Source: Brevibacterium sp. UMB1308A
Lineage (GTDB): Bacteria > Actinomycetota > Actinomycetes > Actinomycetales > Brevibacteriaceae
Direction: 5' to 3'
DNA: 64,000 nt
NCBI RefSeq assembly: GCF_030230605.1
Contig: NZ_JASPDO010000005.1
Coordinates: 1 to 64,000, forward strand
Within the stretch, counting starts at the first letter, position 1; each line of letters opens with the position of its first letter. The notes under the pieces are model-generated. The model was not told where the DNA came from. It ran no database searches and worked only from the letters and a program-made list of their open reading frames with translations. Shown here in pieces: positions 1 to 64,000 of the stretch. A program made the translations under genes and the position numbers.

Positions 1-78
1 CTTCAGCGTTCGACTTGCATGTGTTAAGCACGCCGCCAGCGTTCGTCCTGAGCCAGGATCAAACTCTCCACAAAAAAA
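1..78 (-). rRNA. rrs: 16S ribosomal RNA, 5' end only (cut by window edge)
   Basis: Read on the minus strand, positions 70 to 1 contain the universal 16S start: AGAGTTTGATCCTGGCTCAG (positions 66-47), then the conserved GACGAACGCTGGCGGCGTGC and the helix-6 entry AAGTCGAACGCTGAAG. The mature 5' end should lie near position 78, in the run of T just upstream. Only about 78 nt of a ~1.5-kb gene are present, so transcription runs leftward out of the window. The GCTGAAG start of the first variable region is compatible with Brevibacterium-like actinobacteria, but too short to settle identity. Confidence 0.97.
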
Positions 79-185
79 GAAAGAAAAACCCCAGCACCCA
101 AAAAGAAAAGACAAGAAAAATAATCAAGCCAAAATCAATTTGAGAACCAGAAAAAATAAAATAAAACTGGCATCACAAAAACAAA

Positions 186-215
186 CAAACACGCTATTGA
201 GTTGAAAAAGAACAG
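186..215 (-). promoter_or_regulatory. rRNA operon leader motif (antitermination-like)
   Basis: On the minus strand this reads TGTTCTTTTTCAACTCAATA followed by GCGTGTTTG. It resembles the TTTGAGAACTCAACAGNGTG element found upstream of 16S in many Actinobacteria and is usually placed in the rrn leader with the processing and antitermination signals. The stretch between it and 16S (79-185) is very A-rich on the plus strand and carries no reading frame. Assignment is by similarity of motif and position. Confidence 0.6.
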
Positions 216-274
216 ACGCACAGCAACCTTCTCACCAGGAGTTTTGGTGTTCCAGCCGCGGCGGCCGAGTCACT

Positions 275-303
275 ACTCTAAACCATTAGATCTCATTTCG
301 CAA
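275..303 (-). promoter_or_regulatory. Candidate rRNA operon promoter
   Basis: On the minus strand a -35-like TTGCGA (303-298) is followed after exactly 17 bp by a -10-like TAGAGT (280-275), placing a start near 268, about 190 nt ahead of 16S. The rest of 304-584 on this strand is upstream sequence. I see no convincing gene there, and further rrn promoters are possible but not clear by eye. Confidence 0.45.
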
Positions 304-584
304 ATCAGCCAAGTGCAGTAATTCCGCACAGCTAAAATCGTCGATTCATCGAATCTATCGAAATGGAATCTGCTTGATTGACGTTCGGTTCCAGTGGAAA
401 CGGGGCCGCGCTTGATTCTGAACGAATCTTGTATTGGGGCCCGCTCGCTTCGGTGTTTTCCCGCCTGAGCAGTGATAACTAATTTACACACCTCGGGCAC
501 CCAAGGCAACTCGAAATGGTGTGATCCCCATCTCTATTCCCCTGCCGGAATAAACACACCGCACTCATCGCTATTAGTGACACC

Positions 585-1628
585 ATGAACAGTATGAGTG
601 CACCCACGGCAAACAACAGCTACCAACCCAACCCAGACAAAACACCTCTGTCTCTGATCGACTTCGCCACCATCTTTTCCGGCGAGCACCCCGCAGACTC
701 CTACGCCCGGTCCGTCACGCTTGCTCAGCGCGCAGAGGAACTCGGCTACTCGCGCATCTGGTACGCCGAACACCACAACATGTCCTCTATCGCCTCGGCC
801 GCCCCTGCCGTCCTCATTTCCCACGTGGGTGCACACACCTCCCGCATCCGCCTCGGCGCAGGTGGGGTCATGCTTCCCAACCATTCGCCACTCGTCGTCG
901 CAGAACAGTTCGGCACTCTGGCGGAGCTGTACCCAAACCGGATCGACCTCGGCCTTGGACGTGCCCCAGGCACCGACCAACGCACCCTCCTGGCGCTCCG
1001 CCGCGACCCCAGCGCAGCCGACCACTTCCCCTCAGACGTCGCCGAACTCGCCGGCTACCTGAGCGACGAATCCCGTATTCACGGCATCAACGCCACCCCT
1101 GGGCAAGGCACGCACGTGCCACTCGTCATCCTGGGGTCATCGCTATTTGGCGCCAGCCTGGCCGCGCAAATGGGACTGCCGTACAGCTTCGCCTCGCACT
1201 TTGCTCCGCAGGCGCTCGAAGAAGCCGTGGCCCACTACCGGGGCAACTACCAGCCGTCAGAGCGCTTCCCGGAACCGTACGTCATCGCCGCCGTCAATGT
1301 GACAGCCGCGGACACCGCCGAGGTCGCTGAAGAACACGCTGAGCATGTCCGCCGAGGTCGCGTCAAGGCGTTCTTGGGACGGCAGGCTGGGCGCCGCCTT
1401 TCCGACGAAGAAATCGACATGCTGGTCGAATCACCACAGGGCAAGCAGATTATTGCCATGCTCAAGTACTGGGCGATCGGCACTGGTGAAGAGGTGCGTT
1501 CGTACTTGACCGACTTCACCCAAACGGCTCGCGCTGATGAACTCATGATCTCGCTACAGTCCCCAGACACCGACTCAACTATGCGGTCTCTGGAGATCCT
1601 GGCTGACGTGTGGGGGATCAGCGGTTGA
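585..1628 (+). CDS. LLM-class flavin-dependent oxidoreductase (luciferase-like, MsnO8 group)
   Basis: A 347-residue luciferase-like monooxygenase, expected to use reduced FMN or F420 in the cytoplasm on an unknown substrate. The family hallmark is clear near the N-terminus: [17 protein letters not shown] (about residues 50-66), then [21 protein letters not shown] and [11 protein letters not shown], which form the flavin pocket of a TIM barrel. Length matches the family. ATG 585 is used; an in-frame ATG nine bases downstream is an alternative. The neighbours give no pathway clue: the rrn leader lies upstream and a convergent ligase gene 42 bp downstream. Substrate cannot be told from sequence. 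Confidence 0.9.
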
Positions 1629-1670
1629 TCGACGCGTGGCCCTGGCTACGCCTAGTTGCTCAGACCATTC

Positions 1671-3188
1671 CTAGTTGGAGCGGTACTCCGGTTCAATGAC
1701 GGGCCACGTGTGCACCGGCTTACCCGACTCCTGGTTTTCGATGTACACGTCCACCAGGCGGGTAAGGGCTTCACGGCGGGCCTCAGTATCAGGCTTTGAC
1801 ACACTTGGGTTCATTGCCGACAACGTGCGCATCTGCCACACCGCACCGTTCTGGCGGGTGGCGGCGCGTTGGTCAATAATGCCCAAGTAATAGTCGATGA
1901 GCTCAGGGTCGACTTTGAGGTCCTCCAGACCCTTGCGGGCTCGGTCAAGCAGGTGATTCCGCACCAGCTTGGCAACATCAATCTTGCCCAAGGTGGGCCA
2001 TTTGACGCGCGCAAACATACCGTTGCGGCATCCTTCATAAAAGTTGGCGCGCGCTTCGTTAAACGACATGCGCGACCACACCGGCCGGTTCTGTTCACTT
2101 AAGTAATTGACCATGCCGTAGTAAAACGCGGCGTCAGCGACCATGTCAGTTGCAGTGGGCCCTGCTGGGAGCAGGCGGTTTTCCACGCGTACGTGGGCTG
2201 TTCCATCTCCTGAGTCACTGGGGGCGTAAATTGGCCGGTTCCACCGCCACACAGTGCCGTTGTGCAGGTTCAAGTAGTGCAAGGCCGGAGCCTTGCCTTT
2301 CATGATGGGTGCGCCGGAATCTTCCCGCGACTCCGGCAACAGGGGCGGGAAGTACCGCACGTTTTCTTCAAAAAGGTCAAAGATCGAGGTAATCCAGCGT
2401 TCCCCAAACCACACCCGAGGTCGTACCCCCTGGACCACAAGCTCCGGGGTTCGCGTGTCAATCGACTGCTCGAACACCGGGACCCTGGATTCATGCCAGA
2501 GTTTGCGACCCAAGAACAGAGGAGAGTTAGCGCTTAAGGCTGCTTGCACACCGGCGATCGCCTGCGACGCGTTCCATGCATCAGCGAAGCGGTTGGGTGC
2601 TACCTGCAAGTGCAGCTGCATCGACGTGCACGCCGCCTCTGGGGCAACGTCGTTGAACTCGGCTGCAAACGACTCACGGTTGCTCAGGTCAATGTGGACG
2701 AGTTCACCGCGGGATTGCACCACCATGTTGGACAGTGCACGGTACCGGTTTTCATCCGTGATCCACTCTGGCGCGTCCAAGAACTCCTTGGTGAGCGTGG
2801 GCAATGTGCCAATTGAAGCAACACGCGCGCCACATTTCTTGGCCCCAGCGCGCGCCGCCAAAAGTCGGGCGTCCAAACCGTTTTCCAGGTTTTTCAGTCC
2901 CGCGCCCTCAACAGACAACACCGGGTGGTTGAGTTCGAAGTTAAATGACCCGATCTCTGTTTGAAAGTCAGGGTTATCGATTGCTTCCAACACTTGTTGG
3001 TTCACCGGCGCCGGCTGCTGGTTCTCATCCACCAAGTTGAGTTCGAGCTCCAGTCCAATGGTTCCACGCGCCAAGAAATCCGCGTCCTGCAAATACGCGT
3101 CAAAGGTTTCGAGGTCGTGGCCCAGCTGTTTGCGGTAGTCAGTCCGCTGGCGAGGCGTGTAGCTCTGTGCGGAAATTGCGTCACCCAT
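1671..3188 (-). CDS. Glutamate-cysteine ligase family protein (GCS2 / carboxylate-amine ligase)
   Basis: A 505-residue ATP-grasp-like carboxylate-amine ligase. The N-terminal block IGLELELNLVDENQQ with two acidic metal or glutamate ligands, the EIGSFNFELNHPV block and the VRVENRLLPAGPTATD motif (about residue 350) match glutamate-cysteine ligase type 2 proteins that form gamma-glutamyl bonds. In actinobacteria these may supply thiol precursors or other gamma-glutamyl peptides, so the acceptor is open. I chose ATG 3188, whose product begins MGDAISAQSYT like family members, with AAGG eight bases upstream. In-frame ATG 3194 and TTG 3230 are less likely. It is divergent from the M20 peptidase gene. 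Confidence 0.82.
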   Translation of the reverse strand: MGDAISAQSYTPRQRTDYRKQLGHDLETFDAYLQDADFLARGTIGLELELNLVDENQQPAPVNQQVLEAIDNPDFQTEIGSFNFELNHPVLSVEGAGLKNLENGLDARLLAARAGAKKCGARVASIGTLPTLTKEFLDAPEWITDENRYRALSNMVVQSRGELVHIDLSNRESFAAEFNDVAPEAACTSMQLHLQVAPNRFADAWNASQAIAGVQAALSANSPLFLGRKLWHESRVPVFEQSIDTRTPELVVQGVRPRVWFGERWITSIFDLFEENVRYFPPLLPESREDSGAPIMKGKAPALHYLNLHNGTVWRWNRPIYAPSDSGDGTAHVRVENRLLPAGPTATDMVADAAFYYGMVNYLSEQNRPVWSRMSFNEARANFYEGCRNGMFARVKWPTLGKIDVAKLVRNHLLDRARKGLEDLKVDPELIDYYLGIIDQRAATRQNGAVWQMRTLSAMNPSVSKPDTEARREALTRLVDVYIENQESGKPVHTWPVIEPEYRSN

Positions 3189-3294
3189 ACCCATAGCCTT
3201 GCATAACTTGTCACGAATGTGGGACCACAAGCACTAAAGAAAACTGCGAGACTACTATGAAGGCAGCGATGTTTGACAAGGGAGGAAACCCAAC

Positions 3295-4428
3295 ATGAAT
3301 TTTGAACACATTTTGCAACAGTCACACGACCGACTCCCCCAGATGCTCGCCGACATCGAACGAGTCATCAACATCGAAACTCCATCATCGGACAAAGAAG
3401 CCGTCAAGCGTGGAGCACAAGACTTCGCCACACTCATGATTGAGCGGCTGGGCGCCACACCCGAACTCGTTGAGATTGACGGGGTGACCCACGTTCGCCT
3501 GCGGTTTGGCGACGGGGCCCGCAAAGTCATCCTGGTCAACCACCAAGACACCGTGTGGCCTCACGGAACCCTGGACCGTCTCCCCTTCAGCAACAAGGAC
3601 GGCGTTCTCCGTGGCCCCGGCGTTTTCGACATGATCACCGGCGCCATCATGAGCGTCCACGCCACTGCGCTCTTACAGGAAAACGGAACAGACTTAGATG
3701 GACTCACCATCCTGGTGACGGGCGACGAAGAAGTGGGGTCAACCACCTCGGCGGACTTCATTGTCAACGAAGCGAAAGGCGCGGCCGCAGCGTTTGTCCT
3801 GGAAGCCTCCCAACACGGTGCGCTCAAAGTGGAACGTAAGGGTTCGTCGATCTACACGGTCAACGTTCACGGAAAAGCCGCCCACGCGGGACTCGAACCA
3901 GAAAAAGGCATCAACGCCGGGCTGGAACTTGCCCACCAAATGCAGGTCATCGCAGGCTTCGCCGACGCTGGGGCCGGCACCACCGTGACACCCACCGTGT
4001 TCTCCGGCGGAACCACTACCAACACCGTCCCCGCATTCGCGACAGTCAACGTGGACGTGCGTGCTAAGACCACAGAAGAACAAGAACGCGTGGACGCACT
4101 CATGCGCGGGCTCACCCCGTCTGTTGAAGGCGCGCGGATTGAACTCATCGGTGGCATCAACCGTCCCCCAATGGAACGCAACATGGCGCAGGGACTGTTC
4201 GACCGGGCAGTTGAACTGGCTGAGAAACTGGGCATCGAAACCCCGACAGCGGTTGCCGTGGGCGGAGGCTCGGACGGAAACTTCACTGCCGGAGCCGGCG
4301 TCCCCACCCTGGACGGACTGGGTGCAGTAGGAGACGGCGCCCATGCCGAACACGAGCACGCGCTGGTCGACCAGATAGCACCTCGGACGGCGCTCCTCGC
4401 AGCCCTGATCGCAGACCAACTCGCCTAA
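3295..4428 (+). CDS. M20 family metallopeptidase (carboxypeptidase G2 / ArgE type)
   Basis: A 377-residue cytoplasmic dinuclear zinc hydrolase that should remove an acyl or glutamyl group from an amino acid or short peptide. Zinc-site signatures are present in order: VNHQDTVWP (His-x-Asp, about residue 82), GVFDMITGA (bridging Asp), the GDEEVGS pair of acidic residues (about 143-149) and the C-terminal His in GAHAEHEHALV. A dimerisation lid follows KGSSIYTVNVHGKAAHAG. A strong site GGGAGG lies 10 bp before ATG 3295. The next gene, an N-acylamino-acid racemase-like enolase, is 23 bp downstream, so the two are probably co-transcribed and act on the same N-acyl amino acids. Confidence 0.9.
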   Translation: MNFEHILQQSHDRLPQMLADIERVINIETPSSDKEAVKRGAQDFATLMIERLGATPELVEIDGVTHVRLRFGDGARKVILVNHQDTVWPHGTLDRLPFSNKDGVLRGPGVFDMITGAIMSVHATALLQENGTDLDGLTILVTGDEEVGSTTSADFIVNEAKGAAAAFVLEASQHGALKVERKGSSIYTVNVHGKAAHAGLEPEKGINAGLELAHQMQVIAGFADAGAGTTVTPTVFSGGTTTNTVPAFATVNVDVRAKTTEEQERVDALMRGLTPSVEGARIELIGGINRPPMERNMAQGLFDRAVELAEKLGIETPTAVAVGGGSDGNFTAGAGVPTLDGLGAVGDGAHAEHEHALVDQIAPRTALLAALIADQLA

Positions 4429-4451
4429 CCACCCACGCCCAAGGAGGAACT

Positions 4452-5576
4452 GTGAAACTGTCATCCATCCGACTGCACAATGTAGCCGTACCGCTCGTCA
4501 CCCCGTTCGAAACGTCGTTCATGCGCGAAACCGAAAAAGAGTGCTACCTCATTGAGGCGACCTTCGACACCGACTCTGGCCAAGTCACTGGTTGGGGCGA
4601 GTCCGTAGCGATGTCGGCACCCCTGTACTCCTCGGAGTATGTGGAAGGCGGGATCGACGTGACCCGCCGGTGGATCGCTCCCATCTTGTTTGACGTGGAA
4701 GACCTGCGCGCCGAACGCGTGGCCTGGCACCTGCGCCACATCATTGGCCACCAGATGGCTAAGTCGGCCATGGAAATGGCCGTCCTGGATGCTCAGCTGC
4801 AGGCCACGGGGCTGTCTTTCAAGGACTACCTGGGTGGCGTGACGGACACGGTTCCATCCGGTGTGAGCGTGGGAATCCAGGACTCCATCCCTGAACTGCT
4901 CAAGGTCATTGGCGGGTACATGGAAGAGGGTTACGCCCGCATCAAGCTCAAGATCAAGCCGGGCAAAGACATCGAACCTGTTGCGGCTGTGCGCAAGGAG
5001 TTCGGTGACGACTTCCTGTTCCAGGTCGACGCCAACGCCGCCTATACCCTGGTCGACGCCGCTCACCTTAAGAAGCTGGACGACTACGGGTTGCTACTCA
5101 TCGAACAGCCCCTGGGTGAGGCAGACATCCGCCAGCACGCGTTGCTCGCCAAGCAGATGAGCACGCCCATGTGCCTAGACGAATCAATTGTGTCCGCTGA
5201 AGCCGCCGCCGACGCAATCTCGCTGGGTGCCGCCGACGTCATCAACATCAAGCCAGGCCGCGTGGGTGGCTACCTCGAAGCGAAGAAGATCCACGACCTG
5301 GCCTCAGCCCACGGTGTCGCGGTGTGGCACGGCGGAATGTTGGAGCTGGGAATCGGACGCGCTGCTAACGCTGCGATGGCGTCCCTGCCCGGGTTCACCC
5401 TGCCCGGCGACATTTCCGGGTCCAAGCGTTTCTTCCACGAAGACATCACGGAAGAAATCGTTCAGCACGACGGTGTTGTCGACGTCCCTACCGGACCTGG
5501 ATTCGGCGTCACTGTCAACCGCGAGACACTTGCGAAGTTCACCCGCGAAACAATCGACATCACGCCTCAGAAGTAA
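4452..5576 (+). CDS. Enolase-superfamily enzyme: N-acylamino-acid racemase / o-succinylbenzoate synthase-like (MenC type)
   Basis: A 374-residue muconate-cycloisomerase-group protein. Catalytic elements are visible: the KxK pair in RIKLKIKPGK (about residue 163), the three metal acids in QVDANAAY, LIEQPL and CLDES, and the opposite-face lysine in INIKPGRVGGY. These support proton abstraction from the alpha-carbon of a carboxylate. The family includes menaquinone OSBS and N-succinyl/N-acyl amino acid racemase, which sequence alone cannot separate. Pairing with an M20 deacylase and absence of other men genes favour the racemase role. GTG 4452 is preceded by AAGGAGG. The gene ends 14 bp before palindromic repeat copy A. 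Confidence 0.85.
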   Translation: MKLSSIRLHNVAVPLVTPFETSFMRETEKECYLIEATFDTDSGQVTGWGESVAMSAPLYSSEYVEGGIDVTRRWIAPILFDVEDLRAERVAWHLRHIIGHQMAKSAMEMAVLDAQLQATGLSFKDYLGGVTDTVPSGVSVGIQDSIPELLKVIGGYMEEGYARIKLKIKPGKDIEPVAAVRKEFGDDFLFQVDANAAYTLVDAAHLKKLDDYGLLLIEQPLGEADIRQHALLAKQMSTPMCLDESIVSAEAAADAISLGAADVINIKPGRVGGYLEAKKIHDLASAHGVAVWHGGMLELGIGRAANAAMASLPGFTLPGDISGSKRFFHEDITEEIVQHDGVVDVPTGPGFGVTVNRETLAKFTRETIDITPQK

Positions 5577-5590
5577 CAGGTTGAGTGAGA

Positions 5591-5656
5591 CGAAACGGCG
5601 CAAAGCGAGCGATACGGCGCATTATATTGCGCAGTTTCGCTCACTTTGCGCCGTCT
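5591..5656. repeat. Palindromic repeat, copy A
   Basis: A ~66-bp imperfect palindrome. The outer arms are ACGGCGCAAAG(C/T)GAGCGA and its complement, the centre is ATTATATT. It lies between the racemase gene (+) and an unknown gene (-). It matches copies at 37719-37786 and 44484-44549. The last codons and the stop of the minus-strand gene lie inside its right arm. The position suggests a bidirectional terminator or a small non-autonomous palindromic element. Confidence 0.85.
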
Positions 5657-6135
5657 GAGTCGTCGTCAGCGTTGTGGTCGCCACGACCTCGGCGGTCACG
5701 TTCCGCAAGCGCGTCACTGATGAACTTAGCGATCTCAGCGGCACCCGGGTAAGAACTTGGGCGGGGGTCCTGTTGAGACGCTGGCTGAGACTCCGGCTGT
5801 AAGTCTGAGTGGGATTCCGGCCGAGGTGGCCCCTGGGGGTCTGCAGAAAAACCTGCCCTGCGCGATGGGCGAGGATCTTCGCCCCAAGTGAAAGGGAAAT
5901 CGCGCATGAGATCCCCCAGAAGTTCCTGTATCTGTGCGGGTGGAGCGCAACGTTCGGCGTGGGTGCGGGGTTCGCGTTCGCGCTGGTCAGAGCCTTTCGC
6001 TCCTGACTGTTCGCCCGAGTCGTGCTCTTCGTCAACGTCACCCAAGTGACGGCGCAGGGACGCAACTTCACGGCGCAACGACTGCAATTCTGCTCGGATG
6101 TGGGTCAGTTCATACATGATGTCGTCAGAGTCCAT
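5641..6135 (-). CDS. Hypothetical coiled-coil protein with Pro/Ser/Gln-rich tail
   Basis: A 164-residue charged protein that I do not recognise. The first ~35 residues carry heptad-like leucines (LTHIRAELQSLRREVASLRR), predicting a coiled coil. A disordered, Pro/Gln/Ser-rich middle (about 95-125) follows, then a short helix around AAEIAKFISDALAERDRR and an acidic end. There is no signal peptide or membrane segment. It lies 88 bp downstream of the DUF3817 gene on the same strand. Its C-terminal SDGAK and stop codon are encoded by the right arm of palindromic repeat copy A, so the natural end may have been changed by the repeat. Confidence 0.6.
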   Translation of the reverse strand: MDSDDIMYELTHIRAELQSLRREVASLRRHLGDVDEEHDSGEQSGAKGSDQREREPRTHAERCAPPAQIQELLGDLMRDFPFTWGEDPRPSRRAGFSADPQGPPRPESHSDLQPESQPASQQDPRPSSYPGAAEIAKFISDALAERDRRGRGDHNADDDSDGAK

Positions 6136-6223
6136 GCTTCAAGGCTCCCACATGAACTCACCCCGCGCGATGCAGTTTTCCCCCGCATAAACCACAGAGT
6201 GAACGTGGCCCACCTACTGCGAA

Positions 6224-6676
6224 CTAGTTTTGCGGAATGGGCGGTCCCAGGATGAGCAGAACAGTGAACAGAATTGCCACGCCTACGAACCCAACAAGAA
6301 CTGCCAAGAACGGGTGAGTGATCGCCCAGCCACACAAGCGTTCAAACCAGTTGCGTGCCTGGCGGTTGTGGGGCAGTTCCCAGTCGCCGTCCAACACGCC
6401 AGCCTTGTTGGCGTTGATTTCAAAGGGAATGGTTGCGTACGGCACGACCGCACTCACCAACCCAAGCAGGGTCCGTCCCAGTTTCCAGCGCTGCGAGGTT
6501 CCTACCAGAACAGTCACCACACAGTAAGCAAGAAACACAAAACCGTGGATACTTCCACCGATTCGCACGCCCACTTCAGTCACTCCGGTGTATTTCAGGA
6601 TCATTCCCGCGATTAGAAGCGTCCATGTCACGGCTTCCGCAAAGGCGAAAAGAGAGAATAGTTTTTTCGGTGTCAC
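6224..6676 (-). CDS. DUF3817 family membrane protein
   Basis: About 150 residues with three or four hydrophobic helices. It opens with PKKLFSLFAFAEAVTWTLLI, typical of the actinobacterial DUF3817 family, and keeps the HGFVFLAY motif and the conserved PFEINA region. Function is unknown; the family is found in the cytoplasmic membrane. GTG 6676 is preferred because the family motif follows it directly, and a CATACT -10-like hexamer ends seven bases upstream, suggesting a leaderless start. ATG 6745 would add 23 residues without family resemblance. It is divergent from the VIT transporter gene. Confidence 0.75.
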   Translation of the reverse strand: MTPKKLFSLFAFAEAVTWTLLIAGMILKYTGVTEVGVRIGGSIHGFVFLAYCVVTVLVGTSQRWKLGRTLLGLVSAVVPYATIPFEINANKAGVLDGDWELPHNRQARNWFERLCGWAITHPFLAVLVGFVGVAILFTVLLILGPPIPQN

Positions 6677-6739
6677 GCAGATAAGTATGACGGATCTGTC
6701 TGACAACCGGATCAGCCAAACGGTTGATCTCCGAGCACC

Positions 6740-6767
6740 CAACATTTAATCAATTGCGCAAATGTTG
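6740..6767. promoter_or_regulatory. Inverted-repeat operator candidate overlapping the VIT promoter
   Basis: A perfect 8-bp inverted repeat, CAACATTT (6740-6747) and AAATGTTG (6760-6767), separated by 12 bp that include the self-complementary TTGCGCAA. The right half-site overlaps the predicted -35 of the VIT-type transporter. This layout would suit a repressor, perhaps metal-responsive given the transporter; the regulator is not identified. Confidence 0.5.
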
Positions 6768-6793
6768 AATTAATCAACGAATGCTCATACAGT
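6765..6793 (+). promoter_or_regulatory. Promoter for a leaderless VIT-type transporter mRNA
   Basis: TTGAAT (6765-6770), a 17-bp spacer and TACAGT (6788-6793) place the transcription start at 6800, exactly the G of the GTG start codon. No ribosome-binding site is seen, so leaderless translation is likely. Confidence 0.6.
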
Positions 6794-6799
6794 TATGCC

Positions 6800-7873
6800 G
6801 TGAGCACTCAAGCACAAGACATTCGTCGCTGGAAAAAACACCTGGCCAATGAGCGCGTCGAAGAGCGCGTGTACCGTTCCTTGGCCCAGAAACGGCAGGG
6901 TGAAGAACGTGAAATCCTGCTCGAACTCGCCGATGCCGAACGGCGCCACCAAGACCACTGGATCGCCCGACTTGGAGAGCATGCACATGACACCGTGCGC
7001 CCGTCACTCAGCATTCAGCTACTAGCCCTGATGGCTCGAATGTTCGGGTCGATTTTCGTGCTTGCTCTGGCGCAGCAGGCAGAAAGTCGCTCGCCTTATG
7101 ACAGTGAGTCTGGCGCCACTGCACAGATGGCGGCTGATGAGAGGGTGCACGCCGAGGTCGTTCGGGGTCTCGCTGCGAAGTCGCGTGCCCGCATGTCGGG
7201 AAACTTTCGAGCAGCAATCTTCGGAGCTAATGATGGTCTCGTGTCCAACGTGGCCTTGGTGCTGGGTGTGGGTGCTGCGGGGGTAAGCCCGCAGATTGTG
7301 CTCCTCACTGGTGTTTCTGGCTTGTTAGCTGGCGCGCTTTCAATGGCGGCCGGGGAGTACATTTCAGTGTCTTCGCAGCGCGAACTTATTGAAGCGGGGA
7401 ACCCTAATCCCCACGCCGCTGATGGCCTGACCAGGTTGGACATAAATGCGAATGAGTTGGCTCTAGTGTTTAGGGCTCGAGGCATGGATGCGCAAGAATC
7501 TGAGGTGGCGGCGCGCACCGCGATCAGCAAAGCCAACGATCAGCGTAACCCCACTTTTTTGCCAAAGACGATGACTGAACAAGACACCGAGGATCTGGGA
7601 ACAGCGATGGGGGCAGCCACCAGTTCGTTCGTGTTTTTTGCAACGGGAGCGATCATTCCCATCTTGCCGTACATCTTTGGAATGGAAGGCATCCCGGCAA
7701 TGGTGGTTTCTGCTGTCCTCGTGGGTATCGCGTTGATGTTCACTGGTGGAGCGGTCGGCGTGTTGTCCGGGAAGGCGCCTACACCTCGGGCGTTCCGCCA
7801 ACTTGCGATTGGCTATGGCGCAGCCCTGATCACGATTCTTCTGGGCATGCTTTTTGGAACTGTGACCGGATAG
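6800..7873 (+). CDS. VIT1/CCC1-type iron or manganese transporter with N-terminal ferritin-like domain (MbfA-like)
   Basis: A 357-residue protein in two parts. Residues 1-140 are a rubrerythrin-like helical bundle with ExxH-type motifs (ERRHQDH, DERVH), probably a di-iron or metal-sensing site. Residues ~145-357 are a VIT1/CCC1 membrane domain with the FGANDGLVSNVALVLGVGAA and AAGEYISVSSQ signatures and five helices. This architecture is that of MbfA proteins, which export iron and protect against peroxide. GTG 6800 is the start because it coincides with the predicted transcription start and follows a good promoter. It ends 25 bp before a bidirectional terminator. Iron is the likely substrate; manganese is possible. 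Confidence 0.85.
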   Translation: MSTQAQDIRRWKKHLANERVEERVYRSLAQKRQGEEREILLELADAERRHQDHWIARLGEHAHDTVRPSLSIQLLALMARMFGSIFVLALAQQAESRSPYDSESGATAQMAADERVHAEVVRGLAAKSRARMSGNFRAAIFGANDGLVSNVALVLGVGAAGVSPQIVLLTGVSGLLAGALSMAAGEYISVSSQRELIEAGNPNPHAADGLTRLDINANELALVFRARGMDAQESEVAARTAISKANDQRNPTFLPKTMTEQDTEDLGTAMGAATSSFVFFATGAIIPILPYIFGMEGIPAMVVSAVLVGIALMFTGGAVGVLSGKAPTPRAFRQLAIGYGAALITILLGMLFGTVTG

Positions 7874-7897
7874 CAGGACAAGCAGACAACTGGATAC

Positions 7898-7937
7898 GAA
7901 AAGCGCGTCTTGAGAAACAACTCAAGACGCGCTTTTC
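7898..7937. terminator. Bidirectional intrinsic terminator
   Basis: A perfect 17-bp stem, GAAAAGCGCGTCTTGAG pairing with CTCAAGACGCGCTTTTC, around a 6-nt loop (7915-7920). A/T tracts end both arms, so it can stop transcription from the VIT gene (+) and the convergent M28 peptidase gene (-). Confidence 0.93.
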
Positions 7938-7969
7938 TATCTAATTTCTAGCGCTGGTTCGCACTATTT

Positions 7970-9712
7970 TTACTGACGCTTGCGTCGGGTGAGCACCACT
8001 GTTGCCGAACCAACGGCTACGAGCACTGCAGCCCCAGCGACCCACGGCATCATTTCGCTACCGGTGCGTGGCAGGTTGGCGTCGCCAGCCTTGGCGTCGT
8101 CTTCCTTAGCGTCGCCCGAGTCGTCCTTGGCGTCACTTTCTGGCTTTTCGCCCTTAGGGTCTTCTTCCTTCGGCTTGTCTTCGCCCGGAGCTTCCTTTTC
8201 AGGAGCTTCCTCTTCTGGAGCTTCTTCCTCAGGAGCTTCTTCTTCAGGCTTCTGAGCGTCTTCAGCCTTGTGTTCATCGGTGTACGCCAGCTGGTACGTA
8301 GCGTTCGCCATCGATGGAACAATCGCGTTGACGGAGTCGACGTTCACGTTCTCCAGGGTGTCGGTGATCTTGTGGTAGTTGGTGTCAAGCTGCTTGCCAA
8401 CTTCACCACCGAACAGCTTGGCTTCTTCTTCCGTCTTGACTTCGTCAGCACCGGAGTTCACACCACCAACGGGGATACCGGCGTCCATGAACGCCTGGTA
8501 GTCGGAGCGACCGGAGAAAGCGGCACCAATGTATGGCTGGTCAACCGAGTCGAAGTAGTCAGTGTAGAGCTGTTCAAGCTCAACCGAGCCCTCAGGAACA
8601 GTGACGCCTTCAGGAATGTCACGGTAGTCACCGTTAGCGTCCAGAGTGGAAACTGCGTAGTTGTTTGAGCCGATCATGTCGTAGTTGAGGTATGACGTGA
8701 TCTTGCCCAGCTCTTCTTCAGACAATGATTCGACGTAGTGAGTGGATCCAACGAGTCCGACTTCTTCAGCGCCCCAAATACCGATGCGAACCTTGTTGTC
8801 GACTTCGCGTTCCTGGTTGGCAAGGCCTTTAGCAACGGTGAGAACACCGGCTACACCTGAGGCGTTGTCGTTAATACCTGGTCCTTCTGGAACGCTGTCC
8901 AGGTGCGCACCAAGCATGTGGACGTTGTTGGGGTCACCGGCCTTGGTTTCAGCCAGAATGTTCCACGTCTTGGATTCCGTGAATTCGGTTTCCAGGGTGA
9001 GCGAAGCCTTGACGTCAGCGTCTTCTGCAGTCACCTTGTCGCGAAGCGAGTCACCTGTAGCTTGGTCCACAGAAACTGCCGGAGCAGACCCTTCAAAGCG
9101 TTCACCAAGGGTACCGTTCAGGTCGCCCTCAGTGTTGTTGTAAATAACTACACCGGCCGCACCCTTTTCAGAAGCATTCTTTACCTTGTCAGAGAATGCG
9201 CACTCACCGCGCTGAACCAGCACGATTGCATCTTTCACCGTTTCGTCGAAGTCGTCGGTTGAGCATCCAAGCTCACCACCGGCGCTGTCACCGTACTTGT
9301 CATCAACAGGCAGAACGAGGGCCGCATCGGTGATGGGGTCCTTAGTTCCCTCTGTGTACGACAGGGACTTCGCCTTAACGTTTTCGCCGTCGACTGTCAG
9401 TTCGATCTTTCCGAACTTCTGGCTAGGAACGGTGAACTCTTGGCGCTCGACCTCATAGCCGAGGTCGGTCAGCACCTTTTCGACGTATTCGCTGGCTTCT
9501 TCGTAACCCTTGGTTCCGAGTGCGCGGAACTCTTCATCTTTGTGCTTCAACGTGATGTCTGAAATGTCTTTCAGATACGCCATGGCGTCCTCACCTGTGA
9601 CGCCCATGGTGTTGAAGTGGGTTTCAGGTGCGGCTAGTGCTGGCGATGCCACCGAGGCACCTAACGCCAGAGCAGCAACGCTGGCTCCGGCTCCGTAAAG
9701 GAATCGCTTCAT
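7970..9712 (-). CDS. LPXTG-anchored M28 family aminopeptidase with PA domain
   Basis: A 580-residue secreted zinc peptidase. A Sec signal peptide (MKRFLYGAGASVAALALG, ending ASPALA) is followed by a PA insert (about 135-235) and the M28 core. The core shows zinc-site motifs HLDSVPEGPGINDNASG, WGAEEVGLVGS and the NYDMIGSN block. The tail is an acidic Pro/Glu repeat of EEAP units, then LPRTG, a hydrophobic helix and RRKRQ, the signal for sortase anchoring to the cell wall. It should release N-terminal amino acids from extracellular peptides. ATG 9712 is chosen because the signal peptide begins there; an upstream ATG at 9745 lacks this logic. No sortase gene is in the window. Confidence 0.9.
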   Translation of the reverse strand: MKRFLYGAGASVAALALGASVASPALAAPETHFNTMGVTGEDAMAYLKDISDITLKHKDEEFRALGTKGYEEASEYVEKVLTDLGYEVERQEFTVPSQKFGKIELTVDGENVKAKSLSYTEGTKDPITDAALVLPVDDKYGDSAGGELGCSTDDFDETVKDAIVLVQRGECAFSDKVKNASEKGAAGVVIYNNTEGDLNGTLGERFEGSAPAVSVDQATGDSLRDKVTAEDADVKASLTLETEFTESKTWNILAETKAGDPNNVHMLGAHLDSVPEGPGINDNASGVAGVLTVAKGLANQEREVDNKVRIGIWGAEEVGLVGSTHYVESLSEEELGKITSYLNYDMIGSNNYAVSTLDANGDYRDIPEGVTVPEGSVELEQLYTDYFDSVDQPYIGAAFSGRSDYQAFMDAGIPVGGVNSGADEVKTEEEAKLFGGEVGKQLDTNYHKITDTLENVNVDSVNAIVPSMANATYQLAYTDEHKAEDAQKPEEEAPEEEAPEEEAPEKEAPGEDKPKEEDPKGEKPESDAKDDSGDAKEDDAKAGDANLPRTGSEMMPWVAGAAVLVAVGSATVVLTRRKRQ

Positions 9713-9893
9713 TGTGATTTCTTTCGCTAGTTTCCAGGAATGCAATGTAACTTACATCACAGAAACATAACAGTAACCTGTTTTTTCCTGAGGTCGAGAG
9801 TTTTGTAACTTTTTTTCACATGAACTCTCACCCGACGCACTCCACGACCCGAGTCCGCAAACCTACTCGTCTACCAGCACTTCACCTGCTTAA

Positions 9894-10802
9894 ATGAGGC
9901 GTATGACCGTGAAAAACACCGCTGCACTCATCGACGTTGAAGCGAACAACTTCGCCTTAAGCGATCCATCACAATTGTTGCTTTCACTTGACGATTTAGC
10001 CGCCCACCGGGGTGACGGAATCTTCGAAACTGTGCTGGTGACATATCGCGACGACGCCACCTACATCCACAACCAGGCACTCCACCTCCAGCGCTTCATC
10101 GAGTCGGCCCGCATGCTTGAGCTCCCTTCTCCAGACCCCAAACTGTGGGAAGAAGCGCTGCACGCCACGGCCAAGCAGTACAAAGAACTCAACCCAGACG
10201 CCCACACCGTCTCAATCCGCTACACCTTAAGCCGCGGGCACGACAGCGACACCACTGCGCACACACCTCACGGTTGGGTTGTCACAGCACCCGTGCCACG
10301 CCCCGAACCCACCGAAATCACCGTCATCACCTTGAACTCTGGCCTCGATTCCAGCATCGCAGAGTCAGCCCCCTGGCTCCTCCGAGGCGCAAAAACCCTT
10401 TCATACGCCACCAACCAGGCCGCGAAACGGTATGCACTCAGCAACGGAGCCGACGACGCGCTCTTCCATACCACCGACGGCTACGCCTTAGAGGGCCCCA
10501 ACTCCACACTCATCCTGCGCATAGGCGACCAACTCATCACCCCAGACCCCAAAATCGGGATCCTGCACGGCACCACCCAACGGTGCATTTTTGAAAACGC
10601 AAGCTCACAGGGCCTTCTCGCCCAGTACGCCAACGTCACGTTGGACGACCTCGGCAACGCCCAAGGAGCGTGGCTCGTGTCCTCCGTCCGCGGCTGCCGG
10701 CCCATCTCAACGATCCTTTCAAGCACCTCGGGCCCTGCCACCCACATCCCTGTCGATCACGACCTCACCGAACACATGCTGCAGTGGGTTCTGTCTAGCT
10801 GA
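9894..10802 (+). CDS. pabC: Aminodeoxychorismate lyase (class IV aminotransferase family)
   Basis: A 302-residue fold-type IV PLP enzyme. GDGIFETVLV near residue 40 and ALHLQRFIESARML match the active-site entrance of PabC/IlvE-like proteins. The PLP lysine sits in LLRGAKTLSYATNQAAKRYA (about residue 165), and EGPNSTLILRIGDQLITPD is the usual C-terminal block. It probably splits 4-amino-4-deoxychorismate to p-aminobenzoate and pyruvate for folate. D-amino-acid or branched-chain transaminase activity cannot be excluded. Start could be ATG 9894 or ATG 9903, the latter with AGG five bases upstream. It is divergent from the M28 peptidase gene. Confidence 0.8.
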   Translation: MRRMTVKNTAALIDVEANNFALSDPSQLLLSLDDLAAHRGDGIFETVLVTYRDDATYIHNQALHLQRFIESARMLELPSPDPKLWEEALHATAKQYKELNPDAHTVSIRYTLSRGHDSDTTAHTPHGWVVTAPVPRPEPTEITVITLNSGLDSSIAESAPWLLRGAKTLSYATNQAAKRYALSNGADDALFHTTDGYALEGPNSTLILRIGDQLITPDPKIGILHGTTQRCIFENASSQGLLAQYANVTLDDLGNAQGAWLVSSVRGCRPISTILSSTSGPATHIPVDHDLTEHMLQWVLSS

Positions 10803-10853
10803 CAGAACGCGATAGCCTGGGTCTGTACAGACATCGATTCAAGAAGGTCTCTC

Positions 10854-11150
10854 ATGGGTAAACTCGCGTATCAGTTGCTTGGTGTTGGTGGAGGCGCGCT
10901 GGCAGCTCTGGCTGCACGTAAAGCGCTCCAGGTCGTGTGGGAAAAGACCATGGACCGCCCTACCCCTAACCAGGACACTGACGACGACTCGACACTGGCC
11001 GAAGCACTCGCCTGGACCATCGTTTCCGGTGTGGGCGTAGCCGTGGCTCAGCTGGTCGTACAGCGTTACGCAGTCCAGACGGTGCGCAACAACTTTGGCG
11101 AAAGCGCACTGCCAAAGAAGCTCCGCAAGAAGAACGAAGAAGAGGCTTAA
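10854..11150 (+). CDS. DUF4235 domain-containing small membrane protein
   Basis: A 98-residue protein with two hydrophobic segments (about 4-22 and 48-67). The first begins KLAYQLLGVGGGALAALAARKALQVVWEK, the conserved start of DUF4235, an actinobacterial family of unknown role. The C-terminus is strongly basic (KKLRKKNEEE). ATG 10854 follows AGAAGG. It lies 51 bp after pabC on the same strand and ends 4 bp from the convergent aroD stop. Confidence 0.85.
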   Translation: MGKLAYQLLGVGGGALAALAARKALQVVWEKTMDRPTPNQDTDDDSTLAEALAWTIVSGVGVAVAQLVVQRYAVQTVRNNFGESALPKKLRKKNEEEA

Positions 11151-11154
11151 GCCT

Positions 11155-11964
11155 TTACGCCTTCAGCACCTGGGCCAGTTGCCTCACCTGAGCGACTGAA
11201 TACTGCCCAGGGGCTGAGGCCCCTTGCGGTCCTGTTGCGAACGTTGCGCAGGACCCAAACTCAGCGCCCATGAGCCGGGTGACGGCTCCCATGCGTCCCA
11301 TCGAGATCGCAATCACTGGGATATTCAGTGCGTCCTGGGCCCGATTCGTCACGTCCAGGACTCTGATCACATCGTCCATGCTGGTGGGTGTCACTGCGAT
11401 TTTCGCGACGCTCGCCCCGATCTGTTCCATGATGCGCATGCGTTCCAGCAGATCGTGTGGCGTAGCCGAAAAGTCATGAAATGACGCAATCACATGTGTT
11501 CCCTGCGCACGGGCCTTCTCAATCAACGAGCGCGAATCGGGGCGGGCCACCTCCACGTCCAAGGCGACCTGAACGCCGGTTGCTCCGCTGGTTTCCGCGC
11601 ACTGAGTAAGTGCCTCCACCGCCGAGGTGTACGCCGCTTCCGCGCACTGCCCACCTTCCGTTTCCGACCGCACAGTGAAAATCAGCGGAAGTTGGGCGCG
11701 TTCACGCAGGGCCGTGGCCACCTCGGCGATTTTCTCACCGAGGTCGCCCTCACTTGCCACTCCCCCGCCAACTGAGTTCCCGCCGGCCGGACTGGCTGTT
11801 GCCAGCTCGCTCACGAGGGGGTCAACCCGCCACTCCACAACATCTGGGCTGGTGGGCCCGGGTGTGAGCCACTCGTCGCCCACACCATGAACGTCGTTGA
11901 CGCTAGTGCAGGTGACAGACGAAATGATTGCGGGCGTACGCGAACAGAACGGCAACGGTTTCAT
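11155..11964 (-). CDS. aroD: 3-dehydroquinate dehydratase, type I
   Basis: A 269-residue Schiff-base dehydroquinase of the shikimate pathway, converting 3-dehydroquinate to 3-dehydroshikimate. Visible elements are VVEWRVDPL, LIFTVRSETEGG, the active-site His in VIASFHDFSATP and the Schiff-base Lys in SVAKIAVTP. The C-terminal substrate loop reads GPQGASAPGQ. It is somewhat longer than the usual ~250 residues because of a Gly/Ser-rich insert near residue 60. ATG 11964 is preferred: a TAGGCT hexamer at 11976-11971 puts a leaderless transcript start exactly there. ATG 11970 is the alternative. Confidence 0.88.
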   Translation of the reverse strand: MKPLPFCSRTPAIISSVTCTSVNDVHGVGDEWLTPGPTSPDVVEWRVDPLVSELATASPAGGNSVGGGVASEGDLGEKIAEVATALRERAQLPLIFTVRSETEGGQCAEAAYTSAVEALTQCAETSGATGVQVALDVEVARPDSRSLIEKARAQGTHVIASFHDFSATPHDLLERMRIMEQIGASVAKIAVTPTSMDDVIRVLDVTNRAQDALNIPVIAISMGRMGAVTRLMGAEFGSCATFATGPQGASAPGQYSVAQVRQLAQVLKA

Positions 11965-11970
11965 ACCCAT

Positions 11971-11976
11971 AGCCTA
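11971..11976 (-). promoter_or_regulatory. -10 element for leaderless aroD
   Basis: TAGGCT on the minus strand lies six bases before ATG 11964, so transcription would begin at the start codon. No convincing -35 is visible. Confidence 0.35.
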
Positions 11977-12048
11977 CGTGGCATCGCAATCGCCCGGTCG
12001 CCGTGGCTCATGCCCGCGACCTGGCCGCGAGCGCGCAACACTGCCGAG

Positions 12049-13317
12049 CTATGTGAACAGCGTCTGCCCCACGAATCCGCCTTCGCTGGCCCCTGGCGGA
12101 ATCGCCCACACGGTCGAACCCACTGGCGAGGTCCATTCGTTGAGCAGATCCGCTTGCGCCAACCGTTCCTGAATGGGCAGGAACTGGCGGTCAATGTTTG
12201 CCTGATATGACGCAAAAATCAGCCCCGTAGCCCCCAGCCCTTCTTGGTACGAGTAGACGCGCCGGTAAATCTGTTCCGCCGGCTCCTTTGTGTTGCGCGA
12301 CCGCGCCACGTGACTCACGGGCGAAATGACCGTAAGGCCCAGCTCGTTCTTTGCTTCCAGGTCTGGGATATCGTGCTCATCTGTTCCGGTCAGCGGTGCG
12401 CCAGTTGCCATGTCTCGGCCCACGGAAAACTCGCGCGCCGGGCGGTCCGCCTGGTCCCACGTGGCCATGTTCATCTCGACATCGCGGATGACCAATGTAG
12501 TTCCGCCTTGCAACCATTCGGGGTAATGATCTGCAAGGTCCCGAGGTGGTTCCCCCCGGGCGGAAAACACCGCCGGGGTCGCCCCCGTGGTTGTCCCCCA
12601 TACTAGGCGGGCGAAGTCTTCTGATCCGGGACCGGGGTTAGCGGTTCCGTCGACTTGCCCAAATGGGTTGCGCACCGTGGTGCCTTGCGGGTCCGAACCA
12701 TAGGCACGGCGGAAGCCTTCGCGCGTCCACGCAACATCAGTAAATGCGCGAGCGTCCTTCATGAGCATGCGTACCGCGTGGGCCACAGTGGATGGATCGT
12801 CGCTACACACTTGCAGGAGCAAGTCCCCGTCCGTACGCCCCGGTTGGAACCTGTCAAAGTCAAAACGGGGCAAGGGCTTGAGCCAATCCGGTGCAGAACG
12901 TACACGCTCAACCAATCCACGCCCGAACCCAAACGTGACGGTCAGTCGCGCCGGCCTTGCGGTCATTTCAGGTTCGGTATCAGCCAGCGGTGGTTTTCCC
13001 TGCGTGAGCGCTGCCGCGTCATCCGACAGCAAAGTGAGCAGTCGGCGCACGCCCTCACGCTTCACATCATCGCGAAGTTTAAGCGAAATGAACATGCCAT
13101 GCGCTTGCGGAGGCGTTTCAACTCCCGCTTGGTGTTCACCGTAAAACGGGACCGTTTCCTCACCGTTTAAACCGGTGGTATCTGGGCGTGGGCGCTGTGG
13201 TTCTGCCTTCGCAGTTGAGCGTCCAGTACCAAAACCTACTGCTCCGGCAACCCCCACGGCACCCACCACCGTCGCACCCATGAGGGTGCGACGGTTTGGT
13301 GTGGGCTGATTAGCCAT
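12049..13317 (-). CDS. Dyp-type (dye-decolorizing) heme peroxidase, Tat-exported
   Basis: A 422-residue protein beginning with a twin-arginine signal (NRRTLMGATVVGAVGVAG), as in EfeB-like class A DyP peroxidases that export folded with heme. Family signatures include GFGRGLVERV, the distal GxxDG-like QVDGTANPGP (about residue 235) and the C-terminal block GLIFASYQANIDRQF. It should use peroxide outside the membrane, possibly for heme or iron handling. ATG 13317 overlaps the stop of the PCu(A)C gene by 8 bp, implying translational coupling; the signal peptide confirms this start over any upstream codon. A gene for EfeO or EfeU is not present nearby. Confidence 0.9.
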   Translation of the reverse strand: MANQPTPNRRTLMGATVVGAVGVAGAVGFGTGRSTAKAEPQRPRPDTTGLNGEETVPFYGEHQAGVETPPQAHGMFISLKLRDDVKREGVRRLLTLLSDDAAALTQGKPPLADTEPEMTARPARLTVTFGFGRGLVERVRSAPDWLKPLPRFDFDRFQPGRTDGDLLLQVCSDDPSTVAHAVRMLMKDARAFTDVAWTREGFRRAYGSDPQGTTVRNPFGQVDGTANPGPGSEDFARLVWGTTTGATPAVFSARGEPPRDLADHYPEWLQGGTTLVIRDVEMNMATWDQADRPAREFSVGRDMATGAPLTGTDEHDIPDLEAKNELGLTVISPVSHVARSRNTKEPAEQIYRRVYSYQEGLGATGLIFASYQANIDRQFLPIQERLAQADLLNEWTSPVGSTVWAIPPGASEGGFVGQTLFT

Positions 13318-13966
13318 TGTGCTTGTCGTCACCTTCCCCGTGGTCGTGACCACTGTGCTCGCCGTGGCCCTCGTGCTCGCCGTCTTCACCATGGCCCTCA
13401 TGGCCCGCGTGATCACCGTGCCCCTCGTGCTCACTGTGGTCACTGTGATCCCCAGGAGCGTACTCCTCTTGAGCCCCAGTGAATTCCTTCGCGGTGAACT
13501 CCAGTGGAATGTCACCCTGCGAAGACGACACCGTGATCGTGATCTTCTCACCAGGTTCAATCGCCTTGGTCATCTTCATGAGCATGATGTGATCGCCACC
13601 GGGCTCAAACGTCTTGGACTCACCTGGCTTGATGGTGAAACCTTCATCTTTGCGCTTCATCTGCATGCCACCGGCCCCGTCGGAAACCGTTTCGTGCATT
13701 TCTACAATGTCCGCGTGGTCAGACTTTCCGCCGGTGATAGTGAGGTCTTCGTCCGAGGTGTTTGTCACCGTTCCGAACGCGCCAGTCATGCCGTCTTTTG
13801 CGGCTTTGATCCACATATCTTTTGTTTCAACTGGCGAAGCATTTGCTTCTTCTTGAGCCCCAGCTGAAGCGTTGTCTGTGGGCTGTGAGGAACCGCAACC
13901 GGTCAAGGCGAGAGCCGCTCCAGCGATTACGGCAGCAGGAATGAGGGAAAACTTTTTGAGGTTCAT
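13310..13966 (-). CDS. PCu(A)C-type periplasmic copper chaperone lipoprotein with His-rich tail
   Basis: A 218-residue lipoprotein. A signal peptide ends in the lipobox LTGC (Cys24). The PCu(A)C domain follows with the copper ligands spaced as expected: HADIVEMHE, GGMQM and HIMLMKM. The final ~50 residues are packed with His, Glu and Gly (EHEGHGDHAGHEGHG), a likely extra metal buffer. It should hand Cu(I) to extracytoplasmic targets such as cytochrome oxidase. GGAGA precedes ATG 13966. It is coupled to the DyP gene downstream, and a small His-containing membrane protein gene lies 86 bp upstream. Confidence 0.9.
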   Translation of the reverse strand: MNLKKFSLIPAAVIAGAALALTGCGSSQPTDNASAGAQEEANASPVETKDMWIKAAKDGMTGAFGTVTNTSDEDLTITGGKSDHADIVEMHETVSDGAGGMQMKRKDEGFTIKPGESKTFEPGGDHIMLMKMTKAIEPGEKITITVSSSQGDIPLEFTAKEFTGAQEEYAPGDHSDHSEHEGHGDHAGHEGHGEDGEHEGHGEHSGHDHGEGDDKHNG

Positions 13967-14051
13967 GATGTCTCCGTGTGTTTAGGAAGCACAGATTCTT
14001 CATCTGTGCATGAAAATGCGGATGAACTGATCCGCGCCAGTGATGTGAGGT

Positions 14052-14618
14052 TTAAACGGAGACAGGTGGAGCCCGAGGTTGAAGCTCATACGCACTAGCC
14101 TGCGTGCGCAACACTGCCACGTCAGTGGAAACCGTTGCACCAGCTACTGTTACTACCGGCCACGCCCACGAAACATACGAGAGCGCGGTGCCTGCCACCT
14201 CGGCGGCCAAAGCCACGAGAAGCTTTTCACCCCAACGGACAATCGCAACCGTCACTACTGTTGCGAAAATGTGCGCGACCAACATGGCATTACCGCCGCC
14301 TGAATGGTGGCTCGCGGTCACAGCGTGATCGTGAAAGAAGTGACTGCTCTCAATAATGGCTCCGGTCCCAGACGAATGAGTGGGAATGAAGCTCATGAGC
14401 CAGTGCATCGCAAACTGAGCGACACCCACAATGAACGTGAGGGCCACAGTCCCCCACGCACGCCCGGCAAGCAGGACACTCAACCACAGAGTGACGACAA
14501 ACGTCACCACCAAGGACAGAACGCTGGAAGACCCTCCACTCGAAGAGTGAAACGCCCACGCAACAATCGTCGCAACAGCAGCTGCGACCGTAGCGCGTGC
14601 AATTCGGGTCTGATTCAC
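14052..14618 (-). CDS. Small multi-pass membrane protein of the copper cluster, unknown function
   Basis: About 188 residues with five hydrophobic segments (approximately 8-24, 32-52, 57-80, 108-125 and 132-155). Histidines are concentrated in one loop (SSHFFHDHAVTASHHSGGG), which may bind metal. I do not recognise a named family. Position just upstream of the PCu(A)C chaperone suggests a role with copper. GTG 14618 is proposed because a TAGAAT hexamer (14631-14626) lies just ahead and the first helix follows directly. An ATG at 14681 would add 21 residues. Confidence 0.6.
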   Translation of the reverse strand: MNQTRIARATVAAAVATIVAWAFHSSSGGSSSVLSLVVTFVVTLWLSVLLAGRAWGTVALTFIVGVAQFAMHWLMSFIPTHSSGTGAIIESSHFFHDHAVTASHHSGGGNAMLVAHIFATVVTVAIVRWGEKLLVALAAEVAGTALSYVSWAWPVVTVAGATVSTDVAVLRTQASAYELQPRAPPVSV

Positions 14619-14697
14619 ACTGCGAATTCTACTTGATGTCGCACTACCGGCAGGACGCAGGGTCACCTGCCTCATGCCCATCGCTTTTCATGAGGCT

Positions 14698-15093
14698 CTA
14701 CATGCGCAACCACACGTCGGTGCTCACCTGCGCACCCGACTCAACCGCTTGCTGCACGTGCTCACTGGATTCGGCCACAATCACCGCGTCAAAGCCAAGA
14801 ACAATCGCAGCGGTTGCCGTCTGGTCGATAGCCTCATCCGTACTATCGCCAACGAAAATCATCCGGTCTACACCCATAGACTCCAGGCCAGGCGCAAGGT
14901 CGTCTACCCCGTCGAAAACATCGGGAACGTCACTGTGCACCACAAGAGTGTCGAAGTCCTCATCAGTCACACTGCGAGGTTCACGGTCCCCCGTGAAAGC
15001 TTCGACAACGATGCCACCAGCGACAATCGCCTTGCTGAGCACTGGGGACTGAGAATCCGTGACATTCATGAGCATGAGAGCGTCCATGCTCAC
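14698..15093 (-). CDS. Isochorismatase-fold protein, short and lacking the catalytic cysteine
   Basis: A 131-residue protein matching the second half of cysteine-hydrolase/isochorismatase proteins. FDTLVVHSDVPDVFDG corresponds to the substrate-loop strand, and DRMIFVGDSTDEAIDQTATA to the usual 'TGxATDxCVxxTA' motif, but the nucleophilic Cys position is acidic or aliphatic. The N-terminal catalytic Asp region is also missing. It is therefore probably a non-hydrolytic relative or a shortened remnant. There is no signal peptide. It ends 80 bp upstream of the membrane protein gene and lies just after the lipoprotein gene on the same strand. Confidence 0.5.
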   Translation of the reverse strand: MSMDALMLMNVTDSQSPVLSKAIVAGGIVVEAFTGDREPRSVTDEDFDTLVVHSDVPDVFDGVDDLAPGLESMGVDRMIFVGDSTDEAIDQTATAAIVLGFDAVIVAESSEHVQQAVESGAQVSTDVWLRM

Positions 15094-15099
15094 AGCATG

Positions 15100-15777
15100 T
15101 CACATATCTTCCCACTTAAGCGTCTTGAGCTTCTGCCCATCAACCGTGATGTGGTCAAGGATGGTCTGGTGCTTTTTAGCGACCGGTTCATCACCCCACG
15201 GGCTAGTTGCGTGTATTTTGAGCTCCCACGCCGCGCCGTCAGCGTAGCCTGCATATACTGTGGCCACCATCTGCATGTCTTTGTTCGGCGCGTACGCTTC
15301 GCCCTGCGCGAGTTTCGCTTGAAAAACCCCGGCAGCTGCTTCGCCGATTTCGTACCTATTTTGCAAGAGCATGTCCGAGTCCGGCTCACTTATCGCGTAG
15401 TCCAGATACTTGTCGCGTGCTTCAGTAAGCGACTTGTAAAACGTATTCCTGCATGTCACTACGACACTCTTATCAAGGCTGGCGGAACCGTCGGAAAAAA
15501 TGGTCATACCCCCTATTGGGCCGTTCATTTTGTACTCGTCCGGTATCACCATGGTCGTTTCAAACGGGCACTCACCTTGGAGGGTGACTTTTTTAAAGCC
15601 CTCAGGAACAGGGTCTTCAGTAGGTTCTGGGCCTGGCGCTCCACCCTTCTGCTCAGATACACCCACTTTGAGGGGCCCACCGCTTTCCTCGGCGACTCGC
15701 ACGCCAAGGCTTCCGCACCCCACAAGTAGGGTCGCGCATGTGAGCGCTAAGGCAGAAGTTACGATTCGCTTTCTCAT
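15100..15777 (-). CDS. Hypothetical lipoprotein of the Mrp-two-component operon
   Basis: A 225-residue protein with a lipoprotein signal; lipobox LLVGC (Cys21). A Pro/Glu/Gly linker follows, then a ~170-residue globular domain with two cysteines (ECPFE and VTCRN) that could form a disulfide. I recognise no family. ATG 15777 overlaps the histidine kinase stop by 4 bp, so it is translated with the kinase and could be its extracytoplasmic accessory or sensor partner. Confidence 0.7.
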   Translation of the reverse strand: MRKRIVTSALALTCATLLVGCGSLGVRVAEESGGPLKVGVSEQKGGAPGPEPTEDPVPEGFKKVTLQGECPFETTMVIPDEYKMNGPIGGMTIFSDGSASLDKSVVVTCRNTFYKSLTEARDKYLDYAISEPDSDMLLQNRYEIGEAAAGVFQAKLAQGEAYAPNKDMQMVATVYAGYADGAAWELKIHATSPWGDEPVAKKHQTILDHITVDGQKLKTLKWEDM

Positions 15778-17174
15778 TGCTGTTCCTCGCCTGAGCTGTG
15801 TTGTGGCGGGTTCGACGGCATGGGCGGGGCAAAGTGCGGATCGGTTTTGTTGCTGTACTCCCGCTCAACATGAGCTGGCCCCTGGGCCTGGTTCGGATGT
15901 TGCCCAAATTCCTGTTGGCTGGGTTGTGTCCACTCCTGCTGACCTTGTGAACCGTACTGTTCAGGCGCTCCCGGGTGTGGGCCGAGGTGCTGGTCAGGTT
16001 GCGCGTAAGAGGCACCTGGTTGCGCCCCAGCGTGAGGTCCAGGAGCACCCTGTTGAACTGCTCCACCCTGCGGACCAAACCCACCCTGAGCCCCTGGCCC
16101 CTGCGAGTCGGGAATCACCGGGTGCGGATCGTTTGGAGTTCCGAAGGTTTCGCCCGTATTGGTGTCCGTGAGCTGGCCGTCGATCATCTGAAGACGACGC
16201 TTTGACGTACGCCGTGGCGTACCCAGAACCTCGCCAGCTTTTTTCGCTGCTCGCACGTTCCGTGACCCTGCAACAGCTTGTGCCACGCCGTGCGTGGACT
16301 GGTCGGGTGCCAGAACCGGCAGGATCACGCGCACCGACGTCCCAACACCTTCTTGGCTGTACAGTTCAACAGACCCGCCGTGCCGCTGAATAATCGAGCG
16401 AACAAGAGCCAAGCCCATTCCAGAACCGGGAACCGACCGCACGTGCTTACCACGTGACAGTTCTTCCCACACACCAGCTTGTTCGTCTACCGGGATACCT
16501 GCCCCGGTGTCGGCAACCTCAATGACCACCCAACGGTGGTTATCAATGACCTGCTCATTGGCACGCAACTCAACGACATCCGTCTCAGACGAGTATTTGA
16601 TTGCGTTCGCAAGCAAATTCAGAATCGCCGAAAGCAACAGGTCTTCCTCACCTGCCACCTCGGGAAGCTTCCACGGTGCACGCGCCACGGTCACCACAAT
16701 CATGCGGTCTTCCGCACCTGGAGCGGTCCGTGCGTCTTCGACAGCCTGATGCACCAGACGGTCCATGTCGATGCGCTGGAAGTCGATGTGACGCGACTCC
16801 ACATCAGCCAGTTTGCGCAGGTCGGCGAGCAAACGCGCAACCCGCCGGGAGGAAACGTCGAGCTGTTTCACGGACTCCAGAGTGGCGTCCCGGTCCAAAG
16901 GTTCGTCCTGGACTAAAGAGCGGACGTTTGCCGCCGAGGTGCGAAGTGCTGTGAGCGGATTCTTAAGTTCGTGGTCCAAGCGGATGAGCATGCGGTTGCG
17001 GTTGGCAACCGCCTCGACCTCAGCGGCTTCGTACGCCTGAGTGCGAATGGTCTCTTCCCTCTTCTTCCACCAGCGCCACGCAAAGAACACGACTGCGGCG
17101 AGTGCGATCAGCCCCAAAAACAGTAGGAGCAGAAATAGCCAAATCTGGATTTCGAAAACGAGAAAATGTCCCAT
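15774..17174 (-). CDS. Sensor histidine kinase with one membrane helix and long Pro/Gln/Gly-rich tail
   Basis: A 466-residue kinase. One membrane helix (about 10-34) has almost no extracytoplasmic part. The HisKA box RLDHELKNPLTALRTS carries the phospho-acceptor His68; N, G1 and G2 boxes are NLLANAIKYS, VADTGAGIP and GSGMGLALVR. After the ATPase core, about 165 residues are disordered and rich in Pro, Gln, Gly and His. Lack of a sensor domain suggests signal input from the membrane or from a partner such as the adjacent lipoprotein. It lies 8 bp after the response regulator gene and at the end of the Mrp operon. Confidence 0.92.
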   Translation of the reverse strand: MGHFLVFEIQIWLFLLLLFLGLIALAAVVFFAWRWWKKREETIRTQAYEAAEVEAVANRNRMLIRLDHELKNPLTALRTSAANVRSLVQDEPLDRDATLESVKQLDVSSRRVARLLADLRKLADVESRHIDFQRIDMDRLVHQAVEDARTAPGAEDRMIVVTVARAPWKLPEVAGEEDLLLSAILNLLANAIKYSSETDVVELRANEQVIDNHRWVVIEVADTGAGIPVDEQAGVWEELSRGKHVRSVPGSGMGLALVRSIIQRHGGSVELYSQEGVGTSVRVILPVLAPDQSTHGVAQAVAGSRNVRAAKKAGEVLGTPRRTSKRRLQMIDGQLTDTNTGETFGTPNDPHPVIPDSQGPGAQGGFGPQGGAVQQGAPGPHAGAQPGASYAQPDQHLGPHPGAPEQYGSQGQQEWTQPSQQEFGQHPNQAQGPAHVEREYSNKTDPHFAPPMPSNPPQHSSGEEQQ

Positions 17175-17182
17175 GCCTAGCC

Positions 17183-17914
17183 CTACTCGTGTGACCCAGT
17201 GACGTCAGCGACAAACTTGTATCCACGACCCTGAACAGTGGCAATCCAGCGAGGTTCGGTAGCGTCTTCGCCTAGGACACGGCGGAGTTCCGCCACTCGT
17301 GAATCGACTGCGCGCGTCCCTACAGCGTCGTCGAATCCCCACAGCACTTCTAGCAAACGTGATCGTTCTATGAGTTCGTCTTTGTGAACCATGAGGTATT
17401 CCAGCAATGTAAAACCTTTGGGCGTGATGACCAGTTCACGGTCACGTAGCCACGCGCGTCGGCCCACCCGGTCAATTTTGAGACCAAACGTGGACGTCAA
17501 AATGCTGGCTGTGGCAAGCGGAGGCTCACCTGCACGAGTGCGGCGCAGAACCGCACGTACACGGGCTACAAGTTCGTGCGGGTCGAACGGCTTGTTGATG
17601 TAGTCATCGGCCCCTTCTTCCAGGGCCATGGCGCGTTCGACAGCCTCTCCCACCTGGGTTAAGAGAACCACAGGCACCCAGTTTTCTTCCCGGCGCAAAG
17701 TACGCAAGACTTCACGACCGTCAGCTCCGGGCATCAGCACGTCAAGAACACAAGCATCCGGGTTGTGCCGGCGAATTTCATCAAGGGCGAGCTTCCCATC
17801 GCTGGCGCTGATGACGCGGAAGCCGGAACGATTCAAAAAGGGAACGACAGCTCCCAGAACGTCGGGCTCGTCGTCAGCCACTAAAACGAGTGGCCGAGTA
17901 TCTTCTTCACTCAT
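17183..17914 (-). CDS. OmpR/PhoB-family response regulator
   Basis: A 243-residue two-domain regulator. The receiver shows acidic ADDEPD, the phospho-acceptor Asp58 in CVLDVLMPGADG, a Thr near LLTQVG and Lys in YINKPFDPHE. The C-terminal winged helix ends with RVAELRRVLGEDATEPRWIATVQGRGYKF, typical of OmpR DNA-binding domains. ATG 17914 overlaps the mrpG stop by 4 bp. It is therefore the seventh gene of the Mrp operon and probably senses or tunes Na+/H+ status with the kinase that follows. Confidence 0.94.
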   Translation of the reverse strand: MSEEDTRPLVLVADDEPDVLGAVVPFLNRSGFRVISASDGKLALDEIRRHNPDACVLDVLMPGADGREVLRTLRREENWVPVVLLTQVGEAVERAMALEEGADDYINKPFDPHELVARVRAVLRRTRAGEPPLATASILTSTFGLKIDRVGRRAWLRDRELVITPKGFTLLEYLMVHKDELIERSRLLEVLWGFDDAVGTRAVDSRVAELRRVLGEDATEPRWIATVQGRGYKFVADVTGSHE

Positions 17915-18318
17915 CGCTCTCCCTTTGCTTCTTCCGTTCTACGGTCGCGCGATTTAGGCACCCGCTGAGTAACGTCACGAGCGTCTGCTTTTGCAACAGC
18001 CTCCGCCAGCTGGTCTTGATACAGCATGGAACGTCGCAGGTGCTTAGTCCTGTACCCCGCTCTTCCCACCATATGTGTACCAACCGGGGTTGTCGCCATT
18101 TGGAACAGAACAATAAGTAACAAAGTGGTGAGAATTCCAAACGTGGGGGCTTGAATTGCGATCGCAATCATAGCCAAGATCAGTCCCAAAACCTGCGGTT
18201 TAGAACCCGCGTGCAAACGAGATAGAAAGTCAGGGAACCGCAAAAGGCCCAGTGCGGCAAAAATGCTCAAAAACGCGCTGAACATCAGGAGCACGCACGA
18301 AACAATATCGAGGATCAC
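17911..18318 (-). CDS. mrpG: Na+/H+ antiporter subunit G
   Basis: A 135-residue Mrp/Mnh G subunit with three membrane helices. The conserved ALGLLRFPDFLSRLHAGSK motif is present (about 24-42), followed by an extended basic, charged C-terminus. It belongs to the hetero-oligomeric cation/proton antiporter that exchanges Na+ (or K+) for H+. Its start overlaps mrpF by 4 bp and its stop overlaps the response regulator start by 4 bp. Confidence 0.93.
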   Translation of the reverse strand: MILDIVSCVLLMFSAFLSIFAALGLLRFPDFLSRLHAGSKPQVLGLILAMIAIAIQAPTFGILTTLLLIVLFQMATTPVGTHMVGRAGYRTKHLRRSMLYQDQLAEAVAKADARDVTQRVPKSRDRRTEEAKGER

Positions 18319-18716
18319 AGGCGCACCTGCTTTCCGTCGGCTCCGCGGGCAGACGCGTGATGGGGCGACTCACTGTGGTCAAATTCGTCAGCGTCAACAG
18401 CGTCGTGAGCCATTCCGCCAGCAAAGTCGGTAAGTTCTGAAGTAGGGGTACGGCTCACATAGCGTGACACGGACACTGACCCCACAAATCCAAACAGCGA
18501 GAGCACTACCAGCACAACCAAAAGGTCGTGCCTGCCATAGAACGCAATGTACCCTCCTAGCCCGCACATAATTGTGGCTAGCAGAACGTCTGTTCCCACC
18601 ACTCGGTCCAGAATGGCCGGCCCGCGGATGATCTTAATAACTGCAGTGACGGCCGCAACAGCGAAGAGGATTCCTATCACGGGCCCAAAGTACGTGGCTA
18701 CTTGCGTATCAATCAT
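18315..18716 (-). CDS. mrpF: Na+/H+ antiporter subunit F
   Basis: A 133-residue subunit: three helices with the family motif VIKIIRGPAILDRVVGTDVL (about 26-45), then a long hydrophilic, His- and Asp-rich C-terminus. Start at ATG 18716 is chosen because it overlaps the mrpE stop (ATGA) and gives MIDTQVATYF, as in family members. An earlier in-frame start 30 bp upstream lies within mrpE. Confidence 0.92.
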   Translation of the reverse strand: MIDTQVATYFGPVIGILFAVAAVTAVIKIIRGPAILDRVVGTDVLLATIMCGLGGYIAFYGRHDLLVVLVVLSLFGFVGSVSVSRYVSRTPTSELTDFAGGMAHDAVDADEFDHSESPHHASARGADGKQVRL

Positions 18717-19312
18717 GACCGCCTCCTGCGGTTTGATAGCGACCAACTCTTAAGGATCGGCTCTTTGCCTTCGCTCACCAGACAGTCGTTCATCACTTCG
18801 ATGTCGTGGGGTGATCCCATGGCTTTGATGAGCAAGATTTCAATTTTTCGGGTCTGCTGAAGGTTAGCCTCGATGGTTTCAGGGGTGTTGCAGTTGAGCA
18901 CGTGCAAGTACAGAACAGAGTGTGCGCGATCAATTTCTGTTACAAATGTTCCTGGGATGAGCCCTGAAATCTGCCCTACGAGTGTTGTCAGCAGATCCGA
19001 ACGGGTGTGGAGTTCTACTGCGATGACGCTTCCGGGGTTGACCGGCTTGGGCCGAACTGCCACCCAAGCGACATGCAAGGACCCGTGGATCATTGACACT
19101 ATGAACCAGCCCAGCAGGTACAGAAAGTGGAACACGTTGAACCGTGCAGGCAATTCGACTGGCGGTAGGTAGAACAACCTTGTCGTCAGAATCGCCACGA
19201 TCACACCCGTAACTACGTGGGTAATAGTGACTGTGTCCCAGAGAAAAATCCACACTGCTACAAGGAGCACTACAAGAAGAAATTGCCTGAAAAATTCGCG
19301 CGCTTTGCTCAC
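18713..19312 (-). CDS. mrpE: Na+/H+ antiporter subunit E
   Basis: A 199-residue subunit with two or three N-terminal helices and a cytoplasmic domain. The pattern FYLPPVELPARFN and SGLIPGTFVTEI followed by LYLHVLN matches MnhE. Its start overlaps the final base of mrpD and its stop overlaps mrpF. Part of the same translationally coupled chain. Confidence 0.92.
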   Translation of the reverse strand: MSKAREFFRQFLLVVLLVAVWIFLWDTVTITHVVTGVIVAILTTRLFYLPPVELPARFNVFHFLYLLGWFIVSMIHGSLHVAWVAVRPKPVNPGSVIAVELHTRSDLLTTLVGQISGLIPGTFVTEIDRAHSVLYLHVLNCNTPETIEANLQQTRKIEILLIKAMGSPHDIEVMNDCLVSEGKEPILKSWSLSNRRRRS

Positions 19313-20889
19313 TACCGCTCCTCTACATGAGTTGTGAGGGAGGTGGATACGTAGTTGCCAGGGTCACGCATGTTTTCACCGGCTCGCTGCGAAAAGTCCC
19401 ACAAGGGACCGGCGGCCAAAGTGAGCAGGCAGGAAACAGTGACAATGGCGGCCGTGGCGCCCACCATCATCGCGGGAAGGCGCGGACCCCGAGGTCGTCG
19501 TTCGTTCTTGTGAATGGCCGAGGTGACCTGCTGAAATTCAGTGACGAGTTCGGTGGTCGGTGATTCGACATCGGCGGGGTCGTTCCAAAATGCCAGGCTC
19601 CAGGTACGTGTCACTACGTACAGCGTGAGAAGTGAGGTCAGGGTTCCCGCGATGACCACAATAATCTCCAACCAGTTACCCCCAGCGATCGCGGGTGCAA
19701 AAAGCCCAATCTTGCCCAAGAATCCTGAGAAAGGTGGGATGCCACCCAGATTGAGCGCTGGAATGAAGAACAAAAGTGCCATGAACGGTGCCAGCCGTGC
19801 AAGTCCGCCAAGTTTACGTGTTGATGTAGTACCTACACGCTGTTCCACCAAGCCCACAGCCAGGAAAAGCGCAGTCTGCACAATAATGTGGTGGACCGTG
19901 TAGTAGACCGTGGCTGAAAGCGCGTCGACCGTTCCCATTGCCACCCCAAAGAGAAGGTACCCAATGTGGGAAATCAGGGTAAACGACAACATTCGTTTCA
20001 TCTCTGTTTGCGCTACGGCACCCAGAATTCCCACAATCAGAGTCAGTGCCGAAACGACTAAGAGCGGCACCTGCATTGAGGATTCGTGGAACAGCAGTGT
20101 TTCTGTTCGGATGATCGCGTAAATCCCCACCTTTGTGAGCAATCCAGCAAAAACGGCGGTGACAGGAGCTGGCGCGGTGGGGTATGAGTCAGGGAGCCAG
20201 AACGACAGGGGAAACACCGCTGCTTTGATCCCAAACCCAATCAGCAAAGTGACGTGGAGGAACAGCTGCACGTCTGGCGGAAGCTCAGCAATGCGCTGAG
20301 AAAGTTGCGCCATGTTGACTGTTCCCGTTGCGCCGTAGATCAAACCGATCGCAGCAAGGAACACGATCGAACTCAAAAGGGAGACCACAATGTAGGTGGC
20401 TCCTGCTCGAATACGACCAGGGGTTGCTCCTAGGGTGAGTAGCACATAAGACGCGGCCAGGAGCATTTCAAAGCCCACGTAGAAGTTGAACAAGTCCCCA
20501 GCCATGAAAGCGTTGGAGACACCCGCGCACAGGATCAGATATGCCGGGTTAAAGACGCTGACGGGTGACTCTCTGTTGGTATCAGCCATTTCCTGGCTGA
20601 TGGCGTACACCAAAACGCACAGTGTCACGATTGAGGACACCACCACCATGACGGCGCTAAGCCGGTCCACGACGAGCGAGATACCAAAGGGGATCCCCCA
20701 CCCGCCAACTGCAACCACTTGAGTGCCGTGCGCGTCGACATAGAACACCATGGCGACTTCAAAACACAGGGTGATGACGATCGTTAAGACCGTAACGATG
20801 TTCTGGATTCGCGTTTTACCCAGCAAGAGGAGCGAAAGTCCAGCACCCAAAAGTGGAAGAACAACCGGAAGAGGCACTAAAGCTGTCAT
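19312..20889 (-). CDS. mrpD: Na+/H+ antiporter subunit D
   Basis: A 525-residue, ~14-helix subunit homologous to NuoM/N of complex I. The proton-antiporter signature is visible, including the GFGIKAAVFPLSFWLPDSYP loop (Lys and Pro of the proton channel) and AGLLTKVGIYAIIRTE. It forms the proton or cation channel with MrpA. It overlaps mrpC by 4 bp and mrpE by 1 bp. Confidence 0.95.
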   Translation of the reverse strand: MTALVPLPVVLPLLGAGLSLLLLGKTRIQNIVTVLTIVITLCFEVAMVFYVDAHGTQVVAVGGWGIPFGISLVVDRLSAVMVVVSSIVTLCVLVYAISQEMADTNRESPVSVFNPAYLILCAGVSNAFMAGDLFNFYVGFEMLLAASYVLLTLGATPGRIRAGATYIVVSLLSSIVFLAAIGLIYGATGTVNMAQLSQRIAELPPDVQLFLHVTLLIGFGIKAAVFPLSFWLPDSYPTAPAPVTAVFAGLLTKVGIYAIIRTETLLFHESSMQVPLLVVSALTLIVGILGAVAQTEMKRMLSFTLISHIGYLLFGVAMGTVDALSATVYYTVHHIIVQTALFLAVGLVEQRVGTTSTRKLGGLARLAPFMALLFFIPALNLGGIPPFSGFLGKIGLFAPAIAGGNWLEIIVVIAGTLTSLLTLYVVTRTWSLAFWNDPADVESPTTELVTEFQQVTSAIHKNERRPRGPRLPAMMVGATAAIVTVSCLLTLAAGPLWDFSQRAGENMRDPGNYVSTSLTTHVEER

Positions 20890-21386
20890 GTATTGTCGCC
20901 TCTCTCTTCCGGTGTTCCGTCATCGTCCAAATCAACAGCACCGGGAACCGGGTGGTCGGCTTCGTCACCGAATTCGGTATCGTCTTGGCTTTCGCTGGTT
21001 TGAGCTTCTTCTGCCAGACGACGACTCTGTTCTTGAGCCTCTGCCAAGTCTTCGCCTTCGTCGTCAATTGTTTCCGCACGAACTAGACGCCAGGACCGGT
21101 AGATGAGCGCGAGCATAAAGGCAGAAATTCCGAACGTAATAACGATCGCAGTAAGGATAAGCGCGTGTGGAAGCGGGTCACTCATACCGGATGTCGATAG
21201 GTTAACGCCATCGGTGATGGGTGGGTTCCCCGGTGGCCCTGCGGTCAGCATGATGAGCAGGTTGACCCCGTTACCTAAGAGCAGGAACCCTATGAGCACA
21301 CGGGTGAGCGAACGGTCCAACATGAGGTACACGCCACACGCCATGAGGACGCCCATCGTGATGAGCAGAATTAATGAGGTGCTCAC
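20886..21386 (-). CDS. mrpC: Na+/H+ antiporter subunit C
   Basis: A 166-residue NuoK-like subunit with three helices; LMLDRSLTRVLIGFLLLGNG and ILTAIVITFGISAFMLAL are the family blocks. It carries an acidic ~55-residue C-terminal extension beyond the ~115-residue core. It overlaps mrpA and mrpD by 4 bp each. Confidence 0.94.
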   Translation of the reverse strand: MSTSLILLITMGVLMACGVYLMLDRSLTRVLIGFLLLGNGVNLLIMLTAGPPGNPPITDGVNLSTSGMSDPLPHALILTAIVITFGISAFMLALIYRSWRLVRAETIDDEGEDLAEAQEQSRRLAEEAQTSESQDDTEFGDEADHPVPGAVDLDDDGTPEERGDNT

Positions 21387-24300
21387 AGGCCGTCACCTCT
21401 TCTTCCGGTGCGACTACGCAGACTGTCGATTCGACCCATGATCGCAGAAAGTTTTCGCTTGTCCGCTTGTTCGTCGCCTTCGGCCAAGACTTCAGCCAAA
21501 CGCTGCTCGTCGGCTTCTTGGTGTCGGTCAACTTCAGCACCCAAGGAGCGCAAAATGTCGAGCATGAGCCCCATGACCACGAAATAGACACCGATGTCGA
21601 AAAGAGTCGAGGTTCCGAAGGACAGGTCACCCAAAATTGGGAGTGTGGTTGACCAGTACTCCGACTGCAGCACCGCGTCCCCCCATAAGAGTCCGCCAAG
21701 CGCCGTAACAATGACCACAGCGAGCCCCAAGCCCAGCAAACGTCCGGCGTCAAAAACTGCAGCTTCAGCAAGTTCAAAACGCCCACCTGCTAAGTACCGT
21801 ACTGTCAACGCCAACCCAGCTACCAACCCTGCTGCGAAACCTCCTCCTGGGGCGTTGTGGCCGGCGAACAGCAGGTACACGCTAAGAACCAGCATGGCGT
21901 GAAACACCAAGCGAACAAGAACTTCCAACATGATCGACCGGTGGCGCGGGTCGAGTGTTCGTCCCGCCATGAGCCACGCATTGCGTTTGGACTCTTGTTT
22001 GCTGGACGTTTCATCAGCTTTTTCATCTGCGGCCTTAGGCGCGAGTTCATCTGCGACCGGAACAGTGAAGCGACCCAGCCCCGACGTGACATGACTTGGG
22101 AGTTTTACTCGCTGAAGCTTTTGCTCACGCGATTGCACAAAGATGAGGCTCGCAATTCCCGTAGCGGCGACAACGACAACGGAAAGCTCACCCATGGTGT
22201 CCCACGCTCGAATATCTACCAGCGCAACGTTGACGATGTTCTTCCCGTGGCCCACGTTGTATGCGAGTTCACCCCACATATCGGAGACCGGCGTGTGGAT
22301 GCGGTTGCCCATGGCAACAACCACACCAACCATCATCAACAGACCAAATGAGGCGCCGATGATCGCACGTATCGGTGGCGAGAAATTCTTTGATGGGTCG
22401 CCTGCCATGTCGACTGGCAAGCGACGAAGCACCAGAATGAACACGACAATCGTGATAGTTTCGACCAGCGCTTGTGTCAACGCGAGATCTGGCGCACCCT
22501 GCATCGCAAAGAATGCGACCATTCCGTAACCAGTAACCCCAACGATCACAACAGCTTGGAACCGCTTTTTTGCAACGGTTGCAGCGAGTGCGGCAGGAAT
22601 AATGATGGCTGCTACTGCTACCTGGCCCCACGATTGCGCGAACTCCGGCAGCACGCCCCACGAATTGTTTGCAAGGAGCGTGATACCCATCCCACCGATT
22701 GCCACTGCATAAATCACTGACTGGTAGAACGGCATTGACCCGCGTTGCGTGCGCGAGGTGACATATGCTGCCGTTGCCACAAGCCCCTGCATGATTCGGC
22801 TATACGCACGCGAAAAGTCGATGATCGTGGGCATATGACTTTGGAACTGCGAAACGTACGGTCCCGCATAGATCAGAACAGCACCTACCGCAAAAATAGC
22901 ACCTGATATCGCGAGCGCCGGCGTGAAACCGTGCCACAGGGCCAGGCTATAGGCGTGGCCGGAGAGGTCGTGAGTGTACGCGTCAAAAGGACCGTTAAGA
23001 ACAAAGCTCAAGGGGCCCAGAATCGTCAGCGAAACAGCGAGGATAATCGGCGAAACCATGAGGAGGTTGCTGGTCGAGTGTCCAGACACGGGCTCGACAT
23101 TTTCCTTGGTGGCAAATGCGCCGTAGACAAACCGCCACGCATATCCCACGGTCATCACTGAACCCAAGAAAATACCAGCTAAAGCAATGTATCCAGCTTT
23201 TGATTGGGTGGCCAAAATGGTTTCGACAACCGCTTCTTTCGCAACGAAACCGTACAAGGGTGGCACCCCCGCCATCGATGCAGCAGCCAGGATTCCCACC
23301 CCTGCGAGCCACGGGTCACGTTTGCCGTAACCGGACAGTTTTCTCAAGTCACGCGTACCCACTGCGTGGTCAATGATTCCGACAGTGAGAAACAGGGTGG
23401 ACTTAAAAAGTGCGTGCGACACCAGCATCGCGAGAGCAGCGACGGTTACACCTCGAGTACCGAAAGCAGAAACTGCCGTCAGGAATCCAAGCTGAGACAC
23501 GGTCCCGTATGCCAAGACCAGCTTGAGGTCGAACTCGCGAAGCGCCTGCCATGCACCAATCAGCATGGTTCCGACACCCACAGTCACAAGCACAGGCACC
23601 CAGCCCGGCATGGTGTAGAAACTTGGAGCAAATCGAAGGATGAGGAAGATTCCGGCTTTCACCATGGCCGCCGCGTGCAAGTACGCACTGACAGGGGTGG
23701 GCGCGGCCATAGCACCTGGAAGCCAAAAGTGGAATGGCACAAGTGCCGACTTAGAAATTGCACCAATGAGGATCAAGTACATGGCGATAGCAACTACCAC
23801 GTTGCCCTCAAGGTAACCGCGCGACGCGATGTCTGAAATGCGCCCCGTGCCGTACTCATGGCTGAGTATCAGCATTCCTACCAACATGATGAGCCCACCG
23901 AATGTGGTGACAACTAGCGCCTGCAGTGCAGCACGGCGACTCTGCTGGCGGGTAGATGAGAACCCGATGAGCAAGTAGGAAAACACTGTTGTGCCTTCCC
24001 AGAACATGAACAGGACTAGGAGCTCATCGGCGAGTACTAGCCCATACATCATGCCAGCGAACGCGGTCAGGTTGGCCGCAAACCCGCCCAAACCTGGGTC
24101 GCGCTCGTTGAAATAGCGGGCGCAATACAGGAACACCAAGGCCCCCACACCAGTGACCATGAGTGTCAGGATCCACGACAGAGTGTCCATGCGGAAGATG
24201 ATGCTCATGTCCAAAACGGGGAGCCAATCGTAAAGCTCCCACGGGGGGCGACCCGCCAGAACATCGGGCGCTTGGATGATCGAAAAAATGAGACCCGTGA

Positions 24301-24403
24301 GTGGCACTGCGGCCAAAAGAAGGAACGCGTTACGTCCTAAAAACCGGAAAAGAAGGGGAGCGAAACATGCGGCGACGAAAAAAGCAGAGAGGATAGCGCC
24401 CAC
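21383..24403 (-). CDS. mrpA: Na+/H+ antiporter subunit A (MrpA/MrpB fusion)
   Basis: A 1006-residue membrane protein. The N-terminal ~780 residues are the NuoL-like MrpA core (SKSALVPFHFWLPGAMAAPT loop, HAAAMVKAGIFLI), and the C-terminal ~150 residues are the MrpB-type domain (LLFAGHNAPGGGFAAGLVAG). A charged linker rich in Lys/Glu joins them. Fusion of A and B is usual in actinobacteria, which explains the absence of a separate mrpB. GTG 24403 follows GAGAGGAGAG. First gene of the operon mrpA-C-D-E-F-G-regulator-kinase-lipoprotein. Confidence 0.95.
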   Translation of the reverse strand: MGAILSAFFVAACFAPLLFRFLGRNAFLLLAAVPLTGLIFSIIQAPDVLAGRPPWELYDWLPVLDMSIIFRMDTLSWILTLMVTGVGALVFLYCARYFNERDPGLGGFAANLTAFAGMMYGLVLADELLVLFMFWEGTTVFSYLLIGFSSTRQQSRRAALQALVVTTFGGLIMLVGMLILSHEYGTGRISDIASRGYLEGNVVVAIAMYLILIGAISKSALVPFHFWLPGAMAAPTPVSAYLHAAAMVKAGIFLILRFAPSFYTMPGWVPVLVTVGVGTMLIGAWQALREFDLKLVLAYGTVSQLGFLTAVSAFGTRGVTVAALAMLVSHALFKSTLFLTVGIIDHAVGTRDLRKLSGYGKRDPWLAGVGILAAASMAGVPPLYGFVAKEAVVETILATQSKAGYIALAGIFLGSVMTVGYAWRFVYGAFATKENVEPVSGHSTSNLLMVSPIILAVSLTILGPLSFVLNGPFDAYTHDLSGHAYSLALWHGFTPALAISGAIFAVGAVLIYAGPYVSQFQSHMPTIIDFSRAYSRIMQGLVATAAYVTSRTQRGSMPFYQSVIYAVAIGGMGITLLANNSWGVLPEFAQSWGQVAVAAIIIPAALAATVAKKRFQAVVIVGVTGYGMVAFFAMQGAPDLALTQALVETITIVVFILVLRRLPVDMAGDPSKNFSPPIRAIIGASFGLLMMVGVVVAMGNRIHTPVSDMWGELAYNVGHGKNIVNVALVDIRAWDTMGELSVVVVAATGIASLIFVQSREQKLQRVKLPSHVTSGLGRFTVPVADELAPKAADEKADETSSKQESKRNAWLMAGRTLDPRHRSIMLEVLVRLVFHAMLVLSVYLLFAGHNAPGGGFAAGLVAGLALTVRYLAGGRFELAEAAVFDAGRLLGLGLAVVIVTALGGLLWGDAVLQSEYWSTTLPILGDLSFGTSTLFDIGVYFVVMGLMLDILRSLGAEVDRHQEADEQRLAEVLAEGDEQADKRKLSAIMGRIDSLRSRTGRRGDGL

Positions 24404-24514
24404 GTGCCACTCTCCTCTCGTCTAGTCGAACCCCTATTTTTTCACACTTTTTTTGCGACTGACTAACCCGTTCGGCATGCGAGGCCTAAAACATCCGCCC
24501 AAATAAGCCCATAT

Positions 24515-25381
24515 TCACGTCCCGCTGAGCTGCGATTCGGTGACCAAAAAACCGTCAGCGTCGATGCCGATTCCTGCCGTAGCACGCATAAGAGCACCGG
24601 CAATCCGTTCCAGTTCGCGAACAACTTGAGCGCGCACATGTGGTGCCACATCAGGGTCGCCGACGGAGCCCGGAGCAACCCATCGCACCAAATAGGAAAT
24701 CAGTGGCGCCTGCGCGTACTGGTCCACAGCGGGAGGTAAATGATCCTCCACGAGGACTACCACCTCGGCCGGGTAGTCCGGGCCCGCCGCCAGGGTGGCC
24801 GTCACAGAGTACCCGTCCAACAGGATGGGTTCGTCAGCTGCGATGGTGGAGGCATCCAGGGTGAACTGTTCGTGTGATTGAACCTCCGGCATCACTTGCC
24901 GCACCGTGTCCGCGCACAGTGCCGGGTCTAACCAGTAGCTTGAGAACACGGTGTAGACGGCGTGCTGGTCAGGGTCGGGGGTCACGGTTCTGGGCGCCGA
25001 GGTGTCCCCCGCCAACCGCACGGAGCCGTGGAGGCGGCGAGCAAGTGCCAGCAAGAGTTCGATATTGCGCTCTTCTTCTTTGATGGGCAGGCCGTGTGGG
25101 AAGAAAGCGTCGAGGGGGCCGTCGCCTACAGGCGGTGTGCTTTCACGGTCGGTGGGGCCCCACAGGGCGAACACCACACTGTCACGTTCGCACTCAAGCT
25201 GGGCGCAGTCCTGCTCGGTGAGGGCGATTGGCCCTTCGAGGTGTGAATGACGTGACAGTTGAACCCGGCCAGTGTCTGTGTTCACTTCGATGCGAGGGCG
25301 CACATTGCGGATCAGAGTAAAGACGTCCGTGGGTTCCGTATGGGCGTCTGCGATCAACACGTGAGCAGACGTGTACGTCAT
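24515..25381 (-). CDS. Hypothetical actinobacterial protein downstream of dcd
   Basis: A 288-residue soluble protein that I do not recognise. It has no signal peptide, membrane helix or obvious motif. Composition is acidic, with several Pro/Asp turns and a C-terminal helix around [20 protein letters not shown]. The N-terminal [23 protein letters not shown] may form a Rossmann-like strand-helix. Its ATG overlaps the dcd stop by 4 bp, so it is translationally coupled to a nucleotide enzyme. Codon use is like its neighbours. Confidence 0.7.
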
Positions 25382-25962
25382 ACCGATGGGCTCCGGTAGA
25401 AGTTTTGGAAACTGCGCGAGGCGGTGGGGCCACGCTGACCCTGATACCGGTTGGCGGTGGCTGGGTTGGACCCGTACGGGTTGTTTGTGGGTGAACTCAA
25501 GTTAAAGAAACACAGCTGCCCAATTTTCATGCCCGGCCACAATTTGATGGGCAAAGTGGCCATGTTGGAAAGCTCCAGTGTCACGTGACCGGAAAATCCA
25601 GGATCAATAAACCCGGCTGTTGAGTGTGTGAGCAGGCCCAAGCGCCCCAGTGAGGACTTACCCTCTAAGCGGGCGGCGATGTCTGTGGGCAGGGTTACGA
25701 CCTCGGCGGTGGAGGCCAACACAAATTCGCCTGGGTGCAGAATAAACGGCTGGTCCGTTTCAACTTCGACGAGCCGGGTGAGTTCCGGTTGCTCAACCGA
25801 AGGGTCAATGAACGAGTATTTGTGGTTGTCAAACAGACGGAACGACTTGTCTAAGCACACGTCCACACTCGCCGGTTGCACCAACACGGGGTCGAACGGG
25901 TCTAACGCGATCCGGCCGGCTTCAATCTGGGAAATAATGTCGCGATCTGAAAGCAAACTCAC
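25378..25962 (-). CDS. dcd: dCTP deaminase (actinobacterial type, likely bifunctional deaminase/dUTPase)
   Basis: A 194-residue trimeric enzyme for dUMP supply. It opens with [16 protein letters not shown] and carries the active-site blocks [11 protein letters not shown] (P-loop-like, Ser/Arg) and [18 protein letters not shown] with the catalytic Glu. The C-terminal [18 protein letters not shown] closes over the nucleotide. Length and motifs fit the mycobacterial-type protein that makes dUMP directly from dCTP. GTG 25962 is preferred: a TAACCT -10 (25974-25969) puts the transcript start there, and the product then begins like relatives. ATG 25968 is the alternative. Confidence 0.93.
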
Positions 25963-25968
25963 ACCCAT

Positions 25969-25974
25969 AGGTTA
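25969..25974 (-). promoter_or_regulatory. -10 element for leaderless dcd
   Basis: TAACCT on the minus strand, six bases before GTG 25962. No ribosome-binding site is visible, and -35 similarity is weak. Confidence 0.35.
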
Positions 25975-26141
25975 CCGGTTTTGCTTCAACATGCAGGAAA
26001 TACTTGGACACGGAACCAAGTCTGCTTTAAAGTGTACGTGTACTACGCCCGCGCTTTCGGTGCCTTCCCCCTTAGCCAACGCGGATTCGGTGGGTAGTGC
26101 ACTGGCTTTGCGGTCGACTCCAAAACCGAAAGGCCAATACT

Positions 26142-27917
26142 GTGAAGACTTTACCGAGTCTTGTGCTTGCCCCCGCAGTTGCAGCCGCGGTTACCGGCAT
26201 GATTGCCGCGCCCGCTGTCGCTACTTCTACAAGCCCTGAACCACAACAAGACCCAACCAGCGACGACGCATCAAAAGCGTCGAATGAGTCATCTGAGATA
26301 GAAGTCTCCGTCGCTGACACCACGGTGTCCGTCGCTGACATTACAAATGCTGATAAGGGTGTGACGTTTAAGGGCGAAAACTTCAAGCCCAACACCACGG
26401 CCCGCGTGTTTGTTGAGGGTCCTAACGGTCAGCAGTACCCTGCGAACACAGAGCTGTCGGTAAACGACAAGGGCGAAGTTAACGGAACGTACTACTTCAC
26501 CGTTGAAGAAAACGCAGAAGTGCCGCTTGGGCAGTACTCGCTTGCCTTGCGTTCCATGCAGGACGAAAAAACCACTGACCCTGCGACGTTCAATGTGACG
26601 CAGGACGGTGAAGCGCCGGCACCGGAGCCAACACCAGAGGCACCGGAAGAAACCCAGGCTCCAACACCAGAAGAAACCCAGGCTCCGAAACCGGAACCAA
26701 CACCGGAAGAGACCCAGACGGCGGAACCAACTCCGGAACCAACTCCAACACCGGAAGAGTCCCAGACTCCGAAACCGGAACCAACTCCGGAAGAGACCCA
26801 AACTTCGTCTCCGGAGCAGACTCCGACCGAGGAACCAACACCGGAACCTAAGCAGACACCAACAGACAAACCGTCTGCACAACCCTCCGAAACCCCAAAG
26901 CCGGAAGAAACACCGACGCCGGAAGAAACCCAGGCTCCGACACCGAAACCAACTCCGACACCAACGGAAAACCCGACCTCGGAGCCAGAGCAGACACCAA
27001 CCGAAACACCGTCTGCACAACCGACACCGGAAGAAACTCAGACTCCATCTCCGGAGCCAACCCCGGAAGAAACTCAAACCCCGTCTCAGGCACCGACTGA
27101 AGAACCAACCTCGGAGCCAACTCCGGAAGAAACACCGACACCGGAGCAGACTCCGACCGAAAAACCAACACCAGAAGCACCAGCTGCTGACGCTTCGCTG
27201 TCGATCTCGCCTTCGAAGATTTCGGCTGAGGCGTTCGGTGACAAGAACAAGGGTGTCAACGCAACCGTGACCGGCCTGAAAGCCGGATCGAAGTACACCT
27301 TCAAGTTCGAACACAGCGAAGGTAAGACATCCGCGTACGAAGTCACCAAGACCGCTGATGACAAGGGCGTTGCCACTGCAGGTGTTGCTGCTGGTGAAGG
27401 TTCAAAGGTACACCCCGGTAAGTACACCGTGACGGTGACTGGCGATGAGCTGGACAAGCCACTCACTGGTTCGTTCACGGTTCTTCCTCCCGAGGGTGAC
27501 GCTCAGGACGACTCGGCAGAAGACAACGCACCTGAAGACACTCCCGCAACGCCAGACGACGGTGGTCACTCCACCGAAATCGACAACTCCCAGGGCGGTC
27601 AGGGTGACACGTCAGAAGACGAGCAGGAAAACTCAGAAGCTCCCGCTGAAGACGACTCCTCAAGCGACAACACAACTGAGAACGATGAAAGCACCGGCTC
27701 AAGTGACAGCGAAGAGTCGTCTGACGCCTCGCGCCGCCCAGCAGAAGAGCGCGCGCCACGTCACGGCGAAAACGCTACTGCACCGGAGTCGAGCAATGAC
27801 CTGCCACGCACCGGTACTGAACTGACCGGTTTGGCATTGGGTGTTGGGCTGATCGTCGTAGGTGGAGCGGCAGTCGTTGTGACCCGCCGCAAGGCCTCGA
27901 CGGACGGAACCTTCTAG
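26142..27917 (+). CDS. LPXTG cell-wall surface protein with Pro/Glu/Thr repeat stalk
   Basis: A 591-residue exported protein. A Sec signal (VKTLPSLVLAPAVAAAVTG, ending PAVA) precedes an Ig-like domain (about 50-150, GVTFKGENFKPNTTARVFVE). A ~190-residue stalk of repeated P-x-P-E-E-T-Q units follows, then a second Ig-like domain (about 350-445, VNATVTGLKAGSKYTFKFE). An acidic, Ser-rich spacer ends in LPRTG, a membrane helix and RRK for sortase attachment. It likely projects from the wall; no ligand can be inferred. GTG 26142 is used because GAAAGG precedes it and the signal peptide starts there; an in-frame ATG 45 bp upstream would add a non-signal extension. Confidence 0.88.
   Translation: MKTLPSLVLAPAVAAAVTGMIAAPAVATSTSPEPQQDPTSDDASKASNESSEIEVSVADTTVSVADITNADKGVTFKGENFKPNTTARVFVEGPNGQQYPANTELSVNDKGEVNGTYYFTVEENAEVPLGQYSLALRSMQDEKTTDPATFNVTQDGEAPAPEPTPEAPEETQAPTPEETQAPKPEPTPEETQTAEPTPEPTPTPEESQTPKPEPTPEETQTSSPEQTPTEEPTPEPKQTPTDKPSAQPSETPKPEETPTPEETQAPTPKPTPTPTENPTSEPEQTPTETPSAQPTPEETQTPSPEPTPEETQTPSQAPTEEPTSEPTPEETPTPEQTPTEKPTPEAPAADASLSISPSKISAEAFGDKNKGVNATVTGLKAGSKYTFKFEHSEGKTSAYEVTKTADDKGVATAGVAAGEGSKVHPGKYTVTVTGDELDKPLTGSFTVLPPEGDAQDDSAEDNAPEDTPATPDDGGHSTEIDNSQGGQGDTSEDEQENSEAPAEDDSSSDNTTENDESTGSSDSEESSDASRRPAEERAPRHGENATAPESSNDLPRTGTELTGLALGVGLIVVGGAAVVVTRRKASTDGTF
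26618..27183 (+). repeat. Degenerate PTPEETQTP-type coding repeat
   Basis: Tandem, imperfect repeats of 24-36 nt encode units such as PTPEETQAP, PEPTPEETQT and EQTPTEEPT. The unit order varies, indicating repeated recombination or slippage. The region also gives long spurious reading frames on other frames and strands, none of which look like genes. Confidence 0.85.
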
Positions 27918-27924
27918 TTCAACA

Positions 27925-28959
27925 GTGGCCATTTCTGAAGGGCTCCCCCAGGATCTAAGCGACCTCAACCGAATCGTTCTCATGGGGCAAAGTGAGGACG
28001 TTGATGTTGCTTCGGCACTCCTGGGGGAGCGCCCGTATGTCACCCCCGCGATAACACCGCAACCTCGGTCACCTCGGACCCGGGTCACGCGGGTCATCCG
28101 CGACGCCTGCAAAACGCACGCGTCTGCCAGCCACGAACTCGACCGCGCAATCGACGCGACGTGCACGCTGTGGGGCGTGGCACCTCGGGCCAGGGTGCGC
28201 GACGTCGACTCCCGCCTCCTCCCGCTGATCGCCGGGTTCGCACATGCGCGGGCGACGAACGCCAGCCACGTGCTCCTTACAGACCCGCTCCACGGTCTGA
28301 CGTCGAGCGCTCGCACGTCCCTACGCAACCGCATTCTGGACACGTGCGAACGTTTAGACCTTGGGCTGATTATGTCGACGTCATCACTCACCGACGCTTT
28401 TGTGATTGGCGGCTGGGCAATTGTTGTGGAGAAAGAGCAGGTGGCTGATCAGGGGCCTATAGAGGCCCAACTGGCCACGCCGAGGTCGAACCTCGCAGCC
28501 GCGCACCGGCGGGTTAACGTGTTTTCTGGGTTGGCGCGCAAAGGGTGGCTTTCAATTGGGCATTCGCAGGTACGAGCCCGTACCGAGTTGGATGGGAAAG
28601 TTTTTGTGACCATCCCGGTCAACGCTGTTGCGATGTCTTTTGACGAGTTCGACCCGGTATTCACTGACGAAACAGTTTTCGAGGCGCTCGTGACTCAGGT
28701 GCGTGATGCTGGCGAGCGCGTCCAGGTGGTCCTGTCGCCTGTGGACACCGAGGTGGGTCTGGCGATGACTGCCGATCTGTGGGATTTCTCGGGTCAAGGT
28801 CAGTCGTCCGGTTCACCGGTTTTGCACCCAGCCTTGGGTGAAGATGTGAGCGAGCAAGCTACGCGGGTGCGGGCGGGGTCGCACGTGTTTGTGCAGGTTG
28901 ATACGGCACGCATGGAGGCGTACCCAGTTGAGGATGCGGCGCCTACCGCTGTGAAGTGA
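27925..28959 (+). CDS. ABC-transporter-ATPase-like protein lacking a visible Walker A, unknown role
   Basis: A 344-residue protein without signal peptide or membrane helix. Around residues 90-130 the order resembles an ABC ATPase helical/Walker B part: LLPLIAGFAHARATNASHVL then LLTDPLHGLTSSAR parallels 'ALARAL...LLLDEPLxxLD', with the Walker B Asp/Glu altered. No GxxGxGKS P-loop is seen at the N-terminus. The C-terminal half has beta-rich, TOBE-like stretches (GKVFVTIPVNAVAMS). It may be a degenerate nucleotide-binding subunit with a structural or regulatory role. GTG 27925 lies 7 bp after the surface-protein stop, so the two are probably co-transcribed. Family assignment is by eye only. Confidence 0.55.
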   Translation: MAISEGLPQDLSDLNRIVLMGQSEDVDVASALLGERPYVTPAITPQPRSPRTRVTRVIRDACKTHASASHELDRAIDATCTLWGVAPRARVRDVDSRLLPLIAGFAHARATNASHVLLTDPLHGLTSSARTSLRNRILDTCERLDLGLIMSTSSLTDAFVIGGWAIVVEKEQVADQGPIEAQLATPRSNLAAAHRRVNVFSGLARKGWLSIGHSQVRARTELDGKVFVTIPVNAVAMSFDEFDPVFTDETVFEALVTQVRDAGERVQVVLSPVDTEVGLAMTADLWDFSGQGQSSGSPVLHPALGEDVSEQATRVRAGSHVFVQVDTARMEAYPVEDAAPTAVK

Positions 28960-28963
28960 CGTT

Positions 28964-28987
28964 GCGCGGGGTTACTTATCCCCGTGC
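28964..28987. terminator. Hairpin between convergent genes
   Basis: GCGCGGGG (28964-28971) pairs with CCCCGTGC (28980-28987), with one G-T wobble and an 8-nt loop. It sits between the ABC-like gene (+) and the hydrolase gene (-). There is no strong T-tract, so termination is plausible but not certain. Confidence 0.5.
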
Positions 28988-29001
28988 CACTCCGACAACT
29001 T

Positions 29002-29991
29002 CTAGGTGACCAGTTCCATCGACTCTTTGGCGGCTTTCGCATTGCCGTCAACGGTTCCGCCGAACATGATCTGCCATCCGTTGCCCATGGATTCAATGTC
29101 TTCCATGAACAAGTGGCCTGCGCCGGGGTAGATGACGCTTTCAAATGCGGGAGCCTGTTCTGCGAGTGCTTTGGCTGCTACTTCGCCCTGCCACATTTTG
29201 TCTTGATCACCAGCGAGAAACAGCGCGTTGCCGTCAAAGCCAGATAGGTCTATTGCCGCCTGGTCATCGGCGTGTTCGGCGGCGTTTTCGTAAGTGGGGC
29301 GGTACTCAGGTGGGTACGCAGTGGCCATGTCCCACATGAGCTTTATGCCCACTTTTGCATCGCCATTCCTAAACGAGGCGAAGGGAACCGGTTTACCGTC
29401 GTGGGTAAACGACGGCTTCTCATCTTGAGAACTAAAGTCCAGTCCGGGGTAACTGTAATGCGCCGGCGTGAAGTTAATCAGGTTGTCCACCGGATACCCA
29501 TGAGCGGCCAGGTTCGCGGTGAACTCTGCCCCCTTAGAAGTTCCAATCGCCGTGATGGGGGTGGGGTTCTCTATTGACTTTTCTGCGTACTCGACGACTT
29601 CATTGAATTGCTCAAGCGGAACCTGGGCAAGCGACGGTTTCTGGTTGTCTTGCCCAAAAAAGTAGAGCGCTAAGACTTCAAAACCCTTTTCGCTCAAAGC
29701 CTTCGCTTGTTCATATGAAGGCGACCCTTCCGAACCTCCATAGACCACCACGGTGCCTTCATGCGAGCGTTTTTCTGGAGAAAAGTGGAAGCCGTTGAGG
29801 TACTCCCCCTCAATAGGTCGAACACGGTCATTCGTGGGATAAGCGCCCTTGTCCTGCAGGCCAGCACTCGCCTGGGTCACCGGGTACTTGTTCTTGTTGT
29901 ACATGCGGAACCCAAAAACTGTGCCACCGCACACCACGAGGGTGAGCGCCACTCCACCGGCAATACGTCCTGTCCACTTCAGAAACTTCAC
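29002..29991 (-). CDS. Acyl-CoA thioesterase/BAAT C-terminal-domain-like alpha/beta hydrolase, membrane-anchored
   Basis: A 329-residue alpha/beta hydrolase. An N-terminal helix (about 8-28) makes it a membrane-anchored exported or lipobox-less protein. The nucleophile elbow is GTSKGAEF (Ser about residue 150), and the triad is completed by Asp in LFLAGDQDKMW and His in YPGAGHLF. VVVYGGSEGSPSYEQAKAL forms the oxyanion region, as in BAAT/acyl-CoA thioester hydrolase family members. The substrate may be an ester or thioester outside the membrane. GTG 29991 is used: TAGAAT (30003-29998) predicts a leaderless start there. Confidence 0.8.
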   Translation of the reverse strand: MKFLKWTGRIAGGVALTLVVCGGTVFGFRMYNKNKYPVTQASAGLQDKGAYPTNDRVRPIEGEYLNGFHFSPEKRSHEGTVVVYGGSEGSPSYEQAKALSEKGFEVLALYFFGQDNQKPSLAQVPLEQFNEVVEYAEKSIENPTPITAIGTSKGAEFTANLAAHGYPVDNLINFTPAHYSYPGLDFSSQDEKPSFTHDGKPVPFASFRNGDAKVGIKLMWDMATAYPPEYRPTYENAAEHADDQAAIDLSGFDGNALFLAGDQDKMWQGEVAAKALAEQAPAFESVIYPGAGHLFMEDIESMGNGWQIMFGGTVDGNAKAAKESMELVT

Positions 29992-29997
29992 GCTCTC

Positions 29998-30003
29998 ATT
30001 CTA
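29998..30003 (-). promoter_or_regulatory. -10 element for leaderless hydrolase mRNA
   Basis: TAGAAT on the minus strand ends six bases before GTG 29991, so the predicted start site is the start codon itself. No clear -35 at the expected distance. Confidence 0.4.
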
Positions 30004-30076
30004 AGTTCTCGTATGTGAACGCATTTGTTTTGTAAGCTCTATCTGATGGACCCAAGCTCTACCCAAGGGGGTGAAC

Positions 30077-31030
30077 ATGAAGCGGAAGTGGCCAATCGCC
30101 CTCATCTCCACGGGACTCATCGTGTGCCTGCTCACCCTGGTCTCAGTGCCCGTCCTCAACTTCACTGTTCACACACCCGGAAGAGCCGTACTCACATATT
30201 TCAAGGCCCTTGAAAACCACGACACCCACCGAGCCTTATCCATGCTCGATATACCGGGCAACACAAACCTCAACGGTGTCACTGACGACATTCTTTCCGG
30301 CGCCGCGAGCGTACCCAGACAAGCGAAAGTGCTGGACTCAACCCGGGTGAACGACGACGCGTACGACGTAAAAGTCTCGTACATCCAAGGCTCAGACACC
30401 CGTGAAACTACCTTCCGCGTGAAGCGTGACGCGCGTACTTTTGGCACAGTCCAAAAGTGGTACATCAAGTTAGACCAGTGGCCCGTCATTACGATCGACA
30501 CTGGTGGCGCGCCCACTGCGCAACTCAACGGCGTTTCCGTGCCCGCAGGAGAAACTCCTGTTCTTTTCCCCGTCACCTACACGGTCGGCTTCAACAGCAC
30601 ATACCTGCGTTCAGACCTCCAAACAGTCGATGTGACGGAACCCGATACCACCTCGGCCGTTCACTTAACGGGCAAACCCACCCCGGAGCTCACCAAAAAG
30701 GTCTCTGAAATCCTCAAAAAGCAGATTGACCAGTGCGTCAAGGAGAAAACCCTCATGCCCGCCGGTTGTGGCTTTGGGAAAGAAACCACCAACCAGATTC
30801 TGGGTGACGTTAAGTGGTCGGTGAAGTCCTACCCAAACGTCACGCTTGAAAACGGCGCGTCAGGCATTGAAATGGCACCTGCCAATGTGGAACTCACTGT
30901 GAGCGGAAAACAACGCGACGCTGTCACCGCGTTTGAATCCACTTTTACGGACACGGTCACTGCTCGCATGCGCGCTCAGGTCCGCATCGAAGGTAACAAC
31001 GTCACGGTTGTGCAGGAGGAAGCGGAGTAG
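30077..31030 (+). CDS. Hypothetical membrane-anchored extracytoplasmic protein
   Basis: A 317-residue protein with one N-terminal helix (about 5-27, ISTGLIVCLLTLVSVPVL) and a large extracytoplasmic part. AVLTYFKALENHDTHRALSM resembles a nuclear-transport-factor-2/DUF4878-like first domain that often binds small ligands. The middle (about 150-200) is beta-rich, and two cysteines (IDQC, PAGCGFG) may pair. I do not recognise the full family. GGGG lies close upstream of ATG 30077; a GTG six bases earlier is possible. It converges on the NHL-protein gene with 9 bp between stops. Confidence 0.65.
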   Translation: MKRKWPIALISTGLIVCLLTLVSVPVLNFTVHTPGRAVLTYFKALENHDTHRALSMLDIPGNTNLNGVTDDILSGAASVPRQAKVLDSTRVNDDAYDVKVSYIQGSDTRETTFRVKRDARTFGTVQKWYIKLDQWPVITIDTGGAPTAQLNGVSVPAGETPVLFPVTYTVGFNSTYLRSDLQTVDVTEPDTTSAVHLTGKPTPELTKKVSEILKKQIDQCVKEKTLMPAGCGFGKETTNQILGDVKWSVKSYPNVTLENGASGIEMAPANVELTVSGKQRDAVTAFESTFTDTVTARMRAQVRIEGNNVTVVQEEAE

Positions 31031-31039
31031 CGGGTCCAC

Positions 31040-32956
31040 TTACGCCCCGCGCAGGTCCAGTGCCAAATCGTTTGGCCCGTCCGCAACCACTGCAACCGGA
31101 ATACCCCAGTCCTGTTGGTACAGGTGGCACGCGGCGTGGAGTGGAATCTCACCGCCCGGTTCGCCGTCGCAGGCCGCCGCGCGGGCGGTGACGTGCAGAA
31201 CACCGGAGGTCACCTCGGGGTTGAGAGTGACTGTGCGTTGGGTGCCTTCCTTGCCGCCTGCCCCGTCGACAATGAGGTTCTCAGGAGTCGAGGACACTTG
31301 CAGGAACGTGGGGTCACCCCAGCGGTCGTCAAGCTTCTGACCTGCAGGAACAGTGAATGCCACGGTGATGTCCAGGGGTCCAGGCCCGATTTCCGTGACC
31401 GGCCTCTTGGTCTGCTGAGCACCTTCGTTCACTTCCAGAGCTTCTTCTGGAATGGCTACGGCCGTGAGCTGGTGAGCCGCGGATTCTGCGACCAGCAAGT
31501 AGCCCGAGGTGGTGTCGTCTCCCTGCATCAGCAGGATGTCCGAAGGTTCCTTCAGTCCGCGCGCCAGGGTGGACACGGTGTTGGTTTGGGGGTCAAACCG
31601 GCGGATGGCGCCGTTGTAGGTGTCGGCGATGGCGACCGTGCCGTCTGGAAGTTCGAGCGCTCCCAGTGGGTGCTGCAGGCGCGCGGATTCGGCTGGCCCG
31701 TCTTGGAATCCAAAGTCGAACAGGCCCACGCCCACGTATGACGTGACGGCACCGGTCGATGGGTCGAGTTTGCGCAGTGCCGAGGTTTCGGAGTCGGCCA
31801 CCCACACGTTACCGTCGCTGGCAAGCCGCACGCCAGACGGTTGGGCGAACCATTCGTCTAAGTCAAACGGGGTTGCCGCCGCCGAGGTGTCCCGCAGGCC
31901 TTCGTTGAGAGACCCGGAGATGTGCGCGACGGTTCCGGCTACCGGGTCGAAGGTCCACATGGTGTGGTTACCTGCCATGGCGATGACCACGTTGGACGTC
32001 TTGGGCGCGTACACCACGTCCCACGGGCTGGAGAGTTTCACGGACGTGGCTGGACCGTCGTAGCGTCCGGAAAATCCGGGCTGATCAGGAACGTTGTCGC
32101 TGGCTCCCACCATGTACTGTTCGCCGGTTCCGGCCACGGTGGTCACGGTTTGGGTTTCCAGGTTGATTCCGCGCAGCGTGTGGTTGACCGTGTCGGCTGC
32201 GACTAAGTGGTAGCCAACCTGTTGTGCGATTTCAGGTGGCAGCTGGGCCACTCCGCCGGGTTCTGAGAACTGGGCGGTGGCAAAGTCGCCGTCAACGTTT
32301 CCGCGTTCCCCGGAGCCGATCCGACCAAGCAGGTTCGCGCCTTCGCTGTCGTAGAGCACGTAGCTGTGGTGGCCGGAGTCGGCCACGATTAACCGGCCGT
32401 CGTCTAGGCGCACCACCTTGCCGGGGTAAAACAGGTCCCCTTCCCGAGGTGCGGGCGGCACATAGGGGGCGTCACCTCGGCGCAGAGTGCCTTTGGCTTC
32501 GTGTTCCGCGGCGACTTCTTCGATGAGGCTGATAAGGCCCGAGGTGTGCCCCTCTCCTGACATGGACGCGACGATGTAGCCTTCCGGGTCGATGACGACC
32601 AGGGTGGGCCAGGCGCGTGCGGTGTAGGCTTTCCAGGTTTCGAGGTTGGGGTCGTCTAACACGATGTGTTCGACTTGGTAGCGTTCGACTGCCCGGTCGA
32701 CGGCTTCGATTTCGCGTTCAAACTCAAACTTGGGTGAGTGGACACCAATCGTGACCAGGACGTCCGCGTACTTTTCTTCGAGTGGTCGCAGTTCGTCGAG
32801 CACGTGCAGGCAGTTGATGCAGCAGAACGTCCAAAAGTCGAGGAGGACGATCTTCCCGCGCAGATCTTCCAGGTTCAGATTCTTTCCGCCGGTGTTGATC
32901 CAGCGTCGGCCAACGAGTTCGGGGGCACGCAGTTTTACGCGGTTCGCATTGCTCAT
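31040..32956 (-). CDS. Thioredoxin-like/NHL-repeat protein (NHLRC2-type)
   Basis: A 638-residue protein. Residues ~5-145 form a thioredoxin/TlpA-like fold with the redox motif FWTFCCINCLHVLDELRPL (Cys-Cys-Ile-Asn-Cys). Residues ~165-500 form a six-bladed NHL beta-propeller (repeats such as GRLIVADSGHHSYVLYD, NVWVADSETSALRKLD and TVAIADTYNGAIRRFDP). A C-terminal beta domain completes the NHLRC2 layout. No signal peptide is apparent. The exact redox role is unknown. ATG 32956 is chosen because the thioredoxin domain follows at the normal distance; upstream in-frame ATG 33079 adds 41 residues of arginine-rich sequence and overlaps the moeA start. Confidence 0.88.
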   Translation of the reverse strand: MSNANRVKLRAPELVGRRWINTGGKNLNLEDLRGKIVLLDFWTFCCINCLHVLDELRPLEEKYADVLVTIGVHSPKFEFEREIEAVDRAVERYQVEHIVLDDPNLETWKAYTARAWPTLVVIDPEGYIVASMSGEGHTSGLISLIEEVAAEHEAKGTLRRGDAPYVPPAPREGDLFYPGKVVRLDDGRLIVADSGHHSYVLYDSEGANLLGRIGSGERGNVDGDFATAQFSEPGGVAQLPPEIAQQVGYHLVAADTVNHTLRGINLETQTVTTVAGTGEQYMVGASDNVPDQPGFSGRYDGPATSVKLSSPWDVVYAPKTSNVVIAMAGNHTMWTFDPVAGTVAHISGSLNEGLRDTSAAATPFDLDEWFAQPSGVRLASDGNVWVADSETSALRKLDPSTGAVTSYVGVGLFDFGFQDGPAESARLQHPLGALELPDGTVAIADTYNGAIRRFDPQTNTVSTLARGLKEPSDILLMQGDDTTSGYLLVAESAAHQLTAVAIPEEALEVNEGAQQTKRPVTEIGPGPLDITVAFTVPAGQKLDDRWGDPTFLQVSSTPENLIVDGAGGKEGTQRTVTLNPEVTSGVLHVTARAAACDGEPGGEIPLHAACHLYQQDWGIPVAVVADGPNDLALDLRGA

Positions 32957-33065
32957 GCTCTCATTGTTCCAAACTCTGGGCTGAGCATGCGTTCGAGTGT
33001 CACACACGGACACGGAAGGGCGATCTCTAGGGGTTCGTGCTCTGGCACGTGTGCGGCGCGGGCCG

Positions 33066-33071
33066 TAGTCT
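33066..33071 (+). promoter_or_regulatory. -10 element for leaderless moeA
   Basis: TAGTCT lies six bases before ATG 33078, so transcription would begin at the start codon. A weak CTGGCA lies 18 bp upstream of it. Confidence 0.45.
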
Positions 33072-33077
33072 ACTGAC

Positions 33078-34391
33078 ATGGTCTCGATTGCAGATTATCG
33101 CGAAAAACTTTTCGACTTCCTCCTGCTCCTGAGTAGTTGGGAGTACCGCGATCTCACTCAGGTGGCCGCCCACCCCATGCCCTTGCGGGCAGCCCAGCAC
33201 GTTGAGTCCACTGAGCAGGTTCCTCGGTTCGACAACTCCCAAATGGACGGGTTTGTTGTGCACCCCAGCGATCCCGAGGTGGTAGCTGGTAAGCCCGTTC
33301 CGCTCCTTCCCATGGCGGCCGCCGGGCACAATCCCGAACCGCTCACACCTGGCTTCGCGATGCCCATTATGACGGGGGCGAAGATTCCCGAATGGGATGG
33401 CCCTGCGTACGACGATGACGAATTCGAGTACGACCTGTGTGTGGTTCCGGTGGAAGAAACCGTGTCTGGGTTTGATGACCTTTCACATGTGACGTTTACG
33501 CCCCAGGCCACGTTTGAGCCCGGCAGGTTTGTTCGGCACCGGGGTAGCGACATCGACTATGAGGAAAAACTTTGTGCTGTTGGTGATCACCTCACACCAG
33601 CGCTGCTCGGTTCGCTCGCATCCGTGGGGCTCACACAGATTGCCGTGTTTAAACCATTGCGAGTCCTGGTTGTGTCCACGGGTGATGAAGTGTGCCAACC
33701 GGGTCAGCACCCAGGGGCGGCGCAGATCTACGATTCCAACACCTCGGCGGCGGTGGCAGCACTTTCAGCAGCGGGGGCCCACGTTGTAGGCACCCTGCAC
33801 GCCCCCGACCACCCAGATTTGTTGCTGGACGCGGTGCGCTCATGGCAGGCAGATGACGATCGGCGCGCCGATGTGGTCGTGTCGATGGGTGGCATTTCCA
33901 TGGGGGCCCGCGAAGTCATTCGATTGGCCTCTGAGCTGGAGGTGCAGCGGGGGGTCGAAAACTGGTACGGGGGCGCGCAGTCTCCCAGACTCCCCAACAG
34001 TGGCATGGAGTTCTGCCGTCTTCCCATGCAGCCGGGTGGCCCACAGGCAGTGGGCCAGTTGGCAGGGGTTCCGTGGGTTGCGTTGCCTGGAAATCCGGTA
34101 TCCACTCTGGTGAGCATTGAAGTGTTGTTGCGCACTTCGATGTTTGGAGCACATCCCCGAAACCGCATGAACGTCACGGTGCGCACGCCTGACGGTGAGC
34201 CGGTGAGCAGTCCGGCGGGGAAGACCCAGATGCGATTCGCGCGCGCTGATGCTGATGGAAGCGCGCAGTTGGAGTGCAGCAACAGTTCCCACTTATTGCA
34301 CATGCAGGCCGATGCGACCCTGCTGGTGATGATCCCGGAAGATGTCTCGGTCATCGAAGACGGCGACATGTTTGAGGCGCTCGCGCTCTGA
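33078..34391 (+). CDS. moeA: Molybdopterin molybdotransferase MoeA
   Basis: A 437-residue enzyme that inserts molybdate into adenylated molybdopterin. Blocks in order: PRFDNSQMDGFVV, PIMTGAKIPEW, the MoCF domain LVVSTGDEVC and SMGGISMGAREV, and VPWVALPGNPVSTLVS. A MoeA C-terminal beta domain follows. It is the first gene of a plus-strand molybdenum block (moeA, moaC, HTH-Mop, modABC) and is divergent from the NHL-protein gene with abutting 5' ends. Confidence 0.94.
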   Translation: MVSIADYREKLFDFLLLLSSWEYRDLTQVAAHPMPLRAAQHVESTEQVPRFDNSQMDGFVVHPSDPEVVAGKPVPLLPMAAAGHNPEPLTPGFAMPIMTGAKIPEWDGPAYDDDEFEYDLCVVPVEETVSGFDDLSHVTFTPQATFEPGRFVRHRGSDIDYEEKLCAVGDHLTPALLGSLASVGLTQIAVFKPLRVLVVSTGDEVCQPGQHPGAAQIYDSNTSAAVAALSAAGAHVVGTLHAPDHPDLLLDAVRSWQADDDRRADVVVSMGGISMGAREVIRLASELEVQRGVENWYGGAQSPRLPNSGMEFCRLPMQPGGPQAVGQLAGVPWVALPGNPVSTLVSIEVLLRTSMFGAHPRNRMNVTVRTPDGEPVSSPAGKTQMRFARADADGSAQLECSNSSHLLHMQADATLLVMIPEDVSVIEDGDMFEALAL

Positions 34392-34442
34392 GTTGCTGTA
34401 GGCGAGGGGTTGCGCGCACTGGAACCTGCTAGCGTGTGCCTC

Positions 34443-35015
34443 ATGACAGGCAGTTCGGAGCACAGCGCACCTCAGTTGTCTCACGTGGACGAATCGGGGG
34501 CCGCACGCATGGTGGATGTGGGTGGCAAACCCGTGACAGCCCGGCGGGCTGTGGCAAGCGGAACGGTGATCACCACACCAGAAGTCATGGACCTGATCGC
34601 TTCAGGAAACCTGCCTAAAGGAGAAGCCCTGCCAATCGCTCGCGTTGCTGGAATCATGGGGGCAAAACGAACTTGGGAGCTCATTCCCCTGTGCCACCCG
34701 CTGGACCTTTCTGGCATCGATGTGACGTTTAGCCTTGAGCGCGACCGTGTACACATTCAGGCCGAGGTGAAGACTTCAGGCAAAACGGGCGTCGAAATGG
34801 AGGCACTGACCGCTGTTTCGCTCACCGCTCTGACCATCTACGACATGATCAAGGCCGTTGACAAGCACGCGGTGCTCACTGACATCAAGGTTGACGCGAA
34901 GTCCGGCGGCAAGTCAGGCGACTGGACCCGCGAACCCGGAAACCACCTCGGGGACGGCGCCGTTAACCACCTCGGGGACGGCCACCCATTTCCACCCAAG
35001 GATTCACATGACTGA
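34443..35015 (+). CDS. moaC: Cyclic pyranopterin monophosphate synthase MoaC
   Basis: A 190-residue enzyme that, after MoaA, forms cyclic pyranopterin monophosphate. The signature blocks are ARMVDVGGKPVTAR, LPKGEALPIARVAGIMGAK, LIPLCHPL and VKTSGKTGVEMEALTAVS with the catalytic Lys. After the normal end the protein has an extra tail with two NHLGDG repeats encoded by a duplicated 18-bp segment that contains CACCTCGG. ATG 34443 follows a TAGCGT -10-like hexamer by seven bases. Its stop overlaps the next gene by 8 bp. Confidence 0.94.
   Translation: MTGSSEHSAPQLSHVDESGAARMVDVGGKPVTARRAVASGTVITTPEVMDLIASGNLPKGEALPIARVAGIMGAKRTWELIPLCHPLDLSGIDVTFSLERDRVHIQAEVKTSGKTGVEMEALTAVSLTALTIYDMIKAVDKHAVLTDIKVDAKSGGKSGDWTREPGNHLGDGAVNHLGDGHPFPPKDSHD
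34941..34982 (+). repeat. 18-bp duplicate in the moaC 3' end, each with the CACCTCGG octamer
   Basis: Identical segments AACCACCTCGGGGACGGC occur at 34941-34958 and 34965-34982 (24-bp period, in frame). They encode NHLGDG twice at the MoaC C-terminus. Confidence 0.9.
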
Positions 35016-35409
35016 CGCTCCTATGTACCGCGTGTCCGAAGCCGCCCGCTACCTCGACGTGAGTACCGACACGGTACGGCGCTGGATTGCAGCCGGCACG
35101 CTCACCCACCACACTGATTCCGCGGGGCGCACGGTGGTGGACGGGGTGGAGCTGGCTCGCCACGCCCGCAAAATCACGGTCCTGCCCGAAGACCCGCGTC
35201 ACATGTCCACGAGCGTGTCGAACCGGTTCTACGGCATTGTCACCGACGTCAAGCGTGGTGATGTCATGTCGATGGTGGAGATCCAAGCCGGCCCGCACCG
35301 CATCTTTTCCTTGGTGGGCACCGATGAGATCGAGCGCATGGGCCTCATTCCGGGAAGTGCTGTGATCGCCAGCGCCCTGGCGCAAGCGATCGCTCTGGAG
35401 CGCATTTAA
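35008..35409 (+). CDS. HTH-Mop molybdate-binding protein (MerR-type HTH plus TOBE/Mop)
   Basis: A 133-residue protein. Residues ~5-50 are an excisionase/MerR-like helix-turn-helix (YRVSEAARYLDVSTDTVRRW), and ~65-133 are one Mop/TOBE domain (SVSNRFYGIVTDVKRGDVMSMVEIQAGPH) that binds molybdate or tungstate. Such proteins act as molybdate stores or regulators. ModC here lacks its own TOBE domain, so this protein may provide molybdate sensing for the transporter or control the operon. ATG 35008 overlaps the moaC stop. Confidence 0.87.
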   Translation: MTDAPMYRVSEAARYLDVSTDTVRRWIAAGTLTHHTDSAGRTVVDGVELARHARKITVLPEDPRHMSTSVSNRFYGIVTDVKRGDVMSMVEIQAGPHRIFSLVGTDEIERMGLIPGSAVIASALAQAIALERI

Positions 35410-35412
35410 GAA

Positions 35413-35441
35413 TTACTGAATACCCGGGCGCGTCCTACCAT
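35413..35441 (+). promoter_or_regulatory. Promoter for leaderless modA
   Basis: TTACTG, 17 bp, TACCAT (35436-35441); the predicted start is 35448, the A of the modA ATG. The -35 match is weak, the -10 position is exact. Confidence 0.5.
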
Positions 35442-35447
35442 GAGGGT

Positions 35448-36197
35448 ATGAAGGTGATGAAGACTCTAGCTACGGTTGTGGCGCTCACACTGGCGTGTTC
35501 GGCGCTTACTTCATGCGGTGAATCGGAAGCAGATTCCACGTTGACCGTTTTCGCTGCTGCTTCATTGAAGAAGTCGTTCGAAGAAATCGGTAAGCAGTTT
35601 GAGGAAGAAACCGGCACCGCTGTGTCCTTCAACTTTGCTGGTTCGTCCGGTTTGGTTGAGCAGATGAAGTCTGGTGCGCCGGCCCATGCTTTCGCCTCCG
35701 CTGATGAGCCGACCATGAAAACCGCGATTGAAGCCGGGCTGGTTCAGGAGCCTCAGATTTTCGCTACGAACACGCTCACCATCGCCGTGCCTGAAGGTAA
35801 CCCGGCCAACATCACTGACCTGGAGTCACTGGCAAAGCCAGGCGTCAAGGTTGCCGTGTGCGCCCCTGCCGTGCCGTGTGGAAACGCCACCAAACAGGTT
35901 CTTGACCTGGCTGGTGTGTCTCTGACCCCGGCGACGGAAGAGCCCAAGGTGACGGCCGTGCTCACAAAGGTGGAATCTGGTCAGGTGGATGCGGGGCTCG
36001 TGTATGTGACGGATGCCAGCGCATCAGACAAGGTTGAGTCGGTGGATTTCCCGCAGGCCGCCGAGGTCGTTAACCGCTACCCCATCGCAGTCACCTCCAA
36101 GGGTGAAAAGGACGAGGGCGCTGAAAAGTTCGTTGAGTTTGTTCTGGCTGAGCGTGCTCAGCAGGTGCTTCAGTCGAACGGTTTTGGGACACCGTGA
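35448..36197 (+). CDS. modA: Molybdate ABC transporter substrate-binding lipoprotein
   Basis: A 249-residue lipoprotein with lipobox LTSC (Cys23). LTVFAAASLKKSFEEIGKQF and VSFNFAGSSGLVEQMKSGAP are the ModA signature with oxyanion-binding Ser residues. VKVAVCAPAVPCGNATKQVL and DAGLVYVTDA follow. It captures molybdate outside the membrane for ModB/ModC. An in-frame ATG nine bases downstream is an alternative start. It overlaps modB (GTGA). Confidence 0.95.
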   Translation: MKVMKTLATVVALTLACSALTSCGESEADSTLTVFAAASLKKSFEEIGKQFEEETGTAVSFNFAGSSGLVEQMKSGAPAHAFASADEPTMKTAIEAGLVQEPQIFATNTLTIAVPEGNPANITDLESLAKPGVKVAVCAPAVPCGNATKQVLDLAGVSLTPATEEPKVTAVLTKVESGQVDAGLVYVTDASASDKVESVDFPQAAEVVNRYPIAVTSKGEKDEGAEKFVEFVLAERAQQVLQSNGFGTP

Positions 36198-37048
36198 GTG
36201 GGTCTGGGCCGGGTGCTGAGTCTGGGGCTGGTGCTAAGTCCCGCTCTTCCGTGAAACCGCCTGCGGGAACGCCGTTCCCTTCCTGGATGTGGGTGCCGGC
36301 CGTTGTGGCGGCAGGCTTTGTGGCTTTCCCCATTGTGGGTTTGGTGCTTCGGGCTGACTGGCCGGAGTTTTTCTCGCTGGTCACCGCCCCTTCTGCTCTG
36401 CAGGCATTGCGTCTGTCGCTCATTACAGCCACGTGCGCCACAGTGTTTTCGGTACTGTTAGGCATTCCCTTGGCGCTGCTCACGGTCCGTGAATTTCCGG
36501 GTGTGCGGTTGTTACGCACGGTGGTGCTTTTGCCTTTGGTTCTTCCGCCGGTTGTGGGAGGTATTGCGCTTCTTGCAACTTTTGGGCGCGCGGGGCTCAT
36601 TGGTTCTTCTTTGGAAGCCGCTGGTGTTTCGATCGCGTTCACCACGGTGGCTGTGGTTGTGGCTCAGACGTTTGTGGCGATGCCTTTTGTGGTGCTCACG
36701 GTCGAAGGCGCGCTCACCTCCCTGGACCCTGGGTTCGCCAAGGTTGCAACCACGTTGGGCGCTGGCCCTACCCGCACGCTGTTTCGCATTGTTTTGCCTC
36801 TGATCCGGCCCGCGCTCATTTCAGGTGCGGTGCTAGCGTTTGCGCGCGCTCTGGGTGAGTTTGGGGCGACCGTGACATTTGCGGGTTCGCTCCAGGGGGT
36901 GACGCGCACGTTACCGCTCGAGGTGTATTTGCTGTCTGACTCTGGAGACACGGCAGGGGCTATTGCGGTGTCCGTGGTTCTCATGGTGGTGGCGTTCGTG
37001 GTGGTGGCCACGATGTATCGCAAAACGTCCCGAGGTGGCCGCCAGTGA
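36194..37048 (+). CDS. modB: Molybdate ABC transporter permease
   Basis: A 284-residue permease with five to six helices. The EAA loop contacting ModC reads EGALTSLDPGFAKVATTLGAGPTRTLFRI, and ARALGEFGATVTFAGS is characteristic of ModB. The N-terminus has an extra ~28 residues rich in Gly/Ser/Ala before the first helix, and some of these may not be translated. GTG 36194 overlaps the modA stop; its own stop overlaps modC. Confidence 0.93.
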   Translation: MSGSGPGAESGAGAKSRSSVKPPAGTPFPSWMWVPAVVAAGFVAFPIVGLVLRADWPEFFSLVTAPSALQALRLSLITATCATVFSVLLGIPLALLTVREFPGVRLLRTVVLLPLVLPPVVGGIALLATFGRAGLIGSSLEAAGVSIAFTTVAVVVAQTFVAMPFVVLTVEGALTSLDPGFAKVATTLGAGPTRTLFRIVLPLIRPALISGAVLAFARALGEFGATVTFAGSLQGVTRTLPLEVYLLSDSGDTAGAIAVSVVLMVVAFVVVATMYRKTSRGGRQ

Positions 37049-37704
37049 CCTTGCATGTTGCGTTTTCGTTGCCCCAGCGAGGTGTGAACATTGACGTTGA
37101 GCTCCCGCTTACGGGTGTCACTGCGGTGATTGGCCCTAATGGGGCGGGTAAATCCACCACGTTCGATGTCATCGCCGGTCTGCTACCGGTGCGGGGTGCC
37201 ACCGTGCGGGTGGGGCAGCGAGACTTCAATTCGCCTGCTGTTCCTGCGCATAAACGCAGGATCGGCTATGTCATGCAAGACCCACGTCTGTTTCCGCATA
37301 TGAGTGTGGAAGCCAATGTTGCTTTTGGTCTGGCACGCGGTGAGAAGGGGCGCGCGGTTGAGGAACTCAAGCGTTTTCACGTTGAGCATCTGCGGGATCG
37401 GATGCCGAATACGCTGTCTGGCGGGCAAGCTGCCCGAGTTGCTTTGGCTCGTGCGCTGGCCCCGCAGCCGGAACTGCTGTTGCTGGATGAACCGTTTGTG
37501 GCTTTGGATGCGCCTGCGCGCGCCGAACTGCGCGCACACCTGCACACGCTCAGCACTCCTGTTCTTCTCATCACTCACGACCGAGCAGATATTGAGATCG
37601 CCGATCACGTTGTGGTTCTTGAGGATGGGCACGTTGTGCAAGTAGGTACCAGAGCCGAGGTCGCAGCCCAGCCACGCGGTCTCGCCACCGAACTCGTAGG
37701 CTAG
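37045..37704 (+). CDS. modC: Molybdate ABC transporter ATP-binding protein, short form without TOBE domain
   Basis: A 219-residue ATPase with complete motifs: Walker A GPNGAGKST, Q-loop YVMQDPRLF, signature TLSGGQAARVALARALA, Walker B LLLLDEPFVALD and H-loop LLITHD. The usual ModC C-terminal Mop/TOBE domain (~130 residues) is absent; the protein ends shortly after the H-loop. The separate HTH-Mop protein in the same cluster may replace it. GTG 37045 overlaps modB. Palindromic repeat copy B begins 15 bp after the stop. Confidence 0.93.
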   Translation: MTLHVAFSLPQRGVNIDVELPLTGVTAVIGPNGAGKSTTFDVIAGLLPVRGATVRVGQRDFNSPAVPAHKRRIGYVMQDPRLFPHMSVEANVAFGLARGEKGRAVEELKRFHVEHLRDRMPNTLSGGQAARVALARALAPQPELLLLDEPFVALDAPARAELRAHLHTLSTPVLLITHDRADIEIADHVVVLEDGHVVQVGTRAEVAAQPRGLATELVG

Positions 37705-37718
37705 GTGTCTTCCTCACA

Positions 37719-37786
37719 CGAAACGGCGCAAAACGAGCGAAACTACGCAATATAACGCGCCGTATCGCTCGTTTTACGCCGTTTGG
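37719..37786. repeat. Palindromic repeat, copy B
   Basis: About 68 bp. Outer arms AACGGCGCAAAACGAGCGA and the complement TCGCTCGTTTTACGCCGTT, centre GCAATATAACGC. It lies between modC (+) and moeZ (-). Its inner arms are in the opposite order to copy A: the GATACGGCGC arm is on the right here and on the left in A. Likely a bidirectional terminator and mobile-element-like repeat. Confidence 0.85.
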
Positions 37787-37832
37787 ACCTGCACTAATCG
37801 CCAGTTTCACATTCACACACAACGGTTAGCCA

Positions 37833-37913
37833 CGGGTTTCGTCTTCGCCCCGGTGGCTTAATTCCGGGTTTCGTCTTCACACGGGTTGGCTTAATTCCCG
37901 GTTTCGTTTTCGC
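37833..37913. repeat. Tandem 32-33-bp repeat derived from the moeZ 3' end
   Basis: Units begin at 37833, 37865 and 37898. Each contains CGGGTTTCGTCTTC or a close variant, and the first two are followed by GGCTTAATTC. On the minus strand every unit reads as the last codons of moeZ (GAAAACGAAACC, then GGGAATTAA), and the second and third copies lie past the real stop. This is a recent-looking tandem duplication of a gene end. Confidence 0.8.
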
Positions 37914-39099
37914 GCGTAGCGGTTTGCACAACCGGAAGTCCGGCTCCCATCCAACCGTACATGCCGCCGATCACGTTGGTGAGGCGAATGTGCTGGACCT
38001 CGGGTTGGGAGTGGAACATCTGGATCGCGTACTGCGAGCGCACACCTGCCTGGCACATGACATAGACGTGTGGCTCCGGGGTGCCTTCAACCTCTAATGC
38101 GAGTGCGCGCGCCGAGCCTTCCGGGTTATCCATGATCGTCGACAAAGGCAACAGGCGTGCACCTGACGCGTGCCCCGAATCGAACTCGTATTCTTCACGC
38201 ACATCCAGAACAAAGGCGCCGTTAGGAATCTGTGCGGGGGCCACCTCGGCGGGCTCGAAGCGGTCAGGCTCCTCGCCCACTGAGTGGGTTTCAGACTCAG
38301 GCGTTGAATGGGGCTCGGACTGTGACGCCCCACCCGAGCCCACTAACGACACGTACTCCCACATGCCGGTGAGCATGTCATACACTCCAACCTGCCCCAC
38401 CAAAGGTTGGCCTAGGCCGGTGATGAGCTTCAGCGCTTCAGCTGCTTGGGCCACCCCCAACTGGCCCGGAACAACCCCCAGAACCCCGGCCTCGGCGCAC
38501 GTGGGAACATCGGTGGGAGCAACCGGGTACAGGTCACGGTACGTGGGCCCGTAGGGCATGAACACCGACATTTGCCCGCCAGTTGTCAGCACGGCCGCCC
38601 ACACGTGCGGAATCCCTACGTCCCGGCACGCTTCCGAAACGACGTAGCGGGTCTCAAAGTTATCGGCTCCGTCAAGGACCACGTCATAATCACGCACAAG
38701 TTGGCGGGCGTTGTCCGCGGTGAGTCGTTCACGGTGCCTCACCACGTGGACGTCCGGGTTCAGGGCCGTTAAGTGCGCAGCCGCGGATTCGACCTTGGGC
38801 TCCCCCACCGAATCAGTCATGTGGAGCGGCTGGCGATGCAGATTCGACGTTTCAACAACGTCGTCGTCAACGAGCCCAAGCGTGCCCACACCCGCGCTGG
38901 CCAGATAAATCGCCGCCGGAGAGCCCAAACCACCAGCACCAACGACCAGCACGCGGGCCCGCGCTATCGCCTGCTGCCCAGCCACGCCCACAACGTTGAG
39001 CTGCCGCATGTAGCGCCCGCTCACACGAGCCTGGCCTCCGTGATCGCCCGGGCTTCCCAGGTTTCCCACGCCCTCCGGGTCTCTCATGCCGTCCGTCAC
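37891..39099 (-). CDS. moeZ: MoeZ-type adenylyltransferase/sulfurtransferase (ThiF-MoeB plus rhodanese)
   Basis: A 402-residue E1-like enzyme that adenylates and thiocarboxylates MoaD (and possibly related ubiquitin-like carriers). The MoeB part has the nucleotide loop VLVVGAGGLGSPAAIYLASAG, DDDVVETSNLHRQ, and Cys in TDVPTCAEAGVLGVVPG. The structural zinc CxxC pairs usual in E. coli MoeB are not evident. Residues ~290-395 form a rhodanese domain with active-site Cys in VMCQAGVRSQ. Its start overlaps the mogA-moaE gene by 4 bp. The 3' end is tandemly duplicated downstream. Confidence 0.93.
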   Translation of the reverse strand: MTDGMRDPEGVGNLGSPGDHGGQARVSGRYMRQLNVVGVAGQQAIARARVLVVGAGGLGSPAAIYLASAGVGTLGLVDDDVVETSNLHRQPLHMTDSVGEPKVESAAAHLTALNPDVHVVRHRERLTADNARQLVRDYDVVLDGADNFETRYVVSEACRDVGIPHVWAAVLTTGGQMSVFMPYGPTYRDLYPVAPTDVPTCAEAGVLGVVPGQLGVAQAAEALKLITGLGQPLVGQVGVYDMLTGMWEYVSLVGSGGASQSEPHSTPESETHSVGEEPDRFEPAEVAPAQIPNGAFVLDVREEYEFDSGHASGARLLPLSTIMDNPEGSARALALEVEGTPEPHVYVMCQAGVRSQYAIQMFHSQPEVQHIRLTNVIGGMYGWMGAGLPVVQTATRENETGN

Positions 39100-40094
39100 T
39101 GCAAGCCCACCCAGTCGTGTCCGCCGGAGTCGTAGTGCTGCTGCTTCCAGATAGGCACCCGTGCTTTGACCTGGTTGACCACGTCTTCGCAGCAGTCGAA
39201 CGCGGCCTTCCGGTGAGCGGCTGCAACCGCAACTACGATCGCCACGTCGCCCACCTGCAACGATCCCACCCGGTGTTCACACAGAACCCGAGTCCCCGGG
39301 TGCGCTTGGGCAACCTCACCCACCACCTGCGCGAGTACTTTCTCCGCATCCGGATGGCACGTGTAGTCCAGGCCTACGACGCCACCTCGGCCAGAGTCGT
39401 GGTTACGGATGACGCCACTGAACTCCACGATCGCCCCGCATTCCGCGGTGATGACTTTGCTAACCGCGTCTGTGATGCACGGGTCGTGCGTGATTCGGGT
39501 TGCCACCACCGCCGAGGTGGTCGCCGGCTGGTCTGTTACCCCCGAACTGGCCTCCGGCTGGGCGGCCACGCCCCCAGGAGGCGCGGCGACCGCGGACTTT
39601 TCACCACCTCGGTCGTGGGTGCGAATGTTGGCGATCTGGTCACACGCGTGCGACAACAGGGGCGCAAGCGTGACCATGGCGTCGCGAACAGCCGACCGCG
39701 AACCCGGAAGGTTGATCACCAGCGTCGACCCTGCGACCCCAGCAATTCCTCGGCTCAAAGCAGCATGAGGAGTGTGTTCCAGGCCCTGCGCAATCAATGC
39801 CTGTTCGATTCCAGGAATCCGACGCTCAACAAAACGCGCGGTCATTTCAGGTGTCACATCGTCCGGGGTCAGCCCCGTGCCACCTGTCGTGATCACCACC
39901 GCAGGTGCGTCGCGCAGGATCTGCTCAAGCGCATCGGCGACCGCATGCCCGTCACTCACACGCACCGGTTCAGGGGTGGCAAACCCCAACCCGCGTAACC
40001 ATTCGGCGAGTTCGGGACCCGTGGTATCAGTCGCGTCACCGCGAGCAACTGAGCTCGACACCACCAGAACAAACGCAGCGTCATTTTTCCTCAT
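39096..40094 (-). CDS. MogA/MoaB-MoaE fusion: molybdopterin adenylyltransferase plus molybdopterin synthase large subunit
   Basis: A 332-residue fusion. Residues ~5-160 are a MoCF domain (AVVITTGGTGLTPDDVTPEMT, GIAGVAGSTLVINLPGSRSA) like MogA/MoaB, which adenylates molybdopterin. An Ala/Thr/Gly linker (~165-190) leads to a MoaE domain (~195-332): ECGAIVEFSGVIRNHD, EHRVGSLQVGDVAIVVAVAAAHR and the catalytic Lys region KARVPIWKQQ. MoaE with MoaD converts cPMP to molybdopterin, so the fusion joins two successive steps. A TAGTGT -10-like hexamer ends seven bases before ATG 40094. It shares a 39-bp intergenic region with divergent moaA. Confidence 0.92.
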   Translation of the reverse strand: MRKNDAAFVLVVSSSVARGDATDTTGPELAEWLRGLGFATPEPVRVSDGHAVADALEQILRDAPAVVITTGGTGLTPDDVTPEMTARFVERRIPGIEQALIAQGLEHTPHAALSRGIAGVAGSTLVINLPGSRSAVRDAMVTLAPLLSHACDQIANIRTHDRGGEKSAVAAPPGGVAAQPEASSGVTDQPATTSAVVATRITHDPCITDAVSKVITAECGAIVEFSGVIRNHDSGRGGVVGLDYTCHPDAEKVLAQVVGEVAQAHPGTRVLCEHRVGSLQVGDVAIVVAVAAAHRKAAFDCCEDVVNQVKARVPIWKQQHYDSGGHDWVGLQ

Positions 40095-40098
40095 GCAC

Positions 40099-40127
40099 TT
40101 AACACTACCTGCGCTCGCGGATACCCT
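40099..40127 (+). promoter_or_regulatory. Promoter for leaderless moaA
   Basis: TTAACA (40099-40104), 17-bp spacer, TACCCT (40122-40127): the predicted start is 40134, the first base of the moaA ATG. This is the best promoter of its kind in the window. Confidence 0.65.
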
Positions 40128-40133
40128 AGTGAG

Positions 40134-41276
40134 ATGAACGTGTCACTGGGAATGCCGTCGATCCGCACAGAAAGTGTCGCAGACCGTGCCGCGCACACCC
40201 AGAACACTTTGGATCGGCGCGCGCACGATGCTCCCACCTCGGGCCCGCTAGCCGACACATTCGGTCGCACGGGCACTGACCTGCGGGTTTCGCTCACTGA
40301 TCTGTGCAATCTGCGGTGCACGTATTGCATGCCCGCGGCCGGGATGACGTTCCTGCCTAAGGACGCTGTTCTCACCGCCGCCGAGGTGGTTCGTCTTGTC
40401 CGTGTCGCAGTGGACGTTCTGGGGGTGTGTGAGCTCCGGCTCACCGGCGGAGAGCCGCTGTTGCGTCAAGACCTGGCGCACATCATTGCGAGTATTCGCG
40501 ACAACCACCCGGACCTGCCGATCGCCATGACTACCAACGCGATTGGTCTTGATAAACACCTGCCTGCACTTCACAAAGCCGGCTTGAACCGCATTAACGT
40601 TTCGCTGGACACTGTGGACCCTGCGACGTTCGCTCAACTGTCCCGGCGCACTAAGTTTTCCGAAGTCATGGATGGGCTTAACGAGGCCTTGCGTCTGCGT
40701 GACCAGACCGCCGGAGATAGCGCTCCGTTCGGGGTGAAAATCAACAGCGTGCTCATGCGCGGAGTCAACGACCACCAGGCAGTAGACCTCGCCCAGTTTG
40801 GAATCGACCACGGAGTCACGGTGCGGTTCATTGAACAGATGCCGCTCGACGCCGACCACGGCTGGACCCGCCAAAACATGGTCACCGCCCACGACATCGC
40901 CACCCAGCTACAACAGCGGTGGGAGCTGCGACCTCGGACCGGGCGCGGGAGCGCACCTGCGGAGCTCTTTGACCTGGTGGACGTCCGAGGTGTTGTAGGG
41001 CAGGTGGGGATCATCGCGTCAGTCACGCGCCCGTTCTGCTCAGCCTGCACGCGCACGCGGATCACCGCGGAAGGCAAGATCCGGTCGTGCCTGTTTTCCC
41101 ACGAGGAGTTCGACCTGGCCGCGCTGTTGCGTTCCGGGGCCAGTGATGACCAGATTGCGCAAGCGTGGCGGCAAGCCATGTGGCTCAAACCCAAAGCGCA
41201 CGGAATGGGTCAGGCTGGGCTAGATTCGGATGCATATGAGCAACCCAACAGGTCGATGAGCGCGATTGGAGGATGA
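40134..41276 (+). CDS. moaA: GTP 3',8-cyclase MoaA (radical SAM)
   Basis: A 380-residue double Fe-S cluster radical SAM enzyme starting Mo-cofactor synthesis from GTP. The N-terminal cluster motif is CNLRCTYC (Cys58, 62, 65), the SAM block is LRLTGGEPLLR, and the C-terminal GTP-binding cluster is FCSACTRTRITAEGKIRSCL. The conserved terminal Gly-Gly is present (SAIGG). The first ~40 residues are longer than usual. The start is fixed by the leaderless promoter. moaD follows after 1 bp. Confidence 0.95.
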   Translation: MNVSLGMPSIRTESVADRAAHTQNTLDRRAHDAPTSGPLADTFGRTGTDLRVSLTDLCNLRCTYCMPAAGMTFLPKDAVLTAAEVVRLVRVAVDVLGVCELRLTGGEPLLRQDLAHIIASIRDNHPDLPIAMTTNAIGLDKHLPALHKAGLNRINVSLDTVDPATFAQLSRRTKFSEVMDGLNEALRLRDQTAGDSAPFGVKINSVLMRGVNDHQAVDLAQFGIDHGVTVRFIEQMPLDADHGWTRQNMVTAHDIATQLQQRWELRPRTGRGSAPAELFDLVDVRGVVGQVGIIASVTRPFCSACTRTRITAEGKIRSCLFSHEEFDLAALLRSGASDDQIAQAWRQAMWLKPKAHGMGQAGLDSDAYEQPNRSMSAIGG

Positions 41277-41277
41277 C

Positions 41278-41571
41278 ATGAGTGCGAGTGCCCAGAATCA
41301 GGTGTCTGTTCGCTACTTCGCCGCCGCCCGGGCCGCAACCGGTGTTGAGCAGGAAGACGTTGCGTTGGACGGCCAACTGAGTAGCGGGGCAACCCGTGAA
41401 CAGTTCATTGAACTGCTCATCAGTCTTCACCCCGAGGTGCCTGCCGGGGAACCGCCGTTGGCACGGGTGCTGTCCCAGTGTTCGTTCCTGGTTGACGGTG
41501 TCGCGTTGACCGACGGCAAGGTTGTGCCTGGGAACCGCGTCGATGTCTTGCCCCCGTTTGCGGGCGGGTGA
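41278..41571 (+). CDS. moaD: Molybdopterin synthase sulfur carrier subunit MoaD
   Basis: A 97-residue beta-grasp protein. VRYFAAARAATGVEQEDV and the C-terminal LPPFAGG with Gly-Gly identify MoaD; the last Gly is thiocarboxylated by MoeZ, then used by MoaE. ATG 41278 follows GGAGG by five bases; an earlier in-frame start lies inside moaA. After it, 41572-41673 contains no gene and no clear hairpin. Confidence 0.92.
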   Translation: MSASAQNQVSVRYFAAARAATGVEQEDVALDGQLSSGATREQFIELLISLHPEVPAGEPPLARVLSQCSFLVDGVALTDGKVVPGNRVDVLPPFAGG

Positions 41572-41673
41572 GCGCACTGAGCCCCCGCGATTGTCTCCTG
41601 TCCCGTCTCGGCCCCTCGCCCGAGGTTCGCACCTGGAGACTGCTACCCCACCCGTACTCGTGAAGGAGAACTC

Positions 41674-42519
41674 ATGGAACTTATGCGCGTAGGCCCACGT
41701 GGCCAGGAAATCCCCGTGGCTAGGCTGGACGGCCGCCACTACGATGTGCGAGCCCTCACCGGCGACTTCAATGCTGAGTTCTGGACACGCGGGGCTAACA
41801 CCCTGACCGCGGCTCAGGTCACAGAATGTCAAGAGATCAGCATTGACGGTCAGCGAATCGGCGCCCCGGTGGCTCAGCCGGGCGCGATCATCTGTATTGG
41901 CACCAACTACGCCGCCCACGCCGCAGAAGCCGGACTCCCCACCCCAACTCACCCCGTGGTTTTCCTCAAAACCCCCAACACGGTAGCCGGTCCGTACGAT
42001 GAGCTGGAACCACCTCGGCGATTTTCCCAACTGGACTGGGAAGTTGAACTTGCCCTGATCATTGGGCGGGCGGCCCACAACCTCGACTCGCCCGAACAGG
42101 CCCGGGACCACATTGCTGCGTACACGGTTGCCAATGACCTGTCCGAACGGATCTTCCAAACCCAGGAATCCGGCGGGCAGTGGTCCAAGGGAAAGTGCTT
42201 CCCCGGTGCCCTACCTCTGGGGCCGGTCGCGGTGAGCGCTGACGCATTCGACCCCACGAACGCCCGTCTGACCAGCCACGTGAACGGGGAGCCTCGGCAG
42301 GATTCTTCCACGGCTGACATGGTTTTCGACGTGTTCCAGCTGGTGTATGACCTGTCCCAGTACATGCGGCTAGAACCTGGAGACGTGATCGCGACAGGAA
42401 CCCCGCAGGGCGTCGCCATGTCCGGCCAGTTCCCGTACCTGGAAAGCGGCGATGTCGTCGAGGTCGCGATCGAAGGACTAGGTACACAACGCACACAGAT
42501 TGGCATAATGGCCCCATGA
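41674..42519 (+). CDS. Fumarylacetoacetate hydrolase family protein
   Basis: A 281-residue FAH-fold enzyme. Metal and active-site motifs are ICIGTNYAAHAAEAG, LDWEVELALIIGR (metal Glu) and the DLSER and GKCFPGALPLGP blocks, ending in EPGDVIATGTPQGV. It probably acts on 2-oxo/acylpyruvate or 2-hydroxyhepta-diene-dioate substrates; the exact one is unclear. GAAGGAGA precedes ATG 41674. It overlaps the next gene by 4 bp in a three-gene set with PatB and YggS. Confidence 0.88.
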   Translation: MELMRVGPRGQEIPVARLDGRHYDVRALTGDFNAEFWTRGANTLTAAQVTECQEISIDGQRIGAPVAQPGAIICIGTNYAAHAAEAGLPTPTHPVVFLKTPNTVAGPYDELEPPRRFSQLDWEVELALIIGRAAHNLDSPEQARDHIAAYTVANDLSERIFQTQESGGQWSKGKCFPGALPLGPVAVSADAFDPTNARLTSHVNGEPRQDSSTADMVFDVFQLVYDLSQYMRLEPGDVIATGTPQGVAMSGQFPYLESGDVVEVAIEGLGTQRTQIGIMAP

Positions 42520-43763
42520 GCTACGACGACATCACAATTGACTCCCTCATTGAAAAGGGAAGCTTCAAATGGACTGCCTACCCCGGCACAATCGGCGCCT
42601 GGACGGCAGAAATGGACTTTGGGGTCGCGCCGGCGATCCGCGCCACACTTGAGCAGTTGGACGCCCGCGACCTGTACGGGTACTCCACCCCTGCGCTCAT
42701 GAGCGACATGGCCCAGGCGACCGCCCAGTTCTACAGCGACACCTACGGTTGGGACGTCAACCCCGAATGGGTCTCACCCGTGTCAGACGTGCTCACCGGC
42801 ATGCAAGCGGTGCTGAGCTTCTACACCGAACCGGGCGCCAAACTGGTGCTGCCCACCCCCGCCTACATGCCTTTCCTGTCCATGCCTAAGCTGCACGGGC
42901 GCGAGATTGTCGAAGTTCCCATGCTGCGGAATGAAGCGGGGGCTGGAAGCGCCGCAGGGGCTGGTTCAGGGTCGGTGGAGCCTGCCTGGTCCATGGACTT
43001 CGAGGCGATCGACCGCGCGCTGTCCACTGCCGGTGCCGACGGTGGCCCAGGTGGTCTGCTGGTGCTGTGCAACCCGCACAACCCGATTGGTCGCGTGTAC
43101 ACCCGTGGTGAGCTGGAAGAACTGTCCCGCATCGTTGAAAAGCACGGGGCCCGGGTGTTCTCCGATGAAATCCACGCACCACTGACCTTCACCCGTCACG
43201 CCCACGTGCCCTACGCGTCCATCAACGAAGCGGCCGCGAACCACACCGTTACGGTCACCTCGCACTCCAAGAGCTTCAACACCCCCGGGCTCAAATGCGC
43301 GCAAATCATCTTCTCCAACGATGCCGATGTCGCCACATGGAGCACGCATGGCATGTTCACTGGGAAATCGGCTGCCAACCCCGGACTGCTGGCAGCCGTG
43401 GCCGCCTACCGTGACTCGCGAGACTGGCTGGCGGACACCTCGGCGTATTTAGAACGCAACCGGGACGCACTCCCCGGCCTTTTGGAGCGCCACCTGCCAC
43501 AGGCCGTGTACCAACCGCCAGAGGGCACGTACCTCGCCTGGATTGACTTGAGCGCGTACGACCTGGGCGATGACCTGACCTCGTTTTTTGTGGACCGGGC
43601 GCGCGTGTCCATCATTGACGGGGCGCTGTGCGGAGAAGCCGGCCGAGGTTTCATCCGGCTGAACATGGGCACCCCGCTTCCGATCCTGGAAAAGATTGTG
43701 GAGCGCTTGGGTGCGGCTGTCGCTGGCACTCCCGTTGCGCCGGTTGGGGAGGGGTCCGCGTGA
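42516..43763 (+). CDS. PatB/MalY-type PLP-dependent C-S lyase (aminotransferase class I/II)
   Basis: A 415-residue fold-type I PLP enzyme. AEMDFGVAP and LYGYSTPALMSDMA open the protein as in MalY/PatB cystathionine beta-lyases. The PLP lysine is in SHSKSFNTPGLK (about residue 250), and LCNPHNPIGRVYT and VFSDEIHAPLTF are the cofactor blocks. It should cleave C-S bonds of cysteine conjugates or cystathionine; a transaminase role is possible. The Gly/Ala/Ser insert around residues 130-150 is longer than usual. GTGA overlap with yggS. Confidence 0.88.
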   Translation: MSYDDITIDSLIEKGSFKWTAYPGTIGAWTAEMDFGVAPAIRATLEQLDARDLYGYSTPALMSDMAQATAQFYSDTYGWDVNPEWVSPVSDVLTGMQAVLSFYTEPGAKLVLPTPAYMPFLSMPKLHGREIVEVPMLRNEAGAGSAAGAGSGSVEPAWSMDFEAIDRALSTAGADGGPGGLLVLCNPHNPIGRVYTRGELEELSRIVEKHGARVFSDEIHAPLTFTRHAHVPYASINEAAANHTVTVTSHSKSFNTPGLKCAQIIFSNDADVATWSTHGMFTGKSAANPGLLAAVAAYRDSRDWLADTSAYLERNRDALPGLLERHLPQAVYQPPEGTYLAWIDLSAYDLGDDLTSFFVDRARVSIIDGALCGEAGRGFIRLNMGTPLPILEKIVERLGAAVAGTPVAPVGEGSA

Positions 43764-44476
43764 GTGAGACCTTGAGTGCCCACGAAGCGGAGCAGATTAG
43801 GAGCAAACTAGACGACGTGGCTGAACGTGTGCGCGCGGCGAGTGAAGCGTCCGAACACGTTGACCGCGTGCAGGTCCTGCTGGCTACGAAAACGCAGCCG
43901 GCCAGCAAGATTCGGGTGGCGTTGGAGCACGGGTTCACGTTGATTGGTGAGAACCGGGTGCAGGAACTCAATGAGAAGTTCGACGACTTGGCTGGTATTC
44001 CGCACGAAACTCACCTCATTGGCCCGTTGCAGCGCAACAAGGTCAATCACACGCTGGGTCAAGCGACGTGCATTCAGTCGATCGATTCGATGAAGCTCGC
44101 CACCAAGATTCACAACCGCTTGGAGCTTTTGGACCAGACGGTTGAGGCGTTTGTGCAGGTCAACACCAGTCGCGAGGACACCAAATCAGGCGTAGCGCCA
44201 GAAGAACTGGGCGAGTTGCTCAAGGAGATTGCACCGTTAGAGCGGATTCGGGTGCGCGGGCTCATGACGATTGGGCTCCCAGGGTCTACCGAGGCCGAGG
44301 TGCGCCCGTCGTATGCGGACCTGCGGAACCTCCGCGACACGCACCTGGAGTCCGGTCTGCTGCCAGAACACGCGACCGAACTGTCCATGGGGATGAGCAA
44401 CGACTTTGAGCTTGCGATTGCAGAAGGCGCCACCATGGTGCGCATTGGCTCAAGTGTGTTTGGTGCGCGGGCCTAA
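43760..44476 (+). CDS. yggS: YggS/PROSC family PLP homeostasis protein
   Basis: A 238-residue fold-type III PLP-binding protein that buffers pyridoxal phosphate rather than catalysing a known reaction. The PLP lysine lies in LLATKTQPASKI (Lys44), with GENRVQELNEKF, HLIGPLQRNK and the C-terminal LSMGMSNDFELAI phosphate loop. GTG 43760 overlaps the patB stop and follows GGGGAGGGG; an earlier in-frame ATG lies inside patB. Linkage to a PLP lyase makes functional sense. Repeat copy C follows 7 bp after the stop. Confidence 0.92.
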   Translation: MSETLSAHEAEQIRSKLDDVAERVRAASEASEHVDRVQVLLATKTQPASKIRVALEHGFTLIGENRVQELNEKFDDLAGIPHETHLIGPLQRNKVNHTLGQATCIQSIDSMKLATKIHNRLELLDQTVEAFVQVNTSREDTKSGVAPEELGELLKEIAPLERIRVRGLMTIGLPGSTEAEVRPSYADLRNLRDTHLESGLLPEHATELSMGMSNDFELAIAEGATMVRIGSSVFGARA

Positions 44477-44483
44477 GTAGGTG

Positions 44484-44549
44484 CGAAACGGCGCGAAGTG
44501 AGCGGTACGGCGCGTTACATTGCGCCGTATCGTTCACTTCGCGCCGTTT
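44484..44549. repeat. Palindromic repeat, copy C
   Basis: About 66 bp and the most symmetrical copy: AACGGCGCGAAGTGAGCGGT, then ACGGCGC, centre GTTACATT, then the complementary arm. It lies between yggS (+) and the dehydrogenase gene (-). Both inner arms have the TACGGCGC form. Compensating changes keep the stem paired relative to copies A and B. Confidence 0.88.
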
Positions 44550-44569
44550 GGTGGAGTCACGTACGCGGT

Positions 44570-45478
44570 TTAGTCCTGCGGCAGGCCTTTCGCGTTTTCG
44601 TCAACCAGCCCGATGATCGCGGAGCAGTCGAGGTCACCGTTCCCGTCGTCGATGAGCTGTTGCAGGCGGCTGTAGACCAGTTCGGCTGCTGACAGGGTCA
44701 CACCCTGAGTCTTCGCGCCATCGAGTGCCAGGCCCACGTCCTTGTGCATGAGCATGGTGGAGAACCCGGCCTCAAAGTTGTTGTTAGCAGCTGCTGTGTC
44801 GACCACGCCCGGCACTGGGTACCATGTGCGCAACGGCCAGGAATCACCCGACGAAACCTTTGCGATGTTGTAGAAAACTTCAGGTTCGAGACCAAAACGT
44901 TCCGCCAAAACGGCACCTTCGACAACACCCTGCAGGCTGATCGCCAACAGCATGTTGTTCACAATCTTGGCTGCCTGACCTGCACCTTCGCCACCTGCGT
45001 GGAAGATGTTTCCTGCCATTGGCTCAATGAACGTCTTTGCGTTTTCAACATCGGTGTCGTCCCCGCCGAGCATGAAGGTCAACGTTCCAGCTGCCGCGCC
45101 AGAGACACCGCCGGAAACCGGACCATCAACGAACTTGAAGCCACGGTCACGTGCTTCTTTGTGAAGTTCTGTTGCGGTGTCGAAGTCGATCGTGGACGAG
45201 TCGACGAGCAACGTCGAAGTGGACGCACTTTCAAAAACGCCCCCCTCACCTAAGTACACAGTCTTAGCGTGCTCACCCTTAGGCAACATCGAGAAAACGA
45301 TGTCGGCACCTTCAACGGCTTCCGCGATCGAGCTCTTAGCTACAACACCGTGGCCCGCAGCGGCTTCGACTGCCGCCGGAACAACGTCGAACCCGTTAAC
45401 CGTGTGACCTGCAGCGATCAAGTTCTTTGTCATTGGGCTGCCCATACGACCGAGCCCGATCCAACCAATTACTGCCAT
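44570..45478 (-). CDS. mmsB: 3-hydroxyisobutyrate dehydrogenase
   Basis: A 302-residue beta-hydroxyacid dehydrogenase. NAD-binding IGLGRMGSPMTKNL, substrate loop VDGPVSGGVSGAAAGTL and catalytic Lys in AAKIVNNMLLAIS are all present. It oxidises 3-hydroxyisobutyrate in valine breakdown. AAGGAGG precedes ATG 45478. Context of a LysR gene, a 3-hydroxybutyrate-type SDR and, further away, branched-chain oxoacid dehydrogenase genes fits a hydroxy-acid or branched-chain catabolism area. Confidence 0.92.
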   Translation of the reverse strand: MAVIGWIGLGRMGSPMTKNLIAAGHTVNGFDVVPAAVEAAAGHGVVAKSSIAEAVEGADIVFSMLPKGEHAKTVYLGEGGVFESASTSTLLVDSSTIDFDTATELHKEARDRGFKFVDGPVSGGVSGAAAGTLTFMLGGDDTDVENAKTFIEPMAGNIFHAGGEGAGQAAKIVNNMLLAISLQGVVEGAVLAERFGLEPEVFYNIAKVSSGDSWPLRTWYPVPGVVDTAAANNNFEAGFSTMLMHKDVGLALDGAKTQGVTLSAAELVYSRLQQLIDDGNGDLDCSAIIGLVDENAKGLPQD

Positions 45479-45547
45479 GTTTGCCTCCTTGCAGGGACTT
45501 CTTTCCTTGACGACTACCTTATGCTGTACGTCACACTCTGAGGCTCA

Positions 45548-46432
45548 TCAGGTCTGCGAAACTTGCGCACTACGTGTGTGCGCAAGTGCACGAACCACTT
45601 CGACAACTACCTGCCTGCGCGCCGATTCATTCCGCACAACCGCCCAATACTCCATGGGCGCTGAAAACTCAGGGACCACCCGCACTAATCCCTCCGATGC
45701 GAAGTCAGGGAGCAAACCCACGCCGATTCCAGCGCGCGTAGCGGCAACGTGCAAGCGCACCGAATTTGACCGGAAAAATCCGGCTGGCCGGGGAAATCCC
45801 GCAGGTGCACCCTCGAGCCCCTCAACCCCCAAAGAGTGTTCTGGATAAAAAATGAACCGGTGCTGGCTCAGCTCTTCGATCGTTTCAGGCACTCCCCGGT
45901 CACGCGCATAATCCGGAGACACGTACAGGCAGAGCGAATAGCTGCCCATCCTCTGTAGCTGCGAATGAGGTGCTGACGGTTGACCCACCACGATCTCAAC
46001 ATCGACACCCGACCTGTACTTGCTGGCACGTTGCGTGGCGGTCACTAGATCGATCTGTACATCCGGATACGTCTTCTGCAGAGCTATGATCCGTTCAAAG
46101 CCCCCATAATCCACAAAGCCTTCCGGGGCAGCAATTCGGACGACACCGCTCACCCCTGAAATTCCACGCACCTTACCGGCCTCTTCGAGGGCAGCTTCAA
46201 CGGCCTCGGCGGCGGAAATCAACTGCTCCCCCGCCTGGGTGACCTCCCAGCCGTCCGGCGAACTTGCCAACACCGGCTCACCCACCGACTTTTCCAACGC
46301 TGCAATGCGCCTGGACACGGTGGTGTGATTCACGCCCAGCACCTGAGCGGCCGCCGTGTACTTACCCAAACGGGCCACAGTCAACAGGGTGAGAAGGTCA
46401 TCCGGAGCAATCCGACTGCGAGCGCTGATCAT
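45548..46432 (-). CDS. LysR-family transcriptional regulator
   Basis: A 294-residue regulator. The N-terminal winged HTH has LGKYTAAAQVLGVNHTTVSRRIAALEK, and the C-terminal effector domain starts with VRIAAPEGFVDYGG. It likely controls adjacent dehydrogenase and transporter genes; the inducer is unknown. ATG 46432 coincides with the start site predicted from TAAACT (46444-46439), indicating a leaderless mRNA; a TTG six bases upstream is less likely. Confidence 0.88.
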   Translation of the reverse strand: MISARSRIAPDDLLTLLTVARLGKYTAAAQVLGVNHTTVSRRIAALEKSVGEPVLASSPDGWEVTQAGEQLISAAEAVEAALEEAGKVRGISGVSGVVRIAAPEGFVDYGGFERIIALQKTYPDVQIDLVTATQRASKYRSGVDVEIVVGQPSAPHSQLQRMGSYSLCLYVSPDYARDRGVPETIEELSQHRFIFYPEHSLGVEGLEGAPAGFPRPAGFFRSNSVRLHVAATRAGIGVGLLPDFASEGLVRVVPEFSAPMEYWAVVRNESARRQVVVEVVRALAHTRSAQVSQT

Positions 46433-46438
46433 GCACAA

Positions 46439-46444
46439 AGTTTA
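46439..46444 (-). promoter_or_regulatory. -10 element for leaderless LysR gene
   Basis: TAAACT six bases before ATG 46432, with a -35-like GTCACA 18 bp further upstream on the minus strand. Confidence 0.45.
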
Positions 46445-46550
46445 TCGGCAGGGCCTGGGGAATGTGACCTAGTAAAAGGCTTCCGCGTGTATGCCAACTG
46501 CGCGTGTATGACCGCGACGGGACGAACCGCGGGCTACGGGACTGCCAACG

Positions 46551-47315
46551 TTATTGGGCCGCCCAACCCCCGTCGATCGAATGTGCCGCACCGTTGATCA
46601 CACCGGCTGCATCAGAACACAGGAACAGGGCCAGACGAGCGACTTCTTCTTCAGTTGCCAAACGCTTGACCGCGGAATGGCCCAAGAACACCCGGTCTAG
46701 GACTTCGTCTTCAGAAATGTTCTGCGTGCGAGCCTGGTCAGTGACCTGCTGTTCAACCAGTGGCGTCATGACGTAGCCGGGGTTGATCGCATTGCATGTC
46801 ACGCCCTTGGGCCCGCCCTCAAGGGCAGTGGTTTTGGTCAGGCCCATGAGGCCGTGCTTGGCAGCAACATAGGCGCTTTTGAACGCAGAAGCGCGTAAAC
46901 CGTGGACCGACGACACGTTGACGATCCGACCCCACCCGCGCTCATACATGCCGGGGAGGACCGCTTTTGTGAGCACGAATGGCGATTCGAGCATGAGCCG
47001 GTGGATCAAGCGCCAGTCTTCTAGCGGGAACTCCTCGATCGCGTGGATACGCTGGATGCCGGCGTTGTTGATAAGGATGTCGGTGTCGATCGGTGTGCTG
47101 TCCAGGGCGTCCGTGTCGCTGAGATCCACTTCCCACGCTTCGCCACCCACCGCGGTCGCTACTTCACGGGCAGCCTCACCGTTGAGGTCGGCCACCGTCA
47201 CGTTGGCGCCCGCTGACGCGAGCGCGTGCGCCATGGCTTTGCCCAAGCCCGAGGCGCCTCCCGTGATGAGAGCGGATTTCCCCCTTAGGTCAGCAATAGG
47301 TTGGTTTTCAGTCAT
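46551..47315 (-). CDS. 3-hydroxybutyrate dehydrogenase-like SDR
   Basis: A 254-residue classical short-chain dehydrogenase. TGGASGLGKAMA binds NAD, NNAG follows, and the catalytic Ser-Tyr-Lys are in NVSSVHGL and SAYVAAKHG. The NAGIQRIHAIEEFP and MLESPFVLTKAVLPGM region matches D-3-hydroxybutyrate dehydrogenases, which interconvert 3-hydroxybutyrate and acetoacetate. The start overlaps the transporter stop by 4 bp, so transport and oxidation of the same hydroxy-acid is likely. Confidence 0.85.
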   Translation of the reverse strand: MTENQPIADLRGKSALITGGASGLGKAMAHALASAGANVTVADLNGEAAREVATAVGGEAWEVDLSDTDALDSTPIDTDILINNAGIQRIHAIEEFPLEDWRLIHRLMLESPFVLTKAVLPGMYERGWGRIVNVSSVHGLRASAFKSAYVAAKHGLMGLTKTTALEGGPKGVTCNAINPGYVMTPLVEQQVTDQARTQNISEDEVLDRVFLGHSAVKRLATEEEVARLALFLCSDAAGVINGAAHSIDGGWAAQ

Positions 47316-48661
47316 CCGATACGCACCTCCCGGTTCTCCCTGTCAGCGGCGTCAATTTCAGCAAAGTCCACACCTCGAGTTTCACGAGTAAACACCAACG
47401 CCACCATGGAAATTGCACAAGCGATTAGCAGGTAGACCGCGATCGGTACAGACGATTCGAACTCGCGCAACAAGAACGTTGCAATGATCGGGGCGAAGGA
47501 CCCTGCCACGATTGACGTCACCTGGTATCCCGTGGACACACCGGAGTTGCGCATGCGCGTGGGGAACATTTCAGCCATGATCGCCGGCTGGCCCGCGTAC
47601 ATCAGAGCGTGGAACAGCAGACCAATCACCAAAGCGATGAAGATATTGAGTGGCTGCGCCGTGTCATACAACGGGAACGCGAAGAATCCCCAGGTCGCCG
47701 TCAACACGATTCCAATAAAGTAGGGAGGTTTGCGACCAAAGAGGTCAGCGAGCTTTCCGACGAATGGCACACAAACTGCGTGGATCGCGTGCGCACCCAG
47801 GAGCAAGCCCAAAATTTCGTGCGACTTAATGCCCACTTGAGTGCTCAAGTACGTGATCGAGAAGGTCACCACCAAGTAGTAGTGGATGTTCTCCACCAAA
47901 CGCAGACCCATAGCGCAGAAGACTCCACGGGGGTAGCGCTTAAACACTTCGAAGAACCCGTGAGACTTGTCTTCGTGGTGAATTTCCTTCTGGGCTTCTT
48001 GGAAAATCGGGGCGTCCGACACTCGGGTGCGAATGTACCAACCGATCAGCACGATGACCGCTGACAGCCAGAATCCGATCCGCCAACCCCAAGAGATGAA
48101 TTGTTCTTCAGGCAAAACTGCCGTGAGTACAAACAGAACAGCCGTTGCCAGCAGGTTGCCTAAGGGCACTCCCGACTGGGGCCACGAAGCCCAAAATCCG
48201 CGACTCTCTTTAGGCGAGTGTTCGGCGACAAGGAGAACAGCTCCACCCCATTCGCCACCCACAGCGAAACCTTGAACGAAACGCAAAAGGACCAAAAGGA
48301 TCGGAGCAATCGCGCCGATCGCTGCGTAAGTTGGCAAGCACCCCATCAGGAAGGTCGAAACACCCACCAAGATGATCGACAGCTGAAGTAGCTTTTTGCG
48401 TCCGTGCTTATCGCCAAAGTGGCCAAACACGATGCCACCAATAGGGCGAGCAATGAAGCCCACTGCGTATGTGGCAAACGCGAGAAGAATTGGCGTAAGC
48501 GGGTCATTGGCCGGTGGGAAGAGGATCTTGTTAAACACCAAGGTTGCAGCTGAGGCGTACAAGAAGAATTCGTACCATTCGACGACGGTACCGGCCATAG
48601 ATGCCGCAACGACACGCGAAAGGGTACTGGTGTCGGCGGTCTTTTGAGTTGGCGTGCTCAT
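47312..48661 (-). CDS. MFS transporter, metabolite:H+ symporter (MHS) family
   Basis: A 449-residue, 12-helix transporter. VVEWYEFFLYASAATLVF and GGIVFGHFGDKHGRKKLL are MHS hallmarks (ProP, ShiA, KgtP relatives), and RFVQGFAVGGEWGGAVLLV is the helix-4/5 signature. It would import a small organic acid or betaine with a proton. Coupling to the 3-hydroxybutyrate dehydrogenase-like gene suggests a short hydroxy- or keto-acid. Confidence 0.9.
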   Translation of the reverse strand: MSTPTQKTADTSTLSRVVAASMAGTVVEWYEFFLYASAATLVFNKILFPPANDPLTPILLAFATYAVGFIARPIGGIVFGHFGDKHGRKKLLQLSIILVGVSTFLMGCLPTYAAIGAIAPILLVLLRFVQGFAVGGEWGGAVLLVAEHSPKESRGFWASWPQSGVPLGNLLATAVLFVLTAVLPEEQFISWGWRIGFWLSAVIVLIGWYIRTRVSDAPIFQEAQKEIHHEDKSHGFFEVFKRYPRGVFCAMGLRLVENIHYYLVVTFSITYLSTQVGIKSHEILGLLLGAHAIHAVCVPFVGKLADLFGRKPPYFIGIVLTATWGFFAFPLYDTAQPLNIFIALVIGLLFHALMYAGQPAIMAEMFPTRMRNSGVSTGYQVTSIVAGSFAPIIATFLLREFESSVPIAVYLLIACAISMVALVFTRETRGVDFAEIDAADRENREVRIG

Positions 48662-48797
48662 GAGAACTCCATCACGTCATTGTGCACACGCACAGGGCTG
48701 TAGAACTACATCTCAAAATAACCCCACCGACTCTGTGATGTCAGCAACTTTCAGCACCACTCATCCGCAGACCTCTTGTGCGGATATGCACGATGAC

Positions 48798-50918
48798 CTA
48801 TTTCTTCTGCGCCTTATTCAAACGCTCGAGCATCTCGTTATATGCACGAAGTTCCGCGTCACCCGTACGAGCTTCTGACCGGTCCGCCCGCTTCGCTTCA
48901 CGTTCCGACTGCTGGTTCCAGTGGATCGCAGCAATAATTGCCATGAGCAACGTTGGGATCTCACCGATTCCCCAAGCGATACCGCCACCGAGCTGCTGGT
49001 CGTCAATCGCAGAAATCCACTCTTGCCCTATGTTTCCGAACCAATCGCCTTCGATGAGTGTGGTAGCACCCATAATTGAGATACCGAAGAACGCGTGGAA
49101 CGCCATGGTGATGAGCAGAACAAGGAACGAAATCGCTGGTGGATAACGCTTAGTCCCTGGGTCGATACCCACAAGAGCAGCAGAGAACAAGTAGCCGGCT
49201 GCTAAGAAGTGAATGATCATGATTTCGTGGCCCACGTGTGTTTTAAGCGCTGGCCACATGAGACCACCCCAGTAAAACACCACCAACGAACCCGCAAAGT
49301 TGATCGAAGCGACGATCGGGTGTGCCCAAAAACGCAGATAACGCGAGTGGATGAGAATCAAGATCCACTCTCGGAAACCTCGGGACCCGTCCTGCCGGGC
49401 AGGTGCTGCCCGCATAAGAAGAGTAATCGGAGCACCCAAAACCATAGGAAGCGGAACCACCATCACCAGCAACATGTGCTGGATCATGTGCCCAGAGAAC
49501 AACACGCGCCCGTACACCACTGGACCACCGCACGTGACGTACACCAGAAACGCCATGCCAGTAATCCACCAGATCACCCGCATAACAGGCCATTCGCCAC
49601 CCTTTTTGCGGATGGCCAGATAACCGCGAATGTACAGGTACGAGGTTCCTACGGCAACAACAATCCACAGCGGGTCCCACAGCCACTGCGTGAAGTAGTT
49701 GGCGTACGTGGGTTCAGGGGGCAGTGGTTCATAGGACAGAATTTCTGCCGGTGAAGGAGTTGGCGGCGGCTCCTGGGGAATGGGAGGTTGCGAACGAGCG
49801 AGCGCGATTCCAGCTCCAAGTGTCGCCGCTAAAAGTGCTGTTTCAACTAGTAGGAGTCGCCAGAATTCAACCCGCGCAGACATTTGATCAGCAGTGGGTG
49901 CGGCACCACGCTTTGCCCGCAATTGCGCCCGCGTATTCAGCAACTCTCCCAAACGGCCAATAACAAACTTGCGGTGCCACAGACCTATCACCGCAACAGC
50001 GATCGTGACCACTATCTTGGCGATAATAAGCATGCCGTACGGAGTCTGCCAGTCGCTCAAGGAGTGCACCCGCAACACAGCGCTCATGAAACCTGAGAAG
50101 CCAACCACCAAAACGGCAGCCAGCGCCAACTGCGAGTAACGCTCCACAATGTTGCGAAGATCAGACCTACCGATCAAACGGGGAGCCAAAAGCGCCAATA
50201 CCAGGATTCCACCCACCCACATGATGACGGCAAGCAGGTGTAGTAAAAGACTGTTAACAGCCTGTGTGTGGCCGGAGGCGCCTACTGTGTGTCCCATGAG
50301 GCCTAATGGGATGAGCGGAAACAACGAAATCCCCGCGGCCCACGCAACACCAGCGAAACTACGCACCGCAAAGATCACGGTCGACGTCACCGCTGTGGAC
50401 AGAATGATAGTGAGCCACAGTCGACCCGAATCCACTTGAGTCACATACTGCCCCAGCTGCGCGGAGAAGTTACCGGCGTAGGCTTGCCCACCAGCAGTGG
50501 ACACATATGTGAACACCAGCACGGCGACACCGGACAATGTCCACACAACAGATGCCACTTGGGCAATCATCACCGATCCCAGCCATGCCGGGTCGAGGTC
50601 TTCTTCGCGTGTCACAGTCCCCTTGCGCTCGCGAGTGATGGCATCTGTGCGGGGGAACACCAATGAAGCCATGATGAGGCCAGCCACGGTGAGCGTCATG
50701 GAGGAGTTGAACACGAACTTGGCCACCGGCAAACCAAACCTTGCCAATGGCCCAGCGTCACCAATCAGGGTGGGCGCCCACGCGCCGGTCAGCACCATCG
50801 CGGCAGCGCCACCCACGAGCCCAAACACCACGTAAATGGGCATGACCCACGTGCGCACGCCCCTTCCCGAGGCGGTCGCGGCGTTACTCGTTTTAGTTCG
50901 GGTCGTCAGTGTTGTCAT
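48798..50918 (-). CDS. CopD-CtaG fusion: copper resistance D domain plus cytochrome oxidase assembly protein
   Basis: A 706-residue multi-pass protein. The N-terminal ~350 residues include the CopD region (RYSQLALAAVLVVGFSGFMSAVLRVHS). The C-terminal ~300 residues match CtaG/caa3-type assembly factor (YVTCGGPVVYGRVLFSGHMIQHMLLVMVVP, with conserved His). This fusion is common in actinobacteria and is thought to move copper for aa3 oxidase assembly. No oxidase subunit genes are in the window, but the PCu(A)C chaperone gene at 13310-13966 may act in the same pathway. Confidence 0.92.
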   Translation of the reverse strand: MTTLTTRTKTSNAATASGRGVRTWVMPIYVVFGLVGGAAAMVLTGAWAPTLIGDAGPLARFGLPVAKFVFNSSMTLTVAGLIMASLVFPRTDAITRERKGTVTREEDLDPAWLGSVMIAQVASVVWTLSGVAVLVFTYVSTAGGQAYAGNFSAQLGQYVTQVDSGRLWLTIILSTAVTSTVIFAVRSFAGVAWAAGISLFPLIPLGLMGHTVGASGHTQAVNSLLLHLLAVIMWVGGILVLALLAPRLIGRSDLRNIVERYSQLALAAVLVVGFSGFMSAVLRVHSLSDWQTPYGMLIIAKIVVTIAVAVIGLWHRKFVIGRLGELLNTRAQLRAKRGAAPTADQMSARVEFWRLLLVETALLAATLGAGIALARSQPPIPQEPPPTPSPAEILSYEPLPPEPTYANYFTQWLWDPLWIVVAVGTSYLYIRGYLAIRKKGGEWPVMRVIWWITGMAFLVYVTCGGPVVYGRVLFSGHMIQHMLLVMVVPLPMVLGAPITLLMRAAPARQDGSRGFREWILILIHSRYLRFWAHPIVASINFAGSLVVFYWGGLMWPALKTHVGHEIMIIHFLAAGYLFSAALVGIDPGTKRYPPAISFLVLLITMAFHAFFGISIMGATTLIEGDWFGNIGQEWISAIDDQQLGGGIAWGIGEIPTLLMAIIAAIHWNQQSEREAKRADRSEARTGDAELRAYNEMLERLNKAQKK

Positions 50919-50966
50919 TGAGTGAGAAGTCGTTGTGTGCGTTGTCGATTGTGCGTGGTCAGGGTG

Positions 50967-51839
50967 TCAGGGCAACGTGTAGCTCAGGCGCCGGTCGTCC
51001 AGCGCAGGGAAGCGTTCCCTCCTGGTCGCAGTCGCCTCGAGGTCCAGGGTCGCAGTAATGATGGTCTGCGCTTCACCTGCTTCTGCGAGCGGAATTCCCG
51101 CGGCGTCCAAGATCACCGAATGCCCACCCATCTGTGTGCCACCGTGGTATCCGGCGGTGTTGACCGCGATGATGGGGAACAGGTTTTCAATGGCCCGAGC
51201 GCGCAAAAGAGCAGACCATTCGCGCACGCGGGGCGCGGGCCATGCTGCTGGGATGATGAGGCCTTCCGCACCTTGCGCGACCATTTGGCGGAAAAGTTCT
51301 GGGAACCGCAGGTCATAGCACGTCGCGAGAGCAAACCGGGCTTCCCGACCGTCGATGTTCAATGTGGGAATGACGATCTCGGTTCCCGGCTGAAGAAGTT
51401 TTGGTTCCCCGGACCCAAATCCGAATCGGTGGATTTTGCGGTATGTTGCCTCGATCTGCCCGTCGGGGTTGATAAGGACCGAGGTGTTCCACAGTCCACG
51501 TTCGTCATCAGGAAGTTCTGGGAGGGCTTTCACGTCATAGTTGACGTCTTTGAGACGTGCAAGCGCGTCAGGGCTGGCTTCAATAATGGATCCGGCGTGA
51601 ACATATGCACCCACTGAACGCGCGGCGTGAGCGATCCGTTCGATCACAGGACCATTAACGGCTTGAGCTGCCCTGCCCCACCTGGAGTAGTCGAACCCAG
51701 TGGGTGCCCACAGTTCCGGAAGAACAATCAGATCAGCTTCGCGTTGAGATTCCACCGCGTGAGCGGCGCGCACAACGCGATCCTCGAGGCTTTCACTGTC
51801 CGAATAACCGAGCTGAATAGCAGAGACACGCATACGCAT
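50967..51839 (-). CDS. Carbon-nitrogen hydrolase (nitrilase superfamily, omega-amidase-like)
   Basis: A 290-residue amidase. The Glu-Lys-Cys triad is visible in LIVLPELWAPTGFD, ATYRKIHRFGF and LATCYDLRFPELFRQ. SALLRARAIENLFPIIAVNTAG is typical of the family. It probably removes ammonia from a short amide such as 2-oxoglutaramate; the exact substrate is open. It lies 60 bp downstream of the HU terminator. Confidence 0.9.
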   Translation of the reverse strand: MRMRVSAIQLGYSDSESLEDRVVRAAHAVESQREADLIVLPELWAPTGFDYSRWGRAAQAVNGPVIERIAHAARSVGAYVHAGSIIEASPDALARLKDVNYDVKALPELPDDERGLWNTSVLINPDGQIEATYRKIHRFGFGSGEPKLLQPGTEIVIPTLNIDGREARFALATCYDLRFPELFRQMVAQGAEGLIIPAAWPAPRVREWSALLRARAIENLFPIIAVNTAGYHGGTQMGGHSVILDAAGIPLAEAGEAQTIITATLDLEATATRRERFPALDDRRLSYTLP

Positions 51840-51898
51840 AAGGATACCGTGCCCAGTTTCGGCAGGGTCACAGCGTTACCACCTCGGCCGGAAAAGCA

Positions 51899-51930
51899 AG
51901 TTGCTCCCCACCATGAGGCGGGGAGCAACT
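51899..51930 (-). terminator. Intrinsic terminator after the HU gene
   Basis: AGTTGCTCCCC (51899-51909) pairs perfectly with GGGGAGCAACT (51920-51930) around a 10-nt loop. On the minus strand the stem is followed by TTGCTTTTC. It ends HU transcription and separates it from the nitrilase gene. Confidence 0.88.
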
Positions 51931-51957
51931 CAACACAAAACCGTAGAGGTTTACATA

Positions 51958-52242
51958 TCAGGGCTTGCCAGCAGCAGCCTTGAGCTTGGAGCCAGCTGAC
52001 AGCTTAACGGAGTAGCCAGCTGCAATCTGGATTTCTTCACCGGTCTGTGGGTTACGACCCTTGCGAGCTGCACGTTCGGTGCGCTCAACTGAGAGCCAGC
52101 CAGGAACGGTGAGCTTTTCACCCTTGGAAACAACGTCTGCGAACGAGTCGAAAACGCCGTCCAGAACGTCCGAAACCTGCTTCTGGGTGAGACCAGTCTT
52201 TTCTGCTACTTCAGCTACGAGTTCGCTGCGGTTCTTAGCCAT
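51958..52242 (-). CDS. hup: HU-family DNA-binding protein
   Basis: A 94-residue nucleoid protein. MAKNRSELVAEVAEKTGLTQ and the arm RKGRNPQTGEEIQI with the DNA-intercalating Pro identify HU. It has only a very short C-terminal basic tail, unlike the long Lys/Ala tails of mycobacterial HupB. AGGAGAAC precedes ATG 52242. It is 60 bp after rpsN and has its own terminator. Confidence 0.95.
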   Translation of the reverse strand: MAKNRSELVAEVAEKTGLTQKQVSDVLDGVFDSFADVVSKGEKLTVPGWLSVERTERAARKGRNPQTGEEIQIAAGYSVKLSAGSKLKAAAGKP

Positions 52243-52302
52243 GTAAGTGTTCTCCTCTGATAGGACGGTTAATCGGCTTCTCCGATAGTAACGGAGTTCA
52301 GA

Positions 52303-52608
52303 CTACCAGCTCGACTTGGTGACACCAGGGAGTTCGCCTCGGTGTGCCATTTCGCGGAAGCGAACACGGCTGAGACCAAACTTACGCAGGTAACCGCGTG
52401 GACGACCATCTACCTGGTCACGGTTACGCAGACGAACTGGGGAAGCATCACGGGGGAGCTTCTGGAGTCCCAGGCGTGCTTCTTCACGCTGTTCGTCGGT
52501 GGAGTCTGGGCTGACGAGCTGGCGCTTCAATTCTGCGCGGCGCTCCGCGTAGCGCTCGACGATTTCGAGGCGCTGCTTATTACGAGCGATCTTTGACTTC
52601 TTAGCCAT
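52303..52608 (-). CDS. rpsN: 30S ribosomal protein S14, zinc-independent form
   Basis: A 101-residue S14: [20 protein letters not shown] at the start and [20 protein letters not shown] near the end. No cysteines are present, so it is the long C-minus type. It lies 3 bp after L33 in the same transcript. Genes of this set are zinc-controlled in several actinobacteria. Confidence 0.96.
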
Positions 52609-52611
52609 GAA

Positions 52612-52779
52612 TTAGCGCTCCTCTCGGAAATCGACGTGCTTGCGGACCACTGGGTCGTACTTCTTGATGACGAGACGGTCGGGTGTGTTGCGACGGTTCT
52701 TGCGCGTCACGTAGGTGTAACCCGTGCCAGCGGTTGACTTGAGCTTGATGATTGGGCGTACGTCCTGTGCCTTTGCCAT
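52612..52779 (-). CDS. rpmG: 50S ribosomal protein L33, zinc-independent form
   Basis: A 55-residue protein beginning [18 protein letters not shown] and containing [20 protein letters not shown]. The CxxC zinc pairs of the C-plus form are absent. ATG 52779 shares one base with the L28 stop (TAATG overlap), so translation is coupled. Confidence 0.96.
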
Positions 52780-53015
52780 TAGAGCTTCACTCCCTTAGCC
52801 AAGAGTTCGGCAACAACCGTGTCGATTCCGCGACGGTCGATGACTTTGATTCCGCGTGCAGACACGGTCAGCGTGACATTGCGACGCAGGGACGGTACGT
52901 AGTACTTCTTTTTCTGAATGTTCGGATCAAACCGGCGCTTGGTGCGGCGGTTCGAGTGGGACACATTGTGTCCGAAACCGGGGGTGGTCCCGGTTACCTG
53001 GCAGACAGCTGCCAT
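52779..53015 (-). CDS. rpmB: 50S ribosomal protein L28, zinc-independent form
   Basis: A 78-residue L28: [20 protein letters not shown] and [16 protein letters not shown]. It has a single Cys and no zinc ribbon. ATG 53015 follows GGAGGAGAG. It starts the rpmB-rpmG-rpsN operon, with hup after it. Confidence 0.96.
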
Positions 53016-53409
53016 GTCTCTCCTCCAGTTCACTAATTAGACATCAGGTTCACCGGGCCGAATCCTTCACGCTTAAGCATGACTATGGTTTCTTGCGGTG
53101 ACGTTAATGCCCGGTGAGGGCCGTGTTTAAGCAAGTTGGATGGCTCGCTTAAAACAGATGTCACACCAGCGGGGAAAAGCTGATGGCCTGTGAGAGAGGG
53201 CCGAGCTCGTTGTTCGCAGTGTGAGCACAGTTGACCAATGGTCAACACAACAGTCATTCATATTAAGTGGAAATCCACATACACCGCAAGTTCGCACATG
53301 ACAAACAGACACGCCACTCGCAGCACGCTGCCGTGGGGTTCACCCGCGACACACTTGTATTATCAACCGGTAGTTGCTCATTGCCCCGGGCCGTGCGAAG
53401 GTTAAAAGC
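53016..53409. other. 394-bp intergenic region upstream of rpmB, with a perfect palindrome
   Basis: No convincing gene. Small minus-strand frames rich in Cys occur (for example 53127-53312, with CGVC and CDIC motifs), but third-position GC is low compared with neighbouring genes, so I do not call them. The region contains the 15-bp perfect palindrome TTGACCAATGGTCAA (53231-53245), a possible operator for the ribosomal operon, and should hold the divergent promoters for rpmB (-) and the SPOR-like gene (+). Confidence 0.5.
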
Positions 53410-54231
53410 ATGCACAACGGTGACGGCTCACGGCCTCGGATCCGTCCTGCAGTCAGCAATCGTTTCGACAGCTCCTCGTATTACGAGTACCTCGAACGGC
53501 AGACAGCTCACTCGGATCCACAGGCCCAACCTGCGCAGCAAAGGCAGGTTATCCAGCCGTCCCAGAACTCAACACAGCGGCCTTCCCCGCACACTCTTCA
53601 GCAGAACCAGGCGCGCAACCAGCTACATGGCCAACCGGCCCAAGCCACGCCGCCACCGGCACCTCGGAAATCTAAAAGCTCCATGTGGCTGTCAGCTATG
53701 GCAGCGATTGCTGTTGCCGCCCTCTTAATCACAGTGGGGGTTGTTCTTCTGGGTCCCAACAAGGGCGTGGAACCCACACCGCCACAGGGAAAACCGGCAA
53801 CCAAGTCAGATGACGCTCCCAGTTCGCCAGACGAGCCCGAGTCCACAAACGAACAGGCGAAGAGCGAACTCGAAACGATTGTTTCTGACAGCAAATCTGA
53901 TCTCAGTGCACTGGAGGAAAAGTGGGTTGTGCAACTGTCTGCCAAACAGCCCAACGACAACGCGGGCGACGAAGAGTGGGACTACTCCAAGATACTGAAG
54001 GAGTACCAAGACAACGAAAAGACGTACGGCACACTCGCCATGCTAAAAAGTGAAGATTGGTCGTCTTTTCGCGTCAAGGATTACTGGGTGACCGTCATTC
54101 CCACCGGGTATGACTCCCCCGAACCGGCGTTGAAAAAGTGCGAAGAGTTCAAACTCGACCGCGATCACTGTTTCGCTAAGCGTTTGAGCCACACGAAGGG
54201 CCCCGACGGCTCCACCAAACTGCGCGAATAA
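53410..54231 (+). CDS. Single-pass membrane protein with SPOR-like C-terminal domain
   Basis: A 273-residue protein. A Gln/Pro/Ser-rich cytoplasmic N-terminus (1-90) leads to one helix (about 92-114, MAAIAVAALLITVGVVLL), then a Pro/Ser/Glu linker and a C-terminal domain (about 165-262). That domain begins WVVQLSAK and ends KCEEFKLDRDHCFAKRL, with one Cys pair. The pattern is like the SPOR-type, peptidoglycan-linked domains at the ends of actinobacterial membrane proteins. A role at the envelope or septum is an inference. ATG 53410 is used; an upstream in-frame ATG (53374) adds 12 residues. Confidence 0.65.
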   Translation: MHNGDGSRPRIRPAVSNRFDSSSYYEYLERQTAHSDPQAQPAQQRQVIQPSQNSTQRPSPHTLQQNQARNQLHGQPAQATPPPAPRKSKSSMWLSAMAAIAVAALLITVGVVLLGPNKGVEPTPPQGKPATKSDDAPSSPDEPESTNEQAKSELETIVSDSKSDLSALEEKWVVQLSAKQPNDNAGDEEWDYSKILKEYQDNEKTYGTLAMLKSEDWSSFRVKDYWVTVIPTGYDSPEPALKKCEEFKLDRDHCFAKRLSHTKGPDGSTKLRE

Positions 54232-54241
54232 GACCGGATAC

Positions 54242-54285
54242 ACATGTGTGGGCCACAGGAAACCATTTCCGTAGCCCACACATGT
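54242..54285. terminator. Bidirectional hairpin terminator
   Basis: ACATGTGTGGGC (54242-54253) pairs perfectly with GCCCACACATGT (54274-54285). An inner GGAAA/TTTCC pair lengthens the structure. It separates the SPOR-like gene (+) from the E2 gene (-). Confidence 0.85.
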
Positions 54286-54326
54286 TGTTGAGGCAGTCGC
54301 CCTAACAAGAACGACCTCAGTGCGCT

Positions 54327-55697
54327 TTACACCAACAGAAGTGTTGGGTCTTCCATGACGCGAGCGACGTCGGCCAAGAACTTCGAAATCACTTCTCCGT
54401 CGACAACTCGGTGATCTGCGGAAACACCCAGCGTAGTGATCTCGCGTGGCACGATGTCGTCACCCACGACCCACGGACGCTTACGGACCTGACCAAACGC
54501 CAGGATCGCTGCTTCGCCCGGGTTGATGATAGGAGTTCCGGTGTCGATTCCGAACACCCCGATGTTAGTAATCGAAATGGTTCCACCCGCCTGAGCTGCC
54601 GGCGTGGTCTTCCCTGCCCGCGCGGTGCGGGTGAGTTCGCCCAGTTCGGTGGCCAGCTCGCTCAAGCCCATGGCGTGTGCGTTCTTGATGTTTGGCACAA
54701 TCAGCCCACGTGGCGTGGCTGCTGCAATACCCAAGTTCACGTACTTCTTCACAACGATCGAGTCGCCGTCAAGAGCCGAGTTAATCCGCGGGTTCCGCGC
54801 AACGGCCCAGCACACGGCCTTGGACAGGATGAGCAGCGGTGAGACCTTGACGCCTTCGCCCAAGGTTTCGTTTGCCTTGAACTTCCGCACCAGGTTCATG
54901 GTTTCGGTGACATCCACGTCCACAAATTCGGTGACGTGTGGGGCGGTGAACGCGGAGTCGACCATGGCCTGAGCCATGAACTTGACGACTCCCTTGAATG
55001 GGATGCGTTCTTCCGTGCCGTCCAGGGCACCGCTTCCTACCGGGGCGGGTGTCTGGGCGTGGCTTTCCGTGGCTCCCTGCGCTGCGGTGGTCCCATGGTT
55101 GAGGACGTCTTCGCGGGTGATCTGCCCGTTAGGTCCGGTTGGAGTAACGTCCCCGAGGTCGATCCCGCGGTCTTTTGCCAGTTTGCGTACGGGCGGCTTG
55201 GCTAGTGGCTTCGATGGTGTTGAGGCGCGGGTCTCCGCAGGCGCGCTTGTGGCAGTTGCGGGCGCCTCCTGCGCTGGTGCCGGTGCTGGTTCAGCCTTCG
55301 CCGAGGTGGCCGCAGCTGGCGTTGCACCCCCCTTACGTGGGCGCCGCTTTGTGGAGCTGGCTTTAGTTCCGTACCCCACGAGGTTGGGGCCACTTTCCTC
55401 ATCGCCAGCGGACTGGTTTTGTGCGGCACCTTCTGCGGTGTTAGGCGTTGCTACTCCCTGAGCGCCACCGAAACGGACGATGGGCGTACCCACCTCTACG
55501 GTTTCGCCTTCTTCCACCAGGATCGCTTCAATGGTTCCTGCCTGCGGGCTTGGGAGTTCGACGAGCGATTTAGCGGTTTCGATTTCGACCAGGATCTGGT
55601 TGACGGTCACGGTGTCGCCGGGGGCTACTTTCCACGAAACGATGTCAGCTTCAGTGAGCCCTTCTCCGACGTCGGGAAGGTTAAATTCGTTAGACAT
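54327..55697 (-). CDS. bkdC: Dihydrolipoamide acyltransferase (E2) of a 2-oxoacid dehydrogenase, branched-chain type
   Basis: A 456-residue E2 with a single lipoyl domain (1-77; lipoyl Lys43 in EIETAKSLVEL), an Ala/Pro/Thr linker, an E1/E3-binding domain around KPPVRKLAKDRGIDLGDVTP, a second linker and the catalytic domain ending in SADHRVVDGE (His and Asp of the HxxxDG motif). One lipoyl domain and pairing with separate E1alpha/E1beta genes point to branched-chain 2-oxoacid rather than actinobacterial pyruvate dehydrogenase. It lies 9 bp after the E1beta gene. Confidence 0.9.
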   Translation of the reverse strand: MSNEFNLPDVGEGLTEADIVSWKVAPGDTVTVNQILVEIETAKSLVELPSPQAGTIEAILVEEGETVEVGTPIVRFGGAQGVATPNTAEGAAQNQSAGDEESGPNLVGYGTKASSTKRRPRKGGATPAAATSAKAEPAPAPAQEAPATATSAPAETRASTPSKPLAKPPVRKLAKDRGIDLGDVTPTGPNGQITREDVLNHGTTAAQGATESHAQTPAPVGSGALDGTEERIPFKGVVKFMAQAMVDSAFTAPHVTEFVDVDVTETMNLVRKFKANETLGEGVKVSPLLILSKAVCWAVARNPRINSALDGDSIVVKKYVNLGIAAATPRGLIVPNIKNAHAMGLSELATELGELTRTARAGKTTPAAQAGGTISITNIGVFGIDTGTPIINPGEAAILAFGQVRKRPWVVGDDIVPREITTLGVSADHRVVDGEVISKFLADVARVMEDPTLLLV

Positions 55698-55706
55698 GTA
55701 GTCCTC

Positions 55707-56681
55707 TCAGTAGGCGAGGGCGCGGTCCACGCCATCCAGAATGCGGTCGAGGTCAGGGAGGTAGTGCTCTTCGAGCTTGGAGCCAGGGTACGGGGTGTGG
55801 AATCCGCCCACACGAATAACGGGTGCCTCCAGGTTGTAGAAGCAACGTTCGGTGATGCGTGCAGCGATTTCTGATCCCAGGCCCAGGAATACGGGAGCTT
55901 CGTGAGTGACGACCAGACGCCCGGTGCGCTTGACCGAGTCCTCGATCACTGAGAAGTCGATGGGGTTGATCCCACGAAGGTCGATGACTTCAATCGATTT
56001 ACCTTCTTCTTCAGCAGCCACTGCCACGTCCATTGCGGTGGGAACCAGCGGGCCGTATGTGACCAACGTGAGGTCCGTTCCTGGACGCACAATCTGTGCA
56101 CTGTACGGGTCCAGACCGCGGTTTGCTTCGTCGACCTCGCCACGCAACCAGTAGCGGCGCTTTGGTTCGAAGTACATGACAGGGTCGGGGCTGTGGATCG
56201 CTTCTTGGATCATCCAGAAAGCGTCGTGCGCGTTGGAAGGGCTCATGATCTTGAGCCCGGCGTGGTGCGCAAAAACAGCTTCTGGGCTTTCCGAGTGGTG
56301 TTCAGGGGACCCGATTCCACCGCCGTAGGGCACGCGGATGACAACAGGCAGGTTTTCTGCGCCACGGGTACGGGCGTGCATCTTTGCGAGCTGCGTGACG
56401 ATCTGGTCGTACGCAGGGAAGATGAACGCGTCGAACTGGATTTCTACCACGGGGCGGAAGCCCCGCTTTGCCATCCCGATTGCCGATCCCACGATTCCGG
56501 ATTCAGCCAGTGGTGCGTCGATGACGCGGTGTTCTCCGAAGTCTTTTTGCAGACCTTCAGTCACACGGAAAACTCCTCCGAGCTTTCCAATGTCTTCACC
56601 GATCAGAACAACCTTGGGGTCGTCTTCCATGGCCTTGCGCAGACCGGCGGTAATGCCTTTCGAAAGGGGCATTGTTGTCAT
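55707..56681 (-). CDS. bkdB: 2-oxoacid dehydrogenase E1 component, beta subunit
   Basis: A 324-residue transketolase-like subunit. VLIGEDIGKLGGVFRVTEGL near the start, RVPYGGGIGSPEHHSESPEA and the C-terminal block GFHTPYPGSKLEEHYLPD are typical. Together with the alpha subunit it decarboxylates a 2-oxoacid on thiamine diphosphate and passes the acyl group to E2. It lies 2 bp after E1alpha. Pyruvate or acetoin specificity is not excluded. Confidence 0.92.
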   Translation of the reverse strand: MTTMPLSKGITAGLRKAMEDDPKVVLIGEDIGKLGGVFRVTEGLQKDFGEHRVIDAPLAESGIVGSAIGMAKRGFRPVVEIQFDAFIFPAYDQIVTQLAKMHARTRGAENLPVVIRVPYGGGIGSPEHHSESPEAVFAHHAGLKIMSPSNAHDAFWMIQEAIHSPDPVMYFEPKRRYWLRGEVDEANRGLDPYSAQIVRPGTDLTLVTYGPLVPTAMDVAVAAEEEGKSIEVIDLRGINPIDFSVIEDSVKRTGRLVVTHEAPVFLGLGSEIAARITERCFYNLEAPVIRVGGFHTPYPGSKLEEHYLPDLDRILDGVDRALAY

Positions 56682-56683
56682 TG

Positions 56684-57820
56684 TTAGTTGTCCCCTTCTA
56701 CGTCTGCAAACGAGGCCAGGTATTCCTTGTAATCGCGCTGTTCTTCTTCGATCATCGGGTGTGGTTCCACGAAAACCGAGTCGAAGATTTCATCGACCGG
56801 TGGTGGTTCCATGTTGACGCACGCGCTTCGGATGCGTTCTGCCAAAGCATCGGCTTCGTCGTCGATTGCAGTAAAGAACGCCGCGTCCACGTCATTGGTG
56901 TTTTCGAGATACTTGCGCACGCGAAGAATCGGGTCTTTCGGCTTCCATGCCTCGACCTCGGCGTCGTCGCGGTACTTGGTTGGGTCATCGGCCGTGGTGT
57001 GCGCTCCCATGCGGTACGTGTATGCCTCGATAAGCATGGGGCCTTGTCCTGAACGGATGCGGTCGGCGTATGCACGGCACACGGAGTACACGGCCAAGAT
57101 GTCGTTTCCGTCGACGCGCACACCTGGCACACCGAATCCTTGCCCACGGGTGTAGAGCGGCACCGAGGTCTGCACCTTGTTGGGTTCGGAGATGGCCCAC
57201 TGGTTGTTCTGGACATAGAAAAGAACAGGCGAACGGAAAGCGCCAGCGAAAGTCAGCGCTTCTGAAACATCACCCTGGCTGGTGGCACCGTCACCACAGC
57301 AGGCCACTGCAATGGTGTCGCGGTCCATGTCACCGGTTCCCACCGCACCGTCGATCTGCACGCCCATCGCGTAACCGGTCGCGTGCATGACCTGTGAACC
57401 GATCACGATCGTGTACACGTTGAAGTTGTTGTCCTTGGGGTCCCAGCCGGAGTGGTTCTGTCCGCGGAAGATTCCCAGTAGCGTTTCTGGTTCGACACCT
57501 CGGCACCAGGCGACGCCGTGTTCACGGTAGGTGGGGAACACGTAGTCCTGTGGGCGCAGTGCGCGTCCCAGCCCGATCTGCGCAGCTTCCTGCCCCAAAA
57601 GTGGGGCCCACAAGCCCAGCTGGCCTTGGCGCTGGAGAGCGTTGCCTTCTGCGTCAACGCGACGGATCAGCACCATGTCGCGGTAGAAGCCTTTGAGGTC
57701 GTCAACGGTGAGTTCGTGGGCGTATGCGTCGAAATCGCTGTTAGGTACGCGAGTTCCGTCGGGCGTCAGCATCTGGACTACATCGTCCACACCCATGGTT
57801 GGATTCGACGTCGATGTCAT
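56684..57820 (-). CDS. bkdA: 2-oxoacid dehydrogenase E1 component, alpha subunit
   Basis: A 378-residue thiamine diphosphate subunit. The cofactor motif runs from CCGDGATSQGDVSEAL to VQNNQWAIS (GDG...NN). The phosphorylation-loop-like AYTYRMGAHTTADDPTKY follows. AAGGAG precedes ATG 57820. It is the first gene of bkdABC; E3 is not in the window. Upstream 57821-57962 carries an AT-rich promoter area, but I see no single best promoter. Confidence 0.92.
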   Translation of the reverse strand: MTSTSNPTMGVDDVVQMLTPDGTRVPNSDFDAYAHELTVDDLKGFYRDMVLIRRVDAEGNALQRQGQLGLWAPLLGQEAAQIGLGRALRPQDYVFPTYREHGVAWCRGVEPETLLGIFRGQNHSGWDPKDNNFNVYTIVIGSQVMHATGYAMGVQIDGAVGTGDMDRDTIAVACCGDGATSQGDVSEALTFAGAFRSPVLFYVQNNQWAISEPNKVQTSVPLYTRGQGFGVPGVRVDGNDILAVYSVCRAYADRIRSGQGPMLIEAYTYRMGAHTTADDPTKYRDDAEVEAWKPKDPILRVRKYLENTNDVDAAFFTAIDDEADALAERIRSACVNMEPPPVDEIFDSVFVEPHPMIEEEQRDYKEYLASFADVEGDN

Positions 57821-57962
57821 GCCTTCTCCTTAGCGTCAGGGCTGGGCCTTGGGTTAAGTCAGCCAAACGAGGTGGACCATGCAGCTTGTGGCGCGCAAGT
57901 CCAAAGTGAGCTATTTCATAAGGTGATACATAATCTAACTGAAACTTGTGTTTCGCACCACT

Positions 57963-59408
57963 CTACGGACGGGTTCCTTCATATTGGTGTGACTCTGTTA
58001 CAGTTCCCGCAAAAAACTCGCTTCGCTTACGTTTGAAGGCCTGCACGTCTGGGTCGTCTTCGATCCCTGAAATGGCATCCGCGTATACGTCACCGCTGTG
58101 CGCGTCTTGGGCTTGCTGGCCGTTCCCGAGGTGTGGCGAAGTGGTCACGGTTGTCCAGTTGTGCTGGTCTGGGTTCTTCCGCCCGTCGAGTTGGGGAACG
58201 AGGTCGTGGTCATGTTCGATCGACAACACTTCCACACTGTCTGGAACCCGGTAGTCAGAAACGGGCGACCCCACGGTCACAACCGTGGTGACGTTGTATT
58301 TTGCAGTAAAGCCTGGGTCATCTGCCAGTGACATGGCGACGATTCCGCCTTGCGAGTAGCCCACCATCATGACCTCGGTTGCACTGTCTACTCCGGCATC
58401 TTCAAGTGCCTGCCGAACAACCTTTCGCATGGCTGAGTCCTTACCCGCTATGGTTTCCAGGTTCGTTTGCATGTCAGTGCCATTCCCACTTCCAACTGAC
58501 CAGTCCGTTGTCGCGGGCACGTACACAACCACACGTTCAACGCCGTCAGCTCCGCGGACCTTGTCGACTCGGACCTGGCCATTGTCTTTTCCCGCATGCA
58601 CCGAACGTTGACTCGCGTACAGTTCGCTCAAGTTTGTGGGATGCGTCTGTAGCTCTCGTGACTCCCCCACTTTGGTCACGGTGACGCTCGAATCAAACAC
58701 TCCCACCGTGTACCCCGCGTTCACCATCATTGTGGTGACCTGTTCTGAGGAATGCGGTGTGCGAAACAGATTTTGGATATTGGGAGGAAATCCCGCGAAA
58801 CCTCCCACAAAACCGGGGATCACGTGCTCGATGACCCGCCGGCTCACTTCAGGGTGCGTAAATGCCTTCTGAGTGAGGTTGTCAATGCCGCGTTGCGCAA
58901 TATCAAAAGCGTTTTTTGCAAGTGCTCGCGTCAAAACGAAGTCCGGACCCTCAACCCCTAGAAATCTGCGCACGAAATTCACCTGAAGATCCACCGCGAG
59001 AATCGGTAGGTACGCCGATATGACAAACGAAGGAAGTAAAACAAGAGCTCCTCGCGCTACATGCCCCGCGATGTTGCCCACGGCAGTGAGAGCGTCATCA
59101 ATAATGCGCTCGCTGATCTGCTGAGCTTGTCGATACGCCCTGACACTGGCCCGTAAAGCCACTGCAGTAGCTTCCAGTCGCGTGGCGCTCGCCCCCACGA
59201 ATACCGTGAATTCACCCATGTTCTGGCGCACTTCCAGCCAGGTGGGAGGAGACGCAATGACACTGACGCCCAGTCCAAGGTCCCCCTGAGACACCAGCGA
59301 CCGCGTCCCTACAAGCGCTAACTCACGCGCCAAACGCTCCAGTTCGTCCGCTTTCCTCTCCATGTCGTCGAGGTGGGCGCTCACACCTCGTGCTCCGCCG
59401 CTCATCAC
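57963..59408 (-). CDS. Large protein with N-terminal helical (WXG/LXG-like) region and C-terminal alpha/beta hydrolase
   Basis: A 481-residue protein. The first ~110 residues are alpha-helical (SAHLDDMERKADELERLARE) and resemble the helical part of type VII secretion substrates. Residues ~115-150 are hydrophobic (ARGALVLLPSFVISAYLPIL). The C-terminal ~200 residues form a lipase-like domain with the nucleophile elbow MMVGYSQGGIVAMS and possible acid/His in EHDHDLVPQLDG. It may be an exported esterase or effector. GTG 59408 or ATG 59405 overlaps the stop of the upstream gene, and the three genes to 60216 form one cassette. Secretion route is an inference. Confidence 0.65.
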   Translation of the reverse strand: MMSGGARGVSAHLDDMERKADELERLARELALVGTRSLVSQGDLGLGVSVIASPPTWLEVRQNMGEFTVFVGASATRLEATAVALRASVRAYRQAQQISERIIDDALTAVGNIAGHVARGALVLLPSFVISAYLPILAVDLQVNFVRRFLGVEGPDFVLTRALAKNAFDIAQRGIDNLTQKAFTHPEVSRRVIEHVIPGFVGGFAGFPPNIQNLFRTPHSSEQVTTMMVNAGYTVGVFDSSVTVTKVGESRELQTHPTNLSELYASQRSVHAGKDNGQVRVDKVRGADGVERVVVYVPATTDWSVGSGNGTDMQTNLETIAGKDSAMRKVVRQALEDAGVDSATEVMMVGYSQGGIVAMSLADDPGFTAKYNVTTVVTVGSPVSDYRVPDSVEVLSIEHDHDLVPQLDGRKNPDQHNWTTVTTSPHLGNGQQAQDAHSGDVYADAISGIEDDPDVQAFKRKRSEFFAGTVTESHQYEGTRP

Positions 59409-59965
59409 GTGCTCGCATGATTCACGGTGTCGACGTACATCCCCACATTGCGCATGTGAGCGCGCACCGCAGCTTCAACTAAAAATTCCAGAGTTTGTGC
59501 CTCACCATTCGCTACTAAAGGAGTATCGGACCACGGGATCTTCTGTCCGGCTCGTTCCAGAACCGCCGGCCCAGGACGGATCAGACCCGTGACGTTCATA
59601 TGTCCCTTAGACAGGACGATTGCAGAACACAGGTCGGGAAAGTGCTCAGCCTGAATCACGTCACCCACCACCAAACGACGTTTCTCCACACATTCGGGAC
59701 AGTCACCACCGGCGTATTGGATGAGCGCTACACATATCGGGCCGGATATATACCCGCAACACCTGAAGTCATGTTCACCTGTGAACCGCACATGAGCGAC
59801 GATTTCTGCTGCATTCATGACAGCCAAAAAACCGTGGACCACGTCATGGTGGAACTCGCGAGGGCCGTCACTTTCAGGGTTCTGGGGTCGCATCGACTCC
59901 GGCCAGCACTGCGTCAATTCATCTGGAAAGTCTTCTAATACATCTGTGTTTATCCCTATGATCAT
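59405..59965 (-). CDS. Hypothetical protein of the WXG-hydrolase cassette
   Basis: A 186-residue soluble protein that I do not recognise. It contains six cysteines, including CC (FRCCGY) and CPEC (GGDCPECVEK), which might bind metal. There is no signal peptide. It sits between a WXG100-like gene and the hydrolase gene with ATGA-type overlaps on both sides, so it could be a chaperone or immunity-type partner. That role is a guess from position. Confidence 0.6.
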   Translation of the reverse strand: MIIGINTDVLEDFPDELTQCWPESMRPQNPESDGPREFHHDVVHGFLAVMNAAEIVAHVRFTGEHDFRCCGYISGPICVALIQYAGGDCPECVEKRRLVVGDVIQAEHFPDLCSAIVLSKGHMNVTGLIRPGPAVLERAGQKIPWSDTPLVANGEAQTLEFLVEAAVRAHMRNVGMYVDTVNHAST

Positions 59966-60216
59966 CTGCCCAGCACCACCTTCGACACCGCTTCAACGGC
60001 TTGTCCGTGAACCGCAAGCGCGTGACTCACTCTTTCTGCAAGGTTCGCCGCCGTGTGAAAGTCTGTTGCCCGCGCTTCGACGTCACGTTTAAACGCGTCA
60101 GCTGATACTGAATGCCACGCGACACCTTGAAGGCTGCTGGTCTGATGAGCGTGTGTGCGCAAGGTGTCTGCGATGTGCATCCATTCCTTGATCGCAGTTT
60201 CAAACGAAGTATCCAT
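59962..60216 (-). CDS. WXG100-like small helical protein
   Basis: An 84-residue, two-helix protein. The turn GVAWHSVSADAFKRDVEA resembles the W-x-G turn of WXG100/EsxA proteins, with Ser in place of Gly. The length and all-helical profile fit. ATG 60216 is used because earlier in-frame starts add a Trp/Cys-rich sequence foreign to the family. It is the first gene of the cassette and overlaps the next by 4 bp. Confidence 0.6.
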   Translation of the reverse strand: MDTSFETAIKEWMHIADTLRTHAHQTSSLQGVAWHSVSADAFKRDVEARATDFHTAANLAERVSHALAVHGQAVEAVSKVVLGR

Positions 60217-60461
60217 GCAAAACAGAGTCCGCTTCCACGTCCAGGAGCACCACCACACAATCACCGCTTGTGGAAAGCACGCGCCCGTCCACAGACTGAG
60301 TGCCACCCACAAGCTCACCCAGGAACGACCTCGGCGGAACAAAACCCCACCTCAACCCACCCACCCTGGCGCTCCCCCGCACACTCCACAGGCACCTGCC
60401 AGTCCAACACCGCACAGTCCACACGTCTCTGGCTACTCAAGAGCCATGAAACAATGGCGGT

Positions 60462-61880
60462 ATGACTCGTGTGACTCTTGCAGATCTCGACCCCGCAATT
60501 GCTCTGGGCCCACTCGATGGCCGTTACCGTGGCGATGCCGCCCCACTCGTTGACTACCTTTCGGAAGCCGCTCTGAACCGCAACCGGATTCACGTGGAAG
60601 TGGAATGGTTCATTCACCTGCTCGAATCCAATGTGTTCGAAGGTGTTCGCGAACTCCATGGCGACGAAAAGCGCCAGTTGCGTGGGCTCGTCGAAACGTT
60701 CGACCACTCAACTATTTCGCAGCTGGCGGCGTTTGAAGCTGTCACCGTGCACGACGTCAAAGCCGTTGAGTATCTCATCAAGGAATCACTGTCGCAGATT
60801 GGCGCAGACGACCTGAGTGAACTCGTCCACTTCTGCTGCACATCAGAAGACATCAACAACTTGTCCTACGCCGTGGGCCTCAAGGGCGCTATCGAAGACG
60901 TGTGGTTGCCACGCGCTCGCGCGCTCATCGACGCCCTAGCTCAGATGGCTGAAGACCTGGCTGACACCCCTATGCTCAGCCACACCCACGGACAGCCTGC
61001 AACCCCATCCACCATGGGTAAAGAGTTCGCGGTGTTCGTGCACCGCTTGGCTCGTCAGTACCGTCGTATCGAAAGCACGGAGTACCTGGGCAAGATCAAC
61101 GGCGCTACCGGAACCTATGCAGCTCACACGGTTGCAGCCCCAGGTGTTGACTGGCCACACGTTGCGCAGACGTTCGTGGAGAAACTGGGCCTGACGTTCA
61201 ACCCGTTGACAACGCAGATCGAATCCCACGACTTCCAGGCGGAACTGTACGCTGACTTGGCACGTTTCAACCGCATCGCGCACAACCTGGCCACGGACAT
61301 GTGGACCTACATTGCGATGAACTACTTCATCCAGATCCCGGTTGAGGGCGCCACTGGATCGTCCACGATGCCGCACAAGGTCAACCCCATTCGGTTTGAA
61401 AACGCGGAAGCGAATCTCGAACTCAGTTGCGCACTGCTGGACTCTTTGGGCTCCACGCTGGTCACCAGCCGTTTGCAGCGCGACCTCACCGACTCCACCA
61501 CGCAGCGCAACATCGGTGTTGCGTTTGGCCACTCGGTGTTGGCGCTGAACAACCTAGTCAAGGGCTTGGGTCGCCTGGCAATCAACACCGACGCTCTCAA
61601 CGCCGACCTCGACTCCAACTGGGAAGTCTTGGCTGAGCCCATCCAGTCGGTCATGCGCGCGGCGTACCTCCAGGGCGTTCCAGGCATGGACAACCCGTAC
61701 GAAAAGCTCAAGGAGCTCACGCGCGGTCACCGCATCACACCAGAACAAATGCGCGAATTCATCGCGGGTCTGGGCCTTCCGGCTCACTTCGAAGAACCGC
61801 TGACACAGTTGACACCTGCCACGTACACGGGTGTGGCTGCTGATTTGGCCCGCGCCGAGGTGGCTGCCTGGCGCGCGTAA
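60462..61880 (+). CDS. purB: Adenylosuccinate lyase
   Basis: A 472-residue fumarase/aspartase-superfamily enzyme acting twice in purine synthesis (on SAICAR and adenylosuccinate). The signature GSSTMPHKVNPIRFENAEAN carries the flexible catalytic loop, with MLSHTHGQPATPSTMGKEF and VHFCCTSEDINNLSYA as the other active-site regions. Length and ALGPLDGRYRGDAAPL fit the E. coli-like class. ATG 60462 has no ribosome-binding site; AACAAT six bases upstream would suit a leaderless start. Confidence 0.96.
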   Translation: MTRVTLADLDPAIALGPLDGRYRGDAAPLVDYLSEAALNRNRIHVEVEWFIHLLESNVFEGVRELHGDEKRQLRGLVETFDHSTISQLAAFEAVTVHDVKAVEYLIKESLSQIGADDLSELVHFCCTSEDINNLSYAVGLKGAIEDVWLPRARALIDALAQMAEDLADTPMLSHTHGQPATPSTMGKEFAVFVHRLARQYRRIESTEYLGKINGATGTYAAHTVAAPGVDWPHVAQTFVEKLGLTFNPLTTQIESHDFQAELYADLARFNRIAHNLATDMWTYIAMNYFIQIPVEGATGSSTMPHKVNPIRFENAEANLELSCALLDSLGSTLVTSRLQRDLTDSTTQRNIGVAFGHSVLALNNLVKGLGRLAINTDALNADLDSNWEVLAEPIQSVMRAAYLQGVPGMDNPYEKLKELTRGHRITPEQMREFIAGLGLPAHFEEPLTQLTPATYTGVAADLARAEVAAWRA

Positions 61881-61910
61881 CCGTCACCTTCCAGCCTGGC
61901 TAGCTTCCAG

Positions 61911-61965
61911 CCTCGGCGGGGCGAGCCACAGTGCTCGCCGTGGCAGAGCGCGCCCCGCCACGAGG
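61911..61965. terminator. GC-rich nested hairpin after purB
   Basis: CCTCGGCGGGGCG at the left pairs with CGCCCCGCCACGAGG at the right (one bulge), and GCGAGC/GCTCGC form an inner stem (61921-61926 with 61933-61938). It lies between the convergent purB and response regulator genes. There is no T-tract, so its efficiency is unclear. A short direct repeat CTTCCAGCCT lies just before it. Confidence 0.55.
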
Positions 61966-61978
61966 TGCAGGGCCCGGA

Positions 61979-62704
61979 TTATTCGGTGCTGTCGTCCGGC
62001 AGGGTGTACTCCAACACCGGCCGGCCTGCGGAACCGTATCGAGGCTGACGTTTCAGAATTTCAGCGTCGGCCATCGCTTCTAAGTACCTGCGAGCGGTGA
62101 CTCGGGATACCCCCAAAAGGTCTCCCGCCTCGGCAGCCGAAAGAGCCCGCCCACCTTTCAGAGTGGCAAGAACAGCGTGCTGAATCTCGGCTGGAACCTT
62201 TTTAGCCAGACGGACCTTAGGTTCGGCTGAAAACGTGGACATGAGCGCGTCGATCTCTTGCTGCGACGCTTTTTCTGGGCAGTCTTCGAGTGAGCGTCGG
62301 TATTCGACATAGGCTGCCAGCTTGGCTTGGAACACCGGGAAAGTGAACGGTTTGACGATGTACTGGAAAACGCCCAGGCTTTTCGCGTTGTGTACCACGT
62401 TGAATTCGCGAGATGCGGTCACTGCTATCGCGTCAACGTTGACGCGGTGTGTGCGGAATGCTCGAAGTAACTGAATCCCGTGGCCATCGCCTAAGTTCAT
62501 GTCCAACAGAACCAGGTCAATCGCTTGTGGATCGATCGAAGGAACCTGGCCCAGCATGACCGCCAAGGCTTGGCTCGCGTTCTTGGCGATACCCACGACA
62601 TAGAAGTCGTCCAGACGGCTCACGTAGTTCGCGTGCGCACGTCCAGCGATCGCTTCGTCTTCAACGACAAGCACGCCAAACTTCTGTTCACTACTACGCG
62701 ACAT
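61979..62704 (-). CDS. CitB/DcuR-family response regulator
   Basis: A 241-residue regulator. The receiver has VVEDEAIAG, the phospho-acceptor Asp68 in LVLLDMNLGDGHG, and Lys in QYIVKPFTFPVF. The C-terminal winged helix has ALSAAEAGDLLGVSRVTARRYLE, as in DpiA/DcuR proteins that answer to di- or tricarboxylates. AGGAA precedes ATG 62704. It lies 103 bp downstream of its kinase gene. Confidence 0.92.
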   Translation of the reverse strand: MSRSSEQKFGVLVVEDEAIAGRAHANYVSRLDDFYVVGIAKNASQALAVMLGQVPSIDPQAIDLVLLDMNLGDGHGIQLLRAFRTHRVNVDAIAVTASREFNVVHNAKSLGVFQYIVKPFTFPVFQAKLAAYVEYRRSLEDCPEKASQQEIDALMSTFSAEPKVRLAKKVPAEIQHAVLATLKGGRALSAAEAGDLLGVSRVTARRYLEAMADAEILKRQPRYGSAGRPVLEYTLPDDSTE

Positions 62705-62807
62705 TGGTTCCTAAAAATCATTCGACCAGTTGTTCTTCTTTCGAACTATAGCCAATGGTCGTTACAACGTGGGCATATTTGTGTGCCAAGCGCGACACAT
62801 CTGGGCA

Positions 62808-64000
62808 CTACTTGGTCACATCTGGTGCGCCGGGCAACCACACAGAGAACTCAGCGCCGCGTAGTTCACCCTGGTCTGCTTCCTCGCCAAGTCCGCCGTC
62901 TACGTCAATTGCGCCGCCTAACCGTTTGACGGCCTGCACCACAATGTCGAGTCCCACTCCACGCGACCCGTCGCTCTGGGTTCCTTCCCCAGTGTCGTGC
63001 TCCACACCGTGATGTTTGGTTGACCATCCGCGTTCAAAAATGTGGTCTACGGTGTCGTCGGGGATTCCGGGTCCGTCGTCGCGCACGGAGATGGTGTATC
63101 CCGAGGCGGCAGACCCTGACATGGTGAGTTCCACCTGCTTGCGGTCGGCTGGAATGTCGGGCCGGCTCACCGCGTCGAATGCGTTGTCGAGCAAGTTGCC
63201 CAACACTGTCACCAGGTCACGTTCATCACCGGGGATTTGGCTTTGCAAGTTGGACGCGTCGACATGGAGATCGATGTTGTCTTCTTTAGCCTGAGCAAGC
63301 TTGGTGTACACAAGCGCTGCGATGACGGGCTGGTTGAAGCCACCCAGCAGATCTTCCGGTGCAGTAGACGTGTGGGCGACAGACTGGGTAGCAAACTCAA
63401 GTGCTTCTTCTGGGTTTCCTGTCTCAATCAGCGAGGCAATGATGTGCATCCTGTTGGCGAATTCGTGCGTCTGCGAGCGCAAAGAATCCGAGAAAGATCG
63501 AATGGACACCAACTCACCGGTGAGTTTTCGCAGTTCGGTGTGGTCGCGCACAGTGACAACCCATGTGTCGACATTGGGTTCATCGTGCATATATTCACGT
63601 GCGGGTTGCTGATTGACAAGTAGCACGCGAGACGCGGTGTAGTGGATCTCATCGCGCACCAACCGGCCGGATTCAATAAGGTTGCGGAGTGTTTCAGGCA
63701 CGGGTATTTGGTCGAACTGAATAGACGAATCTGTTTCCGGTAGCCCCAAAAGTTCACGAGCAGTGTCGTTATACAGAACGATTCCCTCGTTTCTGTCAAC
63801 CAAAAGCAAACCGTCGTTCACGGCCTCCAAAACTGACCTGTAATACGCGATCAGATGCGCCAGTTCTTTTGTTCCGTAGTCCCCGGTGACGCGTTTGAGC
63901 CCTCGCGATGTCAACCAAATCGCAGCTGTTCCCAGCACAAAAGTAAACGCGCCACTTGCGATCAATAAGTTCCCAACGGGTTGGAAACTTGCTTTCACCG
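62808..64000 (-). CDS. CitA/DcuS-family sensor histidine kinase, 5' part cut by window edge
   Basis: At least 396 residues are visible. After the end of an extracytoplasmic sensor, a membrane helix (IASGAFTFVLGTAAIWLTS) leads to a PAS domain (VNDGLLLVDRNEGIVLYNDTA). The kinase core has the CitA-type His box SQTHEFANRMHIIASLIETG and ATPase boxes VTVLGNLLDNAFDAV, VRDDGPGIP and GSRGVGLDIV. The reading frame continues past 64000, so the true start and the sensor domain are outside. A signal such as citrate or a C4-dicarboxylate is likely from the family. Confidence 0.92.
   Translation of the reverse strand, partial: VKASFQPVGNLLIASGAFTFVLGTAAIWLTSRGLKRVTGDYGTKELAHLIAYYRSVLEAVNDGLLLVDRNEGIVLYNDTARELLGLPETDSSIQFDQIPVPETLRNLIESGRLVRDEIHYTASRVLLVNQQPAREYMHDEPNVDTWVVTVRDHTELRKLTGELVSIRSFSDSLRSQTHEFANRMHIIASLIETGNPEEALEFATQSVAHTSTAPEDLLGGFNQPVIAALVYTKLAQAKEDNIDLHVDASNLQSQIPGDERDLVTVLGNLLDNAFDAVSRPDIPADRKQVELTMSGSAASGYTISVRDDGPGIPDDTVDHIFERGWSTKHHGVEHDTGEGTQSDGSRGVGLDIVVQAVKRLGGAIDVDGGLGEEADQGELRGAEFSVWLPGAPDVTK

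Follow-up and report, generated by a model that had tools for sequence, protein, structure and literature searches.

In the Pasteurellaceae, the USS are found on both strands at about one copy per kb. One account (PMC7811141) describes uptake sequences for this family and for the Neisseriaceae, and presents the many short copies of the USS as marking self against foreign DNA. For the DUS of the Neisseriaceae, another account (PMC3630211) gives thousands of copies that occupy up to 1% of the chromosome, have accumulated in the core genome and fall into clade-specific dialects around a common core. PMC4390886 lists Chi sites among three classes of words that are over-frequent. Here we describe a short word that is over-frequent in a 64-kb stretch of DNA (the window) from a Brevibacterium close to its sister species B. 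mcbrellneri, and in the genomes of many other members of this genus.

Word counts in the window and its dense molybdenum-gene stretch

Across all 64,000 nt of the window, the heptamer CCGAGGT was counted 80 times (41 +, 39 -), covering about 0.9% of the sequence (80 x 7 bases), and 51 of these 80 copies belong to the octamer CCGAGGTG (25 +, 26 -); the two rank first among all 7-mers and 8-mers, respectively. As the reverse complement of CCGAGGTG is CACCTCGG, the word is non-palindromic. An order-2 Markov model predicts 10.2 heptamers and 3.6 octamers, while shuffling of synonymous codons inside the called genes, which keeps codon use (the codon null), predicts 14.4±3.3 and 5.7±2.4 copies against the 74 and 47 present there. 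Hence, the great over-representation of the octamer claimed in the original prediction, for which a Markov-corrected count had been named as a test, holds under both models. Under the codon null, the excess is spread over several of the six heptamer classes (20 vs 4.8, 10 vs 0.7, 20 vs 4.0 and 14 vs 0.7, with a weaker fifth at 9 vs 4.2 and a sixth with 1 copy vs 0.1), in agreement with the earlier statement that the word occurs in more than one codon phase. CCGAGGT is thus found in both orientations, in several reading frames, and in coding and intergenic DNA alike (1.27 vs 1.04 per kb). The word showed neither a sense/antisense bias nor regular spacing (gaps with a mean of 777 and a standard deviation of 924). 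That the excess lies at the DNA level and does not have codon usage as its main cause, as first proposed, is strongly supported by the codon shuffling and the similar intergenic density. As for a possible depletion of near-miss words, the counts were 538 vs 518 for one-mismatch octamers and 3858 vs 5049 for neighbours of the hexamer CCGAGG in the window lineage, 6905 vs 7062 in G035, G007 and G043, and 178 vs 216 (order-2) for one-mismatch heptamers in the window.

The densest stretch of the window (31211..44302) contains 30 CCGAGGT, 23 of them CCGAGGTG, at 2.29 per kb compared with 1.18 and 0.69 in the adjoining parts. The computed count returned the same 30 heptamers and 23 octamers as had been obtained by eye for 31.0-44.3 kb, together with the same near balance of orientation (17 vs 13 heptamers). 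The lower density reported for the flanks proved right in direction and not in number, with 37 heptamers (21 octamers) on the left and 13 (7) on the right instead of about 25 and about 10. Scanning the window for clustering gave a p value of about 0.014 for the densest 13.3 kb and of 0.009 for the densest 20 kb, and among the 22 related stretches examined, density was again highest in the homologous stretch of B. mcbrellneri. Clustering in the molybdenum region therefore survives as a mild effect in the densest stretch, the word being genome-wide and no mark particular to molybdenum genes.

Within this stretch, CCGAGGTG lies in the NHL/thioredoxin-like gene (NHL gene) at 31211..31218 (-; PEVT) and 32473..32480 (-), and is antisense to this gene at 31504..31511, 31882..31889 (TSA), 32444..32451 (APR) and 32539..32546 (all +). 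The moeA gene, assigned by Pfam, contains one copy at 33274..33281 (+) and one in antisense at 33740..33747 (-), and moaC, also assigned by Pfam, one at 34762..34769 (+) and two in antisense at 34944..34951 and 34968..34975 (both -; HLG). Further copies are located in the ABC permease gene (37030..37037, +), the ThiF/rhodanese gene (38242..38249, -), the MoCF/MoaE gene (39383..39390 and 39605..39612, both -; antisense, 39512..39519, +), and the radical-SAM molybdenum cofactor gene (40381..40388 and 40985..40992, both +; antisense, 40235..40242, -). Another falls in a short called frame (41266-41571) whose status as a gene is unsure (41432..41439, +), and two are antisense, one in the called gene 41674-42519 (42011..42018, -; PPRR) and one in the aminotransferase gene (43436..43443, -). 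The final copy of the dense stretch (44295..44302, +) is in no called gene. The peptide examples given beforehand are right: moaC has HLG twice (34944, 34968), and the NHL protein has APR (32444) and TSA (31882). The copy placed outside genes at 51882 is indeed in no called gene, at 51880..51887 (-).

Distribution across Brevibacterium and in acquired DNA

Of 57 Brevibacterium genomes, 47 show raised raw word counts over the whole genome, and many have about one copy per thousand bases; the genome-wide excess refers to raw counts, and the codon-controlled tests to sampled stretches. G001 carries the word throughout its genome. Coding and intergenic densities per kb are 0.96 vs 1.10 in G001, 0.86 vs 1.06 in G025 and 1.76 vs 1.75 in G035, intergenic copies standing at 35 vs 5.7 expected (order-2) in G025 and 91 vs 14.6 in G035. 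In the latter, 7,242 copies of 8 bases make up 1.5% of the genome. Under the codon null, the top 8-mer is CCGAGGTG in the window, G001 and G025, and CGCCGAGG in G003, G035 and G046. The dialects accordingly read (C/G)CCGAGGTG in the window lineage and CGCCGAGG(C/T)G in the other species tested, around the common core CCGAGG. These dialects follow the clades of a one-gene tree of 37 genomes. A low clade shows little or no excess in codon-controlled stretches, and no dominant 8-mer that might replace the word emerged under the codon null in G037 or G056. By the same null, the GC-rich G037 has no excess, and G056 and G023 have a weak one, of about 1.4- to 1.5-fold for CCGAGGT.

Comparison between species showed that 55 of 63 sites are kept in B. 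mcbrellneri, against 35-40 expected, and that unshared sites differ at varied positions, with no single mutable base. In other families of the order, CCGAGGTG was in mild excess in G077 (16 vs 5.3), in little excess in G095 and in none in G240, as judged from five pieces of these three genomes, L173 (G110) and L177 (G061) being left out as too short. Short contigs of G014, G016, G038, G055 and G040 and stretches of G034 and G051 entered simple counts only, outside the codon test, and one G051 stretch was also taken into the flank comparison.

Density inside and outside acquired DNA was compared, as suggested at the outset, on a 23-kb island of G001 that is absent from the window: its coding sequences hold 4 copies vs 5.1 under the codon null, whereas the 56 kb flanking it hold 56 vs 11.5. 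Three phages, compared with the genus at large, contain 0, 0 and 7 copies of CCGAGGTG in 60, 40 and 40 kb, with no clear excess in their coding sequences under the codon null (0 vs 2.5, 0 vs 1.1 and 5 vs 3.5). Phage LuckyBarnes has 19 CCGAGGT vs 10.5 by order-2. In contrast, eight 20-kb Brevibacterium stretches around terminase-like genes, each taking in element and flanking chromosome together, are as rich in CGCCGAGG as the host (169 vs 65.6 under the null). The word thus appears concentrated in resident DNA and scarce in acquired DNA in a small sample of one island and three phages, the terminase stretches being contrary. The terminase L082 gave no match to phages, and no Brevibacterium plasmid was present among the 60 matches listed of at least 5000 records. 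In the coding sequences of phage Cantare, CCGAGG occurs 4 times vs 26.6 under the codon null. Restriction avoidance was rejected for this phage, in which other words are far more avoided and CCGAGG ranks 435 of 2080 (5 vs 10.7, order-2). The suggestion that the word is a tag of transfer from a richer genome found no support, because the sister species has this region too, G001 is rich in the word genome-wide, and the island has no excess.

A candidate self mark and its rivals

Among the interpretations first listed, the uptake-like one fits best; the transfer tag falls, and the recombination (Chi) and methylation readings are possible ones that have lost support. By analogy with DNA uptake sequences, the word may function as a self mark of Brevibacterium chromosomes, a reading that we hold to be evenly balanced between right and wrong. 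The receptor that binds the word in natural transformation would be a protein of the Tad-pilus/ComEA/ComEC route, located at the surface or in the pilus, and fragments of the own or a sister species would preferentially be taken up and recombined by these presumably competent bacteria. Such an uptake bias would spread word-bearing alleles, and the resident genome would fill with the word on both strands, in several frames and in intergenic DNA too; phages and new islands would gain no word.

ComEC and TadE family matches are present in 57 of 57 Brevibacterium genomes, and ComEA in 36 of 37 loci read. Word-poor genomes keep ComEC and TadE, and ComEA wherever the locus is readable; because word-rich and word-poor genomes both have these genes, their presence fails to predict the word, and none of ComEC, ComEA and TadE was seen to correlate with it. 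N_methyl-motif pilins are the class to which the neisserial receptor ComP belongs, and N_methyl pilins (PF07963) gave matches in 0 of 57 genomes; a ComP-type receptor was therefore not found. Tad-dependent transformation is reported in the actinobacterium Micrococcus luteus (PMC4322843), and no report of transformation in Brevibacterium was found among the literature matches listed.

A Chi-like signal, which would halt an AdnAB/AddAB-type helicase-nuclease and promote repair so that resident DNA is protected and phage DNA is not, seems unlikely. It would account for a short, non-palindromic word that is frequent in resident DNA and without excess in the island and the three phages, and species-specific variants would suit a co-evolving nuclease. 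However, when orientation relative to origin and terminus was tested, as the original prediction had wished, two single-contig genomes showed no bias between leading and lagging strands (82 vs 97, p = 0.30; 183 vs 185, p = 0.96; ten 20-kb stretches each; parS clusters marked the origins, and the terminus was taken to lie opposite), and replication polarity of the word was rejected. The RecC family (PF04257) has no match in the 57 genomes, which also speaks against a Chi of the RecC type, and mycobacterial AdnAB is not known to be Chi-controlled.

Equally improbable, in our estimation, is a HIP1-like word of another role, such as a site that selection maintains for methylation, for a nucleoid protein or for chromosome architecture. 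The precedent is HIP1 itself, which PMC4390886 presents as a word frequent in its hosts and linked to orphan methylases. Against it, the Brevibacterium word is non-palindromic, and C5 methylases (PF00145; 26 of 57 genomes) and Eco57I-type methylases (PF07669; 25 of 57) are both without match in the motif-rich G025, leaving no constant methylase for the word in these two families. KOPS and architecture-imparting sequences have a strand polarity running from origin to terminus, which the two genomes examined lack. Finally, that the word arose as a by-product of mutation or codon usage in a GC-rich genome is very improbable, and already refuted as the whole story in the window lineage: raw CCGAGGTG counts are raised relative to the reversed word in other high-GC genomes of the order (248 genomes), GCC-GAG-G is a common codon pair, and part of the excess in GC-rich species is of this kind (in G035 the codon null yields 134 of 330 CGCCGAGG), but the codon-preserving shuffle leaves most of the excess unexplained, intergenic density is equally high, the GC-rich G037 lacks the excess that is weak in G056 and G023, unshared sites point to no single mutable base, and synonymous and codon shuffling rule out a codon effect as the main cause.

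Returning to the self mark, its fuller form is possible and falls a little short of evenly balanced: Brevibacterium would have evolved, independently and outside the two Gram-negative families, an uptake-sequence system of two or more dialects that works with a Tad pilus and a putative receptor. If true, this would be an actinobacterial system whose receptor would differ from neisserial ComP. Such a separate origin in Actinobacteria would point to a new kind of receptor and, with its dialects and word-poor species, would make it possible to test by comparison how codes of this kind arise; it would also suggest natural transformability of Brevibacterium, which are cheese and skin bacteria.

Comparison with known systems

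The DUS/USS traits that were tested, namely a genome-wide excess, both orientations and frames, a resident bias, dialects and competence genes, were all found here, the resident bias in a small sample with contrary terminase stretches and the last not being discriminating. Like Chi sites (RecBCD/AddAB), the word is short, over-frequent and non-palindromic, and unlike them it shows no orientation bias and no RecC match (0/57). It resembles cyanobacterial HIP1, as described in PMC4390886, in being an over-frequent octamer in resident DNA; it differs from this palindrome with matching orphan methylases in being non-palindromic and in having no constant methylase in the two families searched. With the Pasteurellaceae USS it shares shortness and many copies, with a different sequence and envelope. 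Compared with the neisserial DUS, the sequence is again another, the host is Gram-positive and N_methyl pilins are at 0/57. As in the neisserial DUS, its dialects are clade-linked, with the core CCGAGG, and its coverage ranges from about 0.9% (window) to 1.5% (G035).

Excess of the word in the window

A direct count showed 80 copies of the heptamer CCGAGGT and 51 of its G-ended octamer, CCGAGGTG, which are the commonest 7-mer and 8-mer of the window, respectively, against order-2 Markov expectations of 10.2 and 3.6. Of the 80 heptamers, 51 are followed by G, 22 by C, 7 by T and none by A. The one-mismatch neighbours of the octamer, eighth-base variants excepted, occur in 0 to 8 copies each. 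Within the molybdenum region (31.0-44.3 kb), the count of 30 heptamers and 23 octamers reproduces what the original prediction had estimated by eye, and the Markov comparison that it proposed, run here on the window, bears out the excess of the octamer.

The original prediction had further read the octamer as a DNA-level signal and not a codon effect. This view was upheld when synonymous codons were shuffled inside each of the 59 genes called with a simple hexamer model (91% coding), a null that keeps both protein and codon use: the genes hold 74 heptamers vs 14.4±3.3 and 47 octamers vs 5.7±2.4, the six combinations of phase and orientation give heptamer counts of 20 vs 4.8, 10 vs 0.7, 20 vs 4.0, 14 vs 0.7, 9 vs 4.2 and 1 vs 0.1, and genic and intergenic densities are similar. 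Under this null, CCGAGGTG is the top-ranked 8-mer in the window (z 17.6), in the sister-species genome G001 (z 11.6) and in G025 (z 18.8). Two window stretches of 5 kb each (19518-24761 and 44295-49376) are free of the heptamer, in places where the codon null gives low values too (0.3-0.4).

The window also carries two mutually related hairpins, at 37721-37784 and 44486-44549, each of 64 nt with 28-nt arms and an 8-nt loop and lying between convergent genes. Similar copies occur at at least 29 places in G001 (40 of 120 candidates scored). In appearance the hairpins resemble REP/BIME-type elements or bidirectional terminators.

Conservation and dialects

The window aligns with G001, very likely B. 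mcbrellneri, over 50.4 kb at 91.8% identity and thus comes from a close relative; a 1006-residue antiporter-like protein of the window is 98% identical to that of B. mcbrellneri ATCC 49030. Among the 63 of the 80 window heptamers that lie in alignable blocks, 55 are identical in B. mcbrellneri. Codon position and base predict 35.2 (p 1e-7), and a correction for the general 7-mer tendency raises this expectation to about 40 (p 3e-5). Seven of the eight remaining sites show a single-base difference, its position varying from site to site, and the eighth shows three. In the reverse direction, the window has the identical word at 55 of the 60 G001 copies that could be aligned. The word ranks fifth in conservation among 145 frequent 7-mers; the four ranked higher comprise two words overlapping the motif and two others.

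G001 (2.6 Mb) contains 1,495 copies of CCGAGGTG vs 111 of the reversed word. By raw counts in 57 Brevibacterium genomes with this control, CCGAGGTG reaches at least 5 times the reversed word in 47, and the sister-dialect octamer CGCCGAGG at least 10 times in 39, with a maximum of 7,242 copies in G035. As the reversed word is a weak control in GC-rich coding DNA, raw counts being up across much of the order (248 genomes), the codon test was redone on fetched stretches. CCGAGGTG stood at 195 vs 33.5 in the pooled window lineage; CGCCGAGG was the first-ranked 8-mer in G003, G035 (330 vs 134, z 16.8) and G046, and G035, G007 and G043 pooled gave 132 vs 20.5 for CGCCGAGGCG and 77 vs 10.7 for CGCCGAGGTG. 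The CCGAGGTG excess was weak to moderate (1.6- to 2.5-fold) in G030, G012 (32 vs 13.9), G009, G021, G031 and G040, the variant CCGAGGCG being top-ranked in G012 and G009. CCGAGGT was weakly in excess in G056 (42 vs 29.1±4.2) and G023 (31 vs 20.9±3.3), G002 gave 61 vs 36.5±5.1, and the stretches from G037 showed no excess of the word.

On a quick single-gene ComEC tree covering 37 of the 57 genomes, whose long branches are flagged as unsure, the strongest-signal genomes make up two clades, one large with 18 members and the other the window lineage (G001, G025), and the lowest raw counts (G014, G016, G037, G038, G055 and G056) cluster. A genome from another family of the order (G077; L174-L175) showed, in the codon test, a mild excess of CCGAGGTG (16 vs 5.3) and CGCCGAGG (29 vs 15.1), and the reach of the word may extend beyond Brevibacterium.

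The word in foreign DNA

Inside the syntenic stretch, G001 carries an island of about 23 kb (G001:C79, ~73.8-97.0 kb; L119/L120; GC 65%) that is absent from the window at ~47.75 kb. Predicted proteins, read by eye, include recombinase-, transposase- and efflux-like products and mercury genes, with one mercury(II) reductase match. The comparison of densities in and out of acquired DNA, suggested in the original prediction, was made for this one island: the word is at chance inside (4 in CDS vs a null of 5.1; no octamers) and at 56 vs 11.5 in the 56 kb flanking it.

Among phages, the octamer is missing from Cantare (60 kb) and from Rousseau (40 kb), and LuckyBarnes (40 kb) has 7 copies, 5 of them in CDS vs 3.5 under the codon null. 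Cantare (L111/L113) strongly avoids CGATCG, GTCGAC, words holding GGWCC or CCWGG, and other palindromes, as expected from host restriction.

Ten terminase matches were examined. In L091 (G020), the prophage-like portion lies close to the null (3 vs 1.6), and L100 (G011) gave 6 vs 3.1. Against the reading that foreign DNA is without the excess, the eight 20-kb stretches L092-L099, spread over G007, G008, G015, G027, G032, G043 and G051, carry as much CGCCGAGG as host DNA does (169 vs 65.6, element and flanking chromosome counted together). The terminase element there may be an old resident, and the richness of these stretches in the motif would suit a phage element of long standing or one that has been domesticated. 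One of their terminases (L082), compared with 50,697 phage records, matched none of them, though it does match terminase families.

Comparison with known over-frequent words

PMC4390886 distinguishes three classes of over-frequent words, namely Chi, uptake sequences and HIPs. Assignment to the Chi class is disfavoured because both polarity and RecC are missing: RecC was found in 0 of 57 genomes, and orientation relative to origin and terminus, another comparison from the original prediction, revealed no polarity in G025 (leading/lagging 82/97; origin at a parS cluster at ~1.2 Mb) or G035 (183/185; parS at the genome start). Sense/antisense counts were 31/43 in the window, 38/42 in G001, 80/81 in G025 and 158/172 in G035. 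Clusters of parS-like GTTTCACGTGAAAC (7 sites in L045, G035:C1:1-20000; 4 in L061, G025) mark the origin regions. A HIP is disfavoured since the word is non-palindromic and the two methylase families searched are patchy (C5 family in 26/57 genomes, Eco57I family in 25/57).

ComEC and TadE are present in all 57 genomes, N_methyl pilins in none. Of the 37 loci read, 36 had ComEA, which adjoins ComEC in G025; the exception (G038) lies on a 5.4-kb contig and is possibly cut. Species rich and poor in the motif are not told apart by ComEC, TadE or ComEA. According to PMC4322843, Micrococcus luteus transformation requires Tad pili, and tad together with ComEA/ComEC is common in Actinobacteria. Among the papers listed by full-text searches, whose coverage leaves out most subscription journals, there was no report of the word, of an actinobacterial uptake sequence or of Brevibacterium competence.

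The case against HIP and Chi, this Tad precedent and a likeness to uptake sequences together point to a putative uptake-sequence-like role as the most likely reading, one that we hold at roughly even confidence. Uptake sequences, as described in PMC3630211, are matched here by the lack of a clear excess in phages and of any in the island, by both-strand, intragenic placement, by occupancy of about 1% of the chromosome, and by dialects arranged around a common core, CCGAGG.
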